DNA of 64,000 nucleotides, from contig JABJGM010000012.1 in the NCBI GenBank assembly GCA_018662325.1, positions 62,001 through 126,000 of the forward strand, in the 5' to 3' direction. A program made the translations under genes and the position numbers. How positions within the stretch are numbered: the first letter of the stretch is position 1; every line of letters starts with the position of its first letter. This DNA comes from a bacterium (GTDB taxonomy: Bacteria; Patescibacteriota; Gracilibacteria; UBA1369; GCA-2718715). The notes beneath the pieces were generated by a model. That model had not been told where the DNA came from. It did not search any database and saw only the letters and a program-made list of their open reading frames with translations. This document shows, piece after piece, positions 1-64,000 of this stretch.

Positions 1-123
1 ATCTTTGATGATAAAGTTTTAATTGTAAATTATAAAGACTCAACTGGTGTTTTAATTCAAGATTTAAACTTGGTAAAATCTTTGCAATTGTTGCATGAAT
101 TTATATGGAATAGTATTCAATAA
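1..123 (+). CDS. TrmB-family transcriptional regulator, C-terminal end (partial)
   Basis: The frame is open from the window edge to a TAA at 121-123 and gives about 40 residues. The pattern (a strand like DDKVLIV, then a GV-I--L-LVKSLQLLHEFIW helix) matches the last 40 residues of the two complete TrmB-like proteins at 35218-35970 and 57665-58420. I therefore infer it is the C-terminus of a third member. The DNA-binding domain lies outside the window. The next gene follows after 83 bp on the same strand. Confidence 0.6.
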   Translation: MFDDKVLIVNYKDSTGVLIQDLNLVKSLQLLHEFIWNSIQ

Positions 124-206
124 GTTATATTTTAATCTAGGATTTCTTACTTTGTTTGACTTATTTTTTTGTTTGTTTAGTCTGTAGATACTATTTAACA
201 ATTTGT

Positions 207-542
207 ATGAATTTTAAGGGCATAATAGACAGCGCTATTTCGACGCGAGAATCTTTTGAGAAATTTGAAGAGAAGATTTATGGGAAAAAGTGGGATGTTA
301 ACCAATTAATGCTAGGCTTATCTGTTGATGTTGGCGATTTAATAAGATTAGTTCAAGAAAAAAAGGGAACTAGACCAAAAAACACTGAAGATTTAGATGA
401 TAAAATTGCACATGAGCTTTGTGATGTTTTATGGGTTGTTTTGGTTTTAGCTAATGAACTTGATGTTGATCTTACTCATGAATTCCCTAAAAATATGATA
501 GATCTACAAGCGATAATTGAAAATAAAATTAATAATAATTAA
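207..542 (+). CDS. MazG-like nucleotide pyrophosphohydrolase
   Basis: A 111-residue helical protein. The pair DVGDLIRLVQEKKG and HELCDVLWVVLVLANELDVDL resembles the two metal-binding helices of the MazG/dUTPase-like all-alpha superfamily, which hydrolyses NTPs to NMP and PPi. The first helix has D where E is usual in the EExE-type motif, so substrate and activity are uncertain. The frame is open 17 codons further upstream (from 156), but that stretch is Cys/Tyr/Phe-rich and unlike the family, so ATG 207 is preferred. The next gene starts 1 bp after the stop, and two Nudix genes follow, suggesting a nucleotide-pool cleaning operon. Confidence 0.65.
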   Translation: MNFKGIIDSAISTRESFEKFEEKIYGKKWDVNQLMLGLSVDVGDLIRLVQEKKGTRPKNTEDLDDKIAHELCDVLWVVLVLANELDVDLTHEFPKNMIDLQAIIENKINNN

Positions 543-543
543 C

Positions 544-1083
544 ATGAGTAAACTACCTAAATTTATTGAACGAAACACTGTTTATGAATCTAAGTTTATT
601 AAAGTTCATCGAGATAAAATTAGAACTCATTCTGATAAAACATATAAGCACCATGTTTTAGAGTCTCCTTTTGACTCGGTTGTTAGTATTATAAAAAATA
701 CTAATGGTCAATTAGCTATGGTTTCATCTATTCGATATGTTCAGGGCATTGAAGATTCTTTGGAGCTACCAGCTGGTGGTATTGATCCAAATGAAGAGCC
801 AATGATTGCTGCAAAAAGAGAGTTTAGAGAAGAAACTGGGTTTGAATCTCATAATCTCACTTTTTTAGGTGATTTTTATCCAAGTAATTCTATGATGACT
901 CAAAAAATTTATGTTTTTGGTGGTGAATTAAATGAATCGATGGAAAGGCAAGAGTATGATAAAGATGAAGTGAGTGAGACTTTTTGGTATACTTTAGAAC
1001 AGATTAAAGACTTAATTCGAAATAAGAAAATAACTTGTGGAGTTACTCTGTCTGCATTAACATTATATATGTTAAATAACTAA
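544..1083 (+). CDS. Nudix hydrolase, ADP-ribose pyrophosphatase-like
   Basis: A 179-residue protein with a complete Nudix box (G-x5-E-x7-RE-F-R-EE-T-G-F, roughly residues 77-99), preceded by SLELPAGGID as in ADP-ribose/nucleoside-diphosphate-sugar pyrophosphatases. The N-terminal beta domain (TVYESKFIKVHRDKI) also fits that subgroup. Start at ATG 544, directly behind the MazG-like stop; an in-frame ATG at 517 would overlap that gene. The exact substrate cannot be read from sequence. It is the second gene of a tight three-gene set of nucleotide or nucleotide-sugar hydrolases. Confidence 0.85.
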   Translation: MSKLPKFIERNTVYESKFIKVHRDKIRTHSDKTYKHHVLESPFDSVVSIIKNTNGQLAMVSSIRYVQGIEDSLELPAGGIDPNEEPMIAAKREFREETGFESHNLTFLGDFYPSNSMMTQKIYVFGGELNESMERQEYDKDEVSETFWYTLEQIKDLIRNKKITCGVTLSALTLYMLNN

Positions 1084-1088
1084 ATAAT

Positions 1089-1529
1089 ATGGCTCAAAAA
1101 TTTAAAGTTTACTTTGCTGTTTACTTGGTTTTGAAGCGCGATGGAAAAATTTTAATGGCAAAGCGTTCCAATACAGGTTATATGGATGGAATGTATAGTT
1201 TAGTAGCGGGCCATGTAGATGGTAATGAAACTGTTTATCAAGCTATGCTGCGTGAAACCAAAGAAGAGGTTAATATTGATATCATTGCTGAAGATATGAA
1301 AGTTGTACACGTCAGTCATAGAAATTCTAAAGATACTAAACGTGAATATATTGACGTTTATTTAAAGGCTTCAAAGTTTAAAGGTGAACTTTTGAATTTA
1401 GAACCTGATAAGTGTTCTGAGTTAAAGTGGTTTAATAGTCATGAATATCCAGAAAATATTGTTCCAGAGGTTAAATCTGTTTTAGAGAATCTTTCAAAAG
1501 GTAATTTTTTTTCAACCTTAGGATTCTAG
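1089..1529 (+). CDS. Nudix hydrolase, MutT-like
   Basis: A 146-residue single-domain Nudix protein. The box runs GHVDGNE-x7-RETKEEVNI: the metal-binding RE and EE pairs are intact, but the usual Gly before the last hydrophobic residue is Asn. LVAGHVDGNE is typical of small Nudix enzymes acting on (d)NTPs. It starts 5 bp after the preceding Nudix gene and ends in TAG. It probably removes oxidised or excess nucleotides; the substrate is inferred only. Confidence 0.8.
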   Translation: MAQKFKVYFAVYLVLKRDGKILMAKRSNTGYMDGMYSLVAGHVDGNETVYQAMLRETKEEVNIDIIAEDMKVVHVSHRNSKDTKREYIDVYLKASKFKGELLNLEPDKCSELKWFNSHEYPENIVPEVKSVLENLSKGNFFSTLGF

Positions 1530-1536
1530 TAAATTT

Positions 1537-1558
1537 ATATAACAATTCATTGTTATAT
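1537..1558. promoter_or_regulatory. 22-bp perfect palindrome (putative operator)
   Basis: Arms ATATAACAAT (1537-1546) and ATTGTTATAT (1549-1558) are perfect inverted repeats separated by TC. The right arm contains the -35 box proposed for the 1354-codon gene. There is no T-run directly after the hairpin and the stem is almost pure A/T, so a terminator for the upstream Nudix gene is less likely than a repressor site. The binding protein is unknown. Confidence 0.5.
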
Positions 1559-1578
1559 TTACTCAAATATGTTATTAT
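1550..1578 (+). promoter_or_regulatory. Sigma-70-type promoter for the 1354-codon gene
   Basis: TTGTTA (1550-1555), a 17-bp spacer and TATTAT (1573-1578). Transcription would start near 1585, leaving a leader of about 16 nt before the TTG start at 1601. A second TATAAT lies at 1587-1592 but has no -35 partner. Confidence 0.5.
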
Positions 1579-1600
1579 ATATAGAATATAATTACTAATT

Positions 1601-4600
1601 TTGAATGATATTAATTCTTTTCCATCTTCGGATAATTTTGATTCATTAGTTTTTTCTTCAGACAATGAAGGTGATGCTCAATTAGAGGCTAGTTCGGGCT
1701 TGCTTTCATCTAGTGCTGTAATTCAGGGTTTTCAAAATAAGTATTATACCTTAAGGGGTGATGTTGATCAAAGTTTATATGTTGATTATTTTTCTAATAA
1801 TCAAGAATTAATAGAAAAGGTAAGAGGAGAGAATTTTCATATTGGGGAATTATCTTCAAGTGAAAGGTTAACTTATAAACGTTTGTTGGTAATATCAAAA
1901 TTAAAAATTTTAAATCGTAGTTTTCTTGATTTTGATATACCAATTAATTTATCTTATTTAAATTCCAATAGTTTTTTAGATAATCAGGAGCAATTTAAAG
2001 ATGGTTTGTTGCCATTGTTATCTTCACTAAATTTAGGAAATAATTCTAAGTTTTTTAATGTTAATTTAGATGAAAATGAATTTTTGGAATATAACATTTC
2101 TTCATTTAATCCAGAAAGAGTGCTTTTAGATTTTAATTCAAGCGATACTAGTTTTTCTGTTTTGCGTGATGGAAATGTTAGTAGTTTTGTTAAGGTTTTA
2201 AAGGTTTTTGATGATAATAACAATCAAATAGATTTAAGTGAAAAGTCAATTTATTTAAATTTTAATTATTTGTGTTCTTCAGAAAGGTTATCTTCTTTTC
2301 AAGATCCCTTAGAAAAAAATTTACAAGATATAAGTCCTTTTAAAATTGAGGAGGTTGAAGGAGTTCATAGTATTACTTCTCTTTTTCCTGTTTTACAAAT
2401 TCATGTAGAGAAATTTGGATTTCAAAAAGTTAAAGATATTATTCTCAAGTCAATACAGACAGATGATGATTTTTCTATTTTAGAATATATTCTTTTGATA
2501 AAAAAGGTCTTAGGTGATAGTTTTGCAGTTGATATCGCTAGTTTTTTAGTAAATAAATATCTGCTTAATAAGTGTTTAAATTGGAGTGCTTTAGGGAAAA
2601 TATTGGTTAATGCTGATAAATTAGTTGGTTTTGATTGTTTTAATATTGAAAATATTATAATTCAACAACTTAAATATAAGCGTGAAGATCAAGTAGATTT
2701 TTCAAATTTTTTATCCCATTTATTGATAATAAATAAATATATTCCCAATAAAATATATCTTAAAAATATAATGAGTAAGTTTTTAGTTGATTTGCGTAAT
2801 CTAGAAATTAAATCTTCAGATTTTGAATATATTTATAATTCAATTATGATTAATTACAGATCTATAAAACTTGTTTTTGGGGATGAGTATGATTCTGAAA
2901 TTATGATCTTGTATAAAAAAGCCAAGAGTTTTGATAACTTTACATTAAACACCTCTTATGAATTTGTACTAATAAATATGGGTTATAGTGAATTTAAAAG
3001 CTTGGTTTTTTATAATATGAAAGTATCTTATACGGAGATTAATTTTAATTTAATTATAAGTCTTATTGGGCTTGATGAACTAGTAGATTTATTAATTGAG
3101 TACACAGATTCTAGTTCTTATTCTTTTTCAATGAAAATATTTGATTTAAAGAATATGATACCTAATTATATATTTCATATTATTTTAGAAAAATATATTC
3201 AGAAATCTCTTGAATCTAATGATGAATCATTTTTTGAAAATTTACGTAGAATACAATTCAAAATAAATGCGAGTGCAAAGTTTTATCTTAATCATATTAA
3301 TAAATTTTTAGTTGATAATGAAAAGTTGAATATTTTATTTTCAAATAGAAAACAACTTTTTAAATTTTTATCTAAGCAAGAAGTAAAAGATATCGAAAAG
3401 CTTGCTTTTGATGAATATTTTTGTGAGGTTTTACCTTTTTATGATAAATTTAAAAATTTTAAAAAAGAGGATTTTTTAAAAGAAATTGAAAACATGATTC
3501 AGTATCAAAAGGAATTGAATTTTATAGGTGATGATTTTGTACAGCTAATAAATGAAGAGAATTTAGAAGCTATGAAGAAATTATTTAATAATAATTTTCC
3601 AGATAAATTTAATGAATTGTTTGATTTAATTTTTAATATTGATTCAAATTTTCTTGGTAGGCATTTTCAATTGGTAAATCGATATGCCCCTTTGATAGCG
3701 GAAAAATGTAGAGCGATTTTGTATACTAATTTGGAGGATGATAATCAATTAGATTTAAATCTTCGATTAATTAGATTTGATACAGAAAAAAGAATTGATC
3801 CGGATAGAATTCTTACTTTACTGATTAGGAATTTGGAAAATAATAATGTTTCATTGGTTCAAGATGTTTTACCCCTTTTATCTAAAAAATTAACCTATAA
3901 ACAATCAGAGAAGATTGCTTATAAAGCTATAGATAAACAAAAGTATAATTTAATTATTAATAATTTATTTAGTTTTCCTTCTTTTCAATTTCTTTTTGCC
4001 AATACCCCTGATCTTTGGAGACTAAATCGAGTTAAAACAATAGAGTTTTTTACATATCTAATTAAAAAGAATAATTTTAGTAAATTATTTATAGATATAA
4101 AAAAATTATTTGAATTTGATTCTATTTTAGCCTTAGAGGTAATAGAGAAAGGTTTTAAGAAAGATTTTTTGATAGATATTAAATTACTTTCAGATTTTGC
4201 TGATGAGAATTTTGTTCAAGAATATATGAGAAAATTAATTTCACGTTGTATACATTATCCGGGTGTTGTTAGATTATTATTTTCTGATTTGGAGCTTGTA
4301 AGGAAATATTTAAGTAAAGAAGAGTTAAAAATTTTTGTAGGTAATATTTATGATTCTTTTAGAGCTCATACTTATTTGTTAGATTTGTTTTTTACACAGT
4401 TTAATTTTTTTCAAGAAAATTTATCAAATAATGACTTGGTAAATATTATAAAATTGTCCTTAGATAAAAGAATTGATCTTGTTTATTTAAATATAGATGT
4501 GTTGGTACAGTTTTTTAGTGAAAATCTTAATTGTTTAGATGAAATTTTTGAGATAGATATACCTTCAGATTTATCAAATGCTGAATTAGATAATTACATT

Positions 4601-5665
4601 AAATATGAATTAGTTGAACTATCTGGTAATTTATTGCTGAGTTTTCAAGAGTATAAAATTATATTTGATAACTATTTAAATATTATTGAATTAAATGATT
4701 ATTTATTACTTGGCAAGGCTTTAGATTTAGCTTTTGAAGAACATGATTTTGAAAGTTTATTGTTTATTCTTCCAAAGTTAAATAATTTAGATGTTTTAAA
4801 TAGAATACCTAATTTTGATCCTTTAAAATTTCAATCTTTTATTGATTTTGATTTAACTGGAGTTAATTTTGTTTATAATAACAATCAAGGTTTTGAGTTT
4901 GTTAAAGATGGAATTTTTTATAGATATGATGTTGATTTTAATTTAGTTGAAACTGTAGATAACTTAGAACCTGATAGAGTGCATTTAGATCATTTGAATA
5001 TTTCTTATAGAAAGAATTTTTTACATCCGTATTCTTTTATGCAAAATGTTATACAGTCTAGATATGCCTTTGAAAGAGGTGATAAGGAATTTTTTAGAAA
5101 TAAAAGAATGAATGTAATTTTTTATCCAACTTCTGATTATAATGGTGCATTTGATTATGATTCACGTTTGCATTCAACGCAAGCCAATACCTTATACTTT
5201 GAAATATCAAGTGAAGGTGAAATGTATGATTATATTAAGGAATTAGGAGATTTTGGCATAAAGATTGATTTGATGCTGATTGGTGGACATGGTTGTCAGA
5301 AGTCTTTAAATTTTTCTAATGCTGGAGATCCAAGGTTTTCAAATTTTAAAGGATCCGACTTAGGTACCTTGTCTTTACAAGATGAGCAAGAGTTAAATGA
5401 TTTATCTAATATAGATTCTGTTTTAAATATTTTAACAGGTACAGAAATTATTTTGAATTCTTGTTCAACAGGAGCTCGATATAATGAAGACGATAATGTT
5501 GTAATGCTTATTGCTAGAACAATCGGGAGAAATGCAAGAGTAAGTGGTCCTAGTATTCCTTCAAATGGATATTTAACCTTTAGATTTGGAAGGTATACTA
5601 AGCAGTTTTATTCAAATATTGCATTTAATTATTTTATTGATGGTAGAGAGCAATTAGCAAATTAA
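1601..5665 (+). CDS. Giant protein with C-terminal caspase/CHAT-like peptidase domain
   Basis: A 1354-residue protein with a TTG start; no in-frame ATG fits better and a promoter sits just upstream. No signal peptide or membrane helix is visible, so it is probably cytoplasmic. Residues about 230-1100 are Leu/Ile/Phe/Asn-rich and look like a long array of paired helices; I could not assign a named repeat. The last 200 residues carry DLMLIGGHG with His1230 and EIILNSCSTG with Cys1288, the spacing and context of the His-Cys dyad of clan CD peptidases (caspase, CHAT, clostripain-like). The gene stands alone between a palindrome-covered promoter and a strong terminator. A helical scaffold fused to a caspase-like domain resembles known bacterial effector proteases (such as TPR-CHAT), but the trigger and target are unknown. 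Confidence 0.6.
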   Translation: MNDINSFPSSDNFDSLVFSSDNEGDAQLEASSGLLSSSAVIQGFQNKYYTLRGDVDQSLYVDYFSNNQELIEKVRGENFHIGELSSSERLTYKRLLVISKLKILNRSFLDFDIPINLSYLNSNSFLDNQEQFKDGLLPLLSSLNLGNNSKFFNVNLDENEFLEYNISSFNPERVLLDFNSSDTSFSVLRDGNVSSFVKVLKVFDDNNNQIDLSEKSIYLNFNYLCSSERLSSFQDPLEKNLQDISPFKIEEVEGVHSITSLFPVLQIHVEKFGFQKVKDIILKSIQTDDDFSILEYILLIKKVLGDSFAVDIASFLVNKYLLNKCLNWSALGKILVNADKLVGFDCFNIENIIIQQLKYKREDQVDFSNFLSHLLIINKYIPNKIYLKNIMSKFLVDLRNLEIKSSDFEYIYNSIMINYRSIKLVFGDEYDSEIMILYKKAKSFDNFTLNTSYEFVLINMGYSEFKSLVFYNMKVSYTEINFNLIISLIGLDELVDLLIEYTDSSSYSFSMKIFDLKNMIPNYIFHIILEKYIQKSLESNDESFFENLRRIQFKINASAKFYLNHINKFLVDNEKLNILFSNRKQLFKFLSKQEVKDIEKLAFDEYFCEVLPFYDKFKNFKKEDFLKEIENMIQYQKELNFIGDDFVQLINEENLEAMKKLFNNNFPDKFNELFDLIFNIDSNFLGRHFQLVNRYAPLIAEKCRAILYTNLEDDNQLDLNLRLIRFDTEKRIDPDRILTLLIRNLENNNVSLVQDVLPLLSKKLTYKQSEKIAYKAIDKQKYNLIINNLFSFPSFQFLFANTPDLWRLNRVKTIEFFTYLIKKNNFSKLFIDIKKLFEFDSILALEVIEKGFKKDFLIDIKLLSDFADENFVQEYMRKLISRCIHYPGVVRLLFSDLELVRKYLSKEELKIFVGNIYDSFRAHTYLLDLFFTQFNFFQENLSNNDLVNIIKLSLDKRIDLVYLNIDVLVQFFSENLNCLDEIFEIDIPSDLSNAELDNYIKYELVELSGNLLLSFQEYKIIFDNYLNIIELNDYLLLGKALDLAFEEHDFESLLFILPKLNNLDVLNRIPNFDPLKFQSFIDFDLTGVNFVYNNNQGFEFVKDGIFYRYDVDFNLVETVDNLEPDRVHLDHLNISYRKNFLHPYSFMQNVIQSRYAFERGDKEFFRNKRMNVIFYPTSDYNGAFDYDSRLHSTQANTLYFEISSEGEMYDYIKELGDFGIKIDLMLIGGHGCQKSLNFSNAGDPRFSNFKGSDLGTLSLQDEQELNDLSNIDSVLNILTGTEIILNSCSTGARYNEDDNVVMLIARTIGRNARVSGPSIPSNGYLTFRFGRYTKQFYSNIAFNYFIDGREQLAN

Positions 5666-5695
5666 AAGCCCCTTAATTCCAAGGGGCTTTTTTGT
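5664..5695. terminator. Bidirectional intrinsic terminator after the giant gene
   Basis: Stem AAAAGCCCCTT (5664-5674) / AAGGGGCTTTT (5681-5691) with a 6-nt loop and T-run on the + strand, A-run on the other side. It begins right at the stop codon of the 1354-codon gene. Confidence 0.9.
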
Positions 5696-5721
5696 TGTTT
5701 TAAAGGGGGAGTTGTAAGTGA

Positions 5722-5763
5722 TTATTGATCAATTACTTCGCCTTCGTCGTCTTTTGAATCTTT
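5722..5763 (-). pseudogene. Orphan 3' fragment of dnaK (13 codons plus stop)
   Basis: These 42 nt are identical to the 3' end of the intact dnaK at 6705-6746 and read in the same direction. The similarity stops abruptly at 5763/5764. There is no upstream reading frame, so this is a non-functional duplicate left by the event that created the direct repeats. Confidence 0.9.
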
Positions 5764-5777
5764 CGTGAGTAAAACTT

Positions 5778-5806
5778 TTGACATTTTTTATGTAAGATGG
5801 TATAGT
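5778..5806 (+). promoter_or_regulatory. Sigma-70-type promoter for the 267-codon gene
   Basis: TTGACA (5778-5783), 17-bp spacer, TATAGT (5801-5806), 26 bp before the ATG at 5832. It lies just inside copy A of the direct repeat, so the bracketed segment carries its own promoter. Confidence 0.75.
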
Positions 5807-5831
5807 TGGTTAATATTTAAAAATAAAAAAT

Positions 5832-6635
5832 ATGAATATAAATATAAATGAACATAATTCAGCAATAGAGAGGTCTGTTAGTCCTTTTAATGCTGCAATT
5901 TTTGAAATACAAAATTTAGAATTAAATTCACCTGAAAATGGTAATATTCTTGTGAAAAATGTAGATGGTACATTATGTATTTCTTGTCCAAAACATGAGT
6001 TAACTGTAAGGATAAATTGTGATGGAAATAATACTGTGTATTTCTATGATTCAATTTCTGGCGATAGAAGTAGCCATAATTATTTTGATTTGAAAGATCT
6101 TAATACGTCATCAGGTAGTTTAAGGCATTGGAGAAGATGGAATCTTCTTAATCCAAAGTTTTATTATGATAAAGCTAATGAATTGATAAGTTTAGTAGAG
6201 GCTTCTTTGAGTAACCATTCAGGCTTAGAAGATTTTGACGATATTACGATTAATGAAATTCTTAGTGATAGTAATAGTGTTGCTGAACTATTTCAGCTGA
6301 AATCTGTTGAACATTCTGAGTATGGAGAAATTAGATTTCGCTACTTTGAGAATACTGGTCAATTGAGTTTGTCCATTCCTTCGCTAGGTGTGATAATTTA
6401 TCTTCAAGAAGGTTCTGATTCTAATCAGCTTATTTGGTTTGATGAAAGTTTCTCTGGTCACCCCAAGGATCATATTAGGCCTAGGAATTATATTCATTTA
6501 GACACTATGAAAGAATATTATACTAGTTCATATATTTCACACTGGAATGGAGGTTGGAAAATTCAAGATCCTAAGTATTATGTAGATTTAATAACTGCAA
6601 TGCCTGGTTTTCTAAAAGATTTATTAGGTAATTAA
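5832..6635 (+). CDS. Unknown protein made of two related domains
   Basis: A 267-residue soluble-looking protein with no signal peptide. I do not recognise the family. It contains an internal duplication: the N-half segment (about residues 45-125, with LCISCP, NYFDL, RHWRRW, NPKFYYD) lines up with the C-half (about 165-262, with LSLSIP, NYIHL, SHWNGGW, DPKYYVD). Each half looks like a beta-rich stretch followed by HW-x4-W-x4-P-KYY and a helix. It has its own promoter and terminator and is enclosed by 103-bp direct repeats derived from dnaK, which suggests later insertion. No mobility gene accompanies it. Confidence 0.75.
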   Translation: MNININEHNSAIERSVSPFNAAIFEIQNLELNSPENGNILVKNVDGTLCISCPKHELTVRINCDGNNTVYFYDSISGDRSSHNYFDLKDLNTSSGSLRHWRRWNLLNPKFYYDKANELISLVEASLSNHSGLEDFDDITINEILSDSNSVAELFQLKSVEHSEYGEIRFRYFENTGQLSLSIPSLGVIIYLQEGSDSNQLIWFDESFSGHPKDHIRPRNYIHLDTMKEYYTSSYISHWNGGWKIQDPKYYVDLITAMPGFLKDLLGN

Positions 6636-6643
6636 TAATTAAA

Positions 6644-6746
6644 ATTAAAAGCCCCTTGATTCAAAGGGGCTTTTTTTTTGATTTGAAGGGGGAGTTGTAA
6701 GTGATTATTGATCAATTACTTCGCCTTCGTCGTCTTTTGAATCTTT
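6644..6746. repeat. 103-bp direct repeat, copy B (native dnaK end)
   Basis: The partner of 5661-5763. This copy is continuous with the intact dnaK gene and is therefore probably the original. The identical 61-bp core is 6686-6746. Confidence 0.95.
6647..6679. terminator. Bidirectional intrinsic terminator between convergent genes
   Basis: Stem AAAAGCCCCTT (6647-6657) / AAGGGGCTTTT (6664-6674), then a nine-T run. It serves the 267-codon gene on + and dnaK on -. It is the repeat-B counterpart of the terminator at 5664. Confidence 0.9.
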
Positions 6747-8624
6747 TTTATCTGTACTTTCTTCGTTTGATTCAGTTTGGTTTTGATCGTCTACGTTTAC
6801 GCCTTCTTGTGGTTGAGAGTACATAGCTTGACCAATTTTCTGAACTTCTTGATTAAGTTCTTCAATTGCAGTTTTAAGTGCGTCTACATCTTTGCTTTCG
6901 GCTTTAAGTAATTCTTTAATTACTTCAACTTTTTGGGTAACTGGTTTTGAAATATCTTCAGTGATTTTTTCTTTATGCTCATCTAAAGTTTTTTCAGTTT
7001 GGTATACTAGGCTTTCAGCTTGATTTACAACTTCAATTGATTCTTTTTTCTTTTTGTCTTCTTCGGCGAATTTTTCAGCTTCTTCTTGCATTTTTTGGAT
7101 TTCATCATCTGTAAGTCCGCTTGAACCTGTAATTGTAATTTTTTGTTCTTTGTTGGTTGCTTTATCCACGGCTTTAACATTTAAAATACCGTTAGCATCC
7201 ACATCAAAAGTTACTTCAACTTGAGGTACTCCTCGTGGTGCTGGAGCGATTCCATCAAGTATAAATCTACCAAGAGATTTGTTGTCTGAAGCCATAGATC
7301 TTTCACCCTGTAGAACATGAATTTCTACTGATGGTTGATTGTCGCCTGCAGTTGAGAAAACTTGTGATTTAGAAGTTGGAATAGTTGAATTCTTTTCAAT
7401 TAATGGAGTCGATACACCACCTAAAGTTTCAATCCCAAGAGTTAATGGAATTACATCTAGTAAAAGTACGTCTTTTACGTCACCTTGTAATACACCACCT
7501 TGAATGGCAGCTCCAAGAGCTACTACTTCATCAGGGTTGATTCCTTGGTGTGGTTCTTTTCCAAAGAAGTTTTTAACTTTTTCTCTTACAAGTGGCATTC
7601 TTGTCATACCACCTACTAAAATAACTTCATCGATATCTGATTCAAAAATTTTAGAATCTTTAAGAGCTGTTCTACATGGTTCTAAGGATCTATCAATAAT
7701 TCCTGAAACTAGTTCTTCAAGTTTTGATCTTTTAAGACTTAAGTTTAAGTGTTTAGCACCATCAGCGTCAGCAGTAATAAATGGTAGGTTTATTTCAGTT
7801 TCTGCAGCTGAAGAAAGCTCTATTTTAGCTTTTTCGGCAGCTTCTTTAAGTCTTTGAAGAGCAGCTTTATCTTTTGAAAGATCAATTCCTTCTTGTTTTC
7901 TGAATTCTTCAAGTAAGTATTCTAAAATTGCATTATCAAAATCATCACCACCTAAAGTTGTATTACCATTTGTAGCTAATACTTCGATTTGTTTTTCTCC
8001 ATCAATATCTGAGATTTCTAAAATAGATACATCAAAAGTACCTCCACCTAGATCGTAAACAGCAACTTTTTTATCACCACCTTTTTTGTCTATCCCATAG
8101 GCTAGGGAAGCGGCAGTTGGTTCGTTAATAATTCTTAAAACTTCAAGTCCTGCAATTTTACCTGCATCTTTAGTAGCTTGTCTTTGAGAATCATTAAAGT
8201 AAGCTGGAACAGTAATTACAGCTTGTGTTACTTCATGTCCTAAGAAACTTTCAGCATCGGCTTTAAGTTTTTGAAGAACCATTGCTGAAATTTCAGCTGG
8301 TCTATGTTGTTTTCCGTTAAGTTCGATTTCGGCTTCACCTTTTGCACCTTTAACAACCTTGTAAGGTAGGTTTTCAATGATTCCTTTGATTTCATCAAAA
8401 GAGTGACCGATTAATCTTTTTGCTGAAAAAATAGTGTTTTGAGCGTTTGTAACAGCTTGTCTTTTGGCTGCAACCCCCACTAATCTTTCATCATTTTTAT
8501 AGGCAACAATACTTGGTGTAGTACGTAATCCTTCTTGGGAAGAAATCACTACAGCTTCTCCACCTTGCATTACAGCTACACATGAGTTTGTGGTACCTAA
8601 ATCGATTCCAATTACTTTACTCAT
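6705..8624 (-). CDS. dnaK: Chaperone protein DnaK (Hsp70)
   Basis: A full-length 639-residue Hsp70. N-terminal ATPase signatures include [30 protein letters not shown] and LGGGTFDVS; a substrate-binding domain and an acidic, disordered C-terminal tail follow. It works with GrpE (9541-10044) and a J-protein in protein folding; no dnaJ is present in the window. Expression is probably controlled by HrcA through the CIRCE element just upstream. It is monocistronic, ending at a bidirectional terminator. Its 3' end is duplicated at 5722-5763. Confidence 0.99.
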
Positions 8625-8649
8625 AAAATAAAATTAATTATATATTAAA

Positions 8650-8676
8650 TTAGCACTCTGAATTATAGAGTGCTGA
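8650..8676. promoter_or_regulatory. CIRCE operator (HrcA binding site)
   Basis: TTAGCACTC (8650-8658), a 9-bp spacer and GAGTGCTGA (8668-8676), matching the classical CIRCE inverted repeat with one change in the last arm. It lies 25 bp upstream of dnaK. HrcA is encoded at 10031-10762, so a standard HrcA-CIRCE circuit is expected. No second CIRCE was seen near hrcA/grpE or hsp20. Confidence 0.95.
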
Positions 8677-8690
8677 TTATGAAAATGCAA
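8662..8690 (-). promoter_or_regulatory. dnaK promoter embedded in CIRCE
   Basis: On the minus strand, TTGCAT (8690-8685), a 17-bp spacer and TATAAT (8667-8662). The -10 box is the CIRCE spacer itself, so HrcA binding would directly cover the polymerase site. Confidence 0.85.
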
Positions 8691-8702
8691 GGTTTTTTTA
8701 GT

Positions 8703-9431
8703 TTATGAAAAAAGTCTTTTAATTCTACTAAATATATTTTCTTTTCTTGTTTCTATTATTTGTGTTTTTTTATTTTCTGCATTTGATACTTCGACTTGAT
8801 CAATTTGAACTCTTCCTGCCTCAAAAGATACTTTTAAGATGTCAGATGAAACTTGTATCAATTCCCCTTTGTTTTCTGCTGTAGTTGGATTGTTCGCTTC
8901 TAAGTACTCCTTAAGTAAGTTGATGTTTTGAAGTTGGTAAGTTGATATGTTTGCAATTAATTCTTTAGTCTTTTCAAGTGATGCCTCTGCTTTTTTTGAA
9001 CGTATTGGTGTATGAATAATTCTTATAGTTACAACTTTGTCGTCAAGCATAGTTTCACCGCTTTTTGTCATGAACATTCCAAGAGATTCGCTTACTTCTT
9101 TAGTTTTTTCTTTAATTGTTAGTTTTGCATTTTGATCATCTAATAAAATCTCAAAATTAGCATTTGTAATATTTACTATTACTTGATTCTGTGTGTCTTT
9201 AAGTAAATTAGCTTCTTCTAGTATTGACTTGATTTTTTCAGGGTTTTTAATTTGATCTTCATTTAACTCTTCTAGTAAATTAGAAATTGCTTGAAGAGTA
9301 TCATTTACATTTATTAAATTTGGGTTTTGTGAAATTATTCTAATATCTGTTTTAAGATTATTTAAGAATATTTCTTTATTTTTTTGAATTAATATTCTTC
9401 TTGGAGCTTCATCATAATTTTGGTTTTGCAT
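8703..9431 (-). CDS. Unknown protein between dnaK and grpE
   Basis: A 242-residue, charged, probably soluble protein with mixed helix/strand character and a basic C-terminal tail (FSRIKRLFS). No signal peptide or recognised domain. The frame is open 17 codons further upstream, but a consensus promoter occupies that stretch (9454-9482), so the ATG at 9431 is preferred. It is transcribed separately from the grpE-hrcA unit, from which a terminator divides it. Position in the chaperone region suggests, but does not prove, a stress-related role. Confidence 0.7.
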   Translation of the reverse strand: MQNQNYDEAPRRILIQKNKEIFLNNLKTDIRIISQNPNLINVNDTLQAISNLLEELNEDQIKNPEKIKSILEEANLLKDTQNQVIVNITNANFEILLDDQNAKLTIKEKTKEVSESLGMFMTKSGETMLDDKVVTIRIIHTPIRSKKAEASLEKTKELIANISTYQLQNINLLKEYLEANNPTTAENKGELIQVSSDILKVSFEAGRVQIDQVEVSNAENKKTQIIETRKENIFSRIKRLFS

Positions 9432-9453
9432 ATTTAAAACTTTAAATCTAATT

Positions 9454-9482
9454 ATTATACCATGGATTTTTAAAATTGACAA
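9454..9482 (-). promoter_or_regulatory. Promoter of the unknown gene at 8703-9431
   Basis: On the minus strand, TTGTCA (9482-9477), a 17-bp spacer and TATAAT (9459-9454), 22 bp before the chosen ATG. Confidence 0.75.
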
Positions 9483-9490
9483 TTACATGT

Positions 9491-9520
9491 GTTTTTAAAA
9501 AACCTCACTTGGGAGGTTTT
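9491..9520 (-). terminator. Terminator after grpE
   Basis: The inverted repeat AAAACCTC (9499-9506) / GAGGTTTT (9513-9520) has a 6-nt loop and a run of six T on the minus strand. It separates the hrcA-grpE unit from the downstream gene's promoter. Confidence 0.75.
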
Positions 9521-9540
9521 AATTGTTTTTTAGTTTGTTT

Positions 9541-10044
9541 TTAATTTCCATTACCAACCACAACTTTAGAAGGTTTTAAAACTCTATCTTCTAGCATGTA
9601 ACCTTGTTCTATTACCTCGATGATTTTATCTTGTTCTCCTGGAATTGAAGAAATGATTTCGTGGTGGTGAGGGTTTAGGGTTTCGTGTGAGATTGGAGTT
9701 AATCCGAAATTTTCAGTTATTTTAACTAGTTGTTTTTGAATTTGATTAATTCCTTTAATGAAGTTGTGTTCTTTTAATTCTTCTGGGGTTTGTTTTAGAG
9801 CTAAATTTAGATTGTCTAAAATAGGCAAAAAGCTGTCTAAAACTTGAACTCTCGCAAATTTTGCATATTCTTGTTTTTCTTTAGCCATTTGGGTTTTGAA
9901 GTTTTGCAAATCAGCCATTGCTCTTTTGGCAATGTTAGTCATTTCGTTTAATTGTTCTTCCAGAGATTTTTCTTGAGTAGAATCATCCTTTTGATTTGTT
10001 TCTTCCTGTGTGTTTGGTTCTAGGTTTGAATTAGTTTCTGTCAT
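9541..10044 (-). CDS. grpE: Nucleotide exchange factor GrpE
   Basis: A 167-residue GrpE. It has an acidic disordered N-terminus, a long coiled coil (about 30-90, with DLQNFKTQMAKEKQEYAKFA and DSFLPILDNLNLAL), and the C-terminal beta domain ending GYMLEDRVLKPSKVVVGNG, the family's most conserved stretch. It releases ADP from DnaK. The start overlaps the 3' end of hrcA by 14 bp, so the two are co-transcribed and probably translationally coupled. Confidence 0.97.
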   Translation of the reverse strand: MTETNSNLEPNTQEETNQKDDSTQEKSLEEQLNEMTNIAKRAMADLQNFKTQMAKEKQEYAKFARVQVLDSFLPILDNLNLALKQTPEELKEHNFIKGINQIQKQLVKITENFGLTPISHETLNPHHHEIISSIPGEQDKIIEVIEQGYMLEDRVLKPSKVVVGNGN

Positions 10045-10762
10045 TTAGGTTAAAGTTAAGTAATTCACATATTTGCTCTAAAATTATACTATTTAGTCCA
10101 TAGTTCATTCTAGTTGGGCCAAGTATACCAATAAAGCCTGTGTAGTTCAATGCCTTGTATCTTTTTACAATTATTGAGCATGATTGAATTTCTTCAAGCA
10201 AATTTTCTTTTCCAATTAAAATTTCAGTCTTATCAAAAGGCGTTGCTAGTTTTTCTAGAAACCTTAAAAATTTATCATCTTTTTCAAAAGTTTCCATTAC
10301 TTGTGAAGCTTGCATAGGGTCCTTTAGAAATTCTGGACTTTTAAGTATTTTCGACACTCCTAAATAGAAAGTTCTTGAGCCTGGAAGAGTAGCAAATGCG
10401 ATATTTGGAGTGTTTGCAGCTAGAATTGTGATAGCATCGTAAATTTCTCTTTTAATTTTTTTGGATTGAAATTGTTTTTTAATTTCCGCTAGAACTTTTG
10501 CATGTTGATTTTTAACTTTTTGAATATCTACCAAATCATCTACAAACATTCGATAAGCTTTGTCGGTTGGGATTCTTCCGGCACTTGTATGAGGTTGTAT
10601 TAAAAAGCCTTCTTTTTCAAGGTTTGCCATGTCTAAACGGATTGTAGCAGGGGATACTTCGAAATTGTAAGCCAGCATTAAACTTTTTGAACCAATTGGT
10701 TCAGCTGATTTTAAATATTCTTGGATTACTGCTTTTAATATGTTTTTTTTACGTTCTTGCAT
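10031..10762 (-). CDS. hrcA: Heat-inducible transcription repressor HrcA
   Basis: A 243-residue protein with the typical N-terminal winged helix (EYLKSAEPIGSKSLM, SPATIRLDMANLEKEGFL, HTSAGRIPTDKAYRMFVDDL) and a GAF-like C-terminal part ending GILGPTRMNYG. HrcA is usually about 340 residues, so the central inserted region is reduced here. It should bind the CIRCE at 8650-8676. It is the first gene of the hrcA-grpE operon; unlike many bacteria, its own promoter shows no CIRCE. Confidence 0.95.
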   Translation of the reverse strand: MQERKKNILKAVIQEYLKSAEPIGSKSLMLAYNFEVSPATIRLDMANLEKEGFLIQPHTSAGRIPTDKAYRMFVDDLVDIQKVKNQHAKVLAEIKKQFQSKKIKREIYDAITILAANTPNIAFATLPGSRTFYLGVSKILKSPEFLKDPMQASQVMETFEKDDKFLRFLEKLATPFDKTEILIGKENLLEEIQSCSIIVKRYKALNYTGFIGILGPTRMNYGLNSIILEQICELLNFNLNDRN

Positions 10763-10830
10763 TTTTTTTCTTATAATTGTGAATTTTTGATTTTATTTCA
10801 AGTTTTTTTGCTTGCACTTAATTCTTTTGT

Positions 10831-10859
10831 TTGATAAGTTTGGTGTAGTTTTTTAAATA
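10831..10859 (+). promoter_or_regulatory. Promoter of the 42-codon gene
   Basis: TTGATA (10831-10836), 17-bp spacer, TAAATA (10854-10859). The ATG at 10866 begins 7 bp after the -10 box, where transcription would start, so the mRNA may be leaderless. Confidence 0.5.
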
Positions 10860-10865
10860 TACAGC

Positions 10866-10994
10866 ATGAGTAATAGATCATCTTCTAAGCAACATGGCCT
10901 AGTTGGTAACAAGAGACCAATTGCAAAGAAAAGAAAAAAGAGAAATAAATTTTTAGCTAGAATGAGAAGACTTCTAAAATTAAGCCAAGAGTAA
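10866..10994 (+). CDS. Small, very basic protein (42 residues)
   Basis: The frame ATG 10866 to TAA 10992-10994 encodes a 42-residue protein with a core KRPIAKKRKKRNKF and a second basic stretch RMRRLLKL. About 40% of residues are Lys or Arg. It has a promoter directly upstream and a terminator that overlaps its stop codon, which argues that it is a real gene. Size and charge suggest a nucleic-acid or ribosome-associated protein. It is not bL34, which is at 29505-29633, nor any other small ribosomal protein I recognise. It is divergent from hrcA. Confidence 0.6.
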   Translation: MSNRSSSKQHGLVGNKRPIAKKRKKRNKFLARMRRLLKLSQE

Positions 10995-11008
10995 TCTGGC
11001 TTTTTTTA
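10982..11008 (+). terminator. Terminator overlapping the end of the 42-codon gene
   Basis: AAGCCA (10982-10987) / TGGCTT (10997-11002) with a 9-nt loop containing the TAA stop, followed by a T-run. Confidence 0.75.
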
Positions 11009-11010
11009 TT

Positions 11011-12021
11011 TTACAATTTACTTGCTACTAAGTTGCATAGGTCAACTAATCTACAACAGTATCCGTATTCGTTGTCATACCAGCTTAGAATTTGAATCAT
11101 ATTTCCGTTTAAAACTTCTATAAATTCCGCATCAATTGAGCTTGAGAATGGGCTTCCAATATAGTCTGATGAAACCAAAGGTTCATGGTTAACTTCTAAA
11201 ATCCCTTTTAATTCATTTAGACTGGCTTTTTCAAAAGCGGCTAAAATTTCTTCTTTTGTTATATCTTTGCTTACGATAATTTTACTATCAACAATTGAAA
11301 CTGTAGGAGTTGGAACTCTCATTCCACATGCCGAAACTTTGGATGCTAAATGTGGCATTACTTTTTTAATTGCTTTTGCAGCCCCGGTTGAGGTTGGAAT
11401 GATATTTGAAGCGGCAGCCCTTGCTCTTCTTGAATCTTTTTTATGAGTTGAATCTTGAATATTTTGACTATTTGTATATGAGTGAATCGTTGTCATCATA
11501 CAGTTTTCAATTCCAAAATTTTCATCAATTACTTTTAAAAGTGGTGCAAAACAATTTGTTGTACACGATGCATTTGAAATAATATTATGATTTTGTGGGT
11601 CGTAATCTTTATCATTGATTCCCATTACTACTGTTAAATCTTCATCTTTACCTGGGGCTGAAATGATAACTTTTTTACATCCTGCTTTAATGTGTTTACC
11701 GCAACCCTCTTGGTCTTTAAAGATTCCGGTACATTCAAGGACGATATCTACCTTTAGTTCCTTCCATGGTAGTAGTTCTGGATCTCTTTCATGGCAAAAT
11801 CTTATTTTATGACTATCTATAATTAAATAGTCTCCATCTAATTTTGCTGGGTAGTGTGCTTTTTTATAATTACTATCATAATTATAAAGATGTGTAAGCT
11901 GAACTGGATCTCCAGGATTGTTGATTGCTACCAAGTTAAATTTAGGATTTTCTAAGAACGCTCTTAGTGTAGTTCTACCTATTCTTCCAAATCCATTAAT
12001 TGCAACATTGATTTTTGACAT
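11011..12021 (-). CDS. gap: Glyceraldehyde-3-phosphate dehydrogenase
   Basis: A 336-residue class I GAPDH. The Rossmann motif INGFGRIGR is at the N-terminus, catalytic Cys153 in SNASCTTNC and His180 in TTIHSYT. It oxidises glyceraldehyde-3-phosphate with phosphate to 1,3-bisphosphoglycerate, reversibly. At the position where NAD-specific enzymes have Asp (usually I/V-N-D) this protein has Asn35 (AINNPGD), so NADP use is possible. The minus-strand promoter has an extended -10 (TGATATAAT, about 12044-12052). With fbp nearby it may serve gluconeogenesis as well as glycolysis. Confidence 0.97.
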   Translation of the reverse strand: MSKINVAINGFGRIGRTTLRAFLENPKFNLVAINNPGDPVQLTHLYNYDSNYKKAHYPAKLDGDYLIIDSHKIRFCHERDPELLPWKELKVDIVLECTGIFKDQEGCGKHIKAGCKKVIISAPGKDEDLTVVMGINDKDYDPQNHNIISNASCTTNCFAPLLKVIDENFGIENCMMTTIHSYTNSQNIQDSTHKKDSRRARAAASNIIPTSTGAAKAIKKVMPHLASKVSACGMRVPTPTVSIVDSKIIVSKDITKEEILAAFEKASLNELKGILEVNHEPLVSSDYIGSPFSSSIDAEFIEVLNGNMIQILSWYDNEYGYCCRLVDLCNLVASKL

Positions 12022-12071
12022 GTTTTTTTGTTACATTCTATTTATTATATCATACTTAATTTAAAAATTAA

Positions 12072-12677
12072 ATGAAATTAGTAAAATTTGATGAAGTTTT
12101 AGACTTCGATTCTGTACTTAAAGAATGTTTTGATTTGCTTGAACTTGAAAAGGTGATTTGTATTCCAACTGATACTTGTTATGGTCTTTCCTGTGTATTT
12201 GATTCTGGGAAGGCAAAAGAGCAGATTGCAAACTTTAAAAGAACTTCCAAAGACAAACCTTTAACTATGATAGTTTCTAGCGTGCAGATGCTTTATGAGT
12301 ATTGTGAAGTTTCATCATTAGCAGCGCAGTTAATTGAAGAGTATTGGCCTGGACCATTGACTTTAATTTTACCATCTAAATTTTCAGATGGATGTATAGG
12401 AGTAAGACTTCCAGATCATATTTTTTTACAGAGTTTAGTTGCTAAGTTAAATAAACCAATTGTTTCTACTTCGGCAAATTTAACAGGACAAAAAGAGACT
12501 TATTCAGTAGAGGAATTAAATCAACAATTTGAAGGTAAACTTCAAGATTTAGATTTTATTTTAGATAATGGGATTTTGGATTTCAATCGTCCTTCTACAG
12601 TTTTAAAAATTGTTGGAGAAAAATTAGAATTAATTCGAGAAGGTGATGCTTGGAGCTCGATTAGCCAAAGGTTTTAA
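12072..12677 (+). CDS. tsaC: Threonylcarbamoyl-AMP synthase (Sua5/YrdC/TsaC family)
   Basis: A 201-residue single-domain YrdC protein with PTDTCYGLSC, KRTSKDKPL, WPGPLTLIL, the STSAN motif and RPSTVLK near the end. It makes threonylcarbamoyl-AMP from Thr, bicarbonate and ATP for the t6A37 modification of ANN-decoding tRNAs. It lacks the extra C-terminal Sua5 domain. It is divergent from gap across a 50-bp AT-rich gap. Confidence 0.93.
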   Translation: MKLVKFDEVLDFDSVLKECFDLLELEKVICIPTDTCYGLSCVFDSGKAKEQIANFKRTSKDKPLTMIVSSVQMLYEYCEVSSLAAQLIEEYWPGPLTLILPSKFSDGCIGVRLPDHIFLQSLVAKLNKPIVSTSANLTGQKETYSVEELNQQFEGKLQDLDFILDNGILDFNRPSTVLKIVGEKLELIREGDAWSSISQRF

Positions 12678-12710
12678 GTGGCTTAGATAAGTCATTAAAC
12701 TTCTATCTCC

Positions 12711-12739
12711 TTGACTTTTTGTTAAATATAATATATATA
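12711..12739 (+). promoter_or_regulatory. Promoter for rsmH
   Basis: TTGACT (12711-12716), 17-bp spacer, TATATA (12734-12739), 27 bp before the rsmH ATG. A TATAAT at 12727-12732 is too close to this -35 to pair with it. Confidence 0.5.
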
Positions 12740-12766
12740 AGATGTAGTAAAAAATTAATATATTTT

Positions 12767-13702
12767 ATGGAAGATTTTAAGTTTGAGCATGTTTCTGTGC
12801 TTTTAGATGAGGTTTGTGATTTTTTAGATCCAAAGGAAACAGACATTATTGTTGATGGAACTTTAGGTTTAGGTGGTCATACTAAAGAACTTTTAAAGAG
12901 AACTGACGGGAAAGCAAGAGCTTATACTTTTGATTTGGATTCTAGAAATTTAAAAATTGCTAGAGATACATTACAGCGTTTTGAGGGTAGAGTTAGTTAT
13001 ATTAATGATAGTTTTTCTACTTTTGATCATTATTATAAAGTAATGAAAATGGATGGTGTTGATAAAGTTGTTTTAGATCTTGGTCTTTCATCTCCTCATT
13101 TAGATATAGCTGAGCATGGATTTAGTTTTAAAAGAAGAGGGCCTCTGGATATGCGTTATTCTAGGAAACAAAAAATAACTGCGGCAACTTTACTTAATAA
13201 GTTACCAGCTGACCAATTGACAATGATTTTAAAATCTTTTGGTGAATTATCAAATGCTAAATTAATAGCACGTAAAATTGTTGAGGAAAGAGCTGTGGCT
13301 CCCTTTAAATACACAGATGAATTTGCTTCTAGAATTGAGATTTGTTTTCATCCAAAAGATAGAATCAAAGGATTAACATGTATTTTTCAAGCCATAAGGA
13401 TTGCAGTTAATGATGAACTACGGACCTTATCAAAAGGTTTGGAAAGTCTTTATAATCATTTATCTTCCAATGGGCGTATAGCTGTGATATCATACCACTC
13501 ACTAGAGGATAGAATTGTAAAGAATTTTTTTAGGAAGCTTGAGAAACCACTTGAGACTGATCCAGAGAAAAGTTTAAGATCAATATATGCTGATCCTTTA
13601 GTAGAAATGATTACTAAAAAACCTGTTAAACCAGGTGAAAAAGAAGTTGAGGTAAATCCAAGATCAAGAAGTGCAAAATTAAGAGTAATCAGAAAAATTT
13701 AA
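12767..13702 (+). CDS. rsmH: 16S rRNA (cytosine1402-N4)-methyltransferase
   Basis: A 311-residue protein beginning MEDFKFEHVSVLLDEV, the typical RsmH/MraW start; an upstream in-frame extension from 12719 is rejected because it covers the promoter. It shows DGTLGLGGHT (SAM site), DLGLSSPHLD, GFSFKRRGPLDMRYS and the C-terminal SYHSLEDRIVKNFF. As in many bacteria it heads a short division gene set: an FtsL-like gene follows after 8 bp. Confidence 0.97.
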   Translation: MEDFKFEHVSVLLDEVCDFLDPKETDIIVDGTLGLGGHTKELLKRTDGKARAYTFDLDSRNLKIARDTLQRFEGRVSYINDSFSTFDHYYKVMKMDGVDKVVLDLGLSSPHLDIAEHGFSFKRRGPLDMRYSRKQKITAATLLNKLPADQLTMILKSFGELSNAKLIARKIVEERAVAPFKYTDEFASRIEICFHPKDRIKGLTCIFQAIRIAVNDELRTLSKGLESLYNHLSSNGRIAVISYHSLEDRIVKNFFRKLEKPLETDPEKSLRSIYADPLVEMITKKPVKPGEKEVEVNPRSRSAKLRVIRKI

Positions 13703-13710
13703 TTTCTAAA

Positions 13711-13986
13711 ATGTTTCATAAATTCTTTTTATTGGGACTTGTATCAATTACCTTCTTGTTATTCTCTTACATTCAAAATTTTCATGAATCAATTAATTTT
13801 GGTTCAAGTATAACTAACCTTTCAGTTAATTCTGAATTAGTTTACTCTGAAAAAGAGAAAATAAATTTAGATATTTCACGCTCACAGAGTTTGGATTATA
13901 TTATGGAATCTGGAAGAGTACAAAATATGATTCCTGCTTCAGATGTAAAATTTATATCAGTAACAAACCGTTTAGCTTTAAAATAA
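13711..13986 (+). CDS. FtsL-like small membrane protein
   Basis: A 91-residue bitopic protein: a short N-terminus, one membrane helix (about residues 4-21), and an extracytoplasmic segment with a predicted coiled-coil stretch. The sequence itself is not distinctive. The identification as an FtsL-type divisome protein rests mainly on its position right after rsmH, where ftsL usually lies, and on size and topology. It abuts the fbp start directly. Confidence 0.55.
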   Translation: MFHKFFLLGLVSITFLLFSYIQNFHESINFGSSITNLSVNSELVYSEKEKINLDISRSQSLDYIMESGRVQNMIPASDVKFISVTNRLALK

Positions 13987-14883
13987 ATGCTTTCAAATAT
14001 CAATTTGCCATTTGAACTTCAAAGATTACTTGAAAATTTAATTGCTGTTCCTAATAACTTAAGAGCGGCAACTTCTAAGTATCTAAGTGAATCTTCTAAT
14101 GTAAATGTTCATGGCGAACAAAGTATGCAATTAGATCTTTTTGCTAATGATTTAGTTAAGGAGTCTTTAGTTGGTCTTGATTTTATACACTCAATTGCTT
14201 CGGAAGAAGAAGATGAGTTAATTTATATGAATACAAATGGTAAATATTTGCTATGTTTCGATCCTTTAGATGGATCTTCTTTAATTAATACAAATCAAGC
14301 TGTTGGGATTGTTTTTGCTCTTTATGATAAAGATAAGGTTTTTAATGTACCTTTGAAAGAATCTTTGATTATGTCTTTTTATTTTCATATTGGAAAAAAT
14401 AATTCTTTGTTAATTAATTATAAAGACAATATTACTCATTTAGAATATTTAGATGATGGGTTTCATGTTAAAGATGTTAATACTATTAACGAAGATGCAA
14501 ATAATATTGCTCCAGGTAATTTGAAATTATTATCTACTAATACTAGATACAAAGACTATATATTGTCCCGTTTAGAAAGTGGATTGAAGTTAAGATACTT
14601 TGCTTGTTTGATTTCCGATATTCATTTCCTTTTATCAAAAGCAGGAGGAATTTTTATTTATTTAAATGATGATAAGCATGTTAATGGTAAGTTACGTTTA
14701 TTGTATGAAGTAGCACCTGTATCTCATATTATTTGTGCTTTAAATGCAAAAAGTATAAATCATACTGGTCAGAATATTTTAGATTTAATTCCTAGTAATA
14801 TACATCAAAATTCATCATTAGTTGCTGGATCTTCATCCGAGGTTGACTTATTTACCGAATTGGTGTTAAATATTAAAGAATAA
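13987..14883 (+). CDS. fbp: Fructose-1,6-bisphosphatase, class I
   Basis: A 298-residue protein with the FBPase/inositol-phosphatase metal motifs: Glu cluster SEEE (about 72-75), FDPLDGSS (91-98) and GKLRLLYEVAPVSHI near the C-terminus. It removes the 1-phosphate of fructose-1,6-bisphosphate, the committed step of gluconeogenesis. It is somewhat shorter than the usual 330 residues. It follows the FtsL-like gene with no gap, so it may share the rsmH transcript. Confidence in the class is high; cofactor regulation cannot be read. Confidence 0.85.
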   Translation: MLSNINLPFELQRLLENLIAVPNNLRAATSKYLSESSNVNVHGEQSMQLDLFANDLVKESLVGLDFIHSIASEEEDELIYMNTNGKYLLCFDPLDGSSLINTNQAVGIVFALYDKDKVFNVPLKESLIMSFYFHIGKNNSLLINYKDNITHLEYLDDGFHVKDVNTINEDANNIAPGNLKLLSTNTRYKDYILSRLESGLKLRYFACLISDIHFLLSKAGGIFIYLNDDKHVNGKLRLLYEVAPVSHIICALNAKSINHTGQNILDLIPSNIHQNSSLVAGSSSEVDLFTELVLNIKE

Positions 14884-14892
14884 TTTTAGTTT

Positions 14893-15444
14893 TTGAAATA
14901 TAAAAAAGATTTTATTGATGCTTTTAAAAACGGTAATGTAGATTCATTTAATCAAGTTTTTAAGGACTTTGTAGATCCGTTGTATCAATATTGTTATTTT
15001 AGACTTTCTTCTAAAGAAGATGCTGAGGATTTAGTTGAAGAAATTTTTACAAAAATTTATAAAAACATGTCTAATTTCGATGATTTGAAGTCATCTTTAA
15101 AGACATGGATTTATTCTATTGCTAGAAATACACTCATTGATTTTTTAAGAACAAGGAAAGATCAGAATTTAGAGCTATCTGATATTATAGAGGATGATAA
15201 ATGTGACATTAATTCAGAAGCTAATATAATTATGAATGCTGAAAGTCTTAAGTTGGCTTTTAAATATTTAAGTGATTTTGAACAACAGTTAATTGAAATG
15301 CGTTTTATATCTGATCTCTCTTATATTGAAATTTCTGATATTACTGGTAAAAATTCTGGAGCTCTTCGCGTTTCAATGAGTAGAACTTTAAATAAATTAA
15401 AACAGGTTTTTACCGATATGGGAATAAGCGAAAGTAACATTTAG
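14893..15444 (+). CDS. ECF-type RNA polymerase sigma factor
   Basis: A 183-residue two-domain sigma factor starting with TTG. Region 2 is at about 22-95 (YQYCYFRLSSKEDAEDLVEEIFTKIY, then KTWIYSIARNTLIDFLR), followed by a linker and region 4 at about 125-178 (LSYIEISDITGKNSGALRVSMSRTLNKLKQ). It redirects RNA polymerase to a specific regulon. The next gene, 21 bp on, encodes a one-helix membrane protein that is probably its anti-sigma factor. Confidence 0.93.
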   Translation: MKYKKDFIDAFKNGNVDSFNQVFKDFVDPLYQYCYFRLSSKEDAEDLVEEIFTKIYKNMSNFDDLKSSLKTWIYSIARNTLIDFLRTRKDQNLELSDIIEDDKCDINSEANIIMNAESLKLAFKYLSDFEQQLIEMRFISDLSYIEISDITGKNSGALRVSMSRTLNKLKQVFTDMGISESNI

Positions 15445-15465
15445 TTATATTTATCGTATATATAT

Positions 15466-17016
15466 GTGAAAAGTAAATATTTTATGAAAAATTTTGAAAA
15501 ACAACTAAAGATTGCAATTAAAAATGTTAAATTTGATGATAAAAATCAAATGCTTTCAAATATTTATTTTAAAAATCAAATTAAGGATTCTATTCAATCT
15601 GTTAAATTGAGCTTGTTTAAGAAGTTCTTAATTTTGTTTAAGATAAAAGCTTTTGCTTTTATTGAAAGTTTTAAATTACAAAAATTACAGTATGCTTCTT
15701 TTTTGATGCTTGTTGTAATTTTTGCGAATTTAGCTTTACCAGTGTTTATTTCATCTACTCAGGCAGACTTTGCTCCTTATTTACAATCTCAAACTGATTT
15801 TTCAATTAGTAGACTTAAAAATAAATCAAATTTTAGAAAAGCAAACTTGTTAGAAGGGGATAAAGTAAGTACAACCTCATTTTCAAATTTAAAGCTTTCT
15901 GAATTTTCTGACTTTAGAACCTCTAATGATGCCTTTTTTTCTTTGGATAAATTTACTCATTCCAGTCAATTTGTTGATTTACAATTAACTACCTTAAAAG
16001 GCGAATATTGGGTAAATTTTACTTCTGATTTTAATTCCTCTTTAAATTTCCAATTAAATACACCTATTTGTTACGTTCAATCTAAGAATGATTCTGTTTT
16101 CTATCTTAATGTTACAAATTCATCTTTATATATTAAGAATTTTAAGAATGATTTAGTTTTAGATTGTATAAAATTTAATTCTAATACTTATAACCTTAAA
16201 GCAGGTGATTCTTTTAAGATATCTTTATTTGATTCAGATGTAAGTAATTCAAATAATCTTTTTATTTTAAAGAATATAGATTTAGATAAACAACTTAGAA
16301 AGTCCACTGTAGATTCATATTTGACTTCTAACCAGCTTTCTTTGTATGAGATTAACAAGATGTTAATTTCTCTTAAGCTGTCTAATATGATTGAAATTTC
16401 GGAGTTTGATAGATTTAATAATCAATTAGATATTATTAAACTTATGCACAACAAAGTTATTAATTTTGGATTAAAAAAAGATATCAATTCATTTAATAAG
16501 CATTTAGATAAATTAAAACTTGAAATTATTGATTTTAGAGATGAATTAAATCAATCATCATTAGATGATTTATCTAAAACTAATTTATATTCTTTCTTTA
16601 TTAAATGGATAACTTTAAATAATGATATTAATTCTAAGGTTTTAGAGTTGGAGTATTTATTACCTTTAAAATCTGATTTATTGGAAGTTTTATTTGTTTA
16701 TTACTCTGATATTATCGATGTAAATATTATAGACTCATATTTACAAATTTTAGATGCAAATATTGATGTTATTAATTTGAAATATTCTAGAAATAAATTT
16801 TCCGTGCTTAAAACTTTGTATTTACTTAGAAATTTTATTCCTAATGAAAAAACTGATTTAATTCTTGAAGTTGAAAATCAAATTAATAATTTTTCATTGG
16901 ATACATTTGGTGAAATTACAACTACATCAGTTTTAAGTTTTGATAAGGATTCTGGTATTAACTTAGAGATTTCATCGGTTGATAAAAATTTACTTTTGGA
17001 TTCTATTAACTTTTAA
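15466..17016 (+). CDS. Membrane protein, probable anti-sigma factor with FecR-like ectodomain
   Basis: A 516-residue protein; the start could be GTG 15466 or ATG 15484. It has about 72 cytoplasmic residues, one membrane helix (about 76-97) and a large outer part. Residues about 165-255 look like a FecR-type beta domain (LKGEYWVNF, NTPICYVQS, LKAGDSFKIS); the remainder is helical. Together with the ECF sigma gene just upstream this fits a transmembrane anti-sigma factor sensing an envelope signal. No canonical zinc-binding HxxxCxxC motif is present in the N-terminal part. Confidence 0.6.
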   Translation: MKSKYFMKNFEKQLKIAIKNVKFDDKNQMLSNIYFKNQIKDSIQSVKLSLFKKFLILFKIKAFAFIESFKLQKLQYASFLMLVVIFANLALPVFISSTQADFAPYLQSQTDFSISRLKNKSNFRKANLLEGDKVSTTSFSNLKLSEFSDFRTSNDAFFSLDKFTHSSQFVDLQLTTLKGEYWVNFTSDFNSSLNFQLNTPICYVQSKNDSVFYLNVTNSSLYIKNFKNDLVLDCIKFNSNTYNLKAGDSFKISLFDSDVSNSNNLFILKNIDLDKQLRKSTVDSYLTSNQLSLYEINKMLISLKLSNMIEISEFDRFNNQLDIIKLMHNKVINFGLKKDINSFNKHLDKLKLEIIDFRDELNQSSLDDLSKTNLYSFFIKWITLNNDINSKVLELEYLLPLKSDLLEVLFVYYSDIIDVNIIDSYLQILDANIDVINLKYSRNKFSVLKTLYLLRNFIPNEKTDLILEVENQINNFSLDTFGEITTTSVLSFDKDSGINLEISSVDKNLLLDSINF

Positions 17017-18060
17017 TTAAATTAGTTCATAAAAGTGAAGTAGCATACCAAGACAAGCAAAATAAGTACCGATAATCCAAAACCTCATTGTTACTTTAAA
17101 TTCTGGCCAACCTTTTGCTTCGAAATGATGATGAATTGGAGCTATTAAGAATACTTTTTTTCCAAATAGTTTTTTTGATGTTAATTGAATTATTACGCTT
17201 AAAGTTTCTATTACAAATATAAATGCAATAAATGGTAATAGGGCTACTGTATTTGTTAGCATTGCTATAACTCCTAATGTTCCACCTAGAGCTAATGATC
17301 CAGTGTCTCCCATAAAAAATTTTGCGGGGGGAATGTTATGCCATAAAAATCCTAATGTTGTTGAAGCGATTATAATACAAAGAGTAGCAAGTAGAAATAA
17401 TCCTTGGAAGTAAGCAACAATTGCATAAGATATAAATGATAAAATTGAAAGTCCTCCTGCAAGTCCATCTAAACCATCTGTGAAATTTACAGCGTTAGCA
17501 GTTCCTGTAATAACGAACATAAAAAGAGGAATATATAATAGACCTAATTCGATTGTATTACCGAAAACTAATATGCTGCTTGCATCCAACTTGAAATAGA
17601 ACCAAAGTCCACCAATAAAGCTTATAAGTAGTAAAAATATCATTTTTACTTTTGCTGATAATCCTTTTACTTTTCCTATCTTTTTTACGTTAAAAATATC
17701 ATCTACTGCTCCAAGTATTCCAAGAGACACTAAAGTAAATAGTGCAATATAAGTTTCGTTTCTATTAATTAATGAGAAGCTAGTTATATCAAATTTCACA
17801 AGTAGTATTGAGGCAAAACAAATTAAAGCCGTAATTATCCATATTAACAAGCCACCCATAGTTGGTGTTCCTGTCTTTTTCTTATGGAGTTTATTAAATA
17901 GTGGAGTCTTTTGATTCATTAAAGTTTCTTCTTTGATTACTGCTCCAAATTGATATTTTTTTAGAATTTTGATTAAGGTTGGAGCCAGTAAAGCTGATAA
18001 TGAAAAGCTTAAGAAGGATGAAATAAATATTAATCCGAATTTTGAAAATATTAGGTTCAT
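17017..18060 (-). CDS. mraY: Phospho-N-acetylmuramoyl-pentapeptide transferase
   Basis: A 347-residue polytopic membrane protein with MraY signatures TPTMGGLLIW, VDDIFNVKK, NAVNFTDGLDGLAGG, FMGDTGSLALGG and APIHHHFEAKGW. It attaches the UDP-MurNAc-pentapeptide to undecaprenyl phosphate to form lipid I. The start overlaps the stop of the preceding carboxypeptidase gene (ATGA), so LCP, carboxypeptidase and mraY form one minus-strand operon. Convergent, zero-gap neighbour of the anti-sigma gene. Confidence 0.98.
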   Translation of the reverse strand: MNLIFSKFGLIFISSFLSFSLSALLAPTLIKILKKYQFGAVIKEETLMNQKTPLFNKLHKKKTGTPTMGGLLIWIITALICFASILLVKFDITSFSLINRNETYIALFTLVSLGILGAVDDIFNVKKIGKVKGLSAKVKMIFLLLISFIGGLWFYFKLDASSILVFGNTIELGLLYIPLFMFVITGTANAVNFTDGLDGLAGGLSILSFISYAIVAYFQGLFLLATLCIIIASTTLGFLWHNIPPAKFFMGDTGSLALGGTLGVIAMLTNTVALLPFIAFIFVIETLSVIIQLTSKKLFGKKVFLIAPIHHHFEAKGWPEFKVTMRFWIIGTYFACLGMLLHFYELI

Positions 18061-18872
18061 TTTTGATTGTTATAGATATAAAGTAGAGTTTTTGTGTCTA
18101 GGAATCTATTGTTTGATCCTATGACAATTGATAGCTGAGGGTTTTTTGATTCTGTTACTCCAATAAAGCATTCTTTAGCGTTTGGAGTTTTTCCGGTTTT
18201 TAAACCTTTAATCTTTAAAAAATTATTTAACTCAGAGTTTGTATTTTTTAATTTATAAATTTTATTTTTTTGAAAGTTTTTTGCATCATACTTTTCTTTT
18301 GAGCTAATTTCTAATAATTTTTTATGTTTTAAAAGTTGCTTACTTAGTTTTAGGAGATCTAAACTTGTGGAGTAGTTTTCTTTTAAGTCTAAGCCTGCAG
18401 GATTAGTGAAATTTGTGTTTTTCATATCCAGTGATTTTGCTCTTTTGTTCATTTTTTCAATGAAATTTTTTACATTTCCTGCATTTCCTTCTGCTAATGT
18501 ATATGCCGCATCGTTACCTGAGTTAATCAATAGTCCATGTAATAAATCTTTTACACTTACCTGATCACCAGCTTTCAAGTTCATTTTAGACCCAACTATA
18601 TTTGATGAGTTTTTAGTTACAGTAAATATTTCGTAATCTAGATTCTCCTCACTTATAATAAGTGCAGTCATTAATTTGGTAAGACTTGCAATTGGCAATT
18701 TAAGATCTTCCTTTTTGCTAAACAATATTTTATCTTTATTTATATCGTAGACTATTGCACTTTTTGCGTTTATATTTGGATGTACGTATATTTCTTGTTT
18801 CGTTAAAAATGGAATTTGAAATGAATTGGCCTGGAGGTATTCGATCCAATCAATATTTGATATATCAATCAT
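18057..18872 (-). CDS. Serine-type D-Ala-D-Ala carboxypeptidase-like protein (S11 family)
   Basis: A 271-residue penicillin-binding fold with all three active-site motifs: S63-L-T-K66 (ASLTKLMTALI), SGN in LINSGNDAAYTLAEG and KTG in GLKTGKTP. Family members trim peptidoglycan stem peptides outside the membrane. Oddly, the N-terminus shows no signal peptide or membrane helix, so either the true start or the export route differs. The ATG overlaps the upstream LCP gene by 8 bp. It ends in TGA, a rare stop here, with an in-frame TAA two codons later. Confidence 0.85.
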   Translation of the reverse strand: MIDISNIDWIEYLQANSFQIPFLTKQEIYVHPNINAKSAIVYDINKDKILFSKKEDLKLPIASLTKLMTALIISEENLDYEIFTVTKNSSNIVGSKMNLKAGDQVSVKDLLHGLLINSGNDAAYTLAEGNAGNVKNFIEKMNKRAKSLDMKNTNFTNPAGLDLKENYSTSLDLLKLSKQLLKHKKLLEISSKEKYDAKNFQKNKIYKLKNTNSELNNFLKIKGLKTGKTPNAKECFIGVTESKNPQLSIVIGSNNRFLDTKTLLYIYNNQK

Positions 18873-20406
18873 TTTGATTGGTTAAATTAATTTTATCTTG
18901 ACTACTTTCTTGAGATGAAGTGTTGTTTTCATTTTTTATTTCATCAATTTTACTTCCTGTTATTTCTTGAACCAAATTTTTATTTTTGAATTCTTCATAT
19001 TCATTTTGTGCTTTAATTATGATTGGTACTTTTTGGTTGTAAGAGTCAATTTCATTAATTGCAGAAGCAATGTCTTGTCCGATTATTATTTCCGTATAAA
19101 TAGGTATATCCGGATCTGTAACTGAAATAGTTTTATCAACTGCAGCTGGGATTACTTTCATTAATGCGTTTAATGTATTGCTTCCTGCTAAATCATAATT
19201 TGAGATTACTGTTGATACATAATTTTTTGAGTCAGCATTTTGAATACTATTCACGTCAAATCCGTATCTTTTCAATATCTGAGAAAATTTCATAGCTAAA
19301 CCTGGAACATCTGTACCGTTTTTTACTACTAATTTTCCATTAAATTTCATAGCTTTGTTAAATTCCTGGTTCAGCTGAATATATGTTTTAATCTCTTGAT
19401 TTGATTCGTCTAATGGTACTAAAACATAGGCATTGTTATATTCGCTTAAAGGGGGAGAATAAATAAAGCTTCCTTCTGTATTTGGGTTGTCATTCAGTAC
19501 TAAGTTTGTAAATTTCCGGTAATTTATATCCTTAAATTTTTGAGCTAGACTTAATATTTGAGTCTTATTAAGATCTGTTTGAATATTTTTATCAACTGCC
19601 GCTATTATATCTATAATCTTATTAGGTTTAGCAAAAAGATTTAAGGACGTGGCTTTTTCTTTTATAGCTATTAAAACTTGTTGTTGTCTTTTTGATCTTG
19701 CAAAGTCTGAACTAGTTTTTCTACTTCTTATAAATTTTAAGGCTGTATCTCCATCTAAATTTTGATATCCAGGTGGTAATGTAAATGTTTGATATGAGAA
19801 ATTAGGTCCAGGGTAGAATGGATCGTAGATTGTTTCAGGATTATAAATTTGGATTCCATCTAATATATTTATTGTGTCTATAACTGCGTTAAAATCAACC
19901 ATAATAGAGTAATGGATTTCTTGACCTAATAAAAGTTCTAGGCTGTCGCTTAAGTGTCCCATTGCTACATCATGACCTAGTTTTTGATGATTCGCATAAA
20001 TACTGTTAACTCTTTGATTTGTAAAGTTTTCTGACTCTATAAAAATATCTCTTGGTATTGAGGTTAAAATAATGTGTTCTTTTGATGGATTTACACTTGC
20101 TAAGATTAAACTGTCTGTTAAATATGCTCCATCATGTTTTTCTCCACCTACACCGGTTACCAATATGTTAGTGTAGTTGAATTTATTTTTTTTAATTTTT
20201 TCAGTTATTGATGTAGCTACAAATTCAGTTATTTTTTCCGTGGCATTGATGCTTCTAAAAACTCCAATTAAAACTAATAAAACTAATAATATAATTGATA
20301 ACTTATAGTTTTTTTTAATTATTTTTTCGAAATTTTTTTTTAAATTTTTTAAGTCAAGATTTTTGTAATTCTTTACTTTTGAGATTTTTTTAACTTTAAA
20401 ATCCAT
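18865..20406 (-). CDS. LytR-CpsA-Psr (LCP) family protein
   Basis: A 513-residue protein with a basic cytoplasmic N-terminus, one membrane helix (about 37-54), the LCP catalytic domain (TDSLILASVNP, SIPRDIF, LDGIQIYNPE, LDGDTALKFIRSRKTSSDFARSKRQQ), and a C-terminal LytR_C-type domain (VVKNGTDVPGLA, RYGFDV). LCP enzymes transfer undecaprenyl-linked glycopolymers to peptidoglycan. First gene of the LCP-carboxypeptidase-mraY operon. Ends in TGA. Confidence 0.95.
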   Translation of the reverse strand: MDFKVKKISKVKNYKNLDLKNLKKNFEKIIKKNYKLSIILLVLLVLIGVFRSINATEKITEFVATSITEKIKKNKFNYTNILVTGVGGEKHDGAYLTDSLILASVNPSKEHIILTSIPRDIFIESENFTNQRVNSIYANHQKLGHDVAMGHLSDSLELLLGQEIHYSIMVDFNAVIDTINILDGIQIYNPETIYDPFYPGPNFSYQTFTLPPGYQNLDGDTALKFIRSRKTSSDFARSKRQQQVLIAIKEKATSLNLFAKPNKIIDIIAAVDKNIQTDLNKTQILSLAQKFKDINYRKFTNLVLNDNPNTEGSFIYSPPLSEYNNAYVLVPLDESNQEIKTYIQLNQEFNKAMKFNGKLVVKNGTDVPGLAMKFSQILKRYGFDVNSIQNADSKNYVSTVISNYDLAGSNTLNALMKVIPAAVDKTISVTDPDIPIYTEIIIGQDIASAINEIDSYNQKVPIIIKAQNEYEEFKNKNLVQEITGSKIDEIKNENNTSSQESSQDKINLTNQND

Positions 20407-20505
20407 TTTTGTTTTTATTTTAATCTATATTAGCTTTTTTTCATTATATTTCAATTCTTTTGAAGTTTTTAAATTTTTGTTAACTGTTTATTTTAATTTA
20501 AATTT

Positions 20506-21813
20506 ATGTTTTATGTTTTTGCTTTATTACTTCCTTTTTTGTTTAATATCAGTTTTATATTAGGTATAATATGGTTCTTCATTTTTCTTCTAAGAAATAA
20601 ATTTTATAATCTACATTCAATTCTAATTTTATTCTTGCTTATAAGGTGTTTTATGTTTTTGAATACTCCTAATTCTTTTTTAGGTAATCAGTTTTACGTT
20701 TGTCGGGAAGTTTTTAATTATAGAAATTATGATTTAATTTTTTTATGTAATGAAAATAATACTTTTGTTTCATATTTTCCAGTTGATTCTAATATTAATT
20801 ACTTTGATGATCTTTACCTTTCTAAACCAGTCTTTGTTTCTGATATAAATAGGAATTCTTATTATAAGTCCATGAATGTACTTGGAGTTCTTAAATTTGA
20901 GAGTTTTAAGGTTTTAAAATCAACTTCTACATTCTTAGGTACTATTTACAAATTTAAAGCTAATTTTAAAGCTTTTGTTATTAAGAATTTAAACGAACCT
21001 TTATCTAATCTTTTTTTAGGAATTTTGATAGGGGATAGATCTGGCTATTCAAAAATTTTATCTGAAGAATTAAGATTCGTTGGATTAACGCATTTGGTTG
21101 CAGTCTCAGGTATGAATGTTTTATTAATTTTAAATATTTTAAAAAAAATAACCTGGGTTTTAGGTAGAAGAAATGCATTTATTATAAATTCAGTGTTTGT
21201 TATATTTTTTGCATATTTCACGTCTTTAACAACAAGTGTATTAAGAGCTTGTTTGATGTCTTTACTTAATTTATGGGGTGAATATCATTTTATTAAATTA
21301 GACCCGCATAAGGTCTTATATTTTTCGGCTTATGCCTTATTACTTTTGAATCCTTATTTTATTGTTTATGATTTATCTTATTCTTTGAGTTTTTTAGCGA
21401 CTTTTGCATTAATATCTATTAAAAATACTGAAAACTTAGTAAATAATTTAAAATTAGAAATCCAGGCTAACTTAGTAAGCTTTTGGTTTACTTTACCAGT
21501 AATACTTTTCGCTTTTAAATCTCTTCCTGTTTTAACTGTTTTTTCTAACTTATTAGTTATGATTCCCGCTACTTTGATTTTATATTTAGGTGTAACTTTG
21601 TTGCTTTTTTATATTTTAAATTTTGATTTTTTATATTCTTTCTTATTTTTTTCAATTGATTTATTTGCTACTTATTTTTTTTGGATTGTTGATTTTACAA
21701 AAAGATTTCCAATTATGACTTTATTTATAGATAATTTACTTTTAAGAGTAATTTTATTTATATTACTTTTTTTAGTTTTTTTATTCTATTTAAGAAAAAA
21801 ATTTATTTTTTAA
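20506..21813 (+). CDS. comEC: ComEC/Rec2-type DNA uptake channel protein
   Basis: A 435-residue polytopic membrane protein. It has the competence-domain signature GILIGDRSGYS followed by VGLTHLVAVSGMNVLLI, and a series of hydrophobic helices to the C-terminus. It lacks the C-terminal metallo-beta-lactamase domain of long ComEC proteins. In competent bacteria ComEC carries single-stranded DNA across the inner membrane. The next gene, a helicase-nuclease, follows after about 50 bp and could be co-expressed. Confidence 0.88.
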   Translation: MFYVFALLLPFLFNISFILGIIWFFIFLLRNKFYNLHSILILFLLIRCFMFLNTPNSFLGNQFYVCREVFNYRNYDLIFLCNENNTFVSYFPVDSNINYFDDLYLSKPVFVSDINRNSYYKSMNVLGVLKFESFKVLKSTSTFLGTIYKFKANFKAFVIKNLNEPLSNLFLGILIGDRSGYSKILSEELRFVGLTHLVAVSGMNVLLILNILKKITWVLGRRNAFIINSVFVIFFAYFTSLTTSVLRACLMSLLNLWGEYHFIKLDPHKVLYFSAYALLLLNPYFIVYDLSYSLSFLATFALISIKNTENLVNNLKLEIQANLVSFWFTLPVILFAFKSLPVLTVFSNLLVMIPATLILYLGVTLLLFYILNFDFLYSFLFFSIDLFATYFFWIVDFTKRFPIMTLFIDNLLLRVILFILLFLVFLFYLRKKFIF

Positions 21814-21861
21814 ATTTTATTTTACTTTTTTGTGTATACTTGTAACAACTTAGCATTTTTT

Positions 21862-24800
21862 ATGAAGTTTAGTGAAAGATATAATCGTTTAAACCCTGCA
21901 CAAAAACAAGCTTGTGATCATGTTTATGGCCCTTGTATGGTTGTAGCTGGCCCAGGTTCTGGAAAAACCGAATTATTAAGTCTTAGAATAGCAAATTTAT
22001 TAAGAAATACAGATACTTTGCCTCAAAACATATTATGTTTAACTTTTACAGATGCTGCTACCAAGAATTTACAAAAGCGTTTATATAAATTAATAGGTGC
22101 ATCAGCTTTGAATGTAAGTATTTTTACCTTTCATGGATTTGTTAGTAATATTTTAAGTTCTTATAGTCATAAATTTGATAATTTAAAAACACTCAACGAT
22201 TTAAAAGCGCAACAAGTATTATATGATTTAATGAATTCTCAAACTTTATCTAATAAGCTTTGTGTTAAAAATGAAGGTTCTTTTATATATTTTTCCGCTG
22301 TTTTTGGTTATATCAATGACTTTAAAAAATCTGCTTTAAAGCCTAATGAATTAAGGACTTATATTGATCAATTAAAAATTTCATATGAATCCTTAAATAA
22401 TCTTTTCAATAATATATTCAAGGATCGACTGTCTAAGAAGAAAATTGATTTAATTTATAATCAAGTCAGTAATTTCAATTTCTTACCTGATGATTATAGC
22501 CAATTTATAAAAGCCGAACTTTTAATTGCATTAAGATCTGCTATTGAACTTGAAGCAACTAAACCACTGTCAAAGTTCAAGGCTGAATATCTTACAAAAG
22601 ATCAAGGTGATTTGGTTTTGAAATCATATCTAAGTATAGAGAAGGTAGAGTCTTTAATTGCTTTGTATAATGATTTCCAAGAAAATATTAAGGAACAGAA
22701 TTTAGCTTCATTTAATGACTTAATTCTTGATTTTTTAGATTTATTGCGAACCGATCCTGACTTTTTAATGGAAGTTTCCGAAAAGTTTAATTTTATTATG
22801 GTCGATGAATTTCAAGATACAAATTTAGCTCAGATGAAAATTTTAAAACTTTTACTTTCAAATTCTAACGATGATCCTAATTTAATGGTTGTTGGAGATG
22901 ATGATCAAGCTATATATAAATTCCAAGGTGCAAGTATTTCTAATATTTTAGAGTTTAAGAATTTATTTTCTAATGTTAAAACTGTAGTTTTGAATACCAA
23001 TTACAGATCAACTTCTCAAGTTGTTGATTATTCACAAAGATTAGTTAATTCACTAGAGAAGAGAGTTACATCAATATTTGAAGATGTAAATAAAAATCTA
23101 GATGCTTTCTTTAAAGAAAAAAAGGGACACGTTTCTTATTTTACAACAACGACTTTTGATGCTGAGTGTAAATATTTGCAAAATAATATTCAAGACTTAT
23201 TGCAGAATAAACATGACCCTAGTGAGATTGCTATTATTGCCAGAAATAATAGAGATTTAAAAAAACTTTCTGAGTATTTTTCAAAAGTAAATATTCCGTA
23301 TGAGTTAAGTTTGTCTAAGAATATATTTCAGATTGAATTTGTGGAAGTTTTAGTAAAATTTGTAGAATTGATCGTTCTTTATAATAAAGGAGATAGAAAT
23401 TTTGAACCAATTTTTTTAGACTTTATTTTAAATAATGCTAATGATTTGGAAAGACTTAAAATATGGGAGTTAGGATATAAAGTTAGAAAATCAAAAGGTA
23501 AACTAGAAAATGTTTTTTTAGAAAGTGATGATTTAGAGTTGAAAGGATTTATAATTGCTTTTATTGAACTTGCTTCTAAATTTAAAAACACCCCTTTTTT
23601 AAGAGTTTTTTATAAATATTTAGATTCAACTAATAATATGTTTTTCGAAACAGTATTTAGAAAACACTTCTTAGATTTTTCTTCAAATTTAGTTTTAGAA
23701 AACTTTCAAGCATTAAAGCTCTTAGATTCTAATTTGAATGAATATTTTAACAATCAAAACTATACAGTATCTGATCTATTAGTTTTTTTAAACTTAGTTA
23801 ATGATTTGAATTATAATATGAAGTTACCAGTTTTATTTCAGAAACATGAAAAAAAGGTAAATTTAATTACAGCTCATAGTTCTAAAGGTCTTGAATTTGA
23901 GACAGTTTTTATTATGGATTGTAATGAAGAAAAGTGGAATAAAGGAAACATCTCTAGAATCAGACTACCAGAGACTTGGAATTTTGTTAGAGAAAAAGAA
24001 AATCGTGAAGATTTTATTAGATTATTTTTTGTTGCCATGACTAGAGCTAAAAATAACTTAATTTTTACCCGTCATCTTTTAAAAGATTCTGGAAGAGAAA
24101 AAAATGAGCTTAGTTTTATGTCACCTTTAAGATTATCTGAAAAGCATATAGATACAGAGGTAAGTATTGAAGATAATGTTGAGGCATTTGAATTAGAAAT
24201 ATTTGAAGATTTTATTTTAAATAAAAAGGAAAGTGATTATTTCCATGGTTTATTTAAAAATTGGAGATTATCTGCAACTGCAGTCACCGATTTTATTAAT
24301 ATTGTTGATTTCAATTATCAGGAATTTATTCAGCGACATATTTTGAAAGTTCCAAGTCAAACAAATAAATTCTTAATTTTTGGTTCTTTAGTCCATGGTG
24401 TTATTGAAGATTTATTTTCTGTAAAATATGATTTTAATATTTATGATGAAAAAATTATTGTAGAATTTCTAGAAACTAGATTATTAAAATTACCGGTTTT
24501 TAAAGAAGAAAAAGAGGATATGATTAAAAAAGCTTTAATGTTATTTCCTAGACTGTTTCAATTCTTTGCTAATCAAAATTATAAAAATCCTTTAGTAGAA
24601 TCTTTCTTGAGTCCCAAATTACCTGTAGATGATAATTTCATCAATTTAATTGGTGCTATTGATTTATTAGATATTGATAAGAACTCTAACACTTTAAAAA
24701 TTGTTGATTTTAAAACAGGGAAGGCAATAGAAGATTTAGATACTTTAAAAGGAAATGAAAATAAAAAATTAAAAGCATTTAGATATAAGATACAATTGCA

Positions 24801-25077
24801 TTTTTATGTCCTCCTTATTAATTTATGGTATGGAAAGTCTTTTGCTTCTCTCCAAAAATCTGCATCCTTGATCTTTATAGAAGCAAAAAATATTGATTTA
24901 ATGGAAGTTAAGCTTGATTTTGATCCTCAATTCTATGAAATGTTAAAAAATGTCATTGTAAATATCCATAAAATTGTATCTAATAATCAGTCTATTGATA
25001 CTTCAAAGTATGATCAAAACTTTAATGGGATCCAAGATTTTTTTATAGATTTATCTAGTTCTGATTTTAAATTTTAA
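21862..25077 (+). CDS. UvrD/Rep-type helicase fused to PD-(D/E)XK nuclease (AddA/RecB-like)
   Basis: A 1071-residue superfamily 1A helicase. It has a Q motif (LNPAQKQA), Walker A (AGPGSGKTE), motif Ia (LTFTDAAT), Walker B (IMVDEFQDTN), motif III (VVGDDDQAIYKFQGA), motif IV (NYRST), motif V (TAHSSKGLEFETVF) and motif VI (VAMTRAK). The C-terminal 250 residues form a RecB-type nuclease: GSLVHGVIEDL, then GAIDLLD, IVDFKTGK (about 945-955) and a Q-LHFY helix. It probably resects double-strand breaks. ATG 21862 is chosen over a GTG ten codons upstream. Its end overlaps xth by 11 bp. Confidence 0.93.
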   Translation: MKFSERYNRLNPAQKQACDHVYGPCMVVAGPGSGKTELLSLRIANLLRNTDTLPQNILCLTFTDAATKNLQKRLYKLIGASALNVSIFTFHGFVSNILSSYSHKFDNLKTLNDLKAQQVLYDLMNSQTLSNKLCVKNEGSFIYFSAVFGYINDFKKSALKPNELRTYIDQLKISYESLNNLFNNIFKDRLSKKKIDLIYNQVSNFNFLPDDYSQFIKAELLIALRSAIELEATKPLSKFKAEYLTKDQGDLVLKSYLSIEKVESLIALYNDFQENIKEQNLASFNDLILDFLDLLRTDPDFLMEVSEKFNFIMVDEFQDTNLAQMKILKLLLSNSNDDPNLMVVGDDDQAIYKFQGASISNILEFKNLFSNVKTVVLNTNYRSTSQVVDYSQRLVNSLEKRVTSIFEDVNKNLDAFFKEKKGHVSYFTTTTFDAECKYLQNNIQDLLQNKHDPSEIAIIARNNRDLKKLSEYFSKVNIPYELSLSKNIFQIEFVEVLVKFVELIVLYNKGDRNFEPIFLDFILNNANDLERLKIWELGYKVRKSKGKLENVFLESDDLELKGFIIAFIELASKFKNTPFLRVFYKYLDSTNNMFFETVFRKHFLDFSSNLVLENFQALKLLDSNLNEYFNNQNYTVSDLLVFLNLVNDLNYNMKLPVLFQKHEKKVNLITAHSSKGLEFETVFIMDCNEEKWNKGNISRIRLPETWNFVREKENREDFIRLFFVAMTRAKNNLIFTRHLLKDSGREKNELSFMSPLRLSEKHIDTEVSIEDNVEAFELEIFEDFILNKKESDYFHGLFKNWRLSATAVTDFINIVDFNYQEFIQRHILKVPSQTNKFLIFGSLVHGVIEDLFSVKYDFNIYDEKIIVEFLETRLLKLPVFKEEKEDMIKKALMLFPRLFQFFANQNYKNPLVESFLSPKLPVDDNFINLIGAIDLLDIDKNSNTLKIVDFKTGKAIEDLDTLKGNENKKLKAFRYKIQLHFYVLLINLWYGKSFASLQKSASLIFIEAKNIDLMEVKLDFDPQFYEMLKNVIVNIHKIVSNNQSIDTSKYDQNFNGIQDFFIDLSSSDFKF

Positions 25078-25828
25078 CTTCTAAAGAAACTGGACAGTGA
25101 TCTGAACCATGTACATCGGCATGAATTCTTGAGCTTGTTATTTTTTCTTTTAGAATTTGCGATGCTAGAAAGTAGTCTATTCTCCAGCCTACGTTTCTGC
25201 TTCTTGCATTAGTTCTGTAACTCCACCAGGTGTAATTGTTTGGTTCTTTGTTAAATATCCTAAAGCAGTCTATGAATTGCGAATCTATTAACCTTTGAAA
25301 TCCCATTCTTTCTTCGGTTGTAAATCCTGGATTTCGTAAATTGTTTTTTGGATTTGCGAGGTCTATTTCTTTGTGTGCTACATTTAGATCGCCACAAATT
25401 ATTACTGGTTTAATTTCATCTAAATCAAGTATGTGATTTGTGAAATCTAAATCCCATTGTTTTCTAAATTCCAATCTCAAAAGTTGTTGTTTTGAATTAG
25501 GTGTATAAACATTTACTAAATAGTAATCTTCAAATTCAAGTGTTATTACTCTTCCTTCATTGAGTGATTCCTGGTTTTTAATTCCAAAGCTTACATTTTT
25601 AGCTTCTTTCTTTGATAAAATCATTGTCCCACTGTAACCCTTTCTTTCTGCTGGATTTGTGTATTTATGATAATTTTCTAGGTTTACGATTGATTCTGGA
25701 ATTTTATCTTTACACGCTTTTATTTCTTGAAAACAATAAATTTCGGAATTTTCTCTCTTTATAAATTCCATTAAACCTTTTGTATAGCATGCTCTGATTC
25801 CATTTAAATTCCAGGATGTTATTTTCAT
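25067..25828 (-). CDS. xth: Exodeoxyribonuclease III / AP endonuclease
   Basis: A 253-residue EEP-fold nuclease with MKITSWNLNGIRA at the start, FQEIKA (catalytic Glu), YSGTMILS, ICGDLNVAHKEIDLANP, YTWWSYR and the final GSDHCPVSLE. It cleaves DNA 5' of abasic sites in base-excision repair and degrades duplex DNA 3'-5'. Convergent with the helicase-nuclease gene. Confidence 0.97.
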   Translation of the reverse strand: MKITSWNLNGIRACYTKGLMEFIKRENSEIYCFQEIKACKDKIPESIVNLENYHKYTNPAERKGYSGTMILSKKEAKNVSFGIKNQESLNEGRVITLEFEDYYLVNVYTPNSKQQLLRLEFRKQWDLDFTNHILDLDEIKPVIICGDLNVAHKEIDLANPKNNLRNPGFTTEERMGFQRLIDSQFIDCFRIFNKEPNNYTWWSYRTNARSRNVGWRIDYFLASQILKEKITSSRIHADVHGSDHCPVSLEVKI

Positions 25829-25869
25829 AAATTTGTGTTTATTTATTGTATTTTACAGTCTTTAAACAT

Positions 25870-25900
25870 AAAAAAAAACTCTTTCTAAAGAAAAGTTTTT
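25870..25900 (-). terminator. Probable terminator after tRNA-Glu
   Basis: Imperfect A/T-rich inverted repeat (AAAACT... / ...AGTTTT) followed on the minus strand by an eight-T run, immediately downstream of the tRNA. Confidence 0.5.
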
Positions 25901-25975
25901 TGGTAGTCCCAAGGGGAATCGAACCCCTGTTTCCAGGATGAAAACCTGGCGTCCTAACCACTAGACGATGGGACC
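25901..25975 (-). tRNA. tRNA-Glu (anticodon TTC)
   Basis: A 75-nt cloverleaf on the minus strand. Acceptor stem GGTCCCA / TGGGACT, D arm with GTGGTTAG, anticodon stem CCAGG / CCTGG enclosing TTTTCAT (anticodon TTC), and T arm CAGGGGTTCGATTCCCCTT. The 3' CCA is encoded. No other tRNA is linked to it. The cognate synthetase gltX lies 11 kb away. Confidence 0.97.
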
Positions 25976-26022
25976 TTTTGTAAGGTATTTTAATTTTATC
26001 AAAATTTTTCTAAATTGCAAGA

Positions 26023-26340
26023 CTATTTTTTAGATAGTTTTACATATCTGCCTTCTAAAAATTCAATATTTTTATTCTTTTTCATGTTTATAATCTGTAC
26101 TTTGTTCTTAAGATTATTTATTGATTTATTTTTTAAGATTTTATTTTGAATTTCTTCTTGAACTTTTAATAAATTATTTTGCGATAATTTGTTTTCTTGT
26201 ATTTTATAGCCTAAACTTTGTGTTTTAGAATTATTTTTTATAATTAAAACTCCTGTAAATAAAATAAATACACAAAGAAAAACTTGTAGTATAAGTATTG
26301 TTTCTTTTACTAAGTTTGAAAGTGTAATTTTTTTATTCAT
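26023..26340 (-). CDS. Small bitopic membrane protein (FtsL/FtsB-like topology)
   Basis: A 105-residue protein with a short N-terminus, one membrane helix (about 13-34) and a Lys/Asn-rich extracytoplasmic tail with heptad-like spacing. Topology resembles FtsL/FtsB, but there is no diagnostic motif. It lies 9 bp downstream of the RlpA-like gene, so a role at the division site is a guess. Ends in TAG. Confidence 0.5.
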   Translation of the reverse strand: MNKKITLSNLVKETILILQVFLCVFILFTGVLIIKNNSKTQSLGYKIQENKLSQNNLLKVQEEIQNKILKNKSINNLKNKVQIINMKKNKNIEFLEGRYVKLSKK

Positions 26341-26349
26341 TTAAATAAA

Positions 26350-27534
26350 TTAAGGTGTTTCTAATATTTCAATTTCAACATTTATAATTCCTTTACTTAA
26401 ATCATCAAGTGCTTGGAATGAACTTTTTGATAAATCTATTAACCTATTTTCTGCGTAGGGGCCTCTGTCTTGTATTACTACTTTCACCCATTTTCCATTG
26501 CTTACATTTGTTACTTTTAAAATTGTGCCAAAAGCAAAAGTTTTATGTGCTGCCATGAATCTTTCAGGATCATAAATATCTCCGGAAGCTGTTTTGTTTC
26601 CTGCTAATGAATCTGCATAGAAGCTAGCTTTACCACTTGTTTTAAATCCCACTTGGTTTTCATCAGTGTTAGGAATTAGAGTGTTTGTATCTATTTGATC
26701 TGGAATAGTGTTTTCTTGTGTATCAACATTTTGTGTTTCTACTTCTACTTCTTTTATAACTTCTTGAACTACTTCTTTAATTGGGTTTAACTTACTTTCT
26801 TCCCATTTTAGATAATCAAAAATAAATTTAGCTATGTGACCTCTGTTTAATTCTTTATCAGGATTGAATATTCTTTTTTCACCTAAATCTAGTATTTTAT
26901 TTTCTAAGAAAAACTGTACTGCTTCATATGACCAATCTTTTTCATTTATATCCAACGCAATTGGTTCTTGCGAGTTTCCAGTTTTTAAATTTTCAGGTAC
27001 GGATCTGTATAAAATTGTGAAAAATTCTTTCTTTTTAACATTGTTAAGTGGTTTAAAAGTGTTATCTACATATCCCGATATTAGTTTTCTAATTACAGCT
27101 TCTTTAAGGTAAGGAACATACCAGGAATTAGTATCTATATCTAGAAATGTTACATCTGAATATAGATTTGGATTAAATGGAAGTTTAAATGTAACTTCAC
27201 TTTCTTGATCTAATTTTATTTCTTGATTATCAACTAGAACAACCGCGTTTTTAGGTAGTTTAAATTTTTCTTCACTATAAATCTCAGGCATTTGTAAACA
27301 CTCTAATATAAATTTTAGCGTTTCTACTCTTGTAACTAATTTGTCTGGTTTAAATGTATTATCTGAATAGCCTTTAATACATTCAGAATCGATTAAAGCC
27401 TGTATTTCTTTTTTATAGATGTGATTTGGAACATCAGATAGTTGCGCGGTGGCAATATTTGCGAATAATAAAGAAAGTCCTAGTATAGATAGGATACTAA
27501 GACTGGTAATTTTTGAATAGGTTGATATCTTCAT
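26350..27534 (-). CDS. Exported protein with three SLH domains and C-terminal RlpA-like domain
   Basis: A 394-residue protein with an N-terminal signal peptide (about 1-30). Three S-layer homology repeats follow; the first two read CIKGYSDNTFKP and LISGYVDNTFKP, and the third is degenerate. After an acidic, Thr-rich linker comes a double-psi beta-barrel domain (GKASFYADSLAGNKTASG, VIQDRGPY, RLIDLSKSSFQAL). RlpA proteins bind or cleave denuded glycan at the septum; SLH repeats anchor to secondary wall polymers. The catalytic Asp (QDRGPY) is present. Confidence 0.88.
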   Translation of the reverse strand: MKISTYSKITSLSILSILGLSLLFANIATAQLSDVPNHIYKKEIQALIDSECIKGYSDNTFKPDKLVTRVETLKFILECLQMPEIYSEEKFKLPKNAVVLVDNQEIKLDQESEVTFKLPFNPNLYSDVTFLDIDTNSWYVPYLKEAVIRKLISGYVDNTFKPLNNVKKKEFFTILYRSVPENLKTGNSQEPIALDINEKDWSYEAVQFFLENKILDLGEKRIFNPDKELNRGHIAKFIFDYLKWEESKLNPIKEVVQEVIKEVEVETQNVDTQENTIPDQIDTNTLIPNTDENQVGFKTSGKASFYADSLAGNKTASGDIYDPERFMAAHKTFAFGTILKVTNVSNGKWVKVVIQDRGPYAENRLIDLSKSSFQALDDLSKGIINVEIEILETP

Positions 27535-27543
27535 TTTAAATCT

Positions 27544-28005
27544 TTAGATTTTTATTACGATATGTCGGTTTTCACCTCTACCGTGACTTTCTGTTTGTAT
27601 ATCCGGGTAGTTTTCTGCAATGTGCATATGAACTATCCTTCTATAATAAGGTTGCATTGGTGGTAGATTTTGTGCGGTTTTAGTATTATTTAACCGGTCG
27701 ACATATTTTTCAGCTAAGCCAAGACAGTTTTCAATTTGTCTTTGACGATAACTGTCTACATCTATTCTAAGAGATGGTGGGTTTTGATTCAATCTTTTTT
27801 TTAAAATTAGCTTTGCCAAAACTTGAAAAGCCATTAAATTTTGTCCGCCCTTACCAATAAGTATATTTGCATTACTGGTATTTATATTACAGTAGTATTC
27901 TTCTTGTTGATCGAGACCTGTAATGCTTTCAATGTGAATGTCTTGATAAGTTATGCCTAGAGATTCCAAAAGATTCTCTAAAATATCTTGTATATATTCT
28001 TCCAT
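27544..28005 (-). CDS. khpB: Jag/KhpB-like RNA-binding protein (KH-R3H)
   Basis: A 153-residue protein with a KH domain (IGKGGQNLMAFQVLAKL, about 49-66) and an R3H domain (MQPYYRRIVHMHIAENYPD then SHGRGENRHIVIK). The N-terminal Jag domain is reduced to a short segment. It is thought to bind many RNAs and influence division. It follows yidC by 15 bp in the conserved rpmH-rnpA-yidC-jag order. Confidence 0.93.
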   Translation of the reverse strand: MEEYIQDILENLLESLGITYQDIHIESITGLDQQEEYYCNINTSNANILIGKGGQNLMAFQVLAKLILKKRLNQNPPSLRIDVDSYRQRQIENCLGLAEKYVDRLNNTKTAQNLPPMQPYYRRIVHMHIAENYPDIQTESHGRGENRHIVIKI

Positions 28006-28020
28006 AGTAAAATAATTAAA

Positions 28021-29196
28021 TTAGTTTTCTTTGTTTATAAAGTATTGCTGGCATATACCAACTAAAGTTGATGTTCCCCAATATAGACCTACTCCAGATG
28101 GAAGAGTTGCAGTCACAACAGCTATAAGTGCTGGCATAAAGTAAAGCATTCCATTTTGAATTCCTTTTTGTGTGCTATCTGTTTTGTCATTCGTTTTAGG
28201 CAATGTCATATACATTTGTGTAAATTGTAGACTTGCAACAATTATCGGTAATATAATTTTATTTGTTTTTTTAAGATCAATTAAGCTTGTAAACTGAGTT
28301 CCTATGTCTTGAAGTTTTATATGACTTAATGCATCGTAAATTAAATATTGATTATCTAAATTTAATACTCCTTGAATTACATAAAACAGACCAATTAAAA
28401 TAGGGAACTGTACTAGCATTGGTGTTAGAGAACTTAGTGGGTTTATTTTTTCTTGACTCCAGATTTTTAATGTTTCTTGAGCCATTTTTTGTTGATCGTC
28501 TTTGTATTTATTTCTTATTTCGTTTAATTTTGGTTGTATTTTACTTAGTTTTTTTTGAGCTATCATAGCTTTTTTATTTTGCTTATGTAAAATCGCTCTT
28601 AAAACTAATGTTAAAATTATAATTGCTATTCCCAAGTTTAAATTTGGCGAAAATGAAACTATTAATATAAGTAAGTTAAAAAGTGGTTGATAAATTAAAT
28701 CATTCCATATTTTACTAAATATTCCTCTTTTTACATATTGAAATTGATTGGATTCTGAGCGATATGTTTGTCCTTCAACTATAAAATCTTTTTCGATTAC
28801 AAAAGTACCTAAATTACTGAATAATTGATTAGACCAGTTTTCAATAGAAAATGTATGTTCTGATAGTGGATCCACTTTAAATTCAAACAGACTTTGAATT
28901 TTTTTATCACTGCAATCTAAATTGTTTTCAGCTAATACGGCTTGTTTTTTACCATTTTGTATTTTGAATACCTCAAAAGGGAACTTAGGACATTCAAAGT
29001 TGAAAATCATTTGTTTTTGACTTTGATTTATAATTTCAAGTGCTAATGGTTTTCCTTTTTTGTATTGAGTTTTACTAGTTTGGAAAACAATTGGATTTTC
29101 TTGATTTTCTATTATTTGGCTTGGTTGCGATGAATTTCCTAGTAATAAAGATATTACTAAAAATATCAGAGCTAGGTTAAATAGTTTTTTAGACAT
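28021..29196 (-). CDS. yidC: Membrane protein insertase YidC/Oxa1
   Basis: A 391-residue protein. It has an N-terminal membrane segment, an extracytoplasmic domain of about 130 residues, then the conserved five-helix core (NLGIAIIILTLVLRAILHKQ, KIQPKLNEIRNKYKDD, NPLSSLTPMLVQFPILIGLFYVI, PSGVGLYWGTSTLVGICQQYF). It inserts and folds membrane proteins with or without SecYEG. Its start overlaps the rnpA stop by 8 bp. Confidence 0.96.
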   Translation of the reverse strand: MSKKLFNLALIFLVISLLLGNSSQPSQIIENQENPIVFQTSKTQYKKGKPLALEIINQSQKQMIFNFECPKFPFEVFKIQNGKKQAVLAENNLDCSDKKIQSLFEFKVDPLSEHTFSIENWSNQLFSNLGTFVIEKDFIVEGQTYRSESNQFQYVKRGIFSKIWNDLIYQPLFNLLILIVSFSPNLNLGIAIIILTLVLRAILHKQNKKAMIAQKKLSKIQPKLNEIRNKYKDDQQKMAQETLKIWSQEKINPLSSLTPMLVQFPILIGLFYVIQGVLNLDNQYLIYDALSHIKLQDIGTQFTSLIDLKKTNKIILPIIVASLQFTQMYMTLPKTNDKTDSTQKGIQNGMLYFMPALIAVVTATLPSGVGLYWGTSTLVGICQQYFINKEN

Positions 29197-29566
29197 TTTT
29201 TATTTGAATTAATATAGATTTAATATTTTTTTTAAGTTCTAGAAAAAAATTTTCTTGAGGTAATTTTATCAGAATTAGTACGATATGAAAATTTTTTAAT
29301 TCTAGATCTCTTACTTCTTCTCTTAAAATGTGTAGTATTTGTCTTTTAATCTTGTTCCTTTTGGGTTTACTTAGCTTAAGCTTCTTTGAAAATGTCACTA
29401 GGAACTTAATATCTGACTCATTTATGTGTTTAACAATAAAAACCCCATTTTTAAAGGAGTTTTTACTTTGAAAAACTTGGTTTATTTCTTTTTCTTTAAG
29501 AGAACTAAAGAGCAAGAGTTTTTCTACCTTTTTGTCTTCTTCTTTTAAGAACATTTCTTCCACCAT
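29189..29566 (-). CDS. rnpA: Ribonuclease P protein component
   Basis: The family core is recognisable: FSSLKEKEINQVFQSKNSF, then SKKLKLSKPKRNKIKRQILHILRE, corresponding to the RNR helix motif. It binds RNase P RNA (52059-52409) to mature tRNA 5' ends. The core starts about 18 residues after the first ATG (29566). Three starts are possible: ATG 29566, ATG 29554 or TTG 29515; only the last would largely avoid the out-of-frame overlap with rpmH. The reading frame itself is sure, the N-terminus is not. Confidence 0.88.
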   Translation of the reverse strand: MVEEMFLKEEDKKVEKLLLFSSLKEKEINQVFQSKNSFKNGVFIVKHINESDIKFLVTFSKKLKLSKPKRNKIKRQILHILREEVRDLELKNFHIVLILIKLPQENFFLELKKNIKSILIQIKNV

Positions 29567-29633
29567 TAGATAGGCTTTTTCTTAAGAAACCGTGAGTTCT
29601 TCTTCGTTTTCTTTGTTTTAATTTAGATAACAT
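29505..29633 (-). CDS. rpmH: Large ribosomal subunit protein bL34
   Basis: ATG 29633-29631 to TAG 29507-29505 gives 42 residues. The centre reads RTHGFLRKSLSNGGRNVL followed by KRRRQKGRKTL, the hallmark of bL34. It precedes rnpA as in most bacteria, but its last 20 or so codons overlap the open rnpA frame by up to 62 nt in another frame. dnaA, often the divergent neighbour, is absent here. Confidence 0.96.
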   Translation of the reverse strand: MLSKLKQRKRRRTHGFLRKSLSNGGRNVLKRRRQKGRKTLAL

Positions 29634-29656
29634 GGGATTTCTACTAAAGTAAATGC

Positions 29657-29685
29657 ATAATATCGATAAACTTTGAATAAGTCAA
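29657..29685 (-). promoter_or_regulatory. Promoter for rpmH-rnpA-yidC-khpB
   Basis: On the minus strand TTGACT (29685-29680), 17-bp spacer, TATTAT (29662-29657), 24 bp before the rpmH start. Confidence 0.75.
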
Positions 29686-29754
29686 AGTATTTTTTGAAAA
29701 AAATATTATCAAATTACTAAAAGTTAGTTATTATATTTTATATAAACATTTATT

Positions 29755-31605
29755 ATGTATTTTTTTAACTCGATAGTTGAGTTTTTTACTTCCGAAAATA
29801 ACAAACCCGATTCTCCAGATATTTATATAGAAGGTTATGAGCTTGATTTATCTGATGGTGATTTTAAAGCAGAGGTTTTATTTTTAATTAAAATTCAGGA
29901 TTTAGAATTCTCTAAGGCTTCTGAATTTTCAGATTTGTTAGTTGATAATTTTAGAATTGAAATTTTAAAACTTTTACAAAAAGATTCTTATTTAGCATTT
30001 GAAGCTGGATTAAGAAAGGTAAACAATTTTTTTGAAGAATATTTCTCTGATATTAATTCTGATGATAATCAAGGTCCCAAAATTGATCTAGGATTAATTC
30101 TTTTAGTTCAAAATAAAATTCATTTCACTAAACGTGGCAATATAGATATGTATCTTGTGAGAAGTGGACAAATCAATCAAATTTCAGATGCTTTAATTGA
30201 TTCTTCTGAAGATGAATTTTTTTCGAATGTTGCCTCTGGAGAATTTCAGATTGGAGATCACTTTGTAATGTCTTCCGATAGAATTCTTCGATATATTTCG
30301 TTTAATGAATTTTTGAAATGTAGTCGAAATATAGAATCTTTTAAAGATGGTATTTTAGAATCTTTAAATTCAAACTTAGATCAGATGGTTGGTATAATGT
30401 CATCTTATATATCTGAACTTGATGATTTGTCTAATAAACCTTCTGCTATAACATCAAATGATTCTAAATTCACATTTGGTAATTTAAATTTGAGCGCTCA
30501 TAGTTCACGTATTTTCTTGATTTTTATTACTTTATTGTTAATTACTCTTTTAATTTCTGGTTTAGTTTTAACGTTGAATAAGAATTTACAGACTCAAGAA
30601 AGCTTAGATGTAGCTACTGAAATTCAAAATATTAAAAATACAATTATAAATGCAAAGAGTGAAGTTTCTTTGGATCGTGCTTTTTATACTTTGACTTTAG
30701 CTAGTGATAAGATTAATAAACTAGAGAACTTAAACCATAAAAGCAAAGTTCTCAATGATTTAAAAGTAGAAATTCAAGAGGTAATGCTTACCTTAGACAA
30801 TGTATCTTTGATAGAAGAGCCACTAGAGATTTTTAATTTAGATGAGTTTAATCCCAAAGAAAATATCGAAAGTATATTTTTAACAGAGAATGATTTAATA
30901 GTTGCTTCAAATAAATCTTTGTACCAAAATTTAGCTTCGAATAAAAGTGAAAAAGTTTTAAGTTTTGATGATATCTATGCTCCTAGAATTTTTACCTTTA
31001 GTAGTAATTATGAATCAATTATATATTTAGATAAAAAAAATAAACTTAAAGAATTAAGTAGATCCGGAATTAAAAATCTAAATGTTAGTAATGATTTCAG
31101 TGATTCTATAGTTGATGTGTTCGCATATGGAAAGAGATTGTACTTTTTAGATAATGAAGATAAAAATATTTTTAAATTACAAAGAGTTAATAATGGTTAT
31201 TACTCTAAAACTAATTATTTTTCAAAACCTCAAGATTTTTTAGAAAGTGCAAATCAAATTGCAATTGATGGATCTGTATATGCTTTTACTGATAAATTTC
31301 AATTTAGTAAATATTTTAAAAATCAGTTAGATTCAACCTATGTATTAAAAAATCAACCATATGTTAAAATCGATAAATTAACAGATGTTTTCGCTGATTT
31401 TGATCATTCTTTTATTTATGCACTGGATTCAAAATCTAATAAGATATTTAGATACTATAAAGATGTTGAATCAAATATTTTAGATTATGATAAGGTTTAT
31501 AGCTTTCCCAATATTGATAACGTAGAAAATTTCATTGTTGATTATAACAATGAAATTATATATATTTCTAATCAAAACAAAGTCTTTAAGTTTTCTATAA
31601 ACTAA
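29755..31605 (+). CDS. Membrane protein: degenerate PP2C-like domain, one TM helix, propeller-like ectodomain
   Basis: A 616-residue protein. Residues about 112-220 resemble the core of PPM/SpoIIE phosphatases (LVQNKIHFTKRGNIDMYLVRSG, then IGDHFVMSSDRI), but the metal-binding Asp-Gly residues are not in place. One membrane helix (253-274) and a coiled segment follow. The C-terminal 260 residues contain repeated strands such as DDIYAPRIF, YGKRLYFLDNEDKNIF and FIYALDSKSNKIFRY, typical of a beta-propeller. It could relay an outer signal to a cytoplasmic partner. Divergent from rpmH; ends at a strong hairpin. Confidence 0.55.
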   Translation: MYFFNSIVEFFTSENNKPDSPDIYIEGYELDLSDGDFKAEVLFLIKIQDLEFSKASEFSDLLVDNFRIEILKLLQKDSYLAFEAGLRKVNNFFEEYFSDINSDDNQGPKIDLGLILLVQNKIHFTKRGNIDMYLVRSGQINQISDALIDSSEDEFFSNVASGEFQIGDHFVMSSDRILRYISFNEFLKCSRNIESFKDGILESLNSNLDQMVGIMSSYISELDDLSNKPSAITSNDSKFTFGNLNLSAHSSRIFLIFITLLLITLLISGLVLTLNKNLQTQESLDVATEIQNIKNTIINAKSEVSLDRAFYTLTLASDKINKLENLNHKSKVLNDLKVEIQEVMLTLDNVSLIEEPLEIFNLDEFNPKENIESIFLTENDLIVASNKSLYQNLASNKSEKVLSFDDIYAPRIFTFSSNYESIIYLDKKNKLKELSRSGIKNLNVSNDFSDSIVDVFAYGKRLYFLDNEDKNIFKLQRVNNGYYSKTNYFSKPQDFLESANQIAIDGSVYAFTDKFQFSKYFKNQLDSTYVLKNQPYVKIDKLTDVFADFDHSFIYALDSKSNKIFRYYKDVESNILDYDKVYSFPNIDNVENFIVDYNNEIIYISNQNKVFKFSIN

Positions 31606-31613
31606 AGACTTTG
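31578..31613. terminator. Long-stem hairpin between convergent genes
   Basis: CAAAGTCTTT (31578-31587) pairs with AAAGACTTTG (31604-31613), extended inward by GTTT/AAAC with one bulge. The stop codon of the upstream gene lies inside. A short T-rich stretch follows. It separates the propeller protein gene from the AMP phosphorylase gene. Confidence 0.75.
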
Positions 31614-31646
31614 TTTCTTAGGAATTTTGATTCTTAGAGTTTATGA

Positions 31647-33134
31647 TTATGCTGAAATTACTATACTCTCTTTAATATATTGTTCTATCTTTTGGTTTAA
31701 AAAACCTGGCTGATTAGTGTGAATAATATAAATTGTTTGATCTTTTTTTAGTTTTTCTTTTAAATTTACTAGGACTTCTATTCCAGAGTTAGCGCTTTTT
31801 GGAGACCCTGCAATTTTAGCAATTTTGGATATTAATTTAATATTAAACTCTTTTATTTTTCCGTCTTTCCAAGCTTTTATTTCATATTGGTATTTTGCTT
31901 TTTGAGGTAACTTCTTTTCTCCTTGTGCTTTAATGATTTCTTGAAATTTCAAATAAGCTTTCTTGTTTTCAATTTGTTTTTTTGCAATACTGTATCCTTC
32001 ATTTAGTTTTGCCTTACCAATCATTTCTAAAATTTCTCCTGCTAATTTCAATGATTTTTCGAGTAAATCTTTGGGTGCATCTTTTTCATTTTTAAGCACC
32101 TTTAGAACATCTATTGCTTCTAGTCTTGGTCCAACACCTCTTCCAATTGTTTGGTTTCCCTTTGTAATAATTACTTTTATTTTTAGGTTTAACTCTTTGG
32201 CTATTTTTTCAAATTTTTCTTTTAATTCTTCCGCCTTATTAAGATTCGGAACTTTTGCAAATTTTCCATAGGGGATATCAATAAGAATATGAGTTGCACC
32301 AGCAGCATATTTTTTAGCCATAACTGAGGCTAAAACTAATCCTTGTGGATCTATTCCAAGTTTTCTTCTTACTCTGATTAGTTCGTCATCTGAAGCTGCT
32401 AAGTTACATCCTCCTCCCCAGGCGATAAATCCATTTTGTTCTTTTACAAGCTTTTCAAGTTTTTCTTGATTTATATCTACTTCTGCAAGCACCTCCATTG
32501 TGTCTGCTGTTCCTGATGGAGAAGAGATTGATCTTGAGGAGGTTTTTGGAATTTTAATTCCTAAGCTCGCAATTATGGGTATTACAACCATTGTTGTTCT
32601 GTTTCCGGGAACTCCTCCAATACAGTGTTTATCGGCTACAATTTGGTTTTCTCTAAATTTCAATTTAAATCCATTATCTGCAATTGCTTTTGTTAATCCT
32701 GCAGCTTCTTTAAATGTAAGTTTGTTGGTGTAGCACCCTGCTACAAAAAATGCTAACTCTGCATCGTTAAGATTTCCATCTACAATATCTTTACAAATTG
32801 CTTGGAACTGATTCTCTTTGAGTTTTTTTCCATCAAGTTTTTCTTTTATGAAGTCAATCGATTTAATATTTCCTTCTTTTTGTATTTTAAATTTAAGATT
32901 TAAGCCTTTTTTTACTTTTTCATATGTTCTTAAGGGAATCCCTATAGAATTCTTTTTAAGATTTCCTTCGTTGATTTCCGCGAAGCATAGGGTTTGCTGG
33001 TCTGGATGTTTTGGATTTTGTAACATAACTCTATCCTGAGCTTTAAGTCCTAATTCTTTCGCTATATTTTTACCAATTACAAGGTAATCGTATGATCCTG
33101 AGTTTATAGGTAATATATATTTATTAACTAACAT
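31647..33134 (-). CDS. deoA: AMP phosphorylase (DeoA/thymidine phosphorylase superfamily)
   Basis: A 495-residue protein. An N-terminal domain of about 90 residues, absent from thymidine phosphorylases, is followed by the glycosyltransferase-3 fold with KHCIGGVPGNRTT (169-181), SSRSISSPSGTADTM (199-213) and GGGCNLAASDD. GGVPGNR is the AMP phosphorylase form of the phosphate-binding motif. The enzyme converts NMP plus phosphate to base and ribose-1,5-bisphosphate. In archaea and many CPR bacteria it feeds R15P isomerase and form III RuBisCO; neither is in this window. It overlaps ackA by 11 bp as the third gene of pta-ackA-deoA. Confidence 0.92.
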   Translation of the reverse strand: MLVNKYILPINSGSYDYLVIGKNIAKELGLKAQDRVMLQNPKHPDQQTLCFAEINEGNLKKNSIGIPLRTYEKVKKGLNLKFKIQKEGNIKSIDFIKEKLDGKKLKENQFQAICKDIVDGNLNDAELAFFVAGCYTNKLTFKEAAGLTKAIADNGFKLKFRENQIVADKHCIGGVPGNRTTMVVIPIIASLGIKIPKTSSRSISSPSGTADTMEVLAEVDINQEKLEKLVKEQNGFIAWGGGCNLAASDDELIRVRRKLGIDPQGLVLASVMAKKYAAGATHILIDIPYGKFAKVPNLNKAEELKEKFEKIAKELNLKIKVIITKGNQTIGRGVGPRLEAIDVLKVLKNEKDAPKDLLEKSLKLAGEILEMIGKAKLNEGYSIAKKQIENKKAYLKFQEIIKAQGEKKLPQKAKYQYEIKAWKDGKIKEFNIKLISKIAKIAGSPKSANSGIEVLVNLKEKLKKDQTIYIIHTNQPGFLNQKIEQYIKESIVISA

Positions 33135-34143
33135 TTATATTTATTATATTTTTTAGAATTTGTAAGTTTTCATTACTTGTTAAAATTTCATAATTATTAT
33201 AGCATTCTTTGTTTAAATTTTTTAACAAATCTTTAACAATTTGCGCGTTATTTTCGCATATTCCTCCACTAAAAATTATTTTTTCTGTGATTGGAAATTG
33301 TCCAATAAAACTAGCTATTTTCTTTGATGTTTCATAAATAAAGCAATTATACGCTAAAAGATAGTTTTCTTTAATATTCTTTTCTTTAAATATATCTTTC
33401 ATGGCTGATGTTTCTTGTGTTAAACCTAAAAGTCCGGATTGAAAATTTAATTTTTCTGATATTTTTTTTTCTTTGTTTTTGTATAATTCACAAACTATAT
33501 TTGCATCTAAATCACCACATCTTGTAGACATAATCAATCCTGAGACAGGGGAGTAAGACATAGTGATATCTTTAGCTTTTTGATTTTCTATTAAGCTGAT
33601 AGAACATCCATGTCCTAAATGACATACAACAATTTTGTTTAAGTTTTTAAATTTTTCTGTGAAATACTGGTGATCAAGTCCATGAAACCCATATTTTTGA
33701 AATTCGTATTTATCTCTCCATTCTTTTGGAATTGCAAGTGTTTTAATTTCTTCTGGAATATTTTTAAAAAACCCAGTATCAAAACAAGCATAATGAAGAC
33801 AATTTTTAAATATTTTTTTTGCTGATTCTATTCCAATTAGATTTACTGGGTTATGAATTTTTGCTTTTGGAATATTCCTTTGAATTTCCTTGATTATTTC
33901 AGAGTCAATTTCATGGCATGTTTTCAAGTTTGGTCCTCCATGTACTACTCTGTGCCCTGTAATTATAAAGTCCTCTAATTTATACTCTTTAAGTATCTCA
34001 AATATAGCTTTGTCTAAATCAGATTGTATATTGATTGATTCAAGATTTTTATAATAAATACTTTTTTGAGAATCTACTTCAAATATTTCAATTTTAATTG
34101 AGGATGATCCTATATTAAAAATAATTGCCAGTTTTTTATTCAT
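33124..34143 (-). CDS. ackA: Acetate kinase (short, divergent)
   Basis: A 339-residue ASKHA-fold kinase with FNIGSSSIK, GHRVVHGG, FDTGFF, KYGFHGLDH, HLGHGCSI, MSTRCGDLDA and FSGGICEN. All correspond to acetate kinase motifs, including the conserved Arg residues of HRVVHGG and TR-GDLD. At 339 residues it is about 60 shorter than usual, and a few near-invariant positions vary (HLGHG for HLGNG). It makes ATP and acetate from acetyl phosphate. It overlaps pta by 1 bp. Confidence 0.88.
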   Translation of the reverse strand: MNKKLAIIFNIGSSSIKIEIFEVDSQKSIYYKNLESINIQSDLDKAIFEILKEYKLEDFIITGHRVVHGGPNLKTCHEIDSEIIKEIQRNIPKAKIHNPVNLIGIESAKKIFKNCLHYACFDTGFFKNIPEEIKTLAIPKEWRDKYEFQKYGFHGLDHQYFTEKFKNLNKIVVCHLGHGCSISLIENQKAKDITMSYSPVSGLIMSTRCGDLDANIVCELYKNKEKKISEKLNFQSGLLGLTQETSAMKDIFKEKNIKENYLLAYNCFIYETSKKIASFIGQFPITEKIIFSGGICENNAQIVKDLLKNLNKECYNNYEILTSNENLQILKNIININVS

Positions 34144-35147
34144 TACCCTAATTTATTAATGCTTTCAAATGCAGTAAGTGCACTGATTTCAACTATGTCT
34201 TGAACTGAACAACCTCTAGATAAATCGTTTAATGGTTTGTTTAACCCTTGTAAAATTGGTCCTACAGCTTTGGATTTCGCAAGTCTTTCAACCATTTTAT
34301 ATGTTATATTTCCTGAATTTAGATCTGGAAATATTAGTATGTTAGCGGAGTCTTTTAATTTAGAATTTGGATATTTACGATTTCTAATTTCTGGAATTAA
34401 GGCTGAATCGACCTGCATTTCCCCATCTATAATTAATTGAGGAGCCTTTTCTTGTGCCAATTTTACTGCTTTTTGAATTTTTTCAATTGATTGATCACTT
34501 GCTGAGTTATTTGTAGAGAATGATAAAAATGCAATTTGTGGTTCTAGTCCAGCTAACTTAGCAGAATTAGCAGTGTCTAAGGCAATATTTGCTAGAGTTT
34601 TGGAATCTGGATTTATATTCACTGCGCAATCAGCAAAATAATATACTTCTTGGTTTAGCATCATTATAAAATAACTAGATATCTTATGATCTTTCTCTTT
34701 GGCTCCTATTATTTGAATTGCTGGAATAAAAACTTCTTTAGTCGTAAATGTTGCTCCTGTTACAACTCCATCAACTTTGTTGTCTTTTAAAAGACTACAT
34801 GCAAAATAGTTAACATTGTGCATTAATTCATAAGCTTCTTTTTGTTTCATTCCTTTCATTTTTCTTTGTAGGTATAAATCATTTGCATATTTAATAATAT
34901 CTTGATTCATTGCATCCATATCGAAAATTTGAATTTTTTCTAGTTTATTGAAATTTGCTTTTTTATATTTGTCTAATAATGATTTTGTCTTGCCTATTAC
35001 ACACACATTGCAAATACCAAGGTTCGCTAACTTAATCGATGCATCAAAAACTCTCTGGTCTATGTCTGCTTCAGGAAGAAGGATATTTTGAGGTTTTCTT
35101 TTTGCTATTTGATTTATCTTTTCTAAGAGATGAAGTTTACTTTTCAT
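34143..35147 (-). CDS. pta: Phosphate acetyltransferase
   Basis: A 334-residue PTA_PTB-type enzyme: ILLPEADIDQRVFDAS at the start, KVDGVVTGATFTTKEV, FADCAVNINPDSKTLANIA, FLSFSTNNSA, and ANILIFPDLNSGNITYK near the end. It interconverts acetyl-CoA and acetyl phosphate. It heads a pta-ackA-deoA operon preceded by a hairpin at 35165-35192. Confidence 0.95.
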   Translation of the reverse strand: MKSKLHLLEKINQIAKRKPQNILLPEADIDQRVFDASIKLANLGICNVCVIGKTKSLLDKYKKANFNKLEKIQIFDMDAMNQDIIKYANDLYLQRKMKGMKQKEAYELMHNVNYFACSLLKDNKVDGVVTGATFTTKEVFIPAIQIIGAKEKDHKISSYFIMMLNQEVYYFADCAVNINPDSKTLANIALDTANSAKLAGLEPQIAFLSFSTNNSASDQSIEKIQKAVKLAQEKAPQLIIDGEMQVDSALIPEIRNRKYPNSKLKDSANILIFPDLNSGNITYKMVERLAKSKAVGPILQGLNKPLNDLSRGCSVQDIVEISALTAFESINKLG

Positions 35148-35164
35148 TTTTTACATATAATAAA

Positions 35165-35192
35165 ACAACCCTTTCAATCTTGAAAGAGTTGT
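35165..35192. promoter_or_regulatory. Inverted repeat upstream of pta
   Basis: ACAAC-C-CTTTCAA (35165-35177), a 2-nt loop, then TTGAAAG-A-GTTGT (35180-35192). It lies 17 bp before the pta ATG and 25 bp after the stop of a TrmB-type regulator. It could terminate the regulator transcript (TTTT follows on the minus strand) or be an operator; I cannot decide. Confidence 0.6.
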
Positions 35193-35217
35193 CTGCTTTA
35201 AACTATTGTGAAAAATT

Positions 35218-35970
35218 CTAAATGTTTTCCCAAATCATATCAAAGATAGAATTATGAGTTTCAGTCATAAACTTATTACTTATCTCAACACCTAAAAATC
35301 TACCTTGGTAAGAAACTAGCAAGATTCTGTTTGGAGTTATAATCATATCACTTTTTAGAGATAGTGATTCTGGAGCAATTTTCAACAAATGATTAGGATT
35401 GTTTTTTGTTGGATTATAATCTGTTCCTTTATTCAATGACGATCTAATTTCTTGAATATGTTTTTCTCTCTCTGCAGATTGTTTAGTGAATTCTCTCAAA
35501 GATTCAGGGAAAAACGTTTTTTTGATACTTGAATGGAAAATAATTTTTAAGGATTCATCTTTAAGTAATTTTTCAATTATTCTTTGTAGTCCTTCTTCTC
35601 CTTCATACATTTTTACTTGAGTAGGGTTTTTTTCAACTTCTAAATTTTTTAATTCAGGAAGAATTTTTTTGAACTGTGAAATTTTACTTTGAATATCTTC
35701 TTCTTTTTGTTTTAGAACTTCAATTATCTTATCTGGACTGACTGATTGATATTTTAATGTTGCTGTATCTGGTACTTTTGAAATTAATCCCATGTCTTCT
35801 ATTTTTTCTACGTAATTATATACGTTTGTTCTTGAGAGATTTATAGCTTCGGAAATTCCCGTAATTCCTAATTTGTCATTTTCAAGTAATGCTAAATAAA
35901 TTTTTATTTCAACTTCGTTTAAGTCTAAAGTTTTAAATATTTCAATTACTTTTTGTGATATGTTAATCAT
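35218..35970 (-). CDS. TrmB-family transcriptional regulator
   Basis: A 250-residue protein: an N-terminal winged helix (LNEVEIKIYLALLENDKLGITGISEAINLSRTNVYNYVEKIEDMGLI, in sequence order), a coiled-coil segment, and a C-terminal PLD-like sensor domain (KIIFHSSI, IITPNRILLVSYQGRFLGVEI). TrmB regulators often respond to sugars and control central carbon genes. It lies directly upstream of pta-ackA-deoA, which makes that operon a possible target. It overlaps the upstream lipoprotein gene by 1 bp. Confidence 0.88.
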   Translation of the reverse strand: MINISQKVIEIFKTLDLNEVEIKIYLALLENDKLGITGISEAINLSRTNVYNYVEKIEDMGLISKVPDTATLKYQSVSPDKIIEVLKQKEEDIQSKISQFKKILPELKNLEVEKNPTQVKMYEGEEGLQRIIEKLLKDESLKIIFHSSIKKTFFPESLREFTKQSAEREKHIQEIRSSLNKGTDYNPTKNNPNHLLKIAPESLSLKSDMIITPNRILLVSYQGRFLGVEISNKFMTETHNSIFDMIWENI

Positions 35971-36293
35971 TATTTTGTAAGATTATTGATTGCCTCTTTG
36001 GCTTCTTGAACCTCCTTTACAGCATTTTCCACTTCTTCAATAGTTTGCTTAGTTTCTTGTATGAGTTTTTCTGTTTCTTTTTTTGTTTCTTCTATATTTT
36101 TTTGAACTTCTTCTTTGGTTTCCGTGATTTCTTTTACCGTTTGGTCGTATTTGTCTTTTATTTGTTTTTGAGTGTTCTCTACAGCTTCTTTTGTTTTATC
36201 ATAAGTGTATTTTACATCATCTTTTGCTGCTTGAAAGACAGAACATCCCATTATCATTATTGCTGAAAATAAAATTAATAATTTTTTAATCAT
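35970..36293 (-). CDS. Small coiled-coil lipoprotein
   Basis: A 107-residue protein starting MIKKLLILFSAIMIMGCS: a short signal peptide with a lipobox-like IMGC, so the mature protein probably begins at that Cys. The rest is a continuous Lys/Glu-rich heptad coiled coil without Pro, resembling a stalk or spacer. The chosen ATG 36293 gives a proper signal peptide; an in-frame ATG 11 codons upstream would bury it and overlap the previous gene. Confidence 0.7.
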   Translation of the reverse strand: MIKKLLILFSAIMIMGCSVFQAAKDDVKYTYDKTKEAVENTQKQIKDKYDQTVKEITETKEEVQKNIEETKKETEKLIQETKQTIEEVENAVKEVQEAKEAINNLTK

Positions 36294-36294
36294 T

Positions 36295-36591
36295 TTATTT
36301 CTTTTTAAATATATCTCGTAAGTCACCTTTGAAGCTGTCTAAAAAGTTCTTTACATCTAACACATCGTCAGCCGTAACTTTTGGCCCTAGTCCTTTTGCT
36401 TTTCTTTCTAATACTTGGATCTCAAATTTAACTTTATGTTTACACTTTTTGCAAGAATTTTTAAAAAGGGCAGTTTTATTTGTAAATTTTTGCAGTGATA
36501 ATTCATTATCAGAAATTTTTTTATTGCATTTTGGACATTTAAAACTGTTTTTTATATTTACAATTAATGTCTTTAAGAGCTTAATATTCAT
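36295..36591 (-). CDS. Small zinc-ribbon protein
   Basis: A 98-residue basic protein with Cys19-x2-Cys22 (CPKC) and Cys47-x2-Cys50 (CKKC), a zinc-ribbon arrangement, followed by a helical C-terminus. Function unknown. First gene of the minus-strand set zinc ribbon, lipoprotein, TrmB; it is separated by only 1 bp from the lipoprotein start. Confidence 0.65.
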   Translation of the reverse strand: MNIKLLKTLIVNIKNSFKCPKCNKKISDNELSLQKFTNKTALFKNSCKKCKHKVKFEIQVLERKAKGLGPKVTADDVLDVKNFLDSFKGDLRDIFKKK

Positions 36592-36645
36592 ACTATATGA
36601 TTATTTATTATTATTTTAAAGCTATTTTTAATCAATGTAAAGTTT

Positions 36646-38238
36646 TTAGCTACTAATTTTGTTTAAGCATAATTCTAATCTTTTAATGGTTTGTTCAAAG
36701 CCTAAAGCATATGAAAGTTCAAAAACTCCTGGTGATTCTGATTTATTGGAAAGAGCAACTCTGATTGGCCATAAAACTTGTCCGTTTTTTAATTCCATCT
36801 CAGCAATAATCTCTTTAAATTTAGCAAGTAAAGTTAAATTAGTATTAAAATCTTCAGCTTTTAATTCTTGAATACATTTTTCAATTACTTTTATAGAAAG
36901 TTCTAAATCTACTTTCATTTTTTCATGAGGAAACAATTCTTTGTTATAACTTTCTATATCTTCAGTAAAAATGGTAATTTGTTCTTCTAGTTTACTTGGG
37001 TCTCGTAAAATTAACTCTTCTAGTGATGTTAAAGCTTTATAAAGAAACTCCTTTGATTTAAAATCATTTTCAAGTTTTGTGAAAACTTCTACAGGAAGGT
37101 AATTTTCAAGTAGATTTCCCTTTTTTATATGGAACTCTTTTAATTCTTCAGGACTTTGGAAATTAAATTTCTTTTGGCCTTTTTTTGGTTCTTGAATTTC
37201 AACTTTTGGATTTATCTCCATTGCAATATCTGTTGCATCTTCTAGGTATTTCAATCTTTTATGTTGCCAATTAAACCAATCTAATTTTTGGATATCAAAG
37301 GCTGCTCCTGATTTTTGGACTCTATTAATATCAAAAATTTCTTCAAGTTCACTTTGAGTGTAAAGTTCTTGTTTTGTCCCTGGATTCCATCCAAGTAGCG
37401 ATAAGAAATTAATTATTGCTTCTTTGGTGTAGCCTTTTTTTATGTAGTCTTCAACTGATACGTTTCCGTCTCTTTTTGACATTTTTTTTGTCCCATCAGG
37501 TCTTAAAACAGGCGGAACATGCACAAATTCTGGAACTTTATAACCAAAGGCTTCAAATAGTAAGATATGTTTTGGAGTAGAAGGAAGCCATTCGTCTGAA
37601 CGAATTACATGACTAATTTGCATGTGGTTATCATCAACTGCTACAGCAAAGTGATAAGTTGGAAATCCATCTGACTTTATTAAAACTTGATCATCTAGAG
37701 TATTTGAGTCAAAGCGCATTTTACCTTTAACTATATCTTTAAAATCAACAAATCTATCTTTAGGAATTTTTTGTCTAATAACATAAGGTGTATTTGCATC
37801 TAATTTTGCTTGGATTTCTTCTTTTGAGAGATTTCTACAATGACCATCGTATTTTGGAGCTTGTTTATTCGCCATTTGATTCTCTCGAACTCTATCAAGC
37901 CTTTCTTTTGAACAAAAGCAATGATAGCATCCGTCTTTTTTAAATAAGTCTTTTAGTTTTTCTTGGTAAATGGATAGTCTTTGTGACTGAATATAAGGTC
38001 CAAAGTTTCCGCCTTGGGTTGGTCCTTCATCAATTTTAAGTCCAAACCAATCTAAAATTTGAATTAGGTTTTCTGTTGCTCCTTCTACTTCACGGCTTTG
38101 ATCGGTGTCTTCAACTCTTAAAAGAAATTTTCCTTGGTTTTTCTTAGCAAATAAATATGCAAAAAGTACAGTTCGTAGGGAACCAATATGTAAAAATCCA
38201 GTAGGTGAGGGTGCAAATCTTGTTCTGATTTCTGTCAT
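36646..38238 (-). CDS. gltX: Glutamyl-tRNA synthetase
   Basis: A 530-residue class I synthetase. HIGH region RFAPSPTGFLHIGSLRT at the N-terminus, a Cys-rich insertion (CYHCFC...CRN) typical of zinc-containing GluRS, and the KMSKR loop in GTKKMSKRDG. It charges tRNA-Glu (25901-25975). Whether it also mischarges tRNA-Gln cannot be told; no gatCAB is in the window. Confidence 0.98.
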   Translation of the reverse strand: MTEIRTRFAPSPTGFLHIGSLRTVLFAYLFAKKNQGKFLLRVEDTDQSREVEGATENLIQILDWFGLKIDEGPTQGGNFGPYIQSQRLSIYQEKLKDLFKKDGCYHCFCSKERLDRVRENQMANKQAPKYDGHCRNLSKEEIQAKLDANTPYVIRQKIPKDRFVDFKDIVKGKMRFDSNTLDDQVLIKSDGFPTYHFAVAVDDNHMQISHVIRSDEWLPSTPKHILLFEAFGYKVPEFVHVPPVLRPDGTKKMSKRDGNVSVEDYIKKGYTKEAIINFLSLLGWNPGTKQELYTQSELEEIFDINRVQKSGAAFDIQKLDWFNWQHKRLKYLEDATDIAMEINPKVEIQEPKKGQKKFNFQSPEELKEFHIKKGNLLENYLPVEVFTKLENDFKSKEFLYKALTSLEELILRDPSKLEEQITIFTEDIESYNKELFPHEKMKVDLELSIKVIEKCIQELKAEDFNTNLTLLAKFKEIIAEMELKNGQVLWPIRVALSNKSESPGVFELSYALGFEQTIKRLELCLNKISS

Positions 38239-38306
38239 TTTAATTTGATTATTTGTTTTAAGTAAGTCTAAATCTTTGTTCTTTTATTTGCAACATTATA
38301 ATTTAC

Positions 38307-38334
38307 TTGACAATTTTTATAAAACTGATATAAT
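38307..38334 (+). promoter_or_regulatory. Consensus promoter with extended -10
   Basis: Perfect TTGACA (38307-38312), 16-bp spacer, perfect TATAAT (38329-38334) preceded by TGA (extended -10). It is the closest match to the sigma-70 consensus I found in this window and drives the unknown gene at 38361. Confidence 0.9.
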
Positions 38335-38360
38335 TAAGAATAATAATTTAATCAAAAAAA

Positions 38361-39509
38361 ATGTTAAATCAAATTGGAAAAAACCTAGTATCACCATTTG
38401 TTTTTAATAAAAAAAGACCATCTGCTGAACAACTCGCAGAAGCCTTAAATAGACTGGACAGAAGACAAAAAGGAGTTATGAATTCTGCTGATTTAGCTAG
38501 AGAAATTGCGAACCCTCTTTCTTTGCAAGAACAAGCTTATTTGGCTTCTATTTCTTCAGAAACAGGTGAGAATCATTTGTCTAAATTAAGTTCAAGATTT
38601 CCATCTTTATCTACTGTAAAAGAATATAAAAAAGCTATTGAATCTCTTAAATTTCAATTAGAAGCTGGTGAAAAGTTATATACCAATTTAATTGATGGTA
38701 AAACTGAAATGTCTGAAGCTGCTTTTGCTACACTTCAGTCTGTAGGTCAATTGAAAGAGCAAATTGCTCAATATGAATTCGATTCAAAAATGATAACTAT
38801 TGCAAACGGTGTAAAAGCTAATTTGGATTTAGCTAACTTTTATGTAGAAATAGAAGCAGAAGCTTTAAAACCTAGAAATCTTGCTGATAGACCTGATAGG
38901 TTGTTAGAAGATTTAACTCCAAAAGAAATAGTTGAATCTGAAGAAAATCTTGATTCGCTTGAATCAGAATCTAAAGTTTCTTTAAAAGACCTTATTGATT
39001 TAGCTAAAAATATTTTAAATGTAATAGATGATTCTCCACTTTTAAGTATGATAACTCTAGCGTTAACGATTAAACTTTTATTTTTCTTTGATGTAAATCT
39101 TATTGATAATTCAAGCCAAACTACCGTTAATCCTGCTCCAGTTGTTGAACGTGTTGTTTTTCCAACTGTTGAAAAACCAGATACTACTAATGTTTATAAT
39201 TTTATATTCCTTACGTTAGATGATTTTAATCATAAAAGAATAAATAATTATGATTTTGGTGAAAATATTCCATTTGTATTTGAATCAGGTTTTTCAGTTT
39301 CATATGCTAACCATGTTAAAAGACAAGTAAATCCATGTATTAATTCAGCTTTACTTTCACTTCCAGCAAATGCAGTTCCTACTCATATTTCTGTAAATGA
39401 TCTAGCTTTAACAATGTTACATTTCATTATTGAAGATGATGAAGGTGAATTAGAAGATTTTATTCCATTGACTGGATATGAATTTGAATGTTTAGATGTT
39501 AATTACTAG
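38361..39509 (+). CDS. Unknown protein with one membrane helix
   Basis: A 382-residue protein I do not recognise. Residues 1-215 are helical and charged, with no signal peptide; one hydrophobic helix is at 226-243; about 135 residues follow on the other side, rich in strands, with two Cys (CINSALL, FECLDV) that could form a disulfide. Codon use fits the neighbours. It is monocistronic between a consensus promoter and a strong terminator, so high expression is likely. Confidence 0.75.
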   Translation: MLNQIGKNLVSPFVFNKKRPSAEQLAEALNRLDRRQKGVMNSADLAREIANPLSLQEQAYLASISSETGENHLSKLSSRFPSLSTVKEYKKAIESLKFQLEAGEKLYTNLIDGKTEMSEAAFATLQSVGQLKEQIAQYEFDSKMITIANGVKANLDLANFYVEIEAEALKPRNLADRPDRLLEDLTPKEIVESEENLDSLESESKVSLKDLIDLAKNILNVIDDSPLLSMITLALTIKLLFFFDVNLIDNSSQTTVNPAPVVERVVFPTVEKPDTTNVYNFIFLTLDDFNHKRINNYDFGENIPFVFESGFSVSYANHVKRQVNPCINSALLSLPANAVPTHISVNDLALTMLHFIIEDDEGELEDFIPLTGYEFECLDVNY

Positions 39510-39519
39510 TTTAAATTTT

Positions 39520-39546
39520 AAGGCTTCTGGAAGGAAGCCTTTTTTG
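39520..39546 (+). terminator. Intrinsic terminator
   Basis: AAGGCTTC (39520-39527) / GAAGCCTT (39534-39541), 6-nt loop, T-run. Ends the unknown 382-codon gene. Confidence 0.9.
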
Positions 39547-39611
39547 GTGCTTGAATTTTGAGAGGGGTTTGTTAGAATTAATTTGCAATTTATTCTTTAA
39601 TTGAAAAGTAA

Positions 39612-41102
39612 ATGTCGAAGTACAAATTTTTATCCACGCCAATTTATTATCCAAATGGTAAGCCACATATGGGGCATGCATTTACTAATATGCAAACGGA
39701 TATCATGGTTAGAATGTACAATTTGTATGGATACGAAACGTTGTTTTCAACAGGAGTTGATGAGCATGGAACTAAAGTTCAGCAAAAGGCTGAAAGCAAC
39801 AAACTTAGTCCGCAAGCTTGGGTGGATCAATTAGTTGATAATTTTTATGGTTTAAATAATTTATTAGATTTATCTGAACATCGATTTGTAAGGACTTCAG
39901 ATGAAAGTCATCAAAAATTGGTTAAGGATATTTGGATGAAAATTTCGGAAAATGATGATTTTTATCTTAAAGATTATGAAGGTCTTTATTGTGTTGGATC
40001 AGAAAGTTTTATTAAAGAATCGGATTTAATTGATGGTAATTGTCCTGGTTTCGGAGTCCCACCAGTTAAAATGAATGAGAGTAACTATTTCTTTAAACTT
40101 TCTAAATATTTACCAAAGATTAAAGAGATGATCGAAAAGAAAGAAATTAATATTCAACCGGAATATAGAGCCAAAGAAGTTTTAAATATGATTGAACATT
40201 TAGGTGATTTTTCAGTTTCTAGACCTAAAAGTTCGTTAGAGTGGGGAGTTGAGGTTCCAAATGATGCTGATCATGTGATGTATGTTTGGATTGATGCTTT
40301 GAGTAATTACTTGACTGTGCTTGGATATCCTGAAAATATGCATGAATTTGAAAAATTTTGGCCAAATGTTGAAAATATTATTGGTAAAGATATATTAAAA
40401 TTTCATGCTATTTATTTTCCAGCAATGTGTTTAAGTTTAGGGATTAATCCGGTTAGTAAAATCTATGCTCATGGAATGATTTTAGTTGATGGACAAAAAA
40501 TGAGTAAATCCATTGGAAATGTAATTGATCCAATTGCTGTAATTGAAAAATATGGATCAGATGTTGTAAGATTTTCTGTGAATCGAGAAATGCCAATGGG
40601 ATCAGACGGAGATTTTTCTGAAGATAGATTAAAAGAAATCTATGCTTCGGATTTACAGTCCAATATAGGAAATTTGTTTTCAAGAGTAGTAACTATGAGT
40701 CATAAGTTTTGTGATGGAGAAATTAAATCAGATGATTTTACTGAAATTAAAGAAGCAAAAGAAAAGTTAGAGTCAGATGTTTTTAAACACTTGGAAAATT
40801 TTGAGGTTAGAAAAATGAATGAATGTATTTTGGAATTTTCTAGTTTTTTAAACAAATATGTTGAAGAAAATAAACCTTGGGCTTTAAATAAAGAGGGGAA
40901 TCTTGATAGATTAAATGTAGTTTTATCTAATTTACTTGAAGGTATTCGCTTTTTAGCTTGTTTTTTAAGTCCAATTCTAACTAAAAAAACTCGAGATATG
41001 CAGCAAATTTTAAATTTAGAAAATTTTGATTTAGCTTTGACCTACAAAGTAGGGGATAAAGTTAATACAATTTCTCCATTATTTCCAAATTTAACGGATT
41101 AA
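39612..41102 (+). CDS. metG: Methionyl-tRNA synthetase
   Basis: A 496-residue class I synthetase: PIYYPNGKPHMGHAFTNMQ (HIGH), GVDEHGTKVQ, MYVWIDALSNYLT, and KMSKS in DGQKMSKSIGNVIDP. It is the short form without the C-terminal tRNA-binding domain. ATG 39612 gives the usual N-terminus. It ends at a bidirectional terminator facing the pilin operon. Confidence 0.98.
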   Translation: MSKYKFLSTPIYYPNGKPHMGHAFTNMQTDIMVRMYNLYGYETLFSTGVDEHGTKVQQKAESNKLSPQAWVDQLVDNFYGLNNLLDLSEHRFVRTSDESHQKLVKDIWMKISENDDFYLKDYEGLYCVGSESFIKESDLIDGNCPGFGVPPVKMNESNYFFKLSKYLPKIKEMIEKKEINIQPEYRAKEVLNMIEHLGDFSVSRPKSSLEWGVEVPNDADHVMYVWIDALSNYLTVLGYPENMHEFEKFWPNVENIIGKDILKFHAIYFPAMCLSLGINPVSKIYAHGMILVDGQKMSKSIGNVIDPIAVIEKYGSDVVRFSVNREMPMGSDGDFSEDRLKEIYASDLQSNIGNLFSRVVTMSHKFCDGEIKSDDFTEIKEAKEKLESDVFKHLENFEVRKMNECILEFSSFLNKYVEENKPWALNKEGNLDRLNVVLSNLLEGIRFLACFLSPILTKKTRDMQQILNLENFDLALTYKVGDKVNTISPLFPNLTD

Positions 41103-41105
41103 AAA

Positions 41106-41126
41106 AAAGCCCCTCGGGGCTTTTTT
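41106..41126. terminator. Bidirectional terminator between metG and the pilin operon
   Basis: AAAGCCCC (41106-41113) TC GGGGCTTT (41116-41123), with A-run and T-run on either side. Confidence 0.93.
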
Positions 41127-41132
41127 GTTTTA

Positions 41133-41669
41133 CTAAGCACTATCATTATTTTCTCCTGTAGAGGACGTTTCTTGAGTTGCTGGAGTTTGCTGAGTTTGAG
41201 CTTCTCCTTCGAGTTCTTGAGGGATTAATGTAAGGTCTAATATGAAAAGTGTAATTGAGTAAGATAGCATGATAATTAGAAGTCCTAGGGCTAGGTTTCC
41301 AAGAGCTTTTTTAGAGTTAGTAATTTCTTCTTCGTTACCAAATGCAATAACCATTTTAAAGGCGTAAATTATGATAAGTAGTACTATTGATCCACCTAGG
41401 AACTGTAGAGCTGTAACAATTAAGTCACCAACAAATCGTTCTGTTTTTTTCCTGGCTGATTGGCTATCATCTCCAGATCCTGATCTTTTTTCTTGTGTTG
41501 ATATTTTTGGATCGGTAATTTCAGGTAGGTATCTTGGTTTTAACTCGTTTTCTAAGAAATCAACGCTTGCAGGTTTTTTGTTTTCGGCAAATGCATTTGT
41601 AGGCGTGTAGCTTTGTGATGCTATTATTATAGTGATAGCTAGAAAGCTGAATATTATTTTTTTTAACAT
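41133..41669 (-). CDS. T4SS-pilin-like (VirB2/TrbC type) membrane protein 6
   Basis: A 178-residue protein with a signal peptide (about 1-28, ending NAFA), a polar segment of about 50 residues, a first membrane helix (about 83-108), a short charged loop with GNEEEITNSKKALGN, a second helix (about 120-147) and a Gln/Thr-rich tail. The two-helix hairpin with a G-DE-E-x-KKA loop is shared by all six genes of this operon and matches VirB2/TrbC pilins. Last gene of the ftsK-led operon. Confidence 0.75.
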   Translation of the reverse strand: MLKKIIFSFLAITIIIASQSYTPTNAFAENKKPASVDFLENELKPRYLPEITDPKISTQEKRSGSGDDSQSARKKTERFVGDLIVTALQFLGGSIVLLIIIYAFKMVIAFGNEEEITNSKKALGNLALGLLIIMLSYSITLFILDLTLIPQELEGEAQTQQTPATQETSSTGENNDSA

Positions 41670-41671
41670 AT

Positions 41672-42217
41672 TTAAGGTCTTAAATTTTGTAATATAGTAA
41701 CAAGTCCATAGATAATTGCATATGATCCTAGGATTACTCCTACGCCTATTAATGTATTTAGGATAAGATTTTTTACTTCTGTATAAGAGGCTTCATCACC
41801 ATTTGAAATGATTAAAATAACACCTGCGTAAATAAATAAACCTGTGAAAATTAAAATAGAGCTATAGATAAGTATTTTAAGGATTCTTGGTAGGATTTGA
41901 GTTTCAAGATTTCCTTCAGTGAATTGAATTTGTTTTTGTTCACTTTCTGAAATTTTAGTGTTGCTGTCTATGTCTAAATTCTTAGATTTTTGAATGAACT
42001 CTTTTTGTTTTGGTATTAGTGAGTTTCTTAATTCTTGATAACTTTGTTGGTTTTCTCGGTTGAAGCTATCTGCAGATGTTTCTTGAGTACTTGATTCAGG
42101 TGCTGATCTTTGAGGTGATGGAGTTCTACCACTTGGATTAGAAGCAAATGAGATTGCTTGAATGCTTAGTAGGAATACTAGGGATGTAAGTAGTAATAAA
42201 TTTTTTATTTTTTTCAT
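41672..42217 (-). CDS. T4SS-pilin-like membrane protein 5
   Basis: A 181-residue protein: signal peptide, a Gln/Ser/Glu-rich helical segment, then two membrane helices joined by the loop NGDEASYTEVKNLI. Closely spaced (2 bp) with the next pilin-like gene. It has the same architecture as its operon neighbours but a different outer segment, so it is likely a non-identical subunit rather than a redundant copy. Confidence 0.75.
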   Translation of the reverse strand: MKKIKNLLLLTSLVFLLSIQAISFASNPSGRTPSPQRSAPESSTQETSADSFNRENQQSYQELRNSLIPKQKEFIQKSKNLDIDSNTKISESEQKQIQFTEGNLETQILPRILKILIYSSILIFTGLFIYAGVILIISNGDEASYTEVKNLILNTLIGVGVILGSYAIIYGLVTILQNLRP

Positions 42218-42235
42218 TTTTTTATTTTTTAAAAA

Positions 42236-42703
42236 TTAGACAAAGTCTAATGGAATTACATTGATAATTTGAACAATAGCGAAACTTAAAAATGCCAATA
42301 TTAAACCAACGATAGAAAATGTTATAGCTTTTTTAGCTTGTTCTAAATTTTGTTCTTCACCAAGGTCAGATATATATAAGAATCCTCCATAAATTAAACC
42401 AAGTAAGGATGCTATTGTGATAAATACTAGTAATCTGATACTGAATTTTGGTAGGAATTGATTTAGGATTGTTCTTTGTTTTTCTTTAGTTGTTGGGTTT
42501 TCTTGTGTGAATTTTGGTCCAGGAAGTTTGCTCGGTTTATAAATTCCAAAACTTTGGGTATTTTGATTTGCTGTACCTTGGCTGCTTTGATCAGTACTTT
42601 CATCTTGAGTTGTATTTTCACTTGCACTTGCAATAACTGTGCCAAAAATTAGACTTGTGCAAAGGGTAATAATTATTAAAAAGTTTTTAAATAGTGATTT
42701 CAT
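42236..42703 (-). CDS. T4SS-pilin-like membrane protein 4
   Basis: The shortest member, 155 residues: signal peptide, a Gln/Thr-rich stretch, then two helices around the loop DLGEEQNLEQAKKAI. Size and layout are the closest in this set to classical VirB2 pilins. Confidence 0.75.
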   Translation of the reverse strand: MKSLFKNFLIIITLCTSLIFGTVIASASENTTQDESTDQSSQGTANQNTQSFGIYKPSKLPGPKFTQENPTTKEKQRTILNQFLPKFSIRLLVFITIASLLGLIYGGFLYISDLGEEQNLEQAKKAITFSIVGLILAFLSFAIVQIINVIPLDFV

Positions 42704-42718
42704 ATTTTTATTTTTAGA

Positions 42719-43480
42719 TTAAGTGGTTCTTCTAGACTCTGCTTGAGTGCTTGCTGCGGGTTGGAGCTCTTTGTCTACCGTGAAGAAAGTTGGGTTTATT
42801 GCATATAAGATTATACTTGCGCTTAAAAGTACGACTAGTGCTATTAAGCTTTGTATTATTCTATCTTTTGCTGCAGTAACTTGTCCTGAATCATTTTGAG
42901 CACTCGAAATGATTATACCATTTACTATTATATAAATCACTGCGACTATACCTACTATTGAACTTACCCATCTGTATATTAAATTTACATATTTTGCAGC
43001 TAATTCTTGTCCTGATTTATAAATTATAAATTGTACTCGTCTGCAGCTAATTCCTTTTTTTCCATTCTCATCTGCTGCAGCTAAGTTTGGAAATTGTGGT
43101 TTACATTTACATGTTACTCTAGATTTACAATTGTAGTTTGTGGAACTTCCTGTTGTTATTGGTTCACATGTTTGCTTTATAAATACGTTATTTTTTGTGC
43201 TTAGTGGTTGGTCTAAAAATGTAATAAAGTTTTCTAAGTTTGTTGTTTTATTGGTAATCACTTTTTTCATGAAATCGTATTCTCCTTGATTTATATTTGA
43301 ATTACATTCACCGTTCCAATCTTCAATAGAGAGGCTTGGCTCTGATTCTCTTGCCTGCGTATTAGATGTTCGTTCTTCTGCTTCTACGTTTTTTAGTATA
43401 GAAAAATTTAAACTAATGATTACTGTAAGTAATGTTATTGTTTTTAGGATTTTTTTGAAGAAAATTATTTTAGGTTTCAT
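42719..43480 (-). CDS. T4SS-pilin-like membrane protein 3, Cys-rich ectodomain
   Basis: A 253-residue protein. After the signal peptide an ectodomain of about 130 residues contains at least six Cys (NGECNSN, KQTCEP, NYNCKSRVTCKCKPQ, SCRRVQ), probably disulfide-bonded. Two helices with the loop NDSGQVTAAKDRII follow, then a short tail. Disulfide formation implies an oxidising outer face. Confidence 0.72.
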   Translation of the reverse strand: MKPKIIFFKKILKTITLLTVIISLNFSILKNVEAEERTSNTQARESEPSLSIEDWNGECNSNINQGEYDFMKKVITNKTTNLENFITFLDQPLSTKNNVFIKQTCEPITTGSSTNYNCKSRVTCKCKPQFPNLAAADENGKKGISCRRVQFIIYKSGQELAAKYVNLIYRWVSSIVGIVAVIYIIVNGIIISSAQNDSGQVTAAKDRIIQSLIALVVLLSASIILYAINPTFFTVDKELQPAASTQAESRRTT

Positions 43481-43488
43481 GATGATTA

Positions 43489-44415
43489 TTAGAAGATACT
43501 TTGGACTAAGATAACTATTGTGTAAGAAAGCATTATAAAGAAGAATCCTGTTATTGCATATTTAATTGAGTTTTTTCCTCTTTCAGTCATATCTGAATCA
43601 AAGCCCGCAAAAATTAGATTATATCCTCCGTATATTAGTGAGGCCATACATAAAACAAAAACTATTCCTACTAAATAATCAATTATCATATTTATAAATC
43701 CTATGACTGGTCCAGCTTGATTTTCGGTAAGTTCTTTCAGTTGAGTTTTTTGTTGAGTATTGGCTATAAGACCTTTTTCTTCATTAAAAACTTCATAATT
43801 ATTGATGCCGATTTCGTTTGATTGTGAATCTAAAAAATTTTTTGGTTCTGAAGAGTTTCCATGGCATCCATATAGATCATTTCTTATTTGAAGATTTAGT
43901 TGAGATAGATTGTCTCTTTTTTGTTTCTCTAGTATACTAAGGCATGTTTCATGAGGTGTATCTATTAGACAATTATTGTTACCTTTAGACTCAATTGCTT
44001 TATATGTCTCTAACGTTATTTTTCCCCCCGGACTGTTTATTAATTTTGCTTCATTAATGGCTTGAACTGATTTATCGCTAGGTATTTCTACTGGGTAGAA
44101 ACATTCTGATAGTTTATTGTAAGAGTCTTTAAATAGTTGAATTCTTGGGTCTTCGTTTAATTGAACTAGTGTATCTGGCGTGGAATCCATAATTAATAAT
44201 GCTTTTGTTTCAATGAATCCTAGGCATAAAAATAATTCTTTATTTATTTCTAAATCTTTATCTTGAATTCTTACAATTAGATCTTCGTAAGTAGGAAATT
44301 GATAGTTGCATCTTTCAATTGGTGGTTGTGTTGCATGGGAATGATTAAATGTTAATCCTAATGTTAGGAAAATTATTAAAAATGATAATATTGATTTTAA
44401 AAATTTTTTTTGCAA
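43489..44415 (-). CDS. T4SS-pilin-like membrane protein 2
   Basis: A 308-residue protein with a TTG start inside a 15-nt repeat. It has a signal peptide, a Cys-containing ectodomain of about 200 residues, then two helices around AGFDSDMTERGKNSIKYAI. The last 120 residues are nearly identical to those of the next gene upstream, while the N-terminal 150 are clearly diverged. Both also share YGCHGNSSEPKN / FGCYGNSSEPKN, so they are tandem duplicates. Confidence 0.75.
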   Translation of the reverse strand: MQKKFLKSILSFLIIFLTLGLTFNHSHATQPPIERCNYQFPTYEDLIVRIQDKDLEINKELFLCLGFIETKALLIMDSTPDTLVQLNEDPRIQLFKDSYNKLSECFYPVEIPSDKSVQAINEAKLINSPGGKITLETYKAIESKGNNNCLIDTPHETCLSILEKQKRDNLSQLNLQIRNDLYGCHGNSSEPKNFLDSQSNEIGINNYEVFNEEKGLIANTQQKTQLKELTENQAGPVIGFINMIIDYLVGIVFVLCMASLIYGGYNLIFAGFDSDMTERGKNSIKYAITGFFFIMLSYTIVILVQSIF

Positions 44416-44474
44416 GTTTTGTGTATTAATTCATATTATTTTAACATATTTTACTTGTATTTTGCAAGTTTTGT
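44408..44474. repeat. 15-nt direct repeat flanking the gap between pilin genes 1 and 2
   Basis: TTTTGCAAGTTTTGT occurs at 44408-44422 and 44460-44474. The first copy contains the TTG start of pilin gene 2. On the minus strand the second copy supplies TTGCAA, which with TTAAAA 17 bp later could be a weak internal promoter. Confidence 0.7.
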
Positions 44475-44489
44475 AAATTATATATTTTT

Positions 44490-45308
44490 TTAGAATATAC
44501 TTTGAACTAAAAGTACAATTGTATAGGAAAGCATAACAAAAAAGAATCCTGTTATTGCGTATTTGATAGCATTTTTCCCTTTCTCCGTCATATCTGAGTC
44601 GAATCCAGCAAAAATTAGGTTATAACCTCCGTAGATTAATGAACTTAGACAAATTACGAAAATAATTCCAACCAAATAATCAATTATCATATTTATAAAA
44701 CTTATGACTGGTCCAGCTTGATTTTCGGTAAGCTTTTTAAGTTGAGTTTTTTGTTGAGTATTTGCTACAAGACCCTTTTCTTCGTTAAAAACCTCAAAAT
44801 TGTTGATATTTTTGTCTTCTCCTTCGAAATCTATTAAATTTTTAGGCTCTGAGCTATTTCCGTAGCATCCAAATAATGAATCTCTTCTTGCATTATTTGT
44901 TCGTTCCGGAGATGTTTTTATTAGATTTGCTAATTTAGCTAAACATTTTTCTCTGTTTGTATCTAATAAGCAATTATTGTTTTGATCTAGAGTTTTTATT
45001 TTATCAATTGTGATAATACTGTCTGACTCGTTTTTGTATATACAGTTGTATTTTATGTTTACATCTCTGCAAATTTCACTGAATATTGCTTCACTTCTTT
45101 CACTTGCAGGAATATGTTTACTTAGATCTTCAATGTTAAAACATTTACAGCTTTTTATTATTTCTTGATCACTTCCTTGTATTCTTTCTTCATTAATTTT
45201 TCTGCAAAATTCCTCGTCTGGAGTAAATTCATCTAATTCTGATGCAAATGTAATTGATGTAAAAGTTGATATTATAAGGATCTGTAAAAGTATTAAAAGT
45301 TTTTTCAT
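44490..45308 (-). CDS. T4SS-pilin-like membrane protein 1
   Basis: A 272-residue protein: signal peptide, a Cys-containing ectodomain (EEFCRKINEER, KSCKCFNIEDL, EICRDVNIKYNCIY), the shared GNSSEPKN stretch, and a two-helix C-terminus with AGFDSDMTEKGKNAIKYAI. It begins 4 bp after ftsK and is a tandem duplicate of the following gene. Confidence 0.75.
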   Translation of the reverse strand: MKKLLILLQILIISTFTSITFASELDEFTPDEEFCRKINEERIQGSDQEIIKSCKCFNIEDLSKHIPASERSEAIFSEICRDVNIKYNCIYKNESDSIITIDKIKTLDQNNNCLLDTNREKCLAKLANLIKTSPERTNNARRDSLFGCYGNSSEPKNLIDFEGEDKNINNFEVFNEEKGLVANTQQKTQLKKLTENQAGPVISFINMIIDYLVGIIFVICLSSLIYGGYNLIFAGFDSDMTEKGKNAIKYAITGFFFVMLSYTIVLLVQSIF

Positions 45309-45312
45309 GAGT

Positions 45313-47505
45313 TTATTCTTTTATGTAAATTTCTCTTGGTTTGGCACCGTTTACGGGTCCTACAACGCCGTTTTCTTCCAGGATATCCAAAAGTCTTGCG
45401 GCTCTTGCGTATCCCACTTTTAATCTTCTTTGAAGTAGAGATGCAGATGCTTTTTGATGTTGTAAAATACATTCATAGGCGTCTTTGTAGAGTTCATCTT
45501 CGGATATCCCGGCCATTGATGGGTTGTCAGATTTATTGATTCCTGCATTTTTATCTGTAATGTCATCTCTGTATTCTGGTGAGTCTGACATTTTTAGGAA
45601 ATTTGTTACTTTTTTGATTTCAAGAGGGGAAGCGTAAATACCTTGGATTCTTCTTGGTTTAGAGTAATCTTTTTGAAGATAAAGCATATCACCTTTACCA
45701 AGTAAATCTTCGGCTCCAACTGTGTCTAGGATTGTTCTTGAGTCAATTGAAGATGAAACAGAGAATGAAATACGACTTGGAACGTTAGCTTTAATTAAAC
45801 CTGTAATAACATCTACAGATGGTCTTTGGGTGGCTAAGATTAAGTGCATTCCAACGGCTCTAGCCATTTGGGCAAGTCTACAAATGTATCCTTCAATTTC
45901 TTTTCCATTGGCCATCATAAGATCAGCAAGCTCATCGATTAAAATTAAAATATTTGGCATTTGTTTTTCATCTTCTTTTCTTGAAGAGTTGTATTCTTTA
46001 ATATTTCTACATCCAGCTTCCGATAAAATTGCGTATCTTCTATTCATCTCAGAGACACTCCATTTTAGAGCGTTTGCAGCTTTATTTGGATCTACAATCA
46101 CTGGTGTAAGTAAATGAGGGATATCGTTATAATCTCTTAATTCTACTTGTTTAGGATCCACTAAGATCATCTTTAATTCAGCAGGAGAGTTTTGCATTAT
46201 TAAGGATAATAAAAATGTATTGATACAAACTGATTTACCTGAATTAGTAGCACCTGCAATTAAAAGGTGTGGCATGTCATGAAGATCCGCTATTACTGGG
46301 CTTCCTGAAACATCTCTTCCAAGTGGTAGAACCAATTTAGATTTTTCATTTATATCTTGATAGTCTTTAGAAAGGATAATTTCTTTAAGTTTAACGGTTA
46401 CTCTTTTTTCAGAGGGTACTTCGATTCCTACTAAACTTTTTCCTGGAATTGGTGCTTCTATTCTTAATGATTTTGCAGCTAAGGCTAAAGCTATATCATT
46501 TTTAAGATTTGTGATTTTTGATAATTTAACACCAGCGTCTGGCTTTAAAGTGTATTGTATTACGGTTGGACCTACGTGAACGTTTTGCATTCCAACTTTA
46601 ATATCAAATTGTTCGAGCTTTCTTCTGATTTCATCTGCTTTTTTTCGAAGCTCTGAATCTTTAATTTGAATTTTGCTACTTTCATTTTCCAATAAATCCA
46701 CTGATGGGTATTCCCATGTAATAGCTTCTTGAAGAGTGTTTTGATCAATTTGATTAACTTGTTCGTTTGGAATTTTCTTTGGCTGAGGTTTTTTCTCGTT
46801 TTTAATTGCTTGAGATTTAAATTCAGGTTTAATAATGTTAATTTGAGTATCGTTAAATAAATCCAAGCTTTGTTTTTTACTTTCTTTTTCTTTAGTTTTA
46901 GATTTTGTTTTTTTAGTTTCAACTTCTGTTCTAGCGTATAAGTTTTGAAATAAGGTTTTAATTGAAATATCTAAACTTAGGATCATGGAAATTAAAATCC
47001 CGGTACTATAAATAATTACATTTGAAACCTTTGTTAAACCTAACATTTCTCCCAGTAATAGATTTGGAATGTACCCTAAAAAACCACCAAAATTACCATT
47101 TGATGCTTCTGTATACATTTGTTCCATTGGAAGAGATATATGAACTAAGCTTAAAAATGACACAAAAAATAAAAAGATACCTGTTATTTTATGGAAAGTT
47201 GGTTTTGGATCTTCGTTTTTAAATAAAATCATGGCCGTAACTCCAAGTAATATAGGTAAAATATTTACCCCTAAACCAAGAACTGGTTTTAGCAGTCTAT
47301 TTAAAACTTCTCCCGGAACTCCAAGATGATTAAAATTTGACAGTAAGATCAAAATCCCAGCAAGAATTACCAGTATGCCTGATATCTCTCTTTTAACTTC
47401 AATTGGGAGTTCATCTGACTTTTTGGTTCTTCTTTTTTTCTTTTTAAATTTTTTAAATAAAAATAGGAATAGTGATTCAGGTTTTTTTTTACGTCTTTTT
47501 GGCAT
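45313..47505 (-). CDS. ftsK: DNA translocase FtsK/SpoIIIE
   Basis: A 730-residue protein: a very basic N-terminus, four membrane helices (about 45-180), a Lys/Gln-rich linker, the motor domain (HLLIAGATNSGKSVCINTFL Walker A region, ILIDELADLMM Walker B, QRPSVDVITGLIKANVPSRI), and a C-terminal winged gamma domain (YARAARLLDILEENGVVGP) that reads chromosome-orientation sequences. It pumps DNA at the division septum. It is the first gene of an operon with six T4SS-pilin-like genes, an unusual partner set. Confidence 0.97.
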   Translation of the reverse strand: MPKRRKKKPESLFLFLFKKFKKKKRRTKKSDELPIEVKREISGILVILAGILILLSNFNHLGVPGEVLNRLLKPVLGLGVNILPILLGVTAMILFKNEDPKPTFHKITGIFLFFVSFLSLVHISLPMEQMYTEASNGNFGGFLGYIPNLLLGEMLGLTKVSNVIIYSTGILISMILSLDISIKTLFQNLYARTEVETKKTKSKTKEKESKKQSLDLFNDTQINIIKPEFKSQAIKNEKKPQPKKIPNEQVNQIDQNTLQEAITWEYPSVDLLENESSKIQIKDSELRKKADEIRRKLEQFDIKVGMQNVHVGPTVIQYTLKPDAGVKLSKITNLKNDIALALAAKSLRIEAPIPGKSLVGIEVPSEKRVTVKLKEIILSKDYQDINEKSKLVLPLGRDVSGSPVIADLHDMPHLLIAGATNSGKSVCINTFLLSLIMQNSPAELKMILVDPKQVELRDYNDIPHLLTPVIVDPNKAANALKWSVSEMNRRYAILSEAGCRNIKEYNSSRKEDEKQMPNILILIDELADLMMANGKEIEGYICRLAQMARAVGMHLILATQRPSVDVITGLIKANVPSRISFSVSSSIDSRTILDTVGAEDLLGKGDMLYLQKDYSKPRRIQGIYASPLEIKKVTNFLKMSDSPEYRDDITDKNAGINKSDNPSMAGISEDELYKDAYECILQHQKASASLLQRRLKVGYARAARLLDILEENGVVGPVNGAKPREIYIKE

Positions 47506-47625
47506 TTTCGATAAAATTATTCTTTATTTTATTTTAGCAAATTTACCTTTAAATGCATACTTTATTTGTTTTTTGCTTGTTTTAATCTGTAAATTGTGCC
47601 ATAAATTAGTCGTTAATAAATATAT

Positions 47626-47988
47626 ATGGCTAAAGCAAAAAGAAAAAATTTTATTTATAAAAATGAAGAGTTTACCTGTGAAAATTGTGGTACTTTGAAT
47701 CCTAAGGGTTCTAAAATTAGAAATCACTGTAAACATTGTTTATGTTCTAAGCATTTAGATGATCTTCCAGGTGATAGAAAGGCTAACTGCGAAGCTTTAA
47801 TGCAGCCTATTTTTGCTGAAATCGATAAAAAAAGAGGCTATATGATAACTCATGAATGCACCAAGTGTGGTTTTAGAAGACGTAATCAAACTTTAAGTGA
47901 TGATAATTTTGATTTAATTATAGATCTAGTTGCAAAATACAATAAGATGACACTAGAAAATGATCCAAATCTTTATTCAATTAAATGA
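47626..47988 (+). CDS. RNHCP domain protein
   Basis: A 120-residue protein with FTCENCG, KIRNHCKHCLCSKHLDDLPGDR and HECTKCGFRRRNQ, a match to the RNHCP domain named for its R-N-H-C-P-like motif; here the motif reads RNHCKHC. The Cys pairs (18/21, 35/38, 78/81) suggest zinc binding, possibly an RNA-related role; function unproven. One of three genes here ending in TGA, with an in-frame TAG two codons further. Confidence 0.82.
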   Translation: MAKAKRKNFIYKNEEFTCENCGTLNPKGSKIRNHCKHCLCSKHLDDLPGDRKANCEALMQPIFAEIDKKRGYMITHECTKCGFRRRNQTLSDDNFDLIIDLVAKYNKMTLENDPNLYSIK

Positions 47989-47997
47989 TATTAGAAA

Positions 47998-49125
47998 ATG
48001 ATCCAAGTTTTTAAAAATTTTATTGAAAAGTATAGACTTAGTGATTCAAAGCTTCTGATTTCTGTTAGTGGGGGAGTTGATTCAATGGTGATGCTTTATA
48101 TAGCATCTAATATTCTAAATTCGAATAATCTTATCGTACTAAATATAAATCACAATACCCGTGAGCAAAATTTAGCAGAAGCTAATTTAGTGAAAGAGTT
48201 TTGTAATAACAATAATTTAGATTTTCATTCGGAGTCTATTCATATTCCAGAAGTTAATTTTGAAGAAAATGCTAGAAATAAAAGACACTCTATATATAAA
48301 GACTATTTGCAAAAATTTAATTTAGACGGAGTTTTACTTGGCCACCATCAAGATGATGCAGTTGAAACCTTTTTGTATAATTTATTTAAAGGTTCTTTTT
48401 TAGATGGATTGTCTAGTCTTAAAGAAAGAAATTTATCTCTGAATATATATAGACCTTTAATGAATTTCTCAAAAAAGCAAATTTATAAATTTGCTTTAGA
48501 TAATCAAATTACCTATTTAGAAGACGAATCTAATGCTGATAGTAAATATTCAAGAAATTTTTTAAGACATGAAGTTATACCTTTGATTCAATTTAAGTTT
48601 TTTAATTTCTCAAAACAAATTATTCAAAAAACTCAAATTTTCTCTGAGTTGTCAGATTATTTAAATAAAAATTTAGAAGACTTTATTGCTCATAAAATAA
48701 TTGATACTGGATGTGGTAAGAAACTTTTAAAAAGTGACTTTTTATCCTTACCCTCTTTTATGCAATATGATTTGCTAAAAAAGGTTGGTTTAAATTTAAA
48801 ATCATTTAATCATTTCTTAGAACTTAAAAAGTCATTTGAATCATCTGGTTTTCAATTAAATTTCAAGAAATTAAACCTTTATGTTTCTAGTGATCATTTT
48901 TTATTTTCTGAATTAAGCATTTCTGAATTGTCAGATTATTATTTTGAGTCTGTTAAAGAAGATTCTTTTTCTCAAATCAACCAATTTGCCACTGGGTTAA
49001 AATTTAATGATAAGTCTTTTATGAAATCTAAGCAGGTTAAATCTTTGCCTTTTTATTTTAGATCAGGAATTCCTGTTGTTGTAGAGCATGAAAAAATTGT
49101 TAAATTTATTGTAAAAAATATTTAA
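47998..49125 (+). CDS. tilS: tRNA(Ile)-lysidine synthetase
   Basis: A 375-residue PP-loop ATPase: SVSGGVDS (22-29), NINHNTRE, ARNKRHSIY and LGHHQDDAVETFLYNLFKG. A helical middle and a reduced C-terminal domain follow. It converts C34 of tRNA-Ile(CAU) to lysidine so that AUA is read as Ile, important in such an AT-rich genome. It starts 9 bp after the RNHCP gene. Confidence 0.96.
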   Translation: MIQVFKNFIEKYRLSDSKLLISVSGGVDSMVMLYIASNILNSNNLIVLNINHNTREQNLAEANLVKEFCNNNNLDFHSESIHIPEVNFEENARNKRHSIYKDYLQKFNLDGVLLGHHQDDAVETFLYNLFKGSFLDGLSSLKERNLSLNIYRPLMNFSKKQIYKFALDNQITYLEDESNADSKYSRNFLRHEVIPLIQFKFFNFSKQIIQKTQIFSELSDYLNKNLEDFIAHKIIDTGCGKKLLKSDFLSLPSFMQYDLLKKVGLNLKSFNHFLELKKSFESSGFQLNFKKLNLYVSSDHFLFSELSISELSDYYFESVKEDSFSQINQFATGLKFNDKSFMKSKQVKSLPFYFRSGIPVVVEHEKIVKFIVKNI

Positions 49126-49188
49126 AATGGCTTTTCAATTATTGCAAAATTTGCTAAGGTTGATTTAAGTTTTAATTTTAAATTATTC

Positions 49189-50994
49189 ATGGCAAGAGCA
49201 ATAAAAAGACCCCCTTCGAAAACAAGTTTTGTATGGTTTTTAATACTAGTACTATTTGTTTCAGGGTACTATTACAATAACAATGAAACCAACGGAGATG
49301 TAAAAGATGTTAGTTTTTCTGAGTTTAGAAAAGATATTACGCAAGATAATATTTTAGATTCTAAAGTAACTTTATCTGGATCAACTATAATATATGAAAC
49401 ATCAAAAAATGTTAATAAAAAGACCTTAAAAGAGCCTCAAGCTGCTTTAAGCCAAATATTATCAGATACTGAGTATCAAGAATTAGATATTCAAATTAAA
49501 CAAGAAGATACTTTTTGGTTAGAATTTATAATATCAGCCTTTCCAGCTGTTTTGATTCTTTTCTTTTTCTTATTTATGATGAGATCAGCTCAAAGTTCTA
49601 ATTCCCAAGCTTTAAATTTTGGTAAAACAAAAGCAAGACTTTCAAATGGTACAACTTCTAAGACAAAGTTTGCCGATGTGGCAGGTGCAAAAGAAGCAAA
49701 GGAAGAACTTAAAGAAGTAGTAGATTTTTTAAAGTCTCCAAAAAAATATCTTAAAATGGGTGCCAAAATTCCAAAAGGTGTGATTTTGGTTGGACCTCCT
49801 GGTACTGGTAAAACTCTATTAGCTAGAGCAGTTTCTGGTGAAGCAGGTGTACCCTTTTTCTCAATTTCTGGTTCTGAATTTGTAGAAATGTTTGTAGGGG
49901 TTGGTGCTTCTAGAGTAAGAGATTTATTTAAGAATGCTAAGAAAACGTCTCCTTGTATTATTTTTATCGATGAAATCGATGCAGTTGGTAGACAAAGAGG
50001 TACTGGTCTTGGTGGAGGACATGATGAGAGAGAGCAAACTTTAAATCAAATATTAACTGAAATGGATGGATTTGAAACTGGAGCGAACGTAATTGTGATT
50101 GCCGCTACTAATAGACCTGATGTTCTTGACCCAGCACTTTTGCGTCCTGGTAGATTTGATCGTAGAGTTGTAGTTGATCGACCTGATATAAAAGATCGTC
50201 AAGCAATTTTGGAAGTACATGCTAGAAAAAAACCTCTTAAAAAGAATGTTGATTTATCTGCTATTGCCAAAAGATCACCTGGGTTCACAGGAGCTGATTT
50301 AGAAAATATAATGAATGAAGCTGCAATTATGTCTGCTTCTAAAAATCTTAAAAAAATTGGTCAACCTGAGCTTGAAAATGCACTTGAGAAAGTTGCTTTG
50401 GGTCCAGAAAAGAAATCAAGAGTTTTATCTGATGAAGAAAGAAATATTACAGCTCATCATGAAGTTGGACATGCTGTGGTTGGTCATTTAATGCCTGATT
50501 GCGATCCGGTTCATAAATTATCTATCATCTCAAGAGGACAAGCTTTAGGAATAACCTGGTATTTACCAGAAGAAGATAGGCATTTATATTCTAAGTCTAA
50601 ATTTGAATCTGAATTGTGTGCTATGCTTGGTGGTTATGTGACTGAAGAAATTTTCTTTGGACAAGTAACAACAGGACCCTCTAATGATTTAGAGAGAACA
50701 ACTGCAATGGCAAGAAGAATGGTAATTGAATTTGGGATGTCTGATTTAGGTCCGGTTACATATGGTGAGAAAAATCATGAAGTTTTTATTGGTAGAGATA
50801 TTGGTCATTCTAAAAATTATTCAGAAAAAACTGCTTATGAAATTGATTTAAGAGTTTCTAATTTAATACACGAAGCTTATAAGAAAACTTTCAAAATAGT
50901 AAAAGAGAACAAAGCTTTAATTACAAAGATTTCTTTAGATCTTCTTGAGAAGGAGAATATTGGAAGAGATGAATTTGAAAGTTATTTTAAGTAA
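49189..50994 (+). CDS. ftsH: ATP-dependent zinc metalloprotease FtsH
   Basis: A 601-residue protein: an N-terminal helix, an extracytoplasmic loop of about 90 residues, a second helix (about 110-130), an AAA module ([34 protein letters not shown], second region of homology [20 protein letters not shown]) and the protease domain with HEVGH (424-428) and the third zinc ligand in SNDLERTT. It degrades misfolded membrane and regulatory proteins. An hsp20 gene follows after 5 bp. Confidence 0.98.
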
Positions 50995-50999
50995 AATTT

Positions 51000-51350
51000 A
51001 TGCAATTACATCAAAAAAAGTTTGTGAATTCCTCTTCTGAAGTTAAAGATTCAGAGGTGAAACATGCAATTGATATTGACATAATAGAGTCTAATGAAGG
51101 TCTAATTTTATTATTTGACCTTCCGGGTTTTTCTATATCCGATATTAAAATGTTTGTTTCTCATGATGGTATTTTAAAAGTTAATGCTTCTAGAGAAGTT
51201 AGTTTTTCCCCTTTAGAATCGGCATTGCTTACTGAACGTTTAGTGGGTAGCTTTTATAAGGAGGTTGTTTTACCAAAAGGTTTAAATTTTGAAAATCCAG
51301 AGTCTACTTTTGAAAATGGTGTACTGAGATTGTTCATAGCTAAGCTCTAG
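51000..51350 (+). CDS. Small heat-shock protein (Hsp20/alpha-crystallin)
   Basis: A 116-residue protein with the alpha-crystallin fold: IIESNEGLILLFDLPGFSISDIKMFV, then GSFYKEVVLPKGL and the conserved end FENGVLRLFI. The C-terminal IxI tail is missing. An ATP-independent holdase. It follows ftsH directly, pairing two quality-control genes. No CIRCE is present upstream. Confidence 0.9.
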   Translation: MQLHQKKFVNSSSEVKDSEVKHAIDIDIIESNEGLILLFDLPGFSISDIKMFVSHDGILKVNASREVSFSPLESALLTERLVGSFYKEVVLPKGLNFENPESTFENGVLRLFIAKL

Positions 51351-51354
51351 AATC

Positions 51355-51383
51355 TTGTTATGTCTTTTAGATTGTGATACAAT
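51355..51383 (+). promoter_or_regulatory. Promoter of the TPR gene
   Basis: TTGTTA (51355-51360), 17-bp spacer, TACAAT (51378-51383) preceded by TGA (extended -10). It lies inside the open frame upstream of ATG 51406 and so argues for that start. Confidence 0.75.
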
Positions 51384-51405
51384 TAAAGGATTTAACAATA
51401 AAATA

Positions 51406-52002
51406 ATGAGATCAGAGATGTCCCAAGAAGCTTTAAAGAAAGCTGAGGAATTAAAATTAACTGGTGATCACGAGCAAGCAATTAAATTTTTGGAAGATGT
51501 TTTAGTTGATGATCTAAATATTTCTAAAGCTTACGAAGAGATTGCTGATAACTTTTTATCTTTAAAAGAATTTGATAAAGCTATACTTGCTTTAGAGCAG
51601 GCTATAAAACTAGATCCTATTTCTGCTAATGCTCATTATTTGTTAGGGTTTGCTTTGAGTGTTAAAGGTGATTTCGATAAATCTATTACTGAATTAGAGC
51701 TGGCTGATAAAATTGAGCCTAATCATCCTGAGATTTTAAGATGTTTGGGTTGGTCTTATTTTAATGCTCAAGATAGAACTACTGGTATTATTGTATTAGA
51801 AAGAGCTAGATATATGTCTCCGAATGATGCTTTGATTCTTTCTGATCTTGGAGTTTGTTATTTGAACAATAAAGCTTTTGAAAAGGCTGAAGAAATTTTT
51901 AATCATATTTTAGAAATTGAGCCTAATAATCAGCAAGCTTTTGATTGTATGAAAGCATGCCAATTTCATAAGATAAAATCTGATTTAGATTCTCGTAAGT
52001 AA
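51406..52002 (+). CDS. Tetratricopeptide repeat protein
   Basis: A 198-residue soluble protein built of about five TPR units, for example LTGDHEQAIKFLEDVL, LKEFDKAILALEQAIKLDP, KGDFDKSITELELADKIEP and NKAFEKAEEIFNHILEIEPN. It is likely a protein-interaction scaffold; its partner is unknown. ATG 51406 is preferred because a promoter covers the open frame before it; ATG 51418 is also possible. Confidence 0.85.
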   Translation: MRSEMSQEALKKAEELKLTGDHEQAIKFLEDVLVDDLNISKAYEEIADNFLSLKEFDKAILALEQAIKLDPISANAHYLLGFALSVKGDFDKSITELELADKIEPNHPEILRCLGWSYFNAQDRTTGIIVLERARYMSPNDALILSDLGVCYLNNKAFEKAEEIFNHILEIEPNNQQAFDCMKACQFHKIKSDLDSRK

Positions 52003-52026
52003 AAAGCCTTTATGGCTTTTTTTTTT
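52002..52026 (+). terminator. Intrinsic terminator after the TPR gene
   Basis: AAAAGCC (52002-52008) TTTAT GGCTTTT (52014-52020), then more T. It begins at the stop codon. Confidence 0.85.
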
Positions 52027-52052
52027 GACTTTAATTATATATTTATTACAAT
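52025..52052 (+). promoter_or_regulatory. Promoter of rnpB
   Basis: TTGACT (52025-52030), 16-bp spacer, TACAAT (52047-52052). The predicted start falls at about 52059, exactly the 5' end of helix P1. Confidence 0.8.
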
Positions 52053-52058
52053 AAATAT

Positions 52059-52409
52059 GCTCTTTGAATTTTTGGTTTGCGTTACATACGAGGAAAGTCC
52101 GGGCTTCATAAAAGGAATAGGTAGCAGATAACATCTGCCGGAGGCAACTCTAGGGAAAGTGCCACAGAGACTATACTAGTTTAATTCTTTGAATTGAATG
52201 AAAGGTGAAAAGCTAATCTTAGATTAGAATTTATAGGTAACTATATACTTTGGTAAACCCTACCTAGAAGCAAGTATAGAATGGGAAAGTTTATATTTAT
52301 TTTTCCTTTATTGATATAAATTTTGCTATACGCTTTGAATTAATAAGTGATTATTAATCTAGATAAATAAACCATTAAAACAGGACCCGGCTTACATATT
52401 TCAAAGGGC
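52059..52409 (+). ncRNA. rnpB: RNase P RNA
   Basis: About 351 nt. Helix P1 pairs 52059-52068 (GCTCTTTGAA) with 52400-52409 (TTCAAAGGGC). The universal regions are present: GAGGAAAGTCCGGGC (from 52090), GGTAAACCCTACCTAGAAGCAA, and ACAGGACCCGGCTTA (52380-52394), together forming P4. It is the catalytic subunit that trims tRNA 5' leaders; its protein partner is at 29189-29566. In the P15 region only a simple TTAATAA-GTGA-TTATTAA hairpin is seen. Confidence 0.96.
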
Positions 52410-52422
52410 TTTAATTTATTTC

Positions 52423-53877
52423 ATGAAAAAATTTCAAATTTCTTACTTATTTTATACAATTTTTCTAGATTTTCTAGCAATTTTTTTATCTTTTAATTCT
52501 CTGTATTTAATTCGTCAGAGTTCTTTTGTGCAAAATTGGTTAGGCTTGATTACTGAAACATCCAACTTTATGTCTTATTCTGACTTTTCTGTTTTTGTTC
52601 TAAAAGCAATTTTTTTGTTTTATTTAATAATGTTTTTAGTTGGAGGTTATAGTTTTGCAATTAAAGACCGACTTAAGCATCATTTTGCTTTTATTTCTAA
52701 AGCTTGTTTACTGTGGTCATCTTTTACCTTTTTATATTTTCTTTTAATGCAAGTAGTTCCTTTCTCTAGATCAATTGTTATCTTTTCGTTCTTCCTTAGT
52801 TTTTTTACGATCGTTTTTTTTAGAAAACTTTTTTTATGCTATAAAAATAAATTAGCTTCTTTAGACAAGAATAAATTGCGAGTTTTAATTATTTCTTCAG
52901 ATAAGGGTAAGTTTAATGATTATCTGAATGACTTTTTAAGGGATTCTAGATATAGTCTAGTTTCTGTCTTGGCAAATTTTGATTGCGATGCTAAATTTGA
53001 TTCTTTTTCAACTTTTCAGGAATTTGTTAATTCTTCTTTAAAAGTTGATGTTATTGTTGATTTAGACTCTAGGGAATATTTTATGAAATCTGAAATTTTA
53101 TCTTACGCTAGATTTAATCAAATCGAGTATTCTTTTGTACCTGGTATTCACGAGTTTAGAAAGTTTAATTTTAAATATGATTTTGAACATAATTTTTCTG
53201 AATTAACTTTAATTCCTTCTAAATTAAATGGTTGGCATTTAGTTCTTAAGAGAGGATTTGATATTATTGGATCTTTGATTTTAATTCTTTTTTTATCTCC
53301 CTTTTTCGCGATTGTCGCTATTTTAATTAAGCTCGAATCTAAGGGACCTATTTTTTTTATAAATGACGATTTTGGAAATCCAATATATAGAATTGGTCAA
53401 AATAAAAATCCATTTATTATGTATAAATTTCGTACTATGAGAAATAAATCACATTCTTTGCGATATACTGATTTAAGTGATCAGGATTTTAGGAAAGATT
53501 CACCAATGGTAAAAATAAAAAATGATCCTAGAGTCACTAAATTTGGAATCTTCTTAAGAAGATTTGATATAGATGAACTTCCACAACTTTTTAATGTTCT
53601 TCTTGGCGATATGTCATTTGTTGGTCCTCGTCCTCATTTACAAGAGGAAGTTCTTAAATATCAGGATCACCATAATTTTGTCTTTACTATTAAGCCTGGT
53701 ATTACTGGTCTACCCCAGATTAGTGGAAGAAGTGATCTTGATTTTGAAGAAGAAATTGTACTAGATTCTAATTATATTCAAAACTGGACTTTTCTTTTAG
53801 ACTTAAAGATATTGTTTAAAACACCTTTTATTGTATTTATTGGTCATGGTGAACAATCAAAAGTTGCAAAAAAATAA
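52423..53877 (+). CDS. Polyprenyl-phosphate sugar-1-phosphate transferase
   Basis: A 484-residue membrane protein: four N-terminal helices (to about residue 135), a CoA-binding-like middle domain, another membrane segment (about 275-300), and the bacterial sugar transferase domain ([55 protein letters not shown]). WbaP/EpsE-type enzymes load the first sugar phosphate onto undecaprenyl phosphate. It may supply the glycopolymer attached by the LCP protein. Starts 14 bp after rnpB. Confidence 0.93.
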
Positions 53878-53915
53878 AGATTCTTTATTCTTATTCTAAT
53901 AATTAATATTTAAAA

Positions 53916-56315
53916 ATGGTATTTCAGAAATTAGCTGCCTTGATATCGGGAGACAACAATAAAAAAATGTTAAAAAGTGCAAATGCATTAATCCCTATTA
54001 TTAATGAATTTTTCAATAAATTCTCTTCAGAATTTAAATCTAAAGATGACTTTGTAAAACATTTAAATTATCTTAAGGATCAGCATTTAAAAGAAGGAAA
54101 GACTTTAAACGATTTGCTTCCTGAAACATTTGGTTTAGTGAAAGCTGCATCAAAATTTTTGATTGATTCTGAATTTGATTTATTAGGTACACAAACGATT
54201 TGGAATATGGTTTATTTTGATGTTCAGTTGATTGGTGGGATAGCTATACACAATGGTAATATTGCTGAAATGAGAACAGGTGAAGGGAAAACTTTTGTTT
54301 GTACTCTTCCTTGTATTTTAAATTCTCTAACAGGAAGACCTGTTATGGTTGTTACTGTTAATGATTATTTAGCTGAAAGAGATGCTACATGGATGTCTCA
54401 TTTATATAATTTCTTTGATTTAAAGGTTGGTGTTAATAAATCTGGATTAGATATATCTGATAAAAAGCAAGTTTATAATTCTGATATTGTCTATGGTACA
54501 AATAATGAATTTGGATTTGATTATTTGCGAGACAATATGGCTGCAACCCAAGAAGATATAGTACAAAACGATTTATATTTTGCCATTATAGATGAAACTG
54601 ACTCTATTTTGATTGATGAAGCTAGAACTCCATTGATTATATCAGCTCCTAAAAATGAGTCTTTAGATGTTTACTCTTTATATTCTAAAATACCACCAAA
54701 GTTGCAAGAAAATCTTCATTTCAATATTGATGAAAAACAAAGATCAGTAACTTTGAGTGAAGATGGTATAGATTTTGTTGAAAAATTTTTAGGCTTAAAA
54801 GATCTCTATGCGGAAGATGGATTTAAAATTGTTCATCATGTAGAGCAAGCTTTGAAAGCTGAAGTTTTATTTAAAAAAGATAGAGATTATATGCTTGTAG
54901 AAGGGGAAGTGATGATCGTTGATGAGTTTACAGGTCGTTTAATGAAAGGAAGAAGATATTCTTCTGGTCTTCATCAAGCTATTGAAGCTAAAGAAGGTGT
55001 TGAAGTGAAGCAAGAATCTTCTACTCTTGCTAGTATTACATTTCAAAATTACTTTAGATTATTTGATAAGCTTTCTGGAATGAGTGGTACTGCAGAAACT
55101 GAAGAAGAAGAATTTTTTAAGATATATGGATTAAATGTTTGTGTGGTTCCAACTCATAAACCTATTGCTAGGATTGATCGAGATGACTTACTTTTTGCTA
55201 ATCAAAAAGGAAAGTTGTTGAGTATTGCAAAAAGGGTTAAGGAATTAAAAACAGCAGGACAACCTGTACTGATTGGTACAGTATCTGTTGAAAAATCAGA
55301 AGTTTTATCTAAGGTTTTAACTCTTCATGGTGTTAAACATGAAGTTTTGAATGCAAAGCATCATCAGCGTGAAGCGGAAATTGTTGCTAATGCTGGTCAA
55401 GTGGGTTCAGTTACTATTGCTACAAATATGGCTGGTAGAGGAACAGATATTAAACTTGGTGAAGGGGTTAAAGATCTTGGAGGTTTGTTTATTATTGGTA
55501 CTGAAAGACATGAATCTCGAAGGATAGATAATCAGTTGAGAGGACGTTCTGGAAGACAGGGAGATGTAGGTGGTTCTGAGTTTTATATTTCAATGGATGA
55601 TGATTTGATGAGAGTAAATGGTGGTCAAAAAGTTCAGTCTTTAATGTCAGCCTTGAAGTTTCCAGAAGACGAACCTATAAAGAACTCTTTTTTGACTTCA
55701 TCAATTGAGAAAGCTCAAAAACGTGTCGAGGGTCGTAATTTTGATATTCGAAAACATGTTGTTGAATATGATGATATTATGAATTATCACAGGACAATAA
55801 TTTATAATAAAAGAAGATCAATTTTAAGTTCTAGCAGTTTTTCTATGGAATTTGTTGAATTAGTTAAAGAGTATGTGGAATATTTAGTTGATTCTCATAA
55901 ATTAGATGTTAAATATGATTATAAAGAAATTTATGAATCACTAATCTTATTGGCCTCTAGTGAGCACAATAATTTAATTATTGAAAATTTATTTTCAAAG
56001 GTAAGTAGAGAGTCTTTAGTTAATTTTATAGAAGATTATTTAATATCTTATTTCTTAAAGGTTCAAGAGTCTACTGATGAAAACTTTGATGTAGATACTT
56101 ATATTAAAAGAGTATATTTAGGCACTTTGGATTTATTATGGATGGATCATATTGATAATATGACAGCTTTAAGACAAAATGTTTCTCTTCAGGCTTATGG
56201 ACAACGAGATCCTTTGATTGTTTATAAGAATCAGTCTTATATTGATTTTCAAAAACTGCTGAGTTCTATTAAAAATTCTGTTGTAATTAATTTCTTTAGA
56301 TCAATAAATCTTTAA
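53916..56315 (+). CDS. secA: Protein translocase ATPase SecA
   Basis: A 799-residue SecA: MRTGEGKT Walker A (119-126), VTVNDYLAERDA, YGTNNEFGFDYLRDNMA, DETDSILIDEARTPLIIS (Walker B Asp226), GMSGTAETEEEEF, TNMAGRGTDIKLG and GRSGRQGD. The C-terminal zinc-binding linker is absent. It drives preprotein export through SecYEG, used here by the many signal-peptide proteins. Confidence 0.98.
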   Translation: MVFQKLAALISGDNNKKMLKSANALIPIINEFFNKFSSEFKSKDDFVKHLNYLKDQHLKEGKTLNDLLPETFGLVKAASKFLIDSEFDLLGTQTIWNMVYFDVQLIGGIAIHNGNIAEMRTGEGKTFVCTLPCILNSLTGRPVMVVTVNDYLAERDATWMSHLYNFFDLKVGVNKSGLDISDKKQVYNSDIVYGTNNEFGFDYLRDNMAATQEDIVQNDLYFAIIDETDSILIDEARTPLIISAPKNESLDVYSLYSKIPPKLQENLHFNIDEKQRSVTLSEDGIDFVEKFLGLKDLYAEDGFKIVHHVEQALKAEVLFKKDRDYMLVEGEVMIVDEFTGRLMKGRRYSSGLHQAIEAKEGVEVKQESSTLASITFQNYFRLFDKLSGMSGTAETEEEEFFKIYGLNVCVVPTHKPIARIDRDDLLFANQKGKLLSIAKRVKELKTAGQPVLIGTVSVEKSEVLSKVLTLHGVKHEVLNAKHHQREAEIVANAGQVGSVTIATNMAGRGTDIKLGEGVKDLGGLFIIGTERHESRRIDNQLRGRSGRQGDVGGSEFYISMDDDLMRVNGGQKVQSLMSALKFPEDEPIKNSFLTSSIEKAQKRVEGRNFDIRKHVVEYDDIMNYHRTIIYNKRRSILSSSSFSMEFVELVKEYVEYLVDSHKLDVKYDYKEIYESLILLASSEHNNLIIENLFSKVSRESLVNFIEDYLISYFLKVQESTDENFDVDTYIKRVYLGTLDLLWMDHIDNMTALRQNVSLQAYGQRDPLIVYKNQSYIDFQKLLSSIKNSVVINFFRSINL

Positions 56316-56389
56316 TTTAGATAATTATAAATGAAGTTGCATTTTATGCATTTTCTGATATTATTTTTTTGTAATATCTAGTTTATTTT

Positions 56390-57664
56390 ATGGGTTCTTC
56401 TAATTCATCTACTCAAATTCCTAGATTTCAACATAAGGAATTTTCAACTCCATATAAGATTGATTCTATGGAAGCTGTTATTTTAGATCATTATTTAAAA
56501 GGATTAATTCAACCTTCTGTGCCTATTAGTATGGCTTATTCACAGATCAATAAACTTTATTCTGAAAGAAATCCCGGTGTTTTAACACAAGGTATGGAAG
56601 TTGAAAAGTTGCTTACTGAATTGAGGAGATATTATTATGATTGTGGTTATGAAACTATTGATCAAATGTCTCCAAGTTTTTTGTCCAAAACTATTGCGCT
56701 TTCTGTTAGAAGTGTTTTTGAAAATATACGAGATACAGGAGTTTTACCTTCTGGTTTTCCTTACATTGGCCCGGGATCGGATATGTATTTTGATTTAATT
56801 CGTTCAAAAGAATATGAGGTTTCTAGAGAATCATTAAAAGATTATACTGATTTTTTAGGTACTTTATTTGTAAATGGAACATTTTATGAAAACTTAATAT
56901 TTCTTGGAATGGGGGATGGGGCTGAGATATCTGCAACCTTAAATTCATTATCGGATCATGTTACTAAGAAAATTAAGTCTATAACTATGGTTGATATGAC
57001 ATTAAGTGGAATGAAACATGTTGTCGAAAAATTTAATGTTGATCCAATAATATCAAGTCTCCCTGATTTAGAAATTATTGGTAGGGTAAGTAGGTTCGAA
57101 GATGTTAAGATAACTGCAAGAAGAGATGAAACTTATTCCGGTAATCTTTATCTTTGGGTTGGAAAAACTTCAGGTAATTTTAAGATATTAGATTATTTAA
57201 ATATTTTAAATGGTTTTACAGCTGATGGTTCTTCTGTGATAACCGATTTTGGAATTTATGATAATAAATCTGAGTTGCTTTATATAAAAAATCAATATGA
57301 AGGTGATAGAAATAGAGATTTTTTACTTTCGAATTTAGTTACCCTATTAAAGGATTTAGGTTGTAGTAATTCACACTTGAATGAAATAAATAGATCTTTT
57401 AGAGTTTCTTTGCAACCTGAAAAAGATTTTCAAACTTTTATATCTATTAATTCTGAGGTTACATTACCTAATTCTGTTGTTGATATAATTGAGGATAGAT
57501 TTGGTTTTATTGTTCCAAATGATATTACTTTAATGCAGTCTTATAGACGTAAAATGATAGATTTAATTGATGTTTTACAGTCTTATGGTTATTCGTTAAA
57601 CCAACTTTATAGAGTAAAGGGTAAGAGTGATATATTTACTTTAGTTGAACGAACCATTTCTTAG
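56390..57664 (+). CDS. EgtD-like (histidine N-methyltransferase family) SAM-dependent methyltransferase
   Basis: A 424-residue protein. The C-terminal 260 residues follow the pattern of the Methyltransf_33/EgtD family: LIFLGMGDGAE (170-179; SAM loop), MVDMTLSGM (200-208), LYLWVGKTSGNF (253-264, in place of the usual F-GSTIGN), SSVITDFGIYD, and RDFLLSNLVTLLKDLG. The N-terminal 150 residues are helical and unassigned. EgtD trimethylates histidine for ergothioneine, but the substrate here is unknown and the motif changes argue for another one. A TrmB-type gene converges on it without a gap. Confidence 0.55.
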   Translation: MGSSNSSTQIPRFQHKEFSTPYKIDSMEAVILDHYLKGLIQPSVPISMAYSQINKLYSERNPGVLTQGMEVEKLLTELRRYYYDCGYETIDQMSPSFLSKTIALSVRSVFENIRDTGVLPSGFPYIGPGSDMYFDLIRSKEYEVSRESLKDYTDFLGTLFVNGTFYENLIFLGMGDGAEISATLNSLSDHVTKKIKSITMVDMTLSGMKHVVEKFNVDPIISSLPDLEIIGRVSRFEDVKITARRDETYSGNLYLWVGKTSGNFKILDYLNILNGFTADGSSVITDFGIYDNKSELLYIKNQYEGDRNRDFLLSNLVTLLKDLGCSNSHLNEINRSFRVSLQPEKDFQTFISINSEVTLPNSVVDIIEDRFGFIVPNDITLMQSYRRKMIDLIDVLQSYGYSLNQLYRVKGKSDIFTLVERTIS

Positions 57665-58420
57665 TTATAGAATTTTCCATAGTAGTTCTTGAATTCCTTT
57701 TATGGATTCAATAATTGTTTTGTTTTTTATTTGAATTCCAAAGGGTTGATTTTCGTCTAAGCAAATGAAAGACATTTTATCTCCGTAGATAAACATTTCA
57801 ATTTGAATAGGAAGATCTAAATCATAGCATTTAATTTCTCTAAGGTGTTTTGCTTGATGCTCCTTGTCCATCCAGATAGCGTCTTCTTTTGGTTTAGATG
57901 ATATTATTTTTACAAATATTTCTTTTTCAAGTCTTTTTGGTAAATAGTATTTCTCAAGATAGTCAACGATTCTAGGTGGTATTTTATCAAACCTCAGGAA
58001 GCTAAAAATCTCTTTGTGATCTCCATTAAGAGAATCAGCATATAAATTCATAATTGCCTCAAATCCTTCGAAGTAACTAACTCTTGGTTTTGTTGAATCT
58101 GTTTGTGCAATGCTTTCTAGTTTTGGTATTTGTTTCTTAAGGTAGTTTTTCTTTTCTTCCAAATCTATTTTTTGATTTTCTAAAATGTTTATTATCTGTT
58201 TTGGATCTACTGCTTCAAAGTATTGAATACTTTTTCTTTCGAATCTATTAACGATCCCTTTTTTGAGAAGATCTTCAAGGGTTAAGTATGTTGTCGTTCT
58301 GTTTATACCAGATTGTCTTGCAACAACACTAGCTGGTTGAGCTGAAGTCTCTAGTAAAGCTAGATATATTTTAGATTCTTTCTCATTGAATCCTATGTTG
58401 TTTAATATTTGCCAGAGCAT
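57665..58420 (-). CDS. TrmB-family transcriptional regulator
   Basis: A 251-residue protein: N-terminal winged helix (FNEKESKIYLALLETSAQPASVVARQSGINRTTTYLTLEDLLKKGIV in order), a coiled-coil linker, and a C-terminal ligand-sensing domain (SYFEGFEAIMNLY, IYGDKMSFICLDENQPFGIQI). It is a paralogue of 35218-35970, and of the gene ending at 123. Its promoter region faces that of the sigma4-HARE gene across a 252-bp gap. Confidence 0.88.
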   Translation of the reverse strand: MLWQILNNIGFNEKESKIYLALLETSAQPASVVARQSGINRTTTYLTLEDLLKKGIVNRFERKSIQYFEAVDPKQIINILENQKIDLEEKKNYLKKQIPKLESIAQTDSTKPRVSYFEGFEAIMNLYADSLNGDHKEIFSFLRFDKIPPRIVDYLEKYYLPKRLEKEIFVKIISSKPKEDAIWMDKEHQAKHLREIKCYDLDLPIQIEMFIYGDKMSFICLDENQPFGIQIKNKTIIESIKGIQELLWKIL

Positions 58421-58598
58421 TTATTTTTATTATTACAATTTCATTTTATCATTTTATTCAAATAATTACCATTTTTTTATAATGGATTTTTTTAATATGT
58501 TTTTTTTATATTAACTTTTTCGGAAAAATTAATATTCTTGTTGTTATGAATCGTCAACAGGTTTACTTTACACCTTCTTTCAGCTGTTTTTACCCCTA

Positions 58599-58648
58599 TT
58601 GACATTATCTTGTAATGGTTTGACATTAATATTTAAATTTGTTAATAT
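58599..58648 (+). promoter_or_regulatory. Promoter with doubled TTGACATTA
   Basis: TTGACA (58620-58625), 17-bp spacer, TAATAT (58643-58648) is a good promoter for the gene at 58673. A second TTGACATTA at 58599-58607 lies exactly 21 bp upstream of the one used as -35 but has no -10 partner. The rest of the 252-bp gap (58421-58672) holds a CCATT/AATGG inverted repeat around 58470-58486 and no gene. Confidence 0.65.
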
Positions 58649-58672
58649 TTCATTGTAAATATAAAAACATTT

Positions 58673-59767
58673 ATGAGTTTAGCAAGCGTAAAAGTAAGGA
58701 ATTTATCAACATTTCAAATAGCTGATATGGCAACACAGTGTAAACCTGTTGAAATTGTTAATGATTTAATTTCTTTACTTACAGATAAAGAAGCAGATGT
58801 TATTGTTTCTAGGTATGGATTAAGAGGTAGTCAGATAAAAACTTTAGCTGCACTTGGTCAAGAGTATGGTATTACTCGTGAAAGAGTTCGGCAAATTCAA
58901 GCATATGCCTTGAAAAAATTACAAAGAAATGCCGTTCAGACAAATGTTGCTCAGTTGCATGTAGAAATTATGAAATTAATGATGCATTACGGAGGAATTG
59001 TTACTGAAATTGAATTAGAGAATTTTCTAAAATCTCAATATCCTGAACTGTTAGATTCAGTACAAGAGTTAAAATTAGCAGTTATATTTGATGATAGAAT
59101 TATTCAAGAGCATAATAAAGTTAATTTTCAACCACACTTTAGATTAGCTTCGATTAAAATTGCTCAAGTTAAAAAAACTTGTGAACTTGCAATGAAATTA
59201 TTAAAAAAGTTTAATTCTCAAACCGATTGTGATTTGTTGTATCAAGAAGTGAAAAAATATACTAAAGAAAATTACTTACACTTTTCATCCGGAACAATTG
59301 AAGCTTCATTATTGTTAGATCGAAGATTGGTTAATAAATCAGAAAGTTATAGTTTATTGTCATGGAGACATATTAACCCAAAAACATTATATGATAAAAT
59401 TGTTTATGTTTTAACTGATAGCAAACAACCTCTACATTTTTTAGATATTGTTAATGATATCGAGGGTAATACATTTGATTCTAAGAAAGTTAGTCTTCAG
59501 GCTGTTCATAATGAGTTAATTTCAAATCCGGCATTTGTGTTAATTGGTAGAGGAATATATGCACTTAAAGCATGGGGATATAAGGATGGTACTGTTAGCG
59601 ATGTATTAGAATCAGTGCTAGCTAAAATGGGTCCATTGAATCTTAAGGATTTAACGTCAGAAGTGTTAAAGCTTAGAAAAGTTAAACCTATTACCATACA
59701 GATTAATTTATCTTCGAAAAAGCATAAGTTCAGAAAGAATAAAGAAGGACTTTACGAGTTAGTTTAA
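58673..59767 (+). CDS. Sigma region 4 / HARE-HTH fusion protein
   Basis: A 364-residue protein. Residues about 30-90 are a sigma-70 region 4 (LLTDKEADVIVSRYGL, LAALGQEYGITRERVRQIQAYALKKLQ), as in primary sigma factors, but regions 1-3 are missing. A helical middle follows. Residues about 230-300 (NPKTLYDKIVYVLTDSKQPLHFLDIVNDI, ending FVLIGRGIYALKAWG) form a HARE-HTH domain like that of RpoE/delta, and a second, weaker copy ends the protein. It probably binds RNA polymerase or -35 DNA as an accessory regulator. Confidence 0.82.
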   Translation: MSLASVKVRNLSTFQIADMATQCKPVEIVNDLISLLTDKEADVIVSRYGLRGSQIKTLAALGQEYGITRERVRQIQAYALKKLQRNAVQTNVAQLHVEIMKLMMHYGGIVTEIELENFLKSQYPELLDSVQELKLAVIFDDRIIQEHNKVNFQPHFRLASIKIAQVKKTCELAMKLLKKFNSQTDCDLLYQEVKKYTKENYLHFSSGTIEASLLLDRRLVNKSESYSLLSWRHINPKTLYDKIVYVLTDSKQPLHFLDIVNDIEGNTFDSKKVSLQAVHNELISNPAFVLIGRGIYALKAWGYKDGTVSDVLESVLAKMGPLNLKDLTSEVLKLRKVKPITIQINLSSKKHKFRKNKEGLYELV

Positions 59768-59769
59768 AA

Positions 59770-60717
59770 TTACGCTAAACCTAAATTTTGCAGGGCATTT
59801 ATGTCCTGTTTTTTTGTATGCATACCTTGATTTTTTCCAGTCTCAATTGTGTTTTGTATTTTACTGTAATCGAGATCTTCTAAGATTTTATTATTCTCTT
59901 TCGTTAAAAATATCTCAGTAATTGGATATATTTTTTGATCCACTTTGGATTTTAAAAGTTCCATATTGCAAATCAATCTTAGATGCTGACTGAGAATTTT
60001 TTTTGCAATTTCTTCGTTTATGGATGCTATATTTTGAATGCTTTGAATACTTGAGTGTGCATTTAGTGTTATAATAACTTTTTTTCCAATTTCAAGTATT
60101 TTATCTATTTCTCTTAACTCTAATTCACTTGAGATATTATCTATAACTAATATATCTGGAGAAATGTCTTCAATTTCTTTAAGTTCTGTATTTAGTATTA
60201 TAGATTTTTGATTTTGAATTTTTATTAATTCTTCATTTTGTAGTATGCAAATAAGTTTTTTCTGTTCTTCGTTTATTTTGTTTGTTATAGCGTTTAATAT
60301 TGAAGTTTTTCCATCGAAATTTTCACCAGAAAATATAAACAATCCGGAGTTTTCATTGATTGCGATTTCAATTTGATTCGGTAAGTTTAATTCCTCTAAT
60401 TTTAGATCTGCTAGATTTAAATTTTTTATTTTTATAAAGCAGTGATTTTTTGTGTATGAGATAAATATATTTAAATTGCATAAATCACTTATATTGTAGT
60501 GAAAACTAACGTGCTCTTTTTCCTTAATGGTATTAAGCTGATTCTGTGAAATTATTTCAAGCAAAAGAGTTTCTATCATTACTGAGTTTAGTACAGGTAA
60601 GTTTTCAATTTCTATTATTTCTTTATGAATTCTGAGTGATGGCTTGGAACCAACTGTTAAGAAAATTTCTTGAAATTGATTTTCTGATGCAAACTGAATG
60701 ATTTCTTTAAAGTTCAT
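59770..60717 (-). CDS. Degenerate PilT-like ATPase
   Basis: A 315-residue protein with PilT layout: N-terminal FQEIFLTVGSKPSLRI, then Walker A GENFDGKT (131-138) and a Walker B-like PDILVIDNISS. The catalytic Glu of the VGEMRD motif of true PilT is not evident, and His-box residues are only partly kept (TLNAHSS). PilT retracts type IV pili; here activity is doubtful. No other pilus assembly gene lies in the window. Convergent with the sigma4-HARE gene, 2 bp apart. Confidence 0.7.
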   Translation of the reverse strand: MNFKEIIQFASENQFQEIFLTVGSKPSLRIHKEIIEIENLPVLNSVMIETLLLEIISQNQLNTIKEKEHVSFHYNISDLCNLNIFISYTKNHCFIKIKNLNLADLKLEELNLPNQIEIAINENSGLFIFSGENFDGKTSILNAITNKINEEQKKLICILQNEELIKIQNQKSIILNTELKEIEDISPDILVIDNISSELELREIDKILEIGKKVIITLNAHSSIQSIQNIASINEEIAKKILSQHLRLICNMELLKSKVDQKIYPITEIFLTKENNKILEDLDYSKIQNTIETGKNQGMHTKKQDINALQNLGLA

Positions 60718-60817
60718 AATTTGTTTTATTCATATTATTATACCATTTTAGTATTGAGTTTGCAATTGAGTTGATTCTTTTTGTTTGTTAAACTTTTTTT
60801 ATATTAATATAGTTATT

Positions 60818-61372
60818 ATGGAGCTTTATTTGGTTAGACATGCTCAAACAGAATTAAATTTGGAAAAAAGAATTGCTGGTTCAAGAATTGATACTCTCTT
60901 AACTGAAAAGGGAATTCAACAAACTAAAAAGATTTCTGAACGTTTGAAGGGTGAAAATTTTGATTTAATTTTATCTAGTCCTTTGACGCGGACAAGGCAA
61001 ACTTTAAAAATTATTTTGGAGAATCAACTTGAGCATAACTTCCAATTTGATAAAGGTCTTATCGAAAGAGATTGGGGGAGTCTTTCTGGTGAATTTCATA
61101 AAAATGTAGATTTTGAAAATTTAGCTGTTGATACTGAAAAAATAGAAGATTTTGAAAAAAGAATAATTTCTACCCTGGAAAAATATTATAATGAAAATAA
61201 AGATTCAAAAGTTTTAGTGGTGACTCACTCTGGAGTAATTAGAACCGTTTTAAATAAGTTTTTCCCTGGAAGTAACCTGATAGTTCCAAATGTTTCTTTA
61301 ACTGTCTTTAAATTCTGTATAAATGGAAATCATAGTCTGATATTAGAACCTTGTGATAGTCATTTAAATTAA
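60818..61372 (+). CDS. Histidine phosphatase (phosphoglycerate mutase-like)
   Basis: A 184-residue protein with LVRHAQTELN (catalytic His8), LILSSPLTRTRQT, ERDWGSLSG (acid/base Glu region) and VVTHSGVIRTVL (second His). Members include cofactor-dependent phosphoglycerate mutase and alpha-ribazole or sugar phosphatases. At this length a phosphatase is more likely than the glycolytic mutase. ATG 60818 gives the normal start; 11 codons upstream are open but unlike the family. Confidence 0.88.
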   Translation: MELYLVRHAQTELNLEKRIAGSRIDTLLTEKGIQQTKKISERLKGENFDLILSSPLTRTRQTLKIILENQLEHNFQFDKGLIERDWGSLSGEFHKNVDFENLAVDTEKIEDFEKRIISTLEKYYNENKDSKVLVVTHSGVIRTVLNKFFPGSNLIVPNVSLTVFKFCINGNHSLILEPCDSHLN

Positions 61373-61382
61373 TATTGAGTTT

Positions 61383-62354
61383 TTAAAGTTTGCTGGTAAT
61401 TTCATCTAGTTTATCTAAAGCATCTTGAATTGTGGATACTCTTACTAGATCAAATCTATGATGGGCTGCATTTGGAATGTCTTTAATGTAGTTTGCCAAA
61501 TGTTTTCGCATTTCTAGAATTCCTACTTTTTCACCTTTAAATTCGCAAGCCAGTTTGATTTGATGCTTAATAGTTGGGATTTTTTCAATTAGAGTTTGAG
61601 GTCCTTTGTATTTGTTTCCTTTGAAATGTTCTACAATTTCTTTTAGGATCCAAGGATTTCCGTAAGTTGCTCTTCCAATCATTAGCCCATCTAAGTTTTT
61701 AAGTTTGTTGATAGCGTCATCTAGCGTTTTAATGTCACCATTTCCGCTCACTGGAATATTAAGATGTTTTTTTACTTCATAAATAGGTTCAAAGTTTGCG
61801 CTTCCTGTGTATTTTTGTTTAGTTGTTCTTCCGTGGATTGCGATGTGTTTTGCTCCTGCGTTTTCTAAATTTTTTGTAAATATTTTCAATGGTTCAAGTT
61901 CGTATCTGGCAAATCCGAGTCTCATTTTTACTGATACGTCTAATTTAGTTGCTTTAGCTGTTGCTTCAACAATTTCGCTAGCTAAGGTTGGGTGATTAAA
62001 AAGTGCAGATCCGTGGCATGAGTTTACTACTTTAGATGATGGGCATCCCATATTTATATCTATTCCATCAACACCCATGTCTTCTAGCATTTTTGCGCAT
62101 TCGGCAAAATGTTCTGGGTTTTTACCAAAAATTTGAGCAATCATTGGACGTTCAATTTCTTTGTAGTCTACTTTTTGGAAACTTTTTCTTGATCCGTATT
62201 TAAGTCCATCCGAAGATGTGAATTCTGTGTATACTACTACTTCTGGTGTGATTTCTTTAATTAATTGCCTGTAGGCTGAATCTGTATAGCCCTCCATAGG
62301 AGCTAAACAAATGATAGGTTTATTTTTGGCTGCGTAGTCTTTCCAACGAAACAT
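61383..62354 (-). CDS. dus: tRNA-dihydrouridine synthase
   Basis: A 323-residue TIM-barrel FMN enzyme: LAPMEGYTDSAYRQL, DGIDINMGCPSSKVV (with the conserved Cys), SVKMRLGF, IAIHGRTTKQKYTG, VSGNGDI and GLMIGRATYGNPWI. It reduces uridines of the tRNA D loop. A TATAAT (62367-62362) ends 7 bp before the ATG, so the mRNA may be leaderless. Confidence 0.96.
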   Translation of the reverse strand: MFRWKDYAAKNKPIICLAPMEGYTDSAYRQLIKEITPEVVVYTEFTSSDGLKYGSRKSFQKVDYKEIERPMIAQIFGKNPEHFAECAKMLEDMGVDGIDINMGCPSSKVVNSCHGSALFNHPTLASEIVEATAKATKLDVSVKMRLGFARYELEPLKIFTKNLENAGAKHIAIHGRTTKQKYTGSANFEPIYEVKKHLNIPVSGNGDIKTLDDAINKLKNLDGLMIGRATYGNPWILKEIVEHFKGNKYKGPQTLIEKIPTIKHQIKLACEFKGEKVGILEMRKHLANYIKDIPNAAHHRFDLVRVSTIQDALDKLDEITSKL

Positions 62355-62400
62355 AATGTAAATTATATGCGATTTTTATAACATATATTCATTTTAGTGT

Positions 62401-62430
62401 AAAGAAAAAGCCCTCTTGTGAGGGCATTTT
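62401..62430 (-). terminator. Terminator of the ftsQ unit
   Basis: GCCCTC (62410-62415) TTGT GAGGGC (62420-62425), with a T-rich run on the minus strand (62409-62401). It lies between the SLH relic and dus. Confidence 0.85.
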
Positions 62431-62432
62431 TG

Positions 62433-62596
62433 TTATTTAAGTTTTTTCCGGTTGTATCTAAGATTTTACTCATTTCTGCTAGGTTAATAGTTTGACCTGG
62501 TTTAAATATTCCATCTTTGTAACCTTTAACAATTTCTAATTCGTAGGCTTTTTTAACATATTTGTAGTACCAGTCTTTTTGATTTATTTCAGCAAA
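62433..62596 (-). pseudogene. Relic of an SLH-domain gene
   Basis: Translated on the minus strand from 62596 this gives about one SLH repeat: FAEINQKDWYYKYVKKAY, then LEIVKGYKDGIFKPGQ and NLAEMSKIL. It follows directly on an in-frame TAA, has no start codon, and runs into an A-run and then the terminator. The layout matches the SLH repeats of 26350-27534, so this is probably the C-terminal remnant of a lost wall-binding protein, 38 bp downstream of ftsQ. Confidence 0.75.
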
Positions 62597-62633
62597 TTAT
62601 ATTTTACTGTTTTGGTTTTCTTATCAATTAACT

Positions 62634-63362
62634 TTAATCTTTGTAGATAATTTTTTGCTTGGTTTCTTCGAAGCTTTGAATCCTTAAATCAATATATTTA
62701 AATCTCTTTTTCCTGAAGTCTAAGGTAGGTTGAGCGTTTTTTAGTTTGTTGATTTGAGAGTCGAACTCAATAGTTGTGTCAATCCATATTTTTGTTCCGT
62801 TTTCTGTAATCAGGTGAATTTCTTTGGCGGTTGGTAAGAAGTCTATTTCTTTGATTGTTTGGTTGAATTCTTTTCTGAAATAAAAATATGCATTTTTAAT
62901 GTAAATTAATTGATCTTGGTTTAGTATTTGAGAGTCCTCAATTAAGTTTTTATCAGATATATAATTTATTGTAATTAATTTTGAAATTGGAATATCTTGA
63001 TTTGTTATTTGTCCGTTTTCAAGTACTACAAAATACTTGTTGTTGTTTTTAAGATTTGCAATGATGCTTTGCTCTTTTAATTTTATTTCAAGAGTATTTG
63101 GAAATGATTTTTTAATTTTCAGATCTTTAAATGGGGTGAATTTTTTAATTTGAGTTTCGTATTTTTCGGTATTGAATAAAAAGTAGTTCTGATTTAATAG
63201 TATGTTTTTAAATTTTTCTAGTTCTGGAGATTTTGTTTGAATGTTGTTTCTATAAATTTCTATGTTTTTTATTCTAAAAAAATTACTTGTAAACATGGTA
63301 AATCCCATTGCTAATAACAGAAATATTGTAATTGATGTTATTTTTAATTGTTTTTTAGGCAT
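62634..63362 (-). CDS. ftsQ: Cell division protein FtsQ
   Basis: A 242-residue bitopic protein: one membrane helix (about 7-27), a POTRA domain (FRIKNIEIYRNN ... PFKDLKIKKSFPNTLEIKLKEQ), and a beta domain (YFVVLENGQITNQ ... KIWIDTT). It links the early and late divisome together with FtsB/FtsL. The order POTRA-beta and the size fit FtsQ/DivIB. It is divergent from trxB. Confidence 0.88.
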   Translation of the reverse strand: MPKKQLKITSITIFLLLAMGFTMFTSNFFRIKNIEIYRNNIQTKSPELEKFKNILLNQNYFLFNTEKYETQIKKFTPFKDLKIKKSFPNTLEIKLKEQSIIANLKNNNKYFVVLENGQITNQDIPISKLITINYISDKNLIEDSQILNQDQLIYIKNAYFYFRKEFNQTIKEIDFLPTAKEIHLITENGTKIWIDTTIEFDSQINKLKNAQPTLDFRKKRFKYIDLRIQSFEETKQKIIYKD

Positions 63363-63466
63363 TTCTTTTTAAAAATTATAATCTATAATGAATTTTTTTT
63401 GAATTAAAAATCTATTTCTTTGATTGATAGATTTCTATATAATTGGATAGATTTAATTTAAGAGTT

Positions 63467-64000
63467 ATGAATTTATTAGATATTATTATCATTGGAGGGG
63501 GAGTAAGCGGAGCTTCTAGTGCTATGTATGCAGCTAGGTTTAATATGAAAACCTTAGTTTTTGCAGAGCAACCTGGAGGTTTGATTACAACTACTCATTT
63601 AGTTGAAAATTATCCTGGGATTAAGTCTATTTCTGGTCCTCAAATGGGTATGGACTTTTTACAACATGCCCAAGATACAGGAGCTGAATTTAAATATGAA
63701 AAGGTTACCGATGTTAAAAAAACAGAAGTAGAATTAAACGGAAAGAAAGTACCTGCTTTTAATGTAGTTAGTTCTTCAGGAACTTATACAGCTTTAACTG
63801 TTGTAATTGCCACAGGAACAAAACATAAACATTTACATATTGAAGGTGAAGAGAAATATAAAAACAAAGGTGTGAGTTATTGTGCTCTTTGTGATGCAGC
63901 CTTTTTTAAGGATAAAGATGTGTTGGTTGTTGGTGGGGGAGATACTGCCGCAATTGATGCTAATATTTTATCTAAACAATGTAAAACTGTTAAAGTTTTA
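63467..64000 (+). CDS. trxB: Thioredoxin reductase (partial, 3' end beyond window)
   Basis: The first 178 codons of a TrxB. FAD motif IIIIGGGVSGASSAMYAA, EQPGGLITTT, VENYPG, ATGTKHKHLHIEG, the redox pair in CALCD (Cys-Ala-Leu-Cys), and the start of the NADPH motif VVGGGDTAAIDA. It reduces thioredoxin with NADPH. The frame is open to the window edge. A TATAAT lies at 63438-63443 but its -35 is weak. Confidence 0.96.
   Translation, partial: MNLLDIIIIGGGVSGASSAMYAARFNMKTLVFAEQPGGLITTTHLVENYPGIKSISGPQMGMDFLQHAQDTGAEFKYEKVTDVKKTEVELNGKKVPAFNVVSSSGTYTALTVVIATGTKHKHLHIEGEEKYKNKGVSYCALCDAAFFKDKDVLVVGGGDTAAIDANILSKQCKTVKVL

What the first reader, a model, noticed from the sequence alone, without database searches (positions are those of the whole stretch)
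1601..5665. 1354-residue helical-scaffold protein with a C-terminal caspase/CHAT-like His-Cys domain
Seen: GGHG with His1230 and LNSCSTG with Cys1288 in a strand-turn context typical of clan CD peptidases, preceded by about 1000 residues of Leu/Ile/Asn-rich helical sequence with no export signal. Known: bacterial fusions of helical repeats to CHAT or caspase-like domains act as switched proteases in immunity and cell-death systems. Inference: this may be a self-contained, switchable protease of a CPR bacterium. It is a stand-alone gene without CRISPR, STAND or gasdermin neighbours.
Basis: partly seen in the sequence, partly recalled or inferred. Interest (0 to 1): 0.8.

Follow-up and report, generated by a model that had tools for sequence, protein, structure and literature searches.

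The report
Helical-scaffold caspase-like protease of Peregrinibacteria
A very small, uncultured bacterium carries a large stand-alone protein whose tail is a caspase-type cutting enzyme attached to a long coil of helices, and it turns out to be one of an unnamed family of such enzymes scattered through this whole bacterial class.

Summary
ORF 1601-5665 encodes 1354 residues (TTG start) with His1230 and Cys1288 as stated. The C-terminal domain belongs to an unnamed family found in 32 of 353 genomes of the class (Peregrinibacteria/Gracilibacteria). In 26 aligned members the only invariant columns are this His and Cys. AlphaFold2 places them after strands 3 and 4, as in clan CD peptidases. Best-matched structures are caspases (via a relative) and the T6SS cysteine protease Tce1; profiles touch CHAT, GPI8/C13, C25 and DUF4347, but no Pfam, NCBIfam or PADLOC family claims P0001. 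A modelled relative has an all-helical array before the domain. No neighbour gene is conserved. P0001 also has a ~220-residue N-terminal domain known only from its own GTDB family, where it is joined to three different His-Cys clades and to unrelated C-termini. Most likely it is a self-contained cysteine protease gated by its helical scaffold, comparable in layout (not membership) to separase or TPR-CHAT/Csx29. The interchangeable N-domain leaves a modular effector system open. Activity, gating, substrate and biological role are inferred. New variant of a known kind.

The parts
1601..5665 (+). whole gene, 1354 aa, TTG start, no Shine-Dalgarno site seen
1676..2329 (+). N-terminal domain (residues 26-243), found only in this GTDB family and joined there to different C-terminal parts
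   Evidence: profile A8, iE 2.3e-65 (P0001 is a row of A8); pairwise P0001-P0002 E=4e-12; distribution
2330..4924 (+). long region (residues 244-1108) taken to be a helical scaffold
   Evidence: sequence character; unit 273-303 matches the 35-38 residue repeat of paralogue P0002; helical array predicted in a relative's model; P0001's own scaffold was not modelled
2417..2509 (+). repeat-like unit, residues 273-303
   Evidence: iE 0.0036
4925..5662 (+). C-terminal clan CD-like cysteine peptidase domain (conserved from residue 1109; profile match 1158-1352)
5288..5290 (+). codon of His1230, predicted catalytic, invariant in 26 of 26
5462..5464 (+). codon of Cys1288, predicted nucleophile, invariant in 26 of 26
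5664..5691 (+). intrinsic terminator directly after the stop codon (11-bp stem, T-rich tail)

Best explanation
P0001 is a large, self-contained cysteine endopeptidase of clan CD fold, predicted to act inside the cell. Residues 1109-1354 form the catalytic domain, in which His1230 activates Cys1288 for peptide-bond cleavage. Residues 244-1108 form a helical-repeat scaffold that most likely holds the protease inactive and relieves it when the scaffold, or the N-terminal domain (26-243), binds a ligand or partner: the same general logic as separase and TPR-CHAT/Csx29, without a conserved operon partner. Shown: domain homology, invariant dyad, fold order in the model, lack of a Sec-type signal by hydropathy, lack of conserved neighbours, and a helical array in a modelled relative. 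Inferred: catalytic activity, gating by the scaffold, the trigger and the substrates. Confidence is about 0.9 for 'clan CD-fold cysteine peptidase domain' and about 0.5 for the gated intracellular protease as a whole.
For: Family: 32 of 353 genomes of the class match the domain profile at E<=1e-3; His and Cys are the only invariant columns in 26 aligned members, and Thr526, His532 and Cys581 (L141 numbering) the only invariant ones in the 22-member full-length alignment. Fold: the model of P0001 1120-1354 has core pLDDT about 80-91 (block means), with b1-a-b2-a-b3-[His]-hairpin-...-b4-[Cys]-a-b5; the relative L141 is modelled with pLDDT about 90-95 through most of the catalytic core and with helices only before it. 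Foldseek: Tce1 (9qpe, prob 1.00), CED-3 (0.93 and 0.97), GSU0716 (0.66) for P0001; caspase-4, -11 and -3 (prob 1.00), then caspase-6, -1 and -8, for L141; no hit reaches E 0.001 in either. Profile against PDB: CHAT protein 8tl0 (E 0.0085) and GPI8 9ub7 (E 0.015), with His and Cys aligned. His on loop L3 and Cys on loop L4 is the clan CD layout described in PMC4357240. Domain at or near the C-terminus in the relatives read, no shared neighbours; no clear hydrophobic N-terminus in the relatives of the class; own terminator.
Against: No curated family reaches its cutoff for P0001. Foldseek E-values are only about 2e-3 to 4e-3. The catalytic domain of P0001 is divergent and its mean pLDDT is 62. 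Nothing shows proteolysis, autoinhibition or a trigger. P0001's own scaffold was not modelled. Patchy distribution and an N-domain shared with proteins of unrelated C-termini are odd for a housekeeping regulator.
Confidence: 0.5

Rival explanations
1. Modular secreted or injected effector: the N-terminal domain is a loading or targeting module, and the C-terminal protease acts on another cell (host or competitor of an episymbiotic CPR bacterium).
For: In GTDB family f1 the same ~220-residue N-domain heads proteins with at least three His-Cys C-terminal clades (P0001, P0003, P0002) in this genome and quite different C-termini in G003. P0001's protease domain is closest to that of P0008 (G123) and P0003's to that of L134 (G067), both in other GTDB families and both without the N-domain. 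Proline-rich linkers follow the N-domain in several G003 proteins. Best Foldseek hit is the T6SS cysteine protease Tce1 (PMC13323088). Patchy, sometimes multi-copy distribution.
Against: No secretion signal found, no adjacent secretion genes, no immunity gene; the N-domain is absent from the class-wide relatives; no direct evidence of export. Internal recruitment of domains would also produce shuffled architectures.
Confidence: 0.27
2. Defence or programmed-cell-death protease: the scaffold senses phage or stress and the caspase-like domain cuts a cellular target, killing or arresting the cell.
For: Architecture resembles TPR-CHAT/Csx29; one relative matches PADLOC 'caspase' (E 4.4e-5) and two match NCBIfam caspase_w_EACC1 (best E 0.0035); patchy distribution is typical of defence genes.
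Against: P0001, P0002 and P0003 have no PADLOC hit. Neighbours are housekeeping genes and not conserved. No CRISPR-like array in window 1-16000. Gasdermins were not searched for. No copies found in viral contigs or phage records.
Confidence: 0.15
3. Non-peptidase use of the fold (pseudo-enzyme or binding domain).
For: The P0001 and P0008 branches are long; P0004 of G003 ends near the start of this domain (by eye).
Against: His and Cys are the only invariant columns across 26 strongly diverged members.
Confidence: 0.05

Closest known systems
Separase (family C50)
   Same: Large protein: N-terminal regulatory part, C-terminal clan CD protease (PMC4626109, PMC5921967 abstracts).
   Different: No sequence match; bacterial; no cohesin or securin counterpart looked for; extra N-terminal domain.
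TPR-CHAT / Csx29 of type III-E CRISPR (Craspase)
   Same: Helical repeats plus C-terminal caspase-like domain (PMC9935389); best profile hit in the PDB is a CHAT protein (8tl0).
   Different: No Pfam CHAT match in any of 26 members; no CRISPR neighbour; scaffold sequence unrelated as far as tested.
Caspases/metacaspases (C14) and prokaryotic orthocaspases
   Same: Fold: caspase-4/-11/-3 are top Foldseek hits for relative L141; CED-3 for P0001.
   Different: No Pfam C14 match; protease domain is C-terminal on a long scaffold; S1 pocket not tested.
Legumain/GPI8 (C13), DUF4347, gingipain (C25)
   Same: Sub-threshold Pfam hits of relatives: C13 E 4e-4, C25 E 7e-5, DUF4347 E 2.6e-5 (24.5 bits versus cutoff 24.6, in P0008, closest to P0001).
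   Different: None reaches its cutoff; P0001 itself hits none.
Tce1 of Pseudomonas aeruginosa (T6SS; likened by its authors to the C80-type toxin protease domain)
   Same: Best Foldseek hit (9qpe, prob 1.00), similar His-Cys spacing (54 versus 58 residues; PMC13323088).
   Different: 310-aa cargo of Hcp3; no scaffold; no sequence homology shown.

Membership tests
Clan CD cysteine peptidases | Invariant His and Cys dyad | tested here: met
   26 of 26; 22 of 22 in the full-length set
Clan CD cysteine peptidases | Alternating a/b fold, His on the loop after strand 3, Cys on the loop after strand 4 | tested here: met
   predicted models; layout from PMC4357240. His-Cys distance not measurable here
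Clan CD cysteine peptidases | Peptidase activity | not testable with these tools
   needs bench work
CHAT (Pfam) | Match to the Pfam CHAT model | tested here: not met
   no CHAT row for P0001 or for any of 26 members at E<=1
Caspase C14 (Pfam) | Match to the Pfam C14 model | tested here: not met
   fold similarity only
Peptidase C13 | Pfam gathering score | tested here: not met
   best E 4e-4 among relatives; P0003 14.8-15.4 bits versus 22.8
DUF4347 | Pfam gathering score | tested here: not met
   P0008 domain 24.5 versus 24.6 bits; P0001 none
Separase C50 | Helical N-terminal part plus C-terminal clan CD domain | tested here: inconclusive
   layout agrees in relative L141; no sequence match; P0001 scaffold not modelled
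TPR-CHAT/Csx29 | CRISPR type III-E neighbour (Cas7-11) | tested here: not met
   neighbours; no array in 1-16000; rest of the genome not searched
Polymorphic toxin systems | Constant N-terminal module with exchanged C-terminal domains | tested here: met
   within one GTDB family
Polymorphic toxin systems | Known trafficking module and adjacent immunity gene | tested here: not met
   N-domain has no convincing Pfam hit; the downstream 267-aa gene is not found in the family's other genomes or near relatives

The most novel reading that the evidence does not exclude
In one family of Peregrinibacteria a previously undescribed N-terminal module without any Sec signal is combined with several different C-terminal enzymes (at least three His-Cys clades), making a polymorphic effector system that an episymbiotic CPR bacterium uses on other cells, with the class-wide scaffold proteases as its source.
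Probability: 0.22. Interest if true: 0.8.

Novelty: new variant of a known kind. Interest (0 to 1): 0.55.

Why it matters
It defines an unnamed, class-wide family of scaffold-bearing caspase-like proteases in ultra-small bacteria whose molecular dealings with hosts are almost unknown. It gives simple single-gene tests (dyad mutants, scaffold removal) of whether helical-repeat gating of clan CD proteases works without a CRISPR or other partner, and it points to an N-terminal module that may mark the proteins these cells use on others.

Tried and rejected
P0001 in viral contigs and genome contigs: no relative. C-terminal profile A12 in viral contigs and the L150 domain in phage records: none. 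P0001 C-term alone in 99 relatives: only weak hits; P0003's C-term opened the family. The L004 hit is UvrC, rejected. The 5'-nucleotidase PDB hits of P0001 (E about 0.25) and the helical-part hit of A11 (COP9/endolysin chimera, E 0.02) were taken as chance. First MAFFT alignments of two or three C-termini misaligned the Cys and were dropped. An idea that G003's P0007 holds a lytic transglycosylase domain rests on a motif seen by eye; Pfam and PDB searches gave nothing. Homology of the P0002-type His-Cys domain with the P0001 type: hhalign prob 9.6%, undecided.

Full report
What is there. ORF 1601-5665 (+) encodes 1354 residues from a TTG codon; the frame is open only three codons further upstream and its first ATG is at 2771, so an early non-ATG start is needed if the N-terminal domain, which begins at residue 26, belongs to the protein. 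The motif pair is not seen in 20,000 shuffles. A strong terminator follows the stop codon. The lineage is Candidatus Peregrinibacteria: the window's DnaK is 84% identical to that of isolate bin120o, whose genome is evidently the held G003 (identical hits).

The catalytic domain. P0001 alone matches no Pfam, NCBIfam or PADLOC family and no PDB chain convincingly. Its own-genome paralogue P0003 (878 aa) has GAHG/FTSCYSG; that domain found a 1235-aa protein in G067 (E 1.4e-22) and two weaker ones. A profile from these and P0001 matched 32 of 353 genomes of the class, and a 26-row profile matched only one genome outside the class in a phylum sample of 380. In the 26-row alignment the only invariant columns are His1230 and Cys1288 of P0001. 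The loci left out of that alignment were duplicates or frames broken by in-frame stops or matched only in part, so they do not count as homologues lacking a residue. The closest relative of P0001's domain is P0008 of G123 (another GTDB family), E 3e-16 over 1109-1322, joined to it with support 99/95.

Fold. AlphaFold2 on P0001 1120-1354 with the 26 rows gives mean pLDDT 62, with 80-91 (block means) in the core; His sits just after strand 3 and Cys just after strand 4, as described for clan CD (PMC4357240). Foldseek gives Tce1, GSU0716 and CED-3 among its best rows, mixed with Rossmann folds, none below E 0.001. The relative L141 gives a much better model of the domain (block means about 90-95 through most of the core) and top hits to caspases with prob 1.00. 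Profile against PDB sequences: CHAT 8tl0 E 0.0085 and GPI8 9ub7 E 0.015, both aligning His and Cys. The best sub-threshold Pfam hits among relatives are to C13, C25 and DUF4347 (that DUF4347 belongs to the same clan is from my own knowledge), next to chance-level ones. I take the clan CD fold as well supported and the exact family as undecided.

The scaffold. In L141, residues 53-445 are predicted as helices only, part of them with low confidence. P0002 has six 35-38-residue repeats, and P0001 has one similar unit at 273-303. P0001's own residues 244-1108 were not modelled; calling them a helical repeat scaffold rests on sequence character and these relatives.

The N-terminal domain. A ~220-residue domain (26-243) is shared with P0002 and P0003 in this genome and with six proteins in G003; in a class sample of 288 genomes only the own genome matched. 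It is absent from P0008, L134 and the other class-wide relatives. It is joined to the P0001-type, P0003-type and P0002-type His-Cys domains, the last of which is a separate family found in 17 of 386 genomes (E<=0.01), with HRGHS invariant and the Cys conserved in the nine relatives read. This is module exchange; what the module does is unknown, and it has no convincing Pfam match.

Context. Neighbours are MazG-like and NUDIX genes upstream, an orphan 267-aa gene and dnaK downstream. Around 30 His-Cys genes no neighbour recurs beyond generic surface proteins and TrmB-type regulators. The serS-dnaK interval holds different genes in G003. No CRISPR-like array in window 1-16000; the rest of the genome was not searched for CRISPR, and gasdermins were not searched for.

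Judgement. Most likely a self-contained, scaffold-gated intracellular cysteine protease; role unknown. The effector reading (about 0.27) is kept open by the N-domain exchange and the Tce1-like fold, the defence reading (about 0.15) by architecture. Activity, gating, trigger and substrate are all inference. Papers naming Peregrinibacteria and caspases together: none in the held library.

Noticed in passing
window 5659-5763 and 6642-6746: The 3' end of dnaK with its terminator is present twice (105 bp, 95%); the orphan 267-aa gene 5832-6635 lies between, preceded by an 11-of-12 promoter-like match at 5778-5806, and has no relative in the four genomes of the GTDB family.
   Followed up: partly
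L005:5708-8737 (P0002) and G026, G033, G086, G109, G158, G014, G027, G010, G082: A second class-wide C-terminal His-Cys family (VHRGHS...SCGG), 17 of 386 genomes; homology to the P0001 type undecided.
   Followed up: partly
L006, L027, L032, L127 (G003 = bin120o): Six N-domain proteins without the His-Cys domain, several with proline-rich linkers; P0006 has a hydrophobic stretch near 579-640, P0007 an ESQMDS...SKGMMQI motif resembling lytic transglycosylases (by eye, not confirmed by searches).
   Followed up: partly
L006:8146-10251 (P0004): N-domain protein that ends shortly after a stretch resembling the start of P0001's catalytic domain (TFFTKSQDYAGAF); looks truncated, by eye.
   Followed up: no
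L026:1-1692: Gene upstream of P0003 with GNC...GHAWIE...DPT, transglutaminase-like by eye.
   Followed up: no
L136 protein 33-117, L167 protein 30-114, L148 protein 56-95: A shared N-terminal motif (..DDKITETEWKEIFDSLPKELL..) in three otherwise different His-Cys proteins; the third match is weak, E 0.019.
   Followed up: partly
window 41133-45308: Run of short membrane proteins resembling VirB2/TrbC-type pilins, two of them very similar neighbours, next to an FtsK-like gene; by eye only.
   Followed up: no
L160 (G017), L151, L154, L159: Copies of the His-Cys domain with in-frame TAG or TGA; the TGA ones may be recoded genomes, L160 may be broken.
   Followed up: no

Follow-up and report, generated by a model that had tools for sequence, protein, structure and literature searches.

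A pta-ackA-deoA2 operon in an apparently RuBisCO-free relative of the Peregrinibacteria: a possible truncated nucleoside-monophosphate shunt

The operon, its neighbours and its enzymes

The window analysed here, 64,000 nucleotides in length (G000:C4:62001-126000), belongs to an assembly of 980,408 bases in 14 contigs that is 95.8% complete; the close relatives named by a contig scan are Candidatus Peregrinibacteria and Peribacteria. Its relevant features are the following:

29755..31605, plus strand: convergent gene of cluster c1, 616 aa, no Pfam match; abuts deoA2
31647..33134, minus strand: deoA2, predicted long-form nucleoside-monophosphate (AMP/NMP) phosphorylase, 495 aa
33124..34143, minus strand: ackA, acetate kinase, 339 aa; short and divergent, family motifs kept
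34143..35147, minus strand: pta, phosphate acetyltransferase, 334 aa; the sole PTA_PTB gene in the genome
35163..35194, minus strand: putative terminator-like hairpin between trmB and pta, a consensus match only
35218..35970, minus strand: TrmB-domain regulator gene upstream of pta, named by domain match
36646..38238, minus strand: gltX, a conserved marker upstream of the operon, from gene-order comparison

These coordinates bear out the gene order pta-ackA-deoA of the original prediction, together with its two overlaps, one of 1 bp between pta and ackA (TAATG) and the other of 11 bp between ackA and deoA2. The TrmB-type gene that had been placed next to the operon is also there, 70 bp 5' of pta; we rejected it as the operon's regulator because its position is not conserved; in relatives the site is either empty or occupied by a PHP-domain gene. 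Terminator-like sites are not commoner in the region than in shuffled sequence (3 found, 2.7 expected). Elsewhere in the window, five or six genes for small secreted or membrane proteins follow one another on one strand (41133-45308), two of them near-duplicates (43489-44415 and 44490-45308), and a class I fructose-1,6-bisphosphatase gene occupies 13987-14883; in another genome, G010, deoA is closely preceded by an FBPase gene.

We surveyed 89 genomes of the order by profile searches (PF01008, TIGR02645, PF00016 and PF01515), and found long-form deoA in 38 of them. In 15 genomes, drawn from six families with approximately 45% protein identity, pta-ackA-deoA is contiguous; this count was defined by a pta gene upstream on the same strand and a gap to deoA that fits only ackA, and BLAST verified the intervening ackA in 11 loci. 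The marker order gltX ... pta-ackA-deoA ... c1-c6-c4 is common to several families. Since the same gene order recurs across six families, the operon is a conserved feature and not a chance arrangement, which answers in the affirmative the check on relatives that had been proposed with the prediction.

Both enzymes of a Pta-AckA acetate pathway are predicted from their family motifs to be present: Pta matches PTA_PTB (Pfam) at 357 bits and exceeds the TIGR00651 cut-off, and AckA matches Acetate_kinase at 231 bits, far over the Pfam cut-off. AckA falls below the cut-off for TIGR00016 (228 against 293 bits); its motifs align with those of E. coli AckA. Acetate formation by Pta-AckA is already known in some Peregrinibacteria.

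DeoA2 contains the N-terminal and a/b domains of the glycosyltransferase-3 family. It scores above the cut-offs for PRK04350 (long-form thymidine/AMP phosphorylase, NCBIfam; 527 against 434 bits) and TIGR02645 (472 against 434.6 bits, covering positions 6-480 of 493), and below the curated cut-off for TIGR03327, ‘AMP phosphorylase’ (443 against 535 bits). We regard this last result as weak counter-evidence because isomerase-linked relatives vary in the same way, some missing that cut-off (499 bits) and others passing it (552 bits). DeoA2 is also far under the cut-offs for the short-form thymidine and pyrimidine-nucleoside phosphorylases (TIGR02643, 130 against 570.7 bits; TIGR02644, 215 against 409 bits). 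The nearest solved structures are those of the Thermococcus kodakarensis enzyme, 4ga5 (E 8.7e-89) and 4ga4 (2.5e-87). The alignment to 4ga5 begins at residue 7 of DeoA2, which has the long form with an N-terminal domain of approximately 84 residues.

For the AMP site, we compared positions that we take to be the annotated sites of the T. kodakarensis enzyme. DeoA2 keeps Gly168, Ser194, Arg195, Ile197, Ser199, Thr203, Asp256, Ser264, Lys268 and Lys288 (T. kodakarensis numbering), and its two substitutions inside the SRxIxS loop, A196S and T198S, are both conservative. E. coli DeoA, on the other hand, departs from the T. kodakarensis residues at 194, 196-199 and 288; the DeoA2 loop reads SRSISSPSGT, and the nucleoside-type loop GRGLGHTGGT. 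The retention of nucleotide-type residues, unlike the situation in E. coli thymidine phosphorylase, upholds the predicted AMP phosphorylase, notwithstanding the TIGR03327 score, and supports nucleoside-5'-monophosphate (AMP/NMP) phosphorylase as the best name for DeoA2, its activity being read from the sequence.

R15P isomerase and RuBisCO in the order

Each of the 35 deoA-bearing genomes from families other than the window's own (f1) has a gene of the IF-2B family 3' of deoA on the same strand; in most it follows directly, and in three, one or two small genes intervene. The best NCBIfam match of these deoA-linked proteins is TIGR00511, at 231 bits and below the cut-off of 314. The catalytic Cys and Asp of ribose-1,5-bisphosphate (R15P) isomerase, as named in PMC5789824, are kept in 30 of 30 aligned operon or deoA-linked proteins, 10 of which come from extra operons and candidate phyla outside the order. 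On these sequence grounds, the IF-2B genes after deoA are predicted R15P isomerases. In relatives, a deoxycytidylate-deaminase-like gene of cluster c5 often follows the isomerase (for example L030:7400-7939 and L031:1856-2527); the f1 locus is without this gene as well.

None of the three genomes of family f1 has an isomerase after deoA. In the window's own genome, no PF01008 match was obtained, an HMM built from 20 isomerases of the order found none, and the gene is absent from its conserved position; a search with PF00016 likewise found no RuBisCO. Among the 38 deoA genomes of the order, RuBisCO occurs in 21, all outside f1, and in 0/3 within it. The usual partners that the original prediction had named, R15P isomerase and RuBisCO, were thus both sought in this genome and not found. 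The only IF-2B gene in family f1 is a distant one (G001:C69), which we rejected as a replacement isomerase: Ser and Leu stand at its catalytic Cys and Asp positions.

A further observation concerns the gene that adjoins deoA2 downstream. The R15P isomerase gene separates deoA2 from c1 in most relatives; in 3/3 genomes of f1, deoA2 abuts this same convergent c1 gene, and the downstream order is preserved. In the tree, the f1 sequences branch as the sister group of every other Peregrinibacteria deoA2, a placement that does not itself settle whether the isomerase was lost from the f1 operon or gained late by the others. We favour loss, because the deoA-then-isomerase order is also found outside the order, namely in G091, an Acidobacteriota contig and an Aminicenantes contig. 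Isomerase and RuBisCO accompany deoA in 10 of 13 candidate-phyla genomes from outside the order.

A separate group of 14 genomes within the order (e.g., G015, G026, G017 and G019) has deoA and the isomerase and no RuBisCO; 10 of the 14 are at least 90% complete. In these genomes, RuBP may leave by a route that involves no carboxylation.

Possible fates of R15P

Enzymes of central metabolism were sought by phmmer, as tblastn searches from E. coli proteins lacked the sensitivity to recover even deoA2. The contigs of the window's genome contain PDH E2 and E3, transketolase, rpiA, rpiB, rpe, pgk, enolase (eno) and pyruvate kinase (pyk). Other names come from reading the sequences and not from a family search: the E1 alpha and beta genes of PDH, adjacent to E2, and a transaldolase-like gene next to the one for transketolase. 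Both pyruvate dehydrogenase and the non-oxidative branch of the pentose-phosphate pathway are encoded. Single-sequence searches of the same contigs, which are weak except for prs, did not find deoB, deoC, deoD, prs, apt or hpt. We rejected a classical deoB/deoC route on account of its missing genes, and a deoA-linked PRPP synthetase of the kind seen in Proteobacteria because that enzyme, too, is absent from this genome. An aCPSF1-like beta-CASP nuclease is encoded as well; nucleases of this kind are neighbours of deoA in other phyla.

With neither RuBisCO nor the isomerase in the genome, R15P must exit by another route. We hypothesize, giving this reading about an even chance, that pta-ackA-deoA is a truncated Peregrinibacteria NMP-shunt operon, the full version being pta-ackA-deoA-R15P isomerase; the isomerase would have been lost, there would be no RuBisCO, and R15P would most likely be dephosphorylated. 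DeoA2 would convert scavenged NMP and phosphate to free base and R15P. Deprived of isomerase and RuBisCO, the cell would not convert R15P to RuBP and 3-phosphoglycerate; a HAD-type or other phosphatase would most likely remove the 1-phosphate to yield ribose-5-phosphate, and the latter could then pass via the pentose-phosphate pathway to pyruvate, acetyl-CoA and acetyl phosphate, and so to acetate and ATP. We identified no R15P-specific phosphatase.

Acetate formation downstream of the operon is plausible. For the end of the proposed chain, T. kodakarensis offers a precedent: growing on nucleosides by way of the pentose bisphosphate pathway, it produces acetate (PMC12628685). The original prediction went further, tying nucleotide catabolism directly to energy yield; that step was inferential, as acetyl-CoA needs pyruvate and PDH, and in this genome we found no gene that links R15P to the pyruvate-acetyl-CoA chain.

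A different destination for R15P, which we consider unlikely, is PRPP: a PhnN-like kinase would carry out the conversion, NMP scavenging would replace PRPP synthetase, and the PRPP would be used by, for example, a UPRTase-like protein. The window's genome has no match to PRPP synthetase (PF13793), whereas 27 of the 30 genomes searched are positive, including the f1 members G001 and G003. According to work cited in PMC9700705, E. coli PhnN is active on R15P and can bypass the loss of PRPP synthetase. The best NCBIfam match of a 221-aa kinase (C11:47271-47936) is PhnN (TIGR02322), over its full length, and the kinase has the ITR and LxW motifs of E. coli PhnN at positions that are different in guanylate kinases; a UPRTase-like gene (C11:43550-44263, L112) is approximately 3 kb away. 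However, the kinase scores 46.9 bits, far under the cut-off of 156, its gene is unlinked to the operon, and the UPRTase-like protein is also below its own cut-off. Phage or viral relatives of the kinase were sought, and none was found. If this proposal were true, it would describe PRPP made from scavenged nucleotides in a wild organism, bypassing ribose-5-phosphate pyrophosphokinase.

Could DeoA2 instead have shifted to nucleosides, as a thymidine or uridine phosphorylase, after the isomerase was lost? At 1.16, its end branch exceeds all others in the tree (median 0.28; its composition is biased), and this, taken with the low TIGR03327 score, indicates that its activity may have drifted. The A196S and T198S substitutions point the same way, and with deoA2 the only one found among the deoA, deoB, deoC and deoD homologues, the role of nucleoside phosphorylase is unfilled. 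Nevertheless, the residues at positions 194-199 and 288 are still nucleotide-type, where those of E. coli DeoA differ, and in a cell without DeoB the ribose-1-phosphate product would also have no known exit. We judge such a shift to be rather improbable.

There is little likelihood, in our estimation, that DeoA2 works in base exchange, by reversible NMP phosphorolysis in which R15P, as carrier, would let a cell with little nucleotide synthesis of its own transfer ribose phosphate from one base to another. PMC9700705 describes R15P as a node that connects nucleosides with NMPs, and purM, guaA, purA and pyrE, like apt and hpt, were not found in the genome by single-sequence search; divergent genes can escape such searches.

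That deoA2 is a functionless relic in decay we think very improbable: its open frame and all of its catalytic residues are kept in three deeply diverged genera. The proteins of the operon are, it is true, more diverged than gltX: for deoA2 the figure is 43% for the window's genome against 57% for other families, the corresponding values for gltX being 51% and 58%, and ackA has diverged further than gltX in the same sense. This extra divergence would fit a constraint on the operon as a whole that has weakened or changed. Finally, at 95.8% completeness each absence could be a gap, yet we reject as the least probable reading an intact RuBisCO pathway for which the assembly simply failed to capture the isomerase and RuBisCO genes, given that the isomerase is gone from its conserved position within an unbroken contig, and in 3/3 genomes of the family.

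Significance and comparison with known systems

In candidate phyla, the presence of NMP phosphorylase is usually taken to signal nucleotide use linked to RuBisCO. A conserved operon that keeps the enzyme beside genes for acetate formation, without isomerase and RuBisCO, indicates that NMP phosphorylase alone is no proof of the RuBisCO pathway. It also raises the question of what becomes of R15P in a small-genome bacterium that is apparently unable to make PRPP in the normal manner. Several elements of our proposal are already known: the NMP shunt in candidate phyla, acetate formation by Pta-AckA in some Peregrinibacteria, and the RuBisCO-free pentose bisphosphate metabolism of haloarchaea. The papers that we searched contain no description of a pta-ackA-deoA operon, nor of an NMP phosphorylase lacking both isomerase and RuBisCO, although other papers may describe either.

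The closest counterpart of DeoA2 is the archaeal AMP/NMP phosphorylase (T. kodakarensis TK0352; PDB: 4ga5/4ga6), which likewise has the long form with an N-terminal domain and agrees with DeoA2 at every residue listed above, from 168 to 288. The differences are A196S, T198S, the score below the TIGR03327 cut-off, and a genome without R15P isomerase or RuBisCO. E. coli deoCABD encodes a phosphorylase with a homologous fold; this is a short-form enzyme with other phosphate-loop residues, and homologues of its deoB, deoC and deoD partners were not found in the window's genome.

In Proteobacteria and Bacteroidota, a deoA-prs cluster resembles the window in having long-form deoA with no adjacent isomerase, but a PRK07199-type PRPP synthetase follows deoA in 43 of 77 loci (L129-L208; for example Aequorivita antarctica, L136:5424-9233; see also L221 from G256), and the window's genome has no prs. 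The deoA-prs loci often have an aCPSF1-like beta-CASP nuclease upstream, an association that suggests a possible route from RNA to NMP, R15P and then PRPP, or a related salvage. A nuclease of the beta-CASP type also precedes R15P isomerase and deoA, in that order, in another candidate-phyla family (L214, L215, L216, L219, L222 and L223). We also noted short deoA proteins of 422-424 aa (L218:5395-6669 and L220:5368-6636, in G205 and G238) that have a nucleotide-type loop and no N-terminal domain; both genomes are 99-100% complete and are without isomerase and RuBisCO.

The NMP shunt of candidate phyla, with form II/III or form III RuBisCO, has been reported for Peregrinibacteria, Dojkabacteria and others. 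It uses the same deoA gene, and close relatives in the order keep the isomerase and, in 21 of 38 cases, RuBisCO; the window's genome differs in the absence of both and in the joining of pta-ackA to deoA. Haloarchaea have a non-carboxylating pentose bisphosphate pathway that is RuBisCO-free (PMC9700705), as we propose here for the window's organism; in that pathway the isomerase is present and NMP phosphorylase is not, whereas the window's genome has the reverse arrangement.
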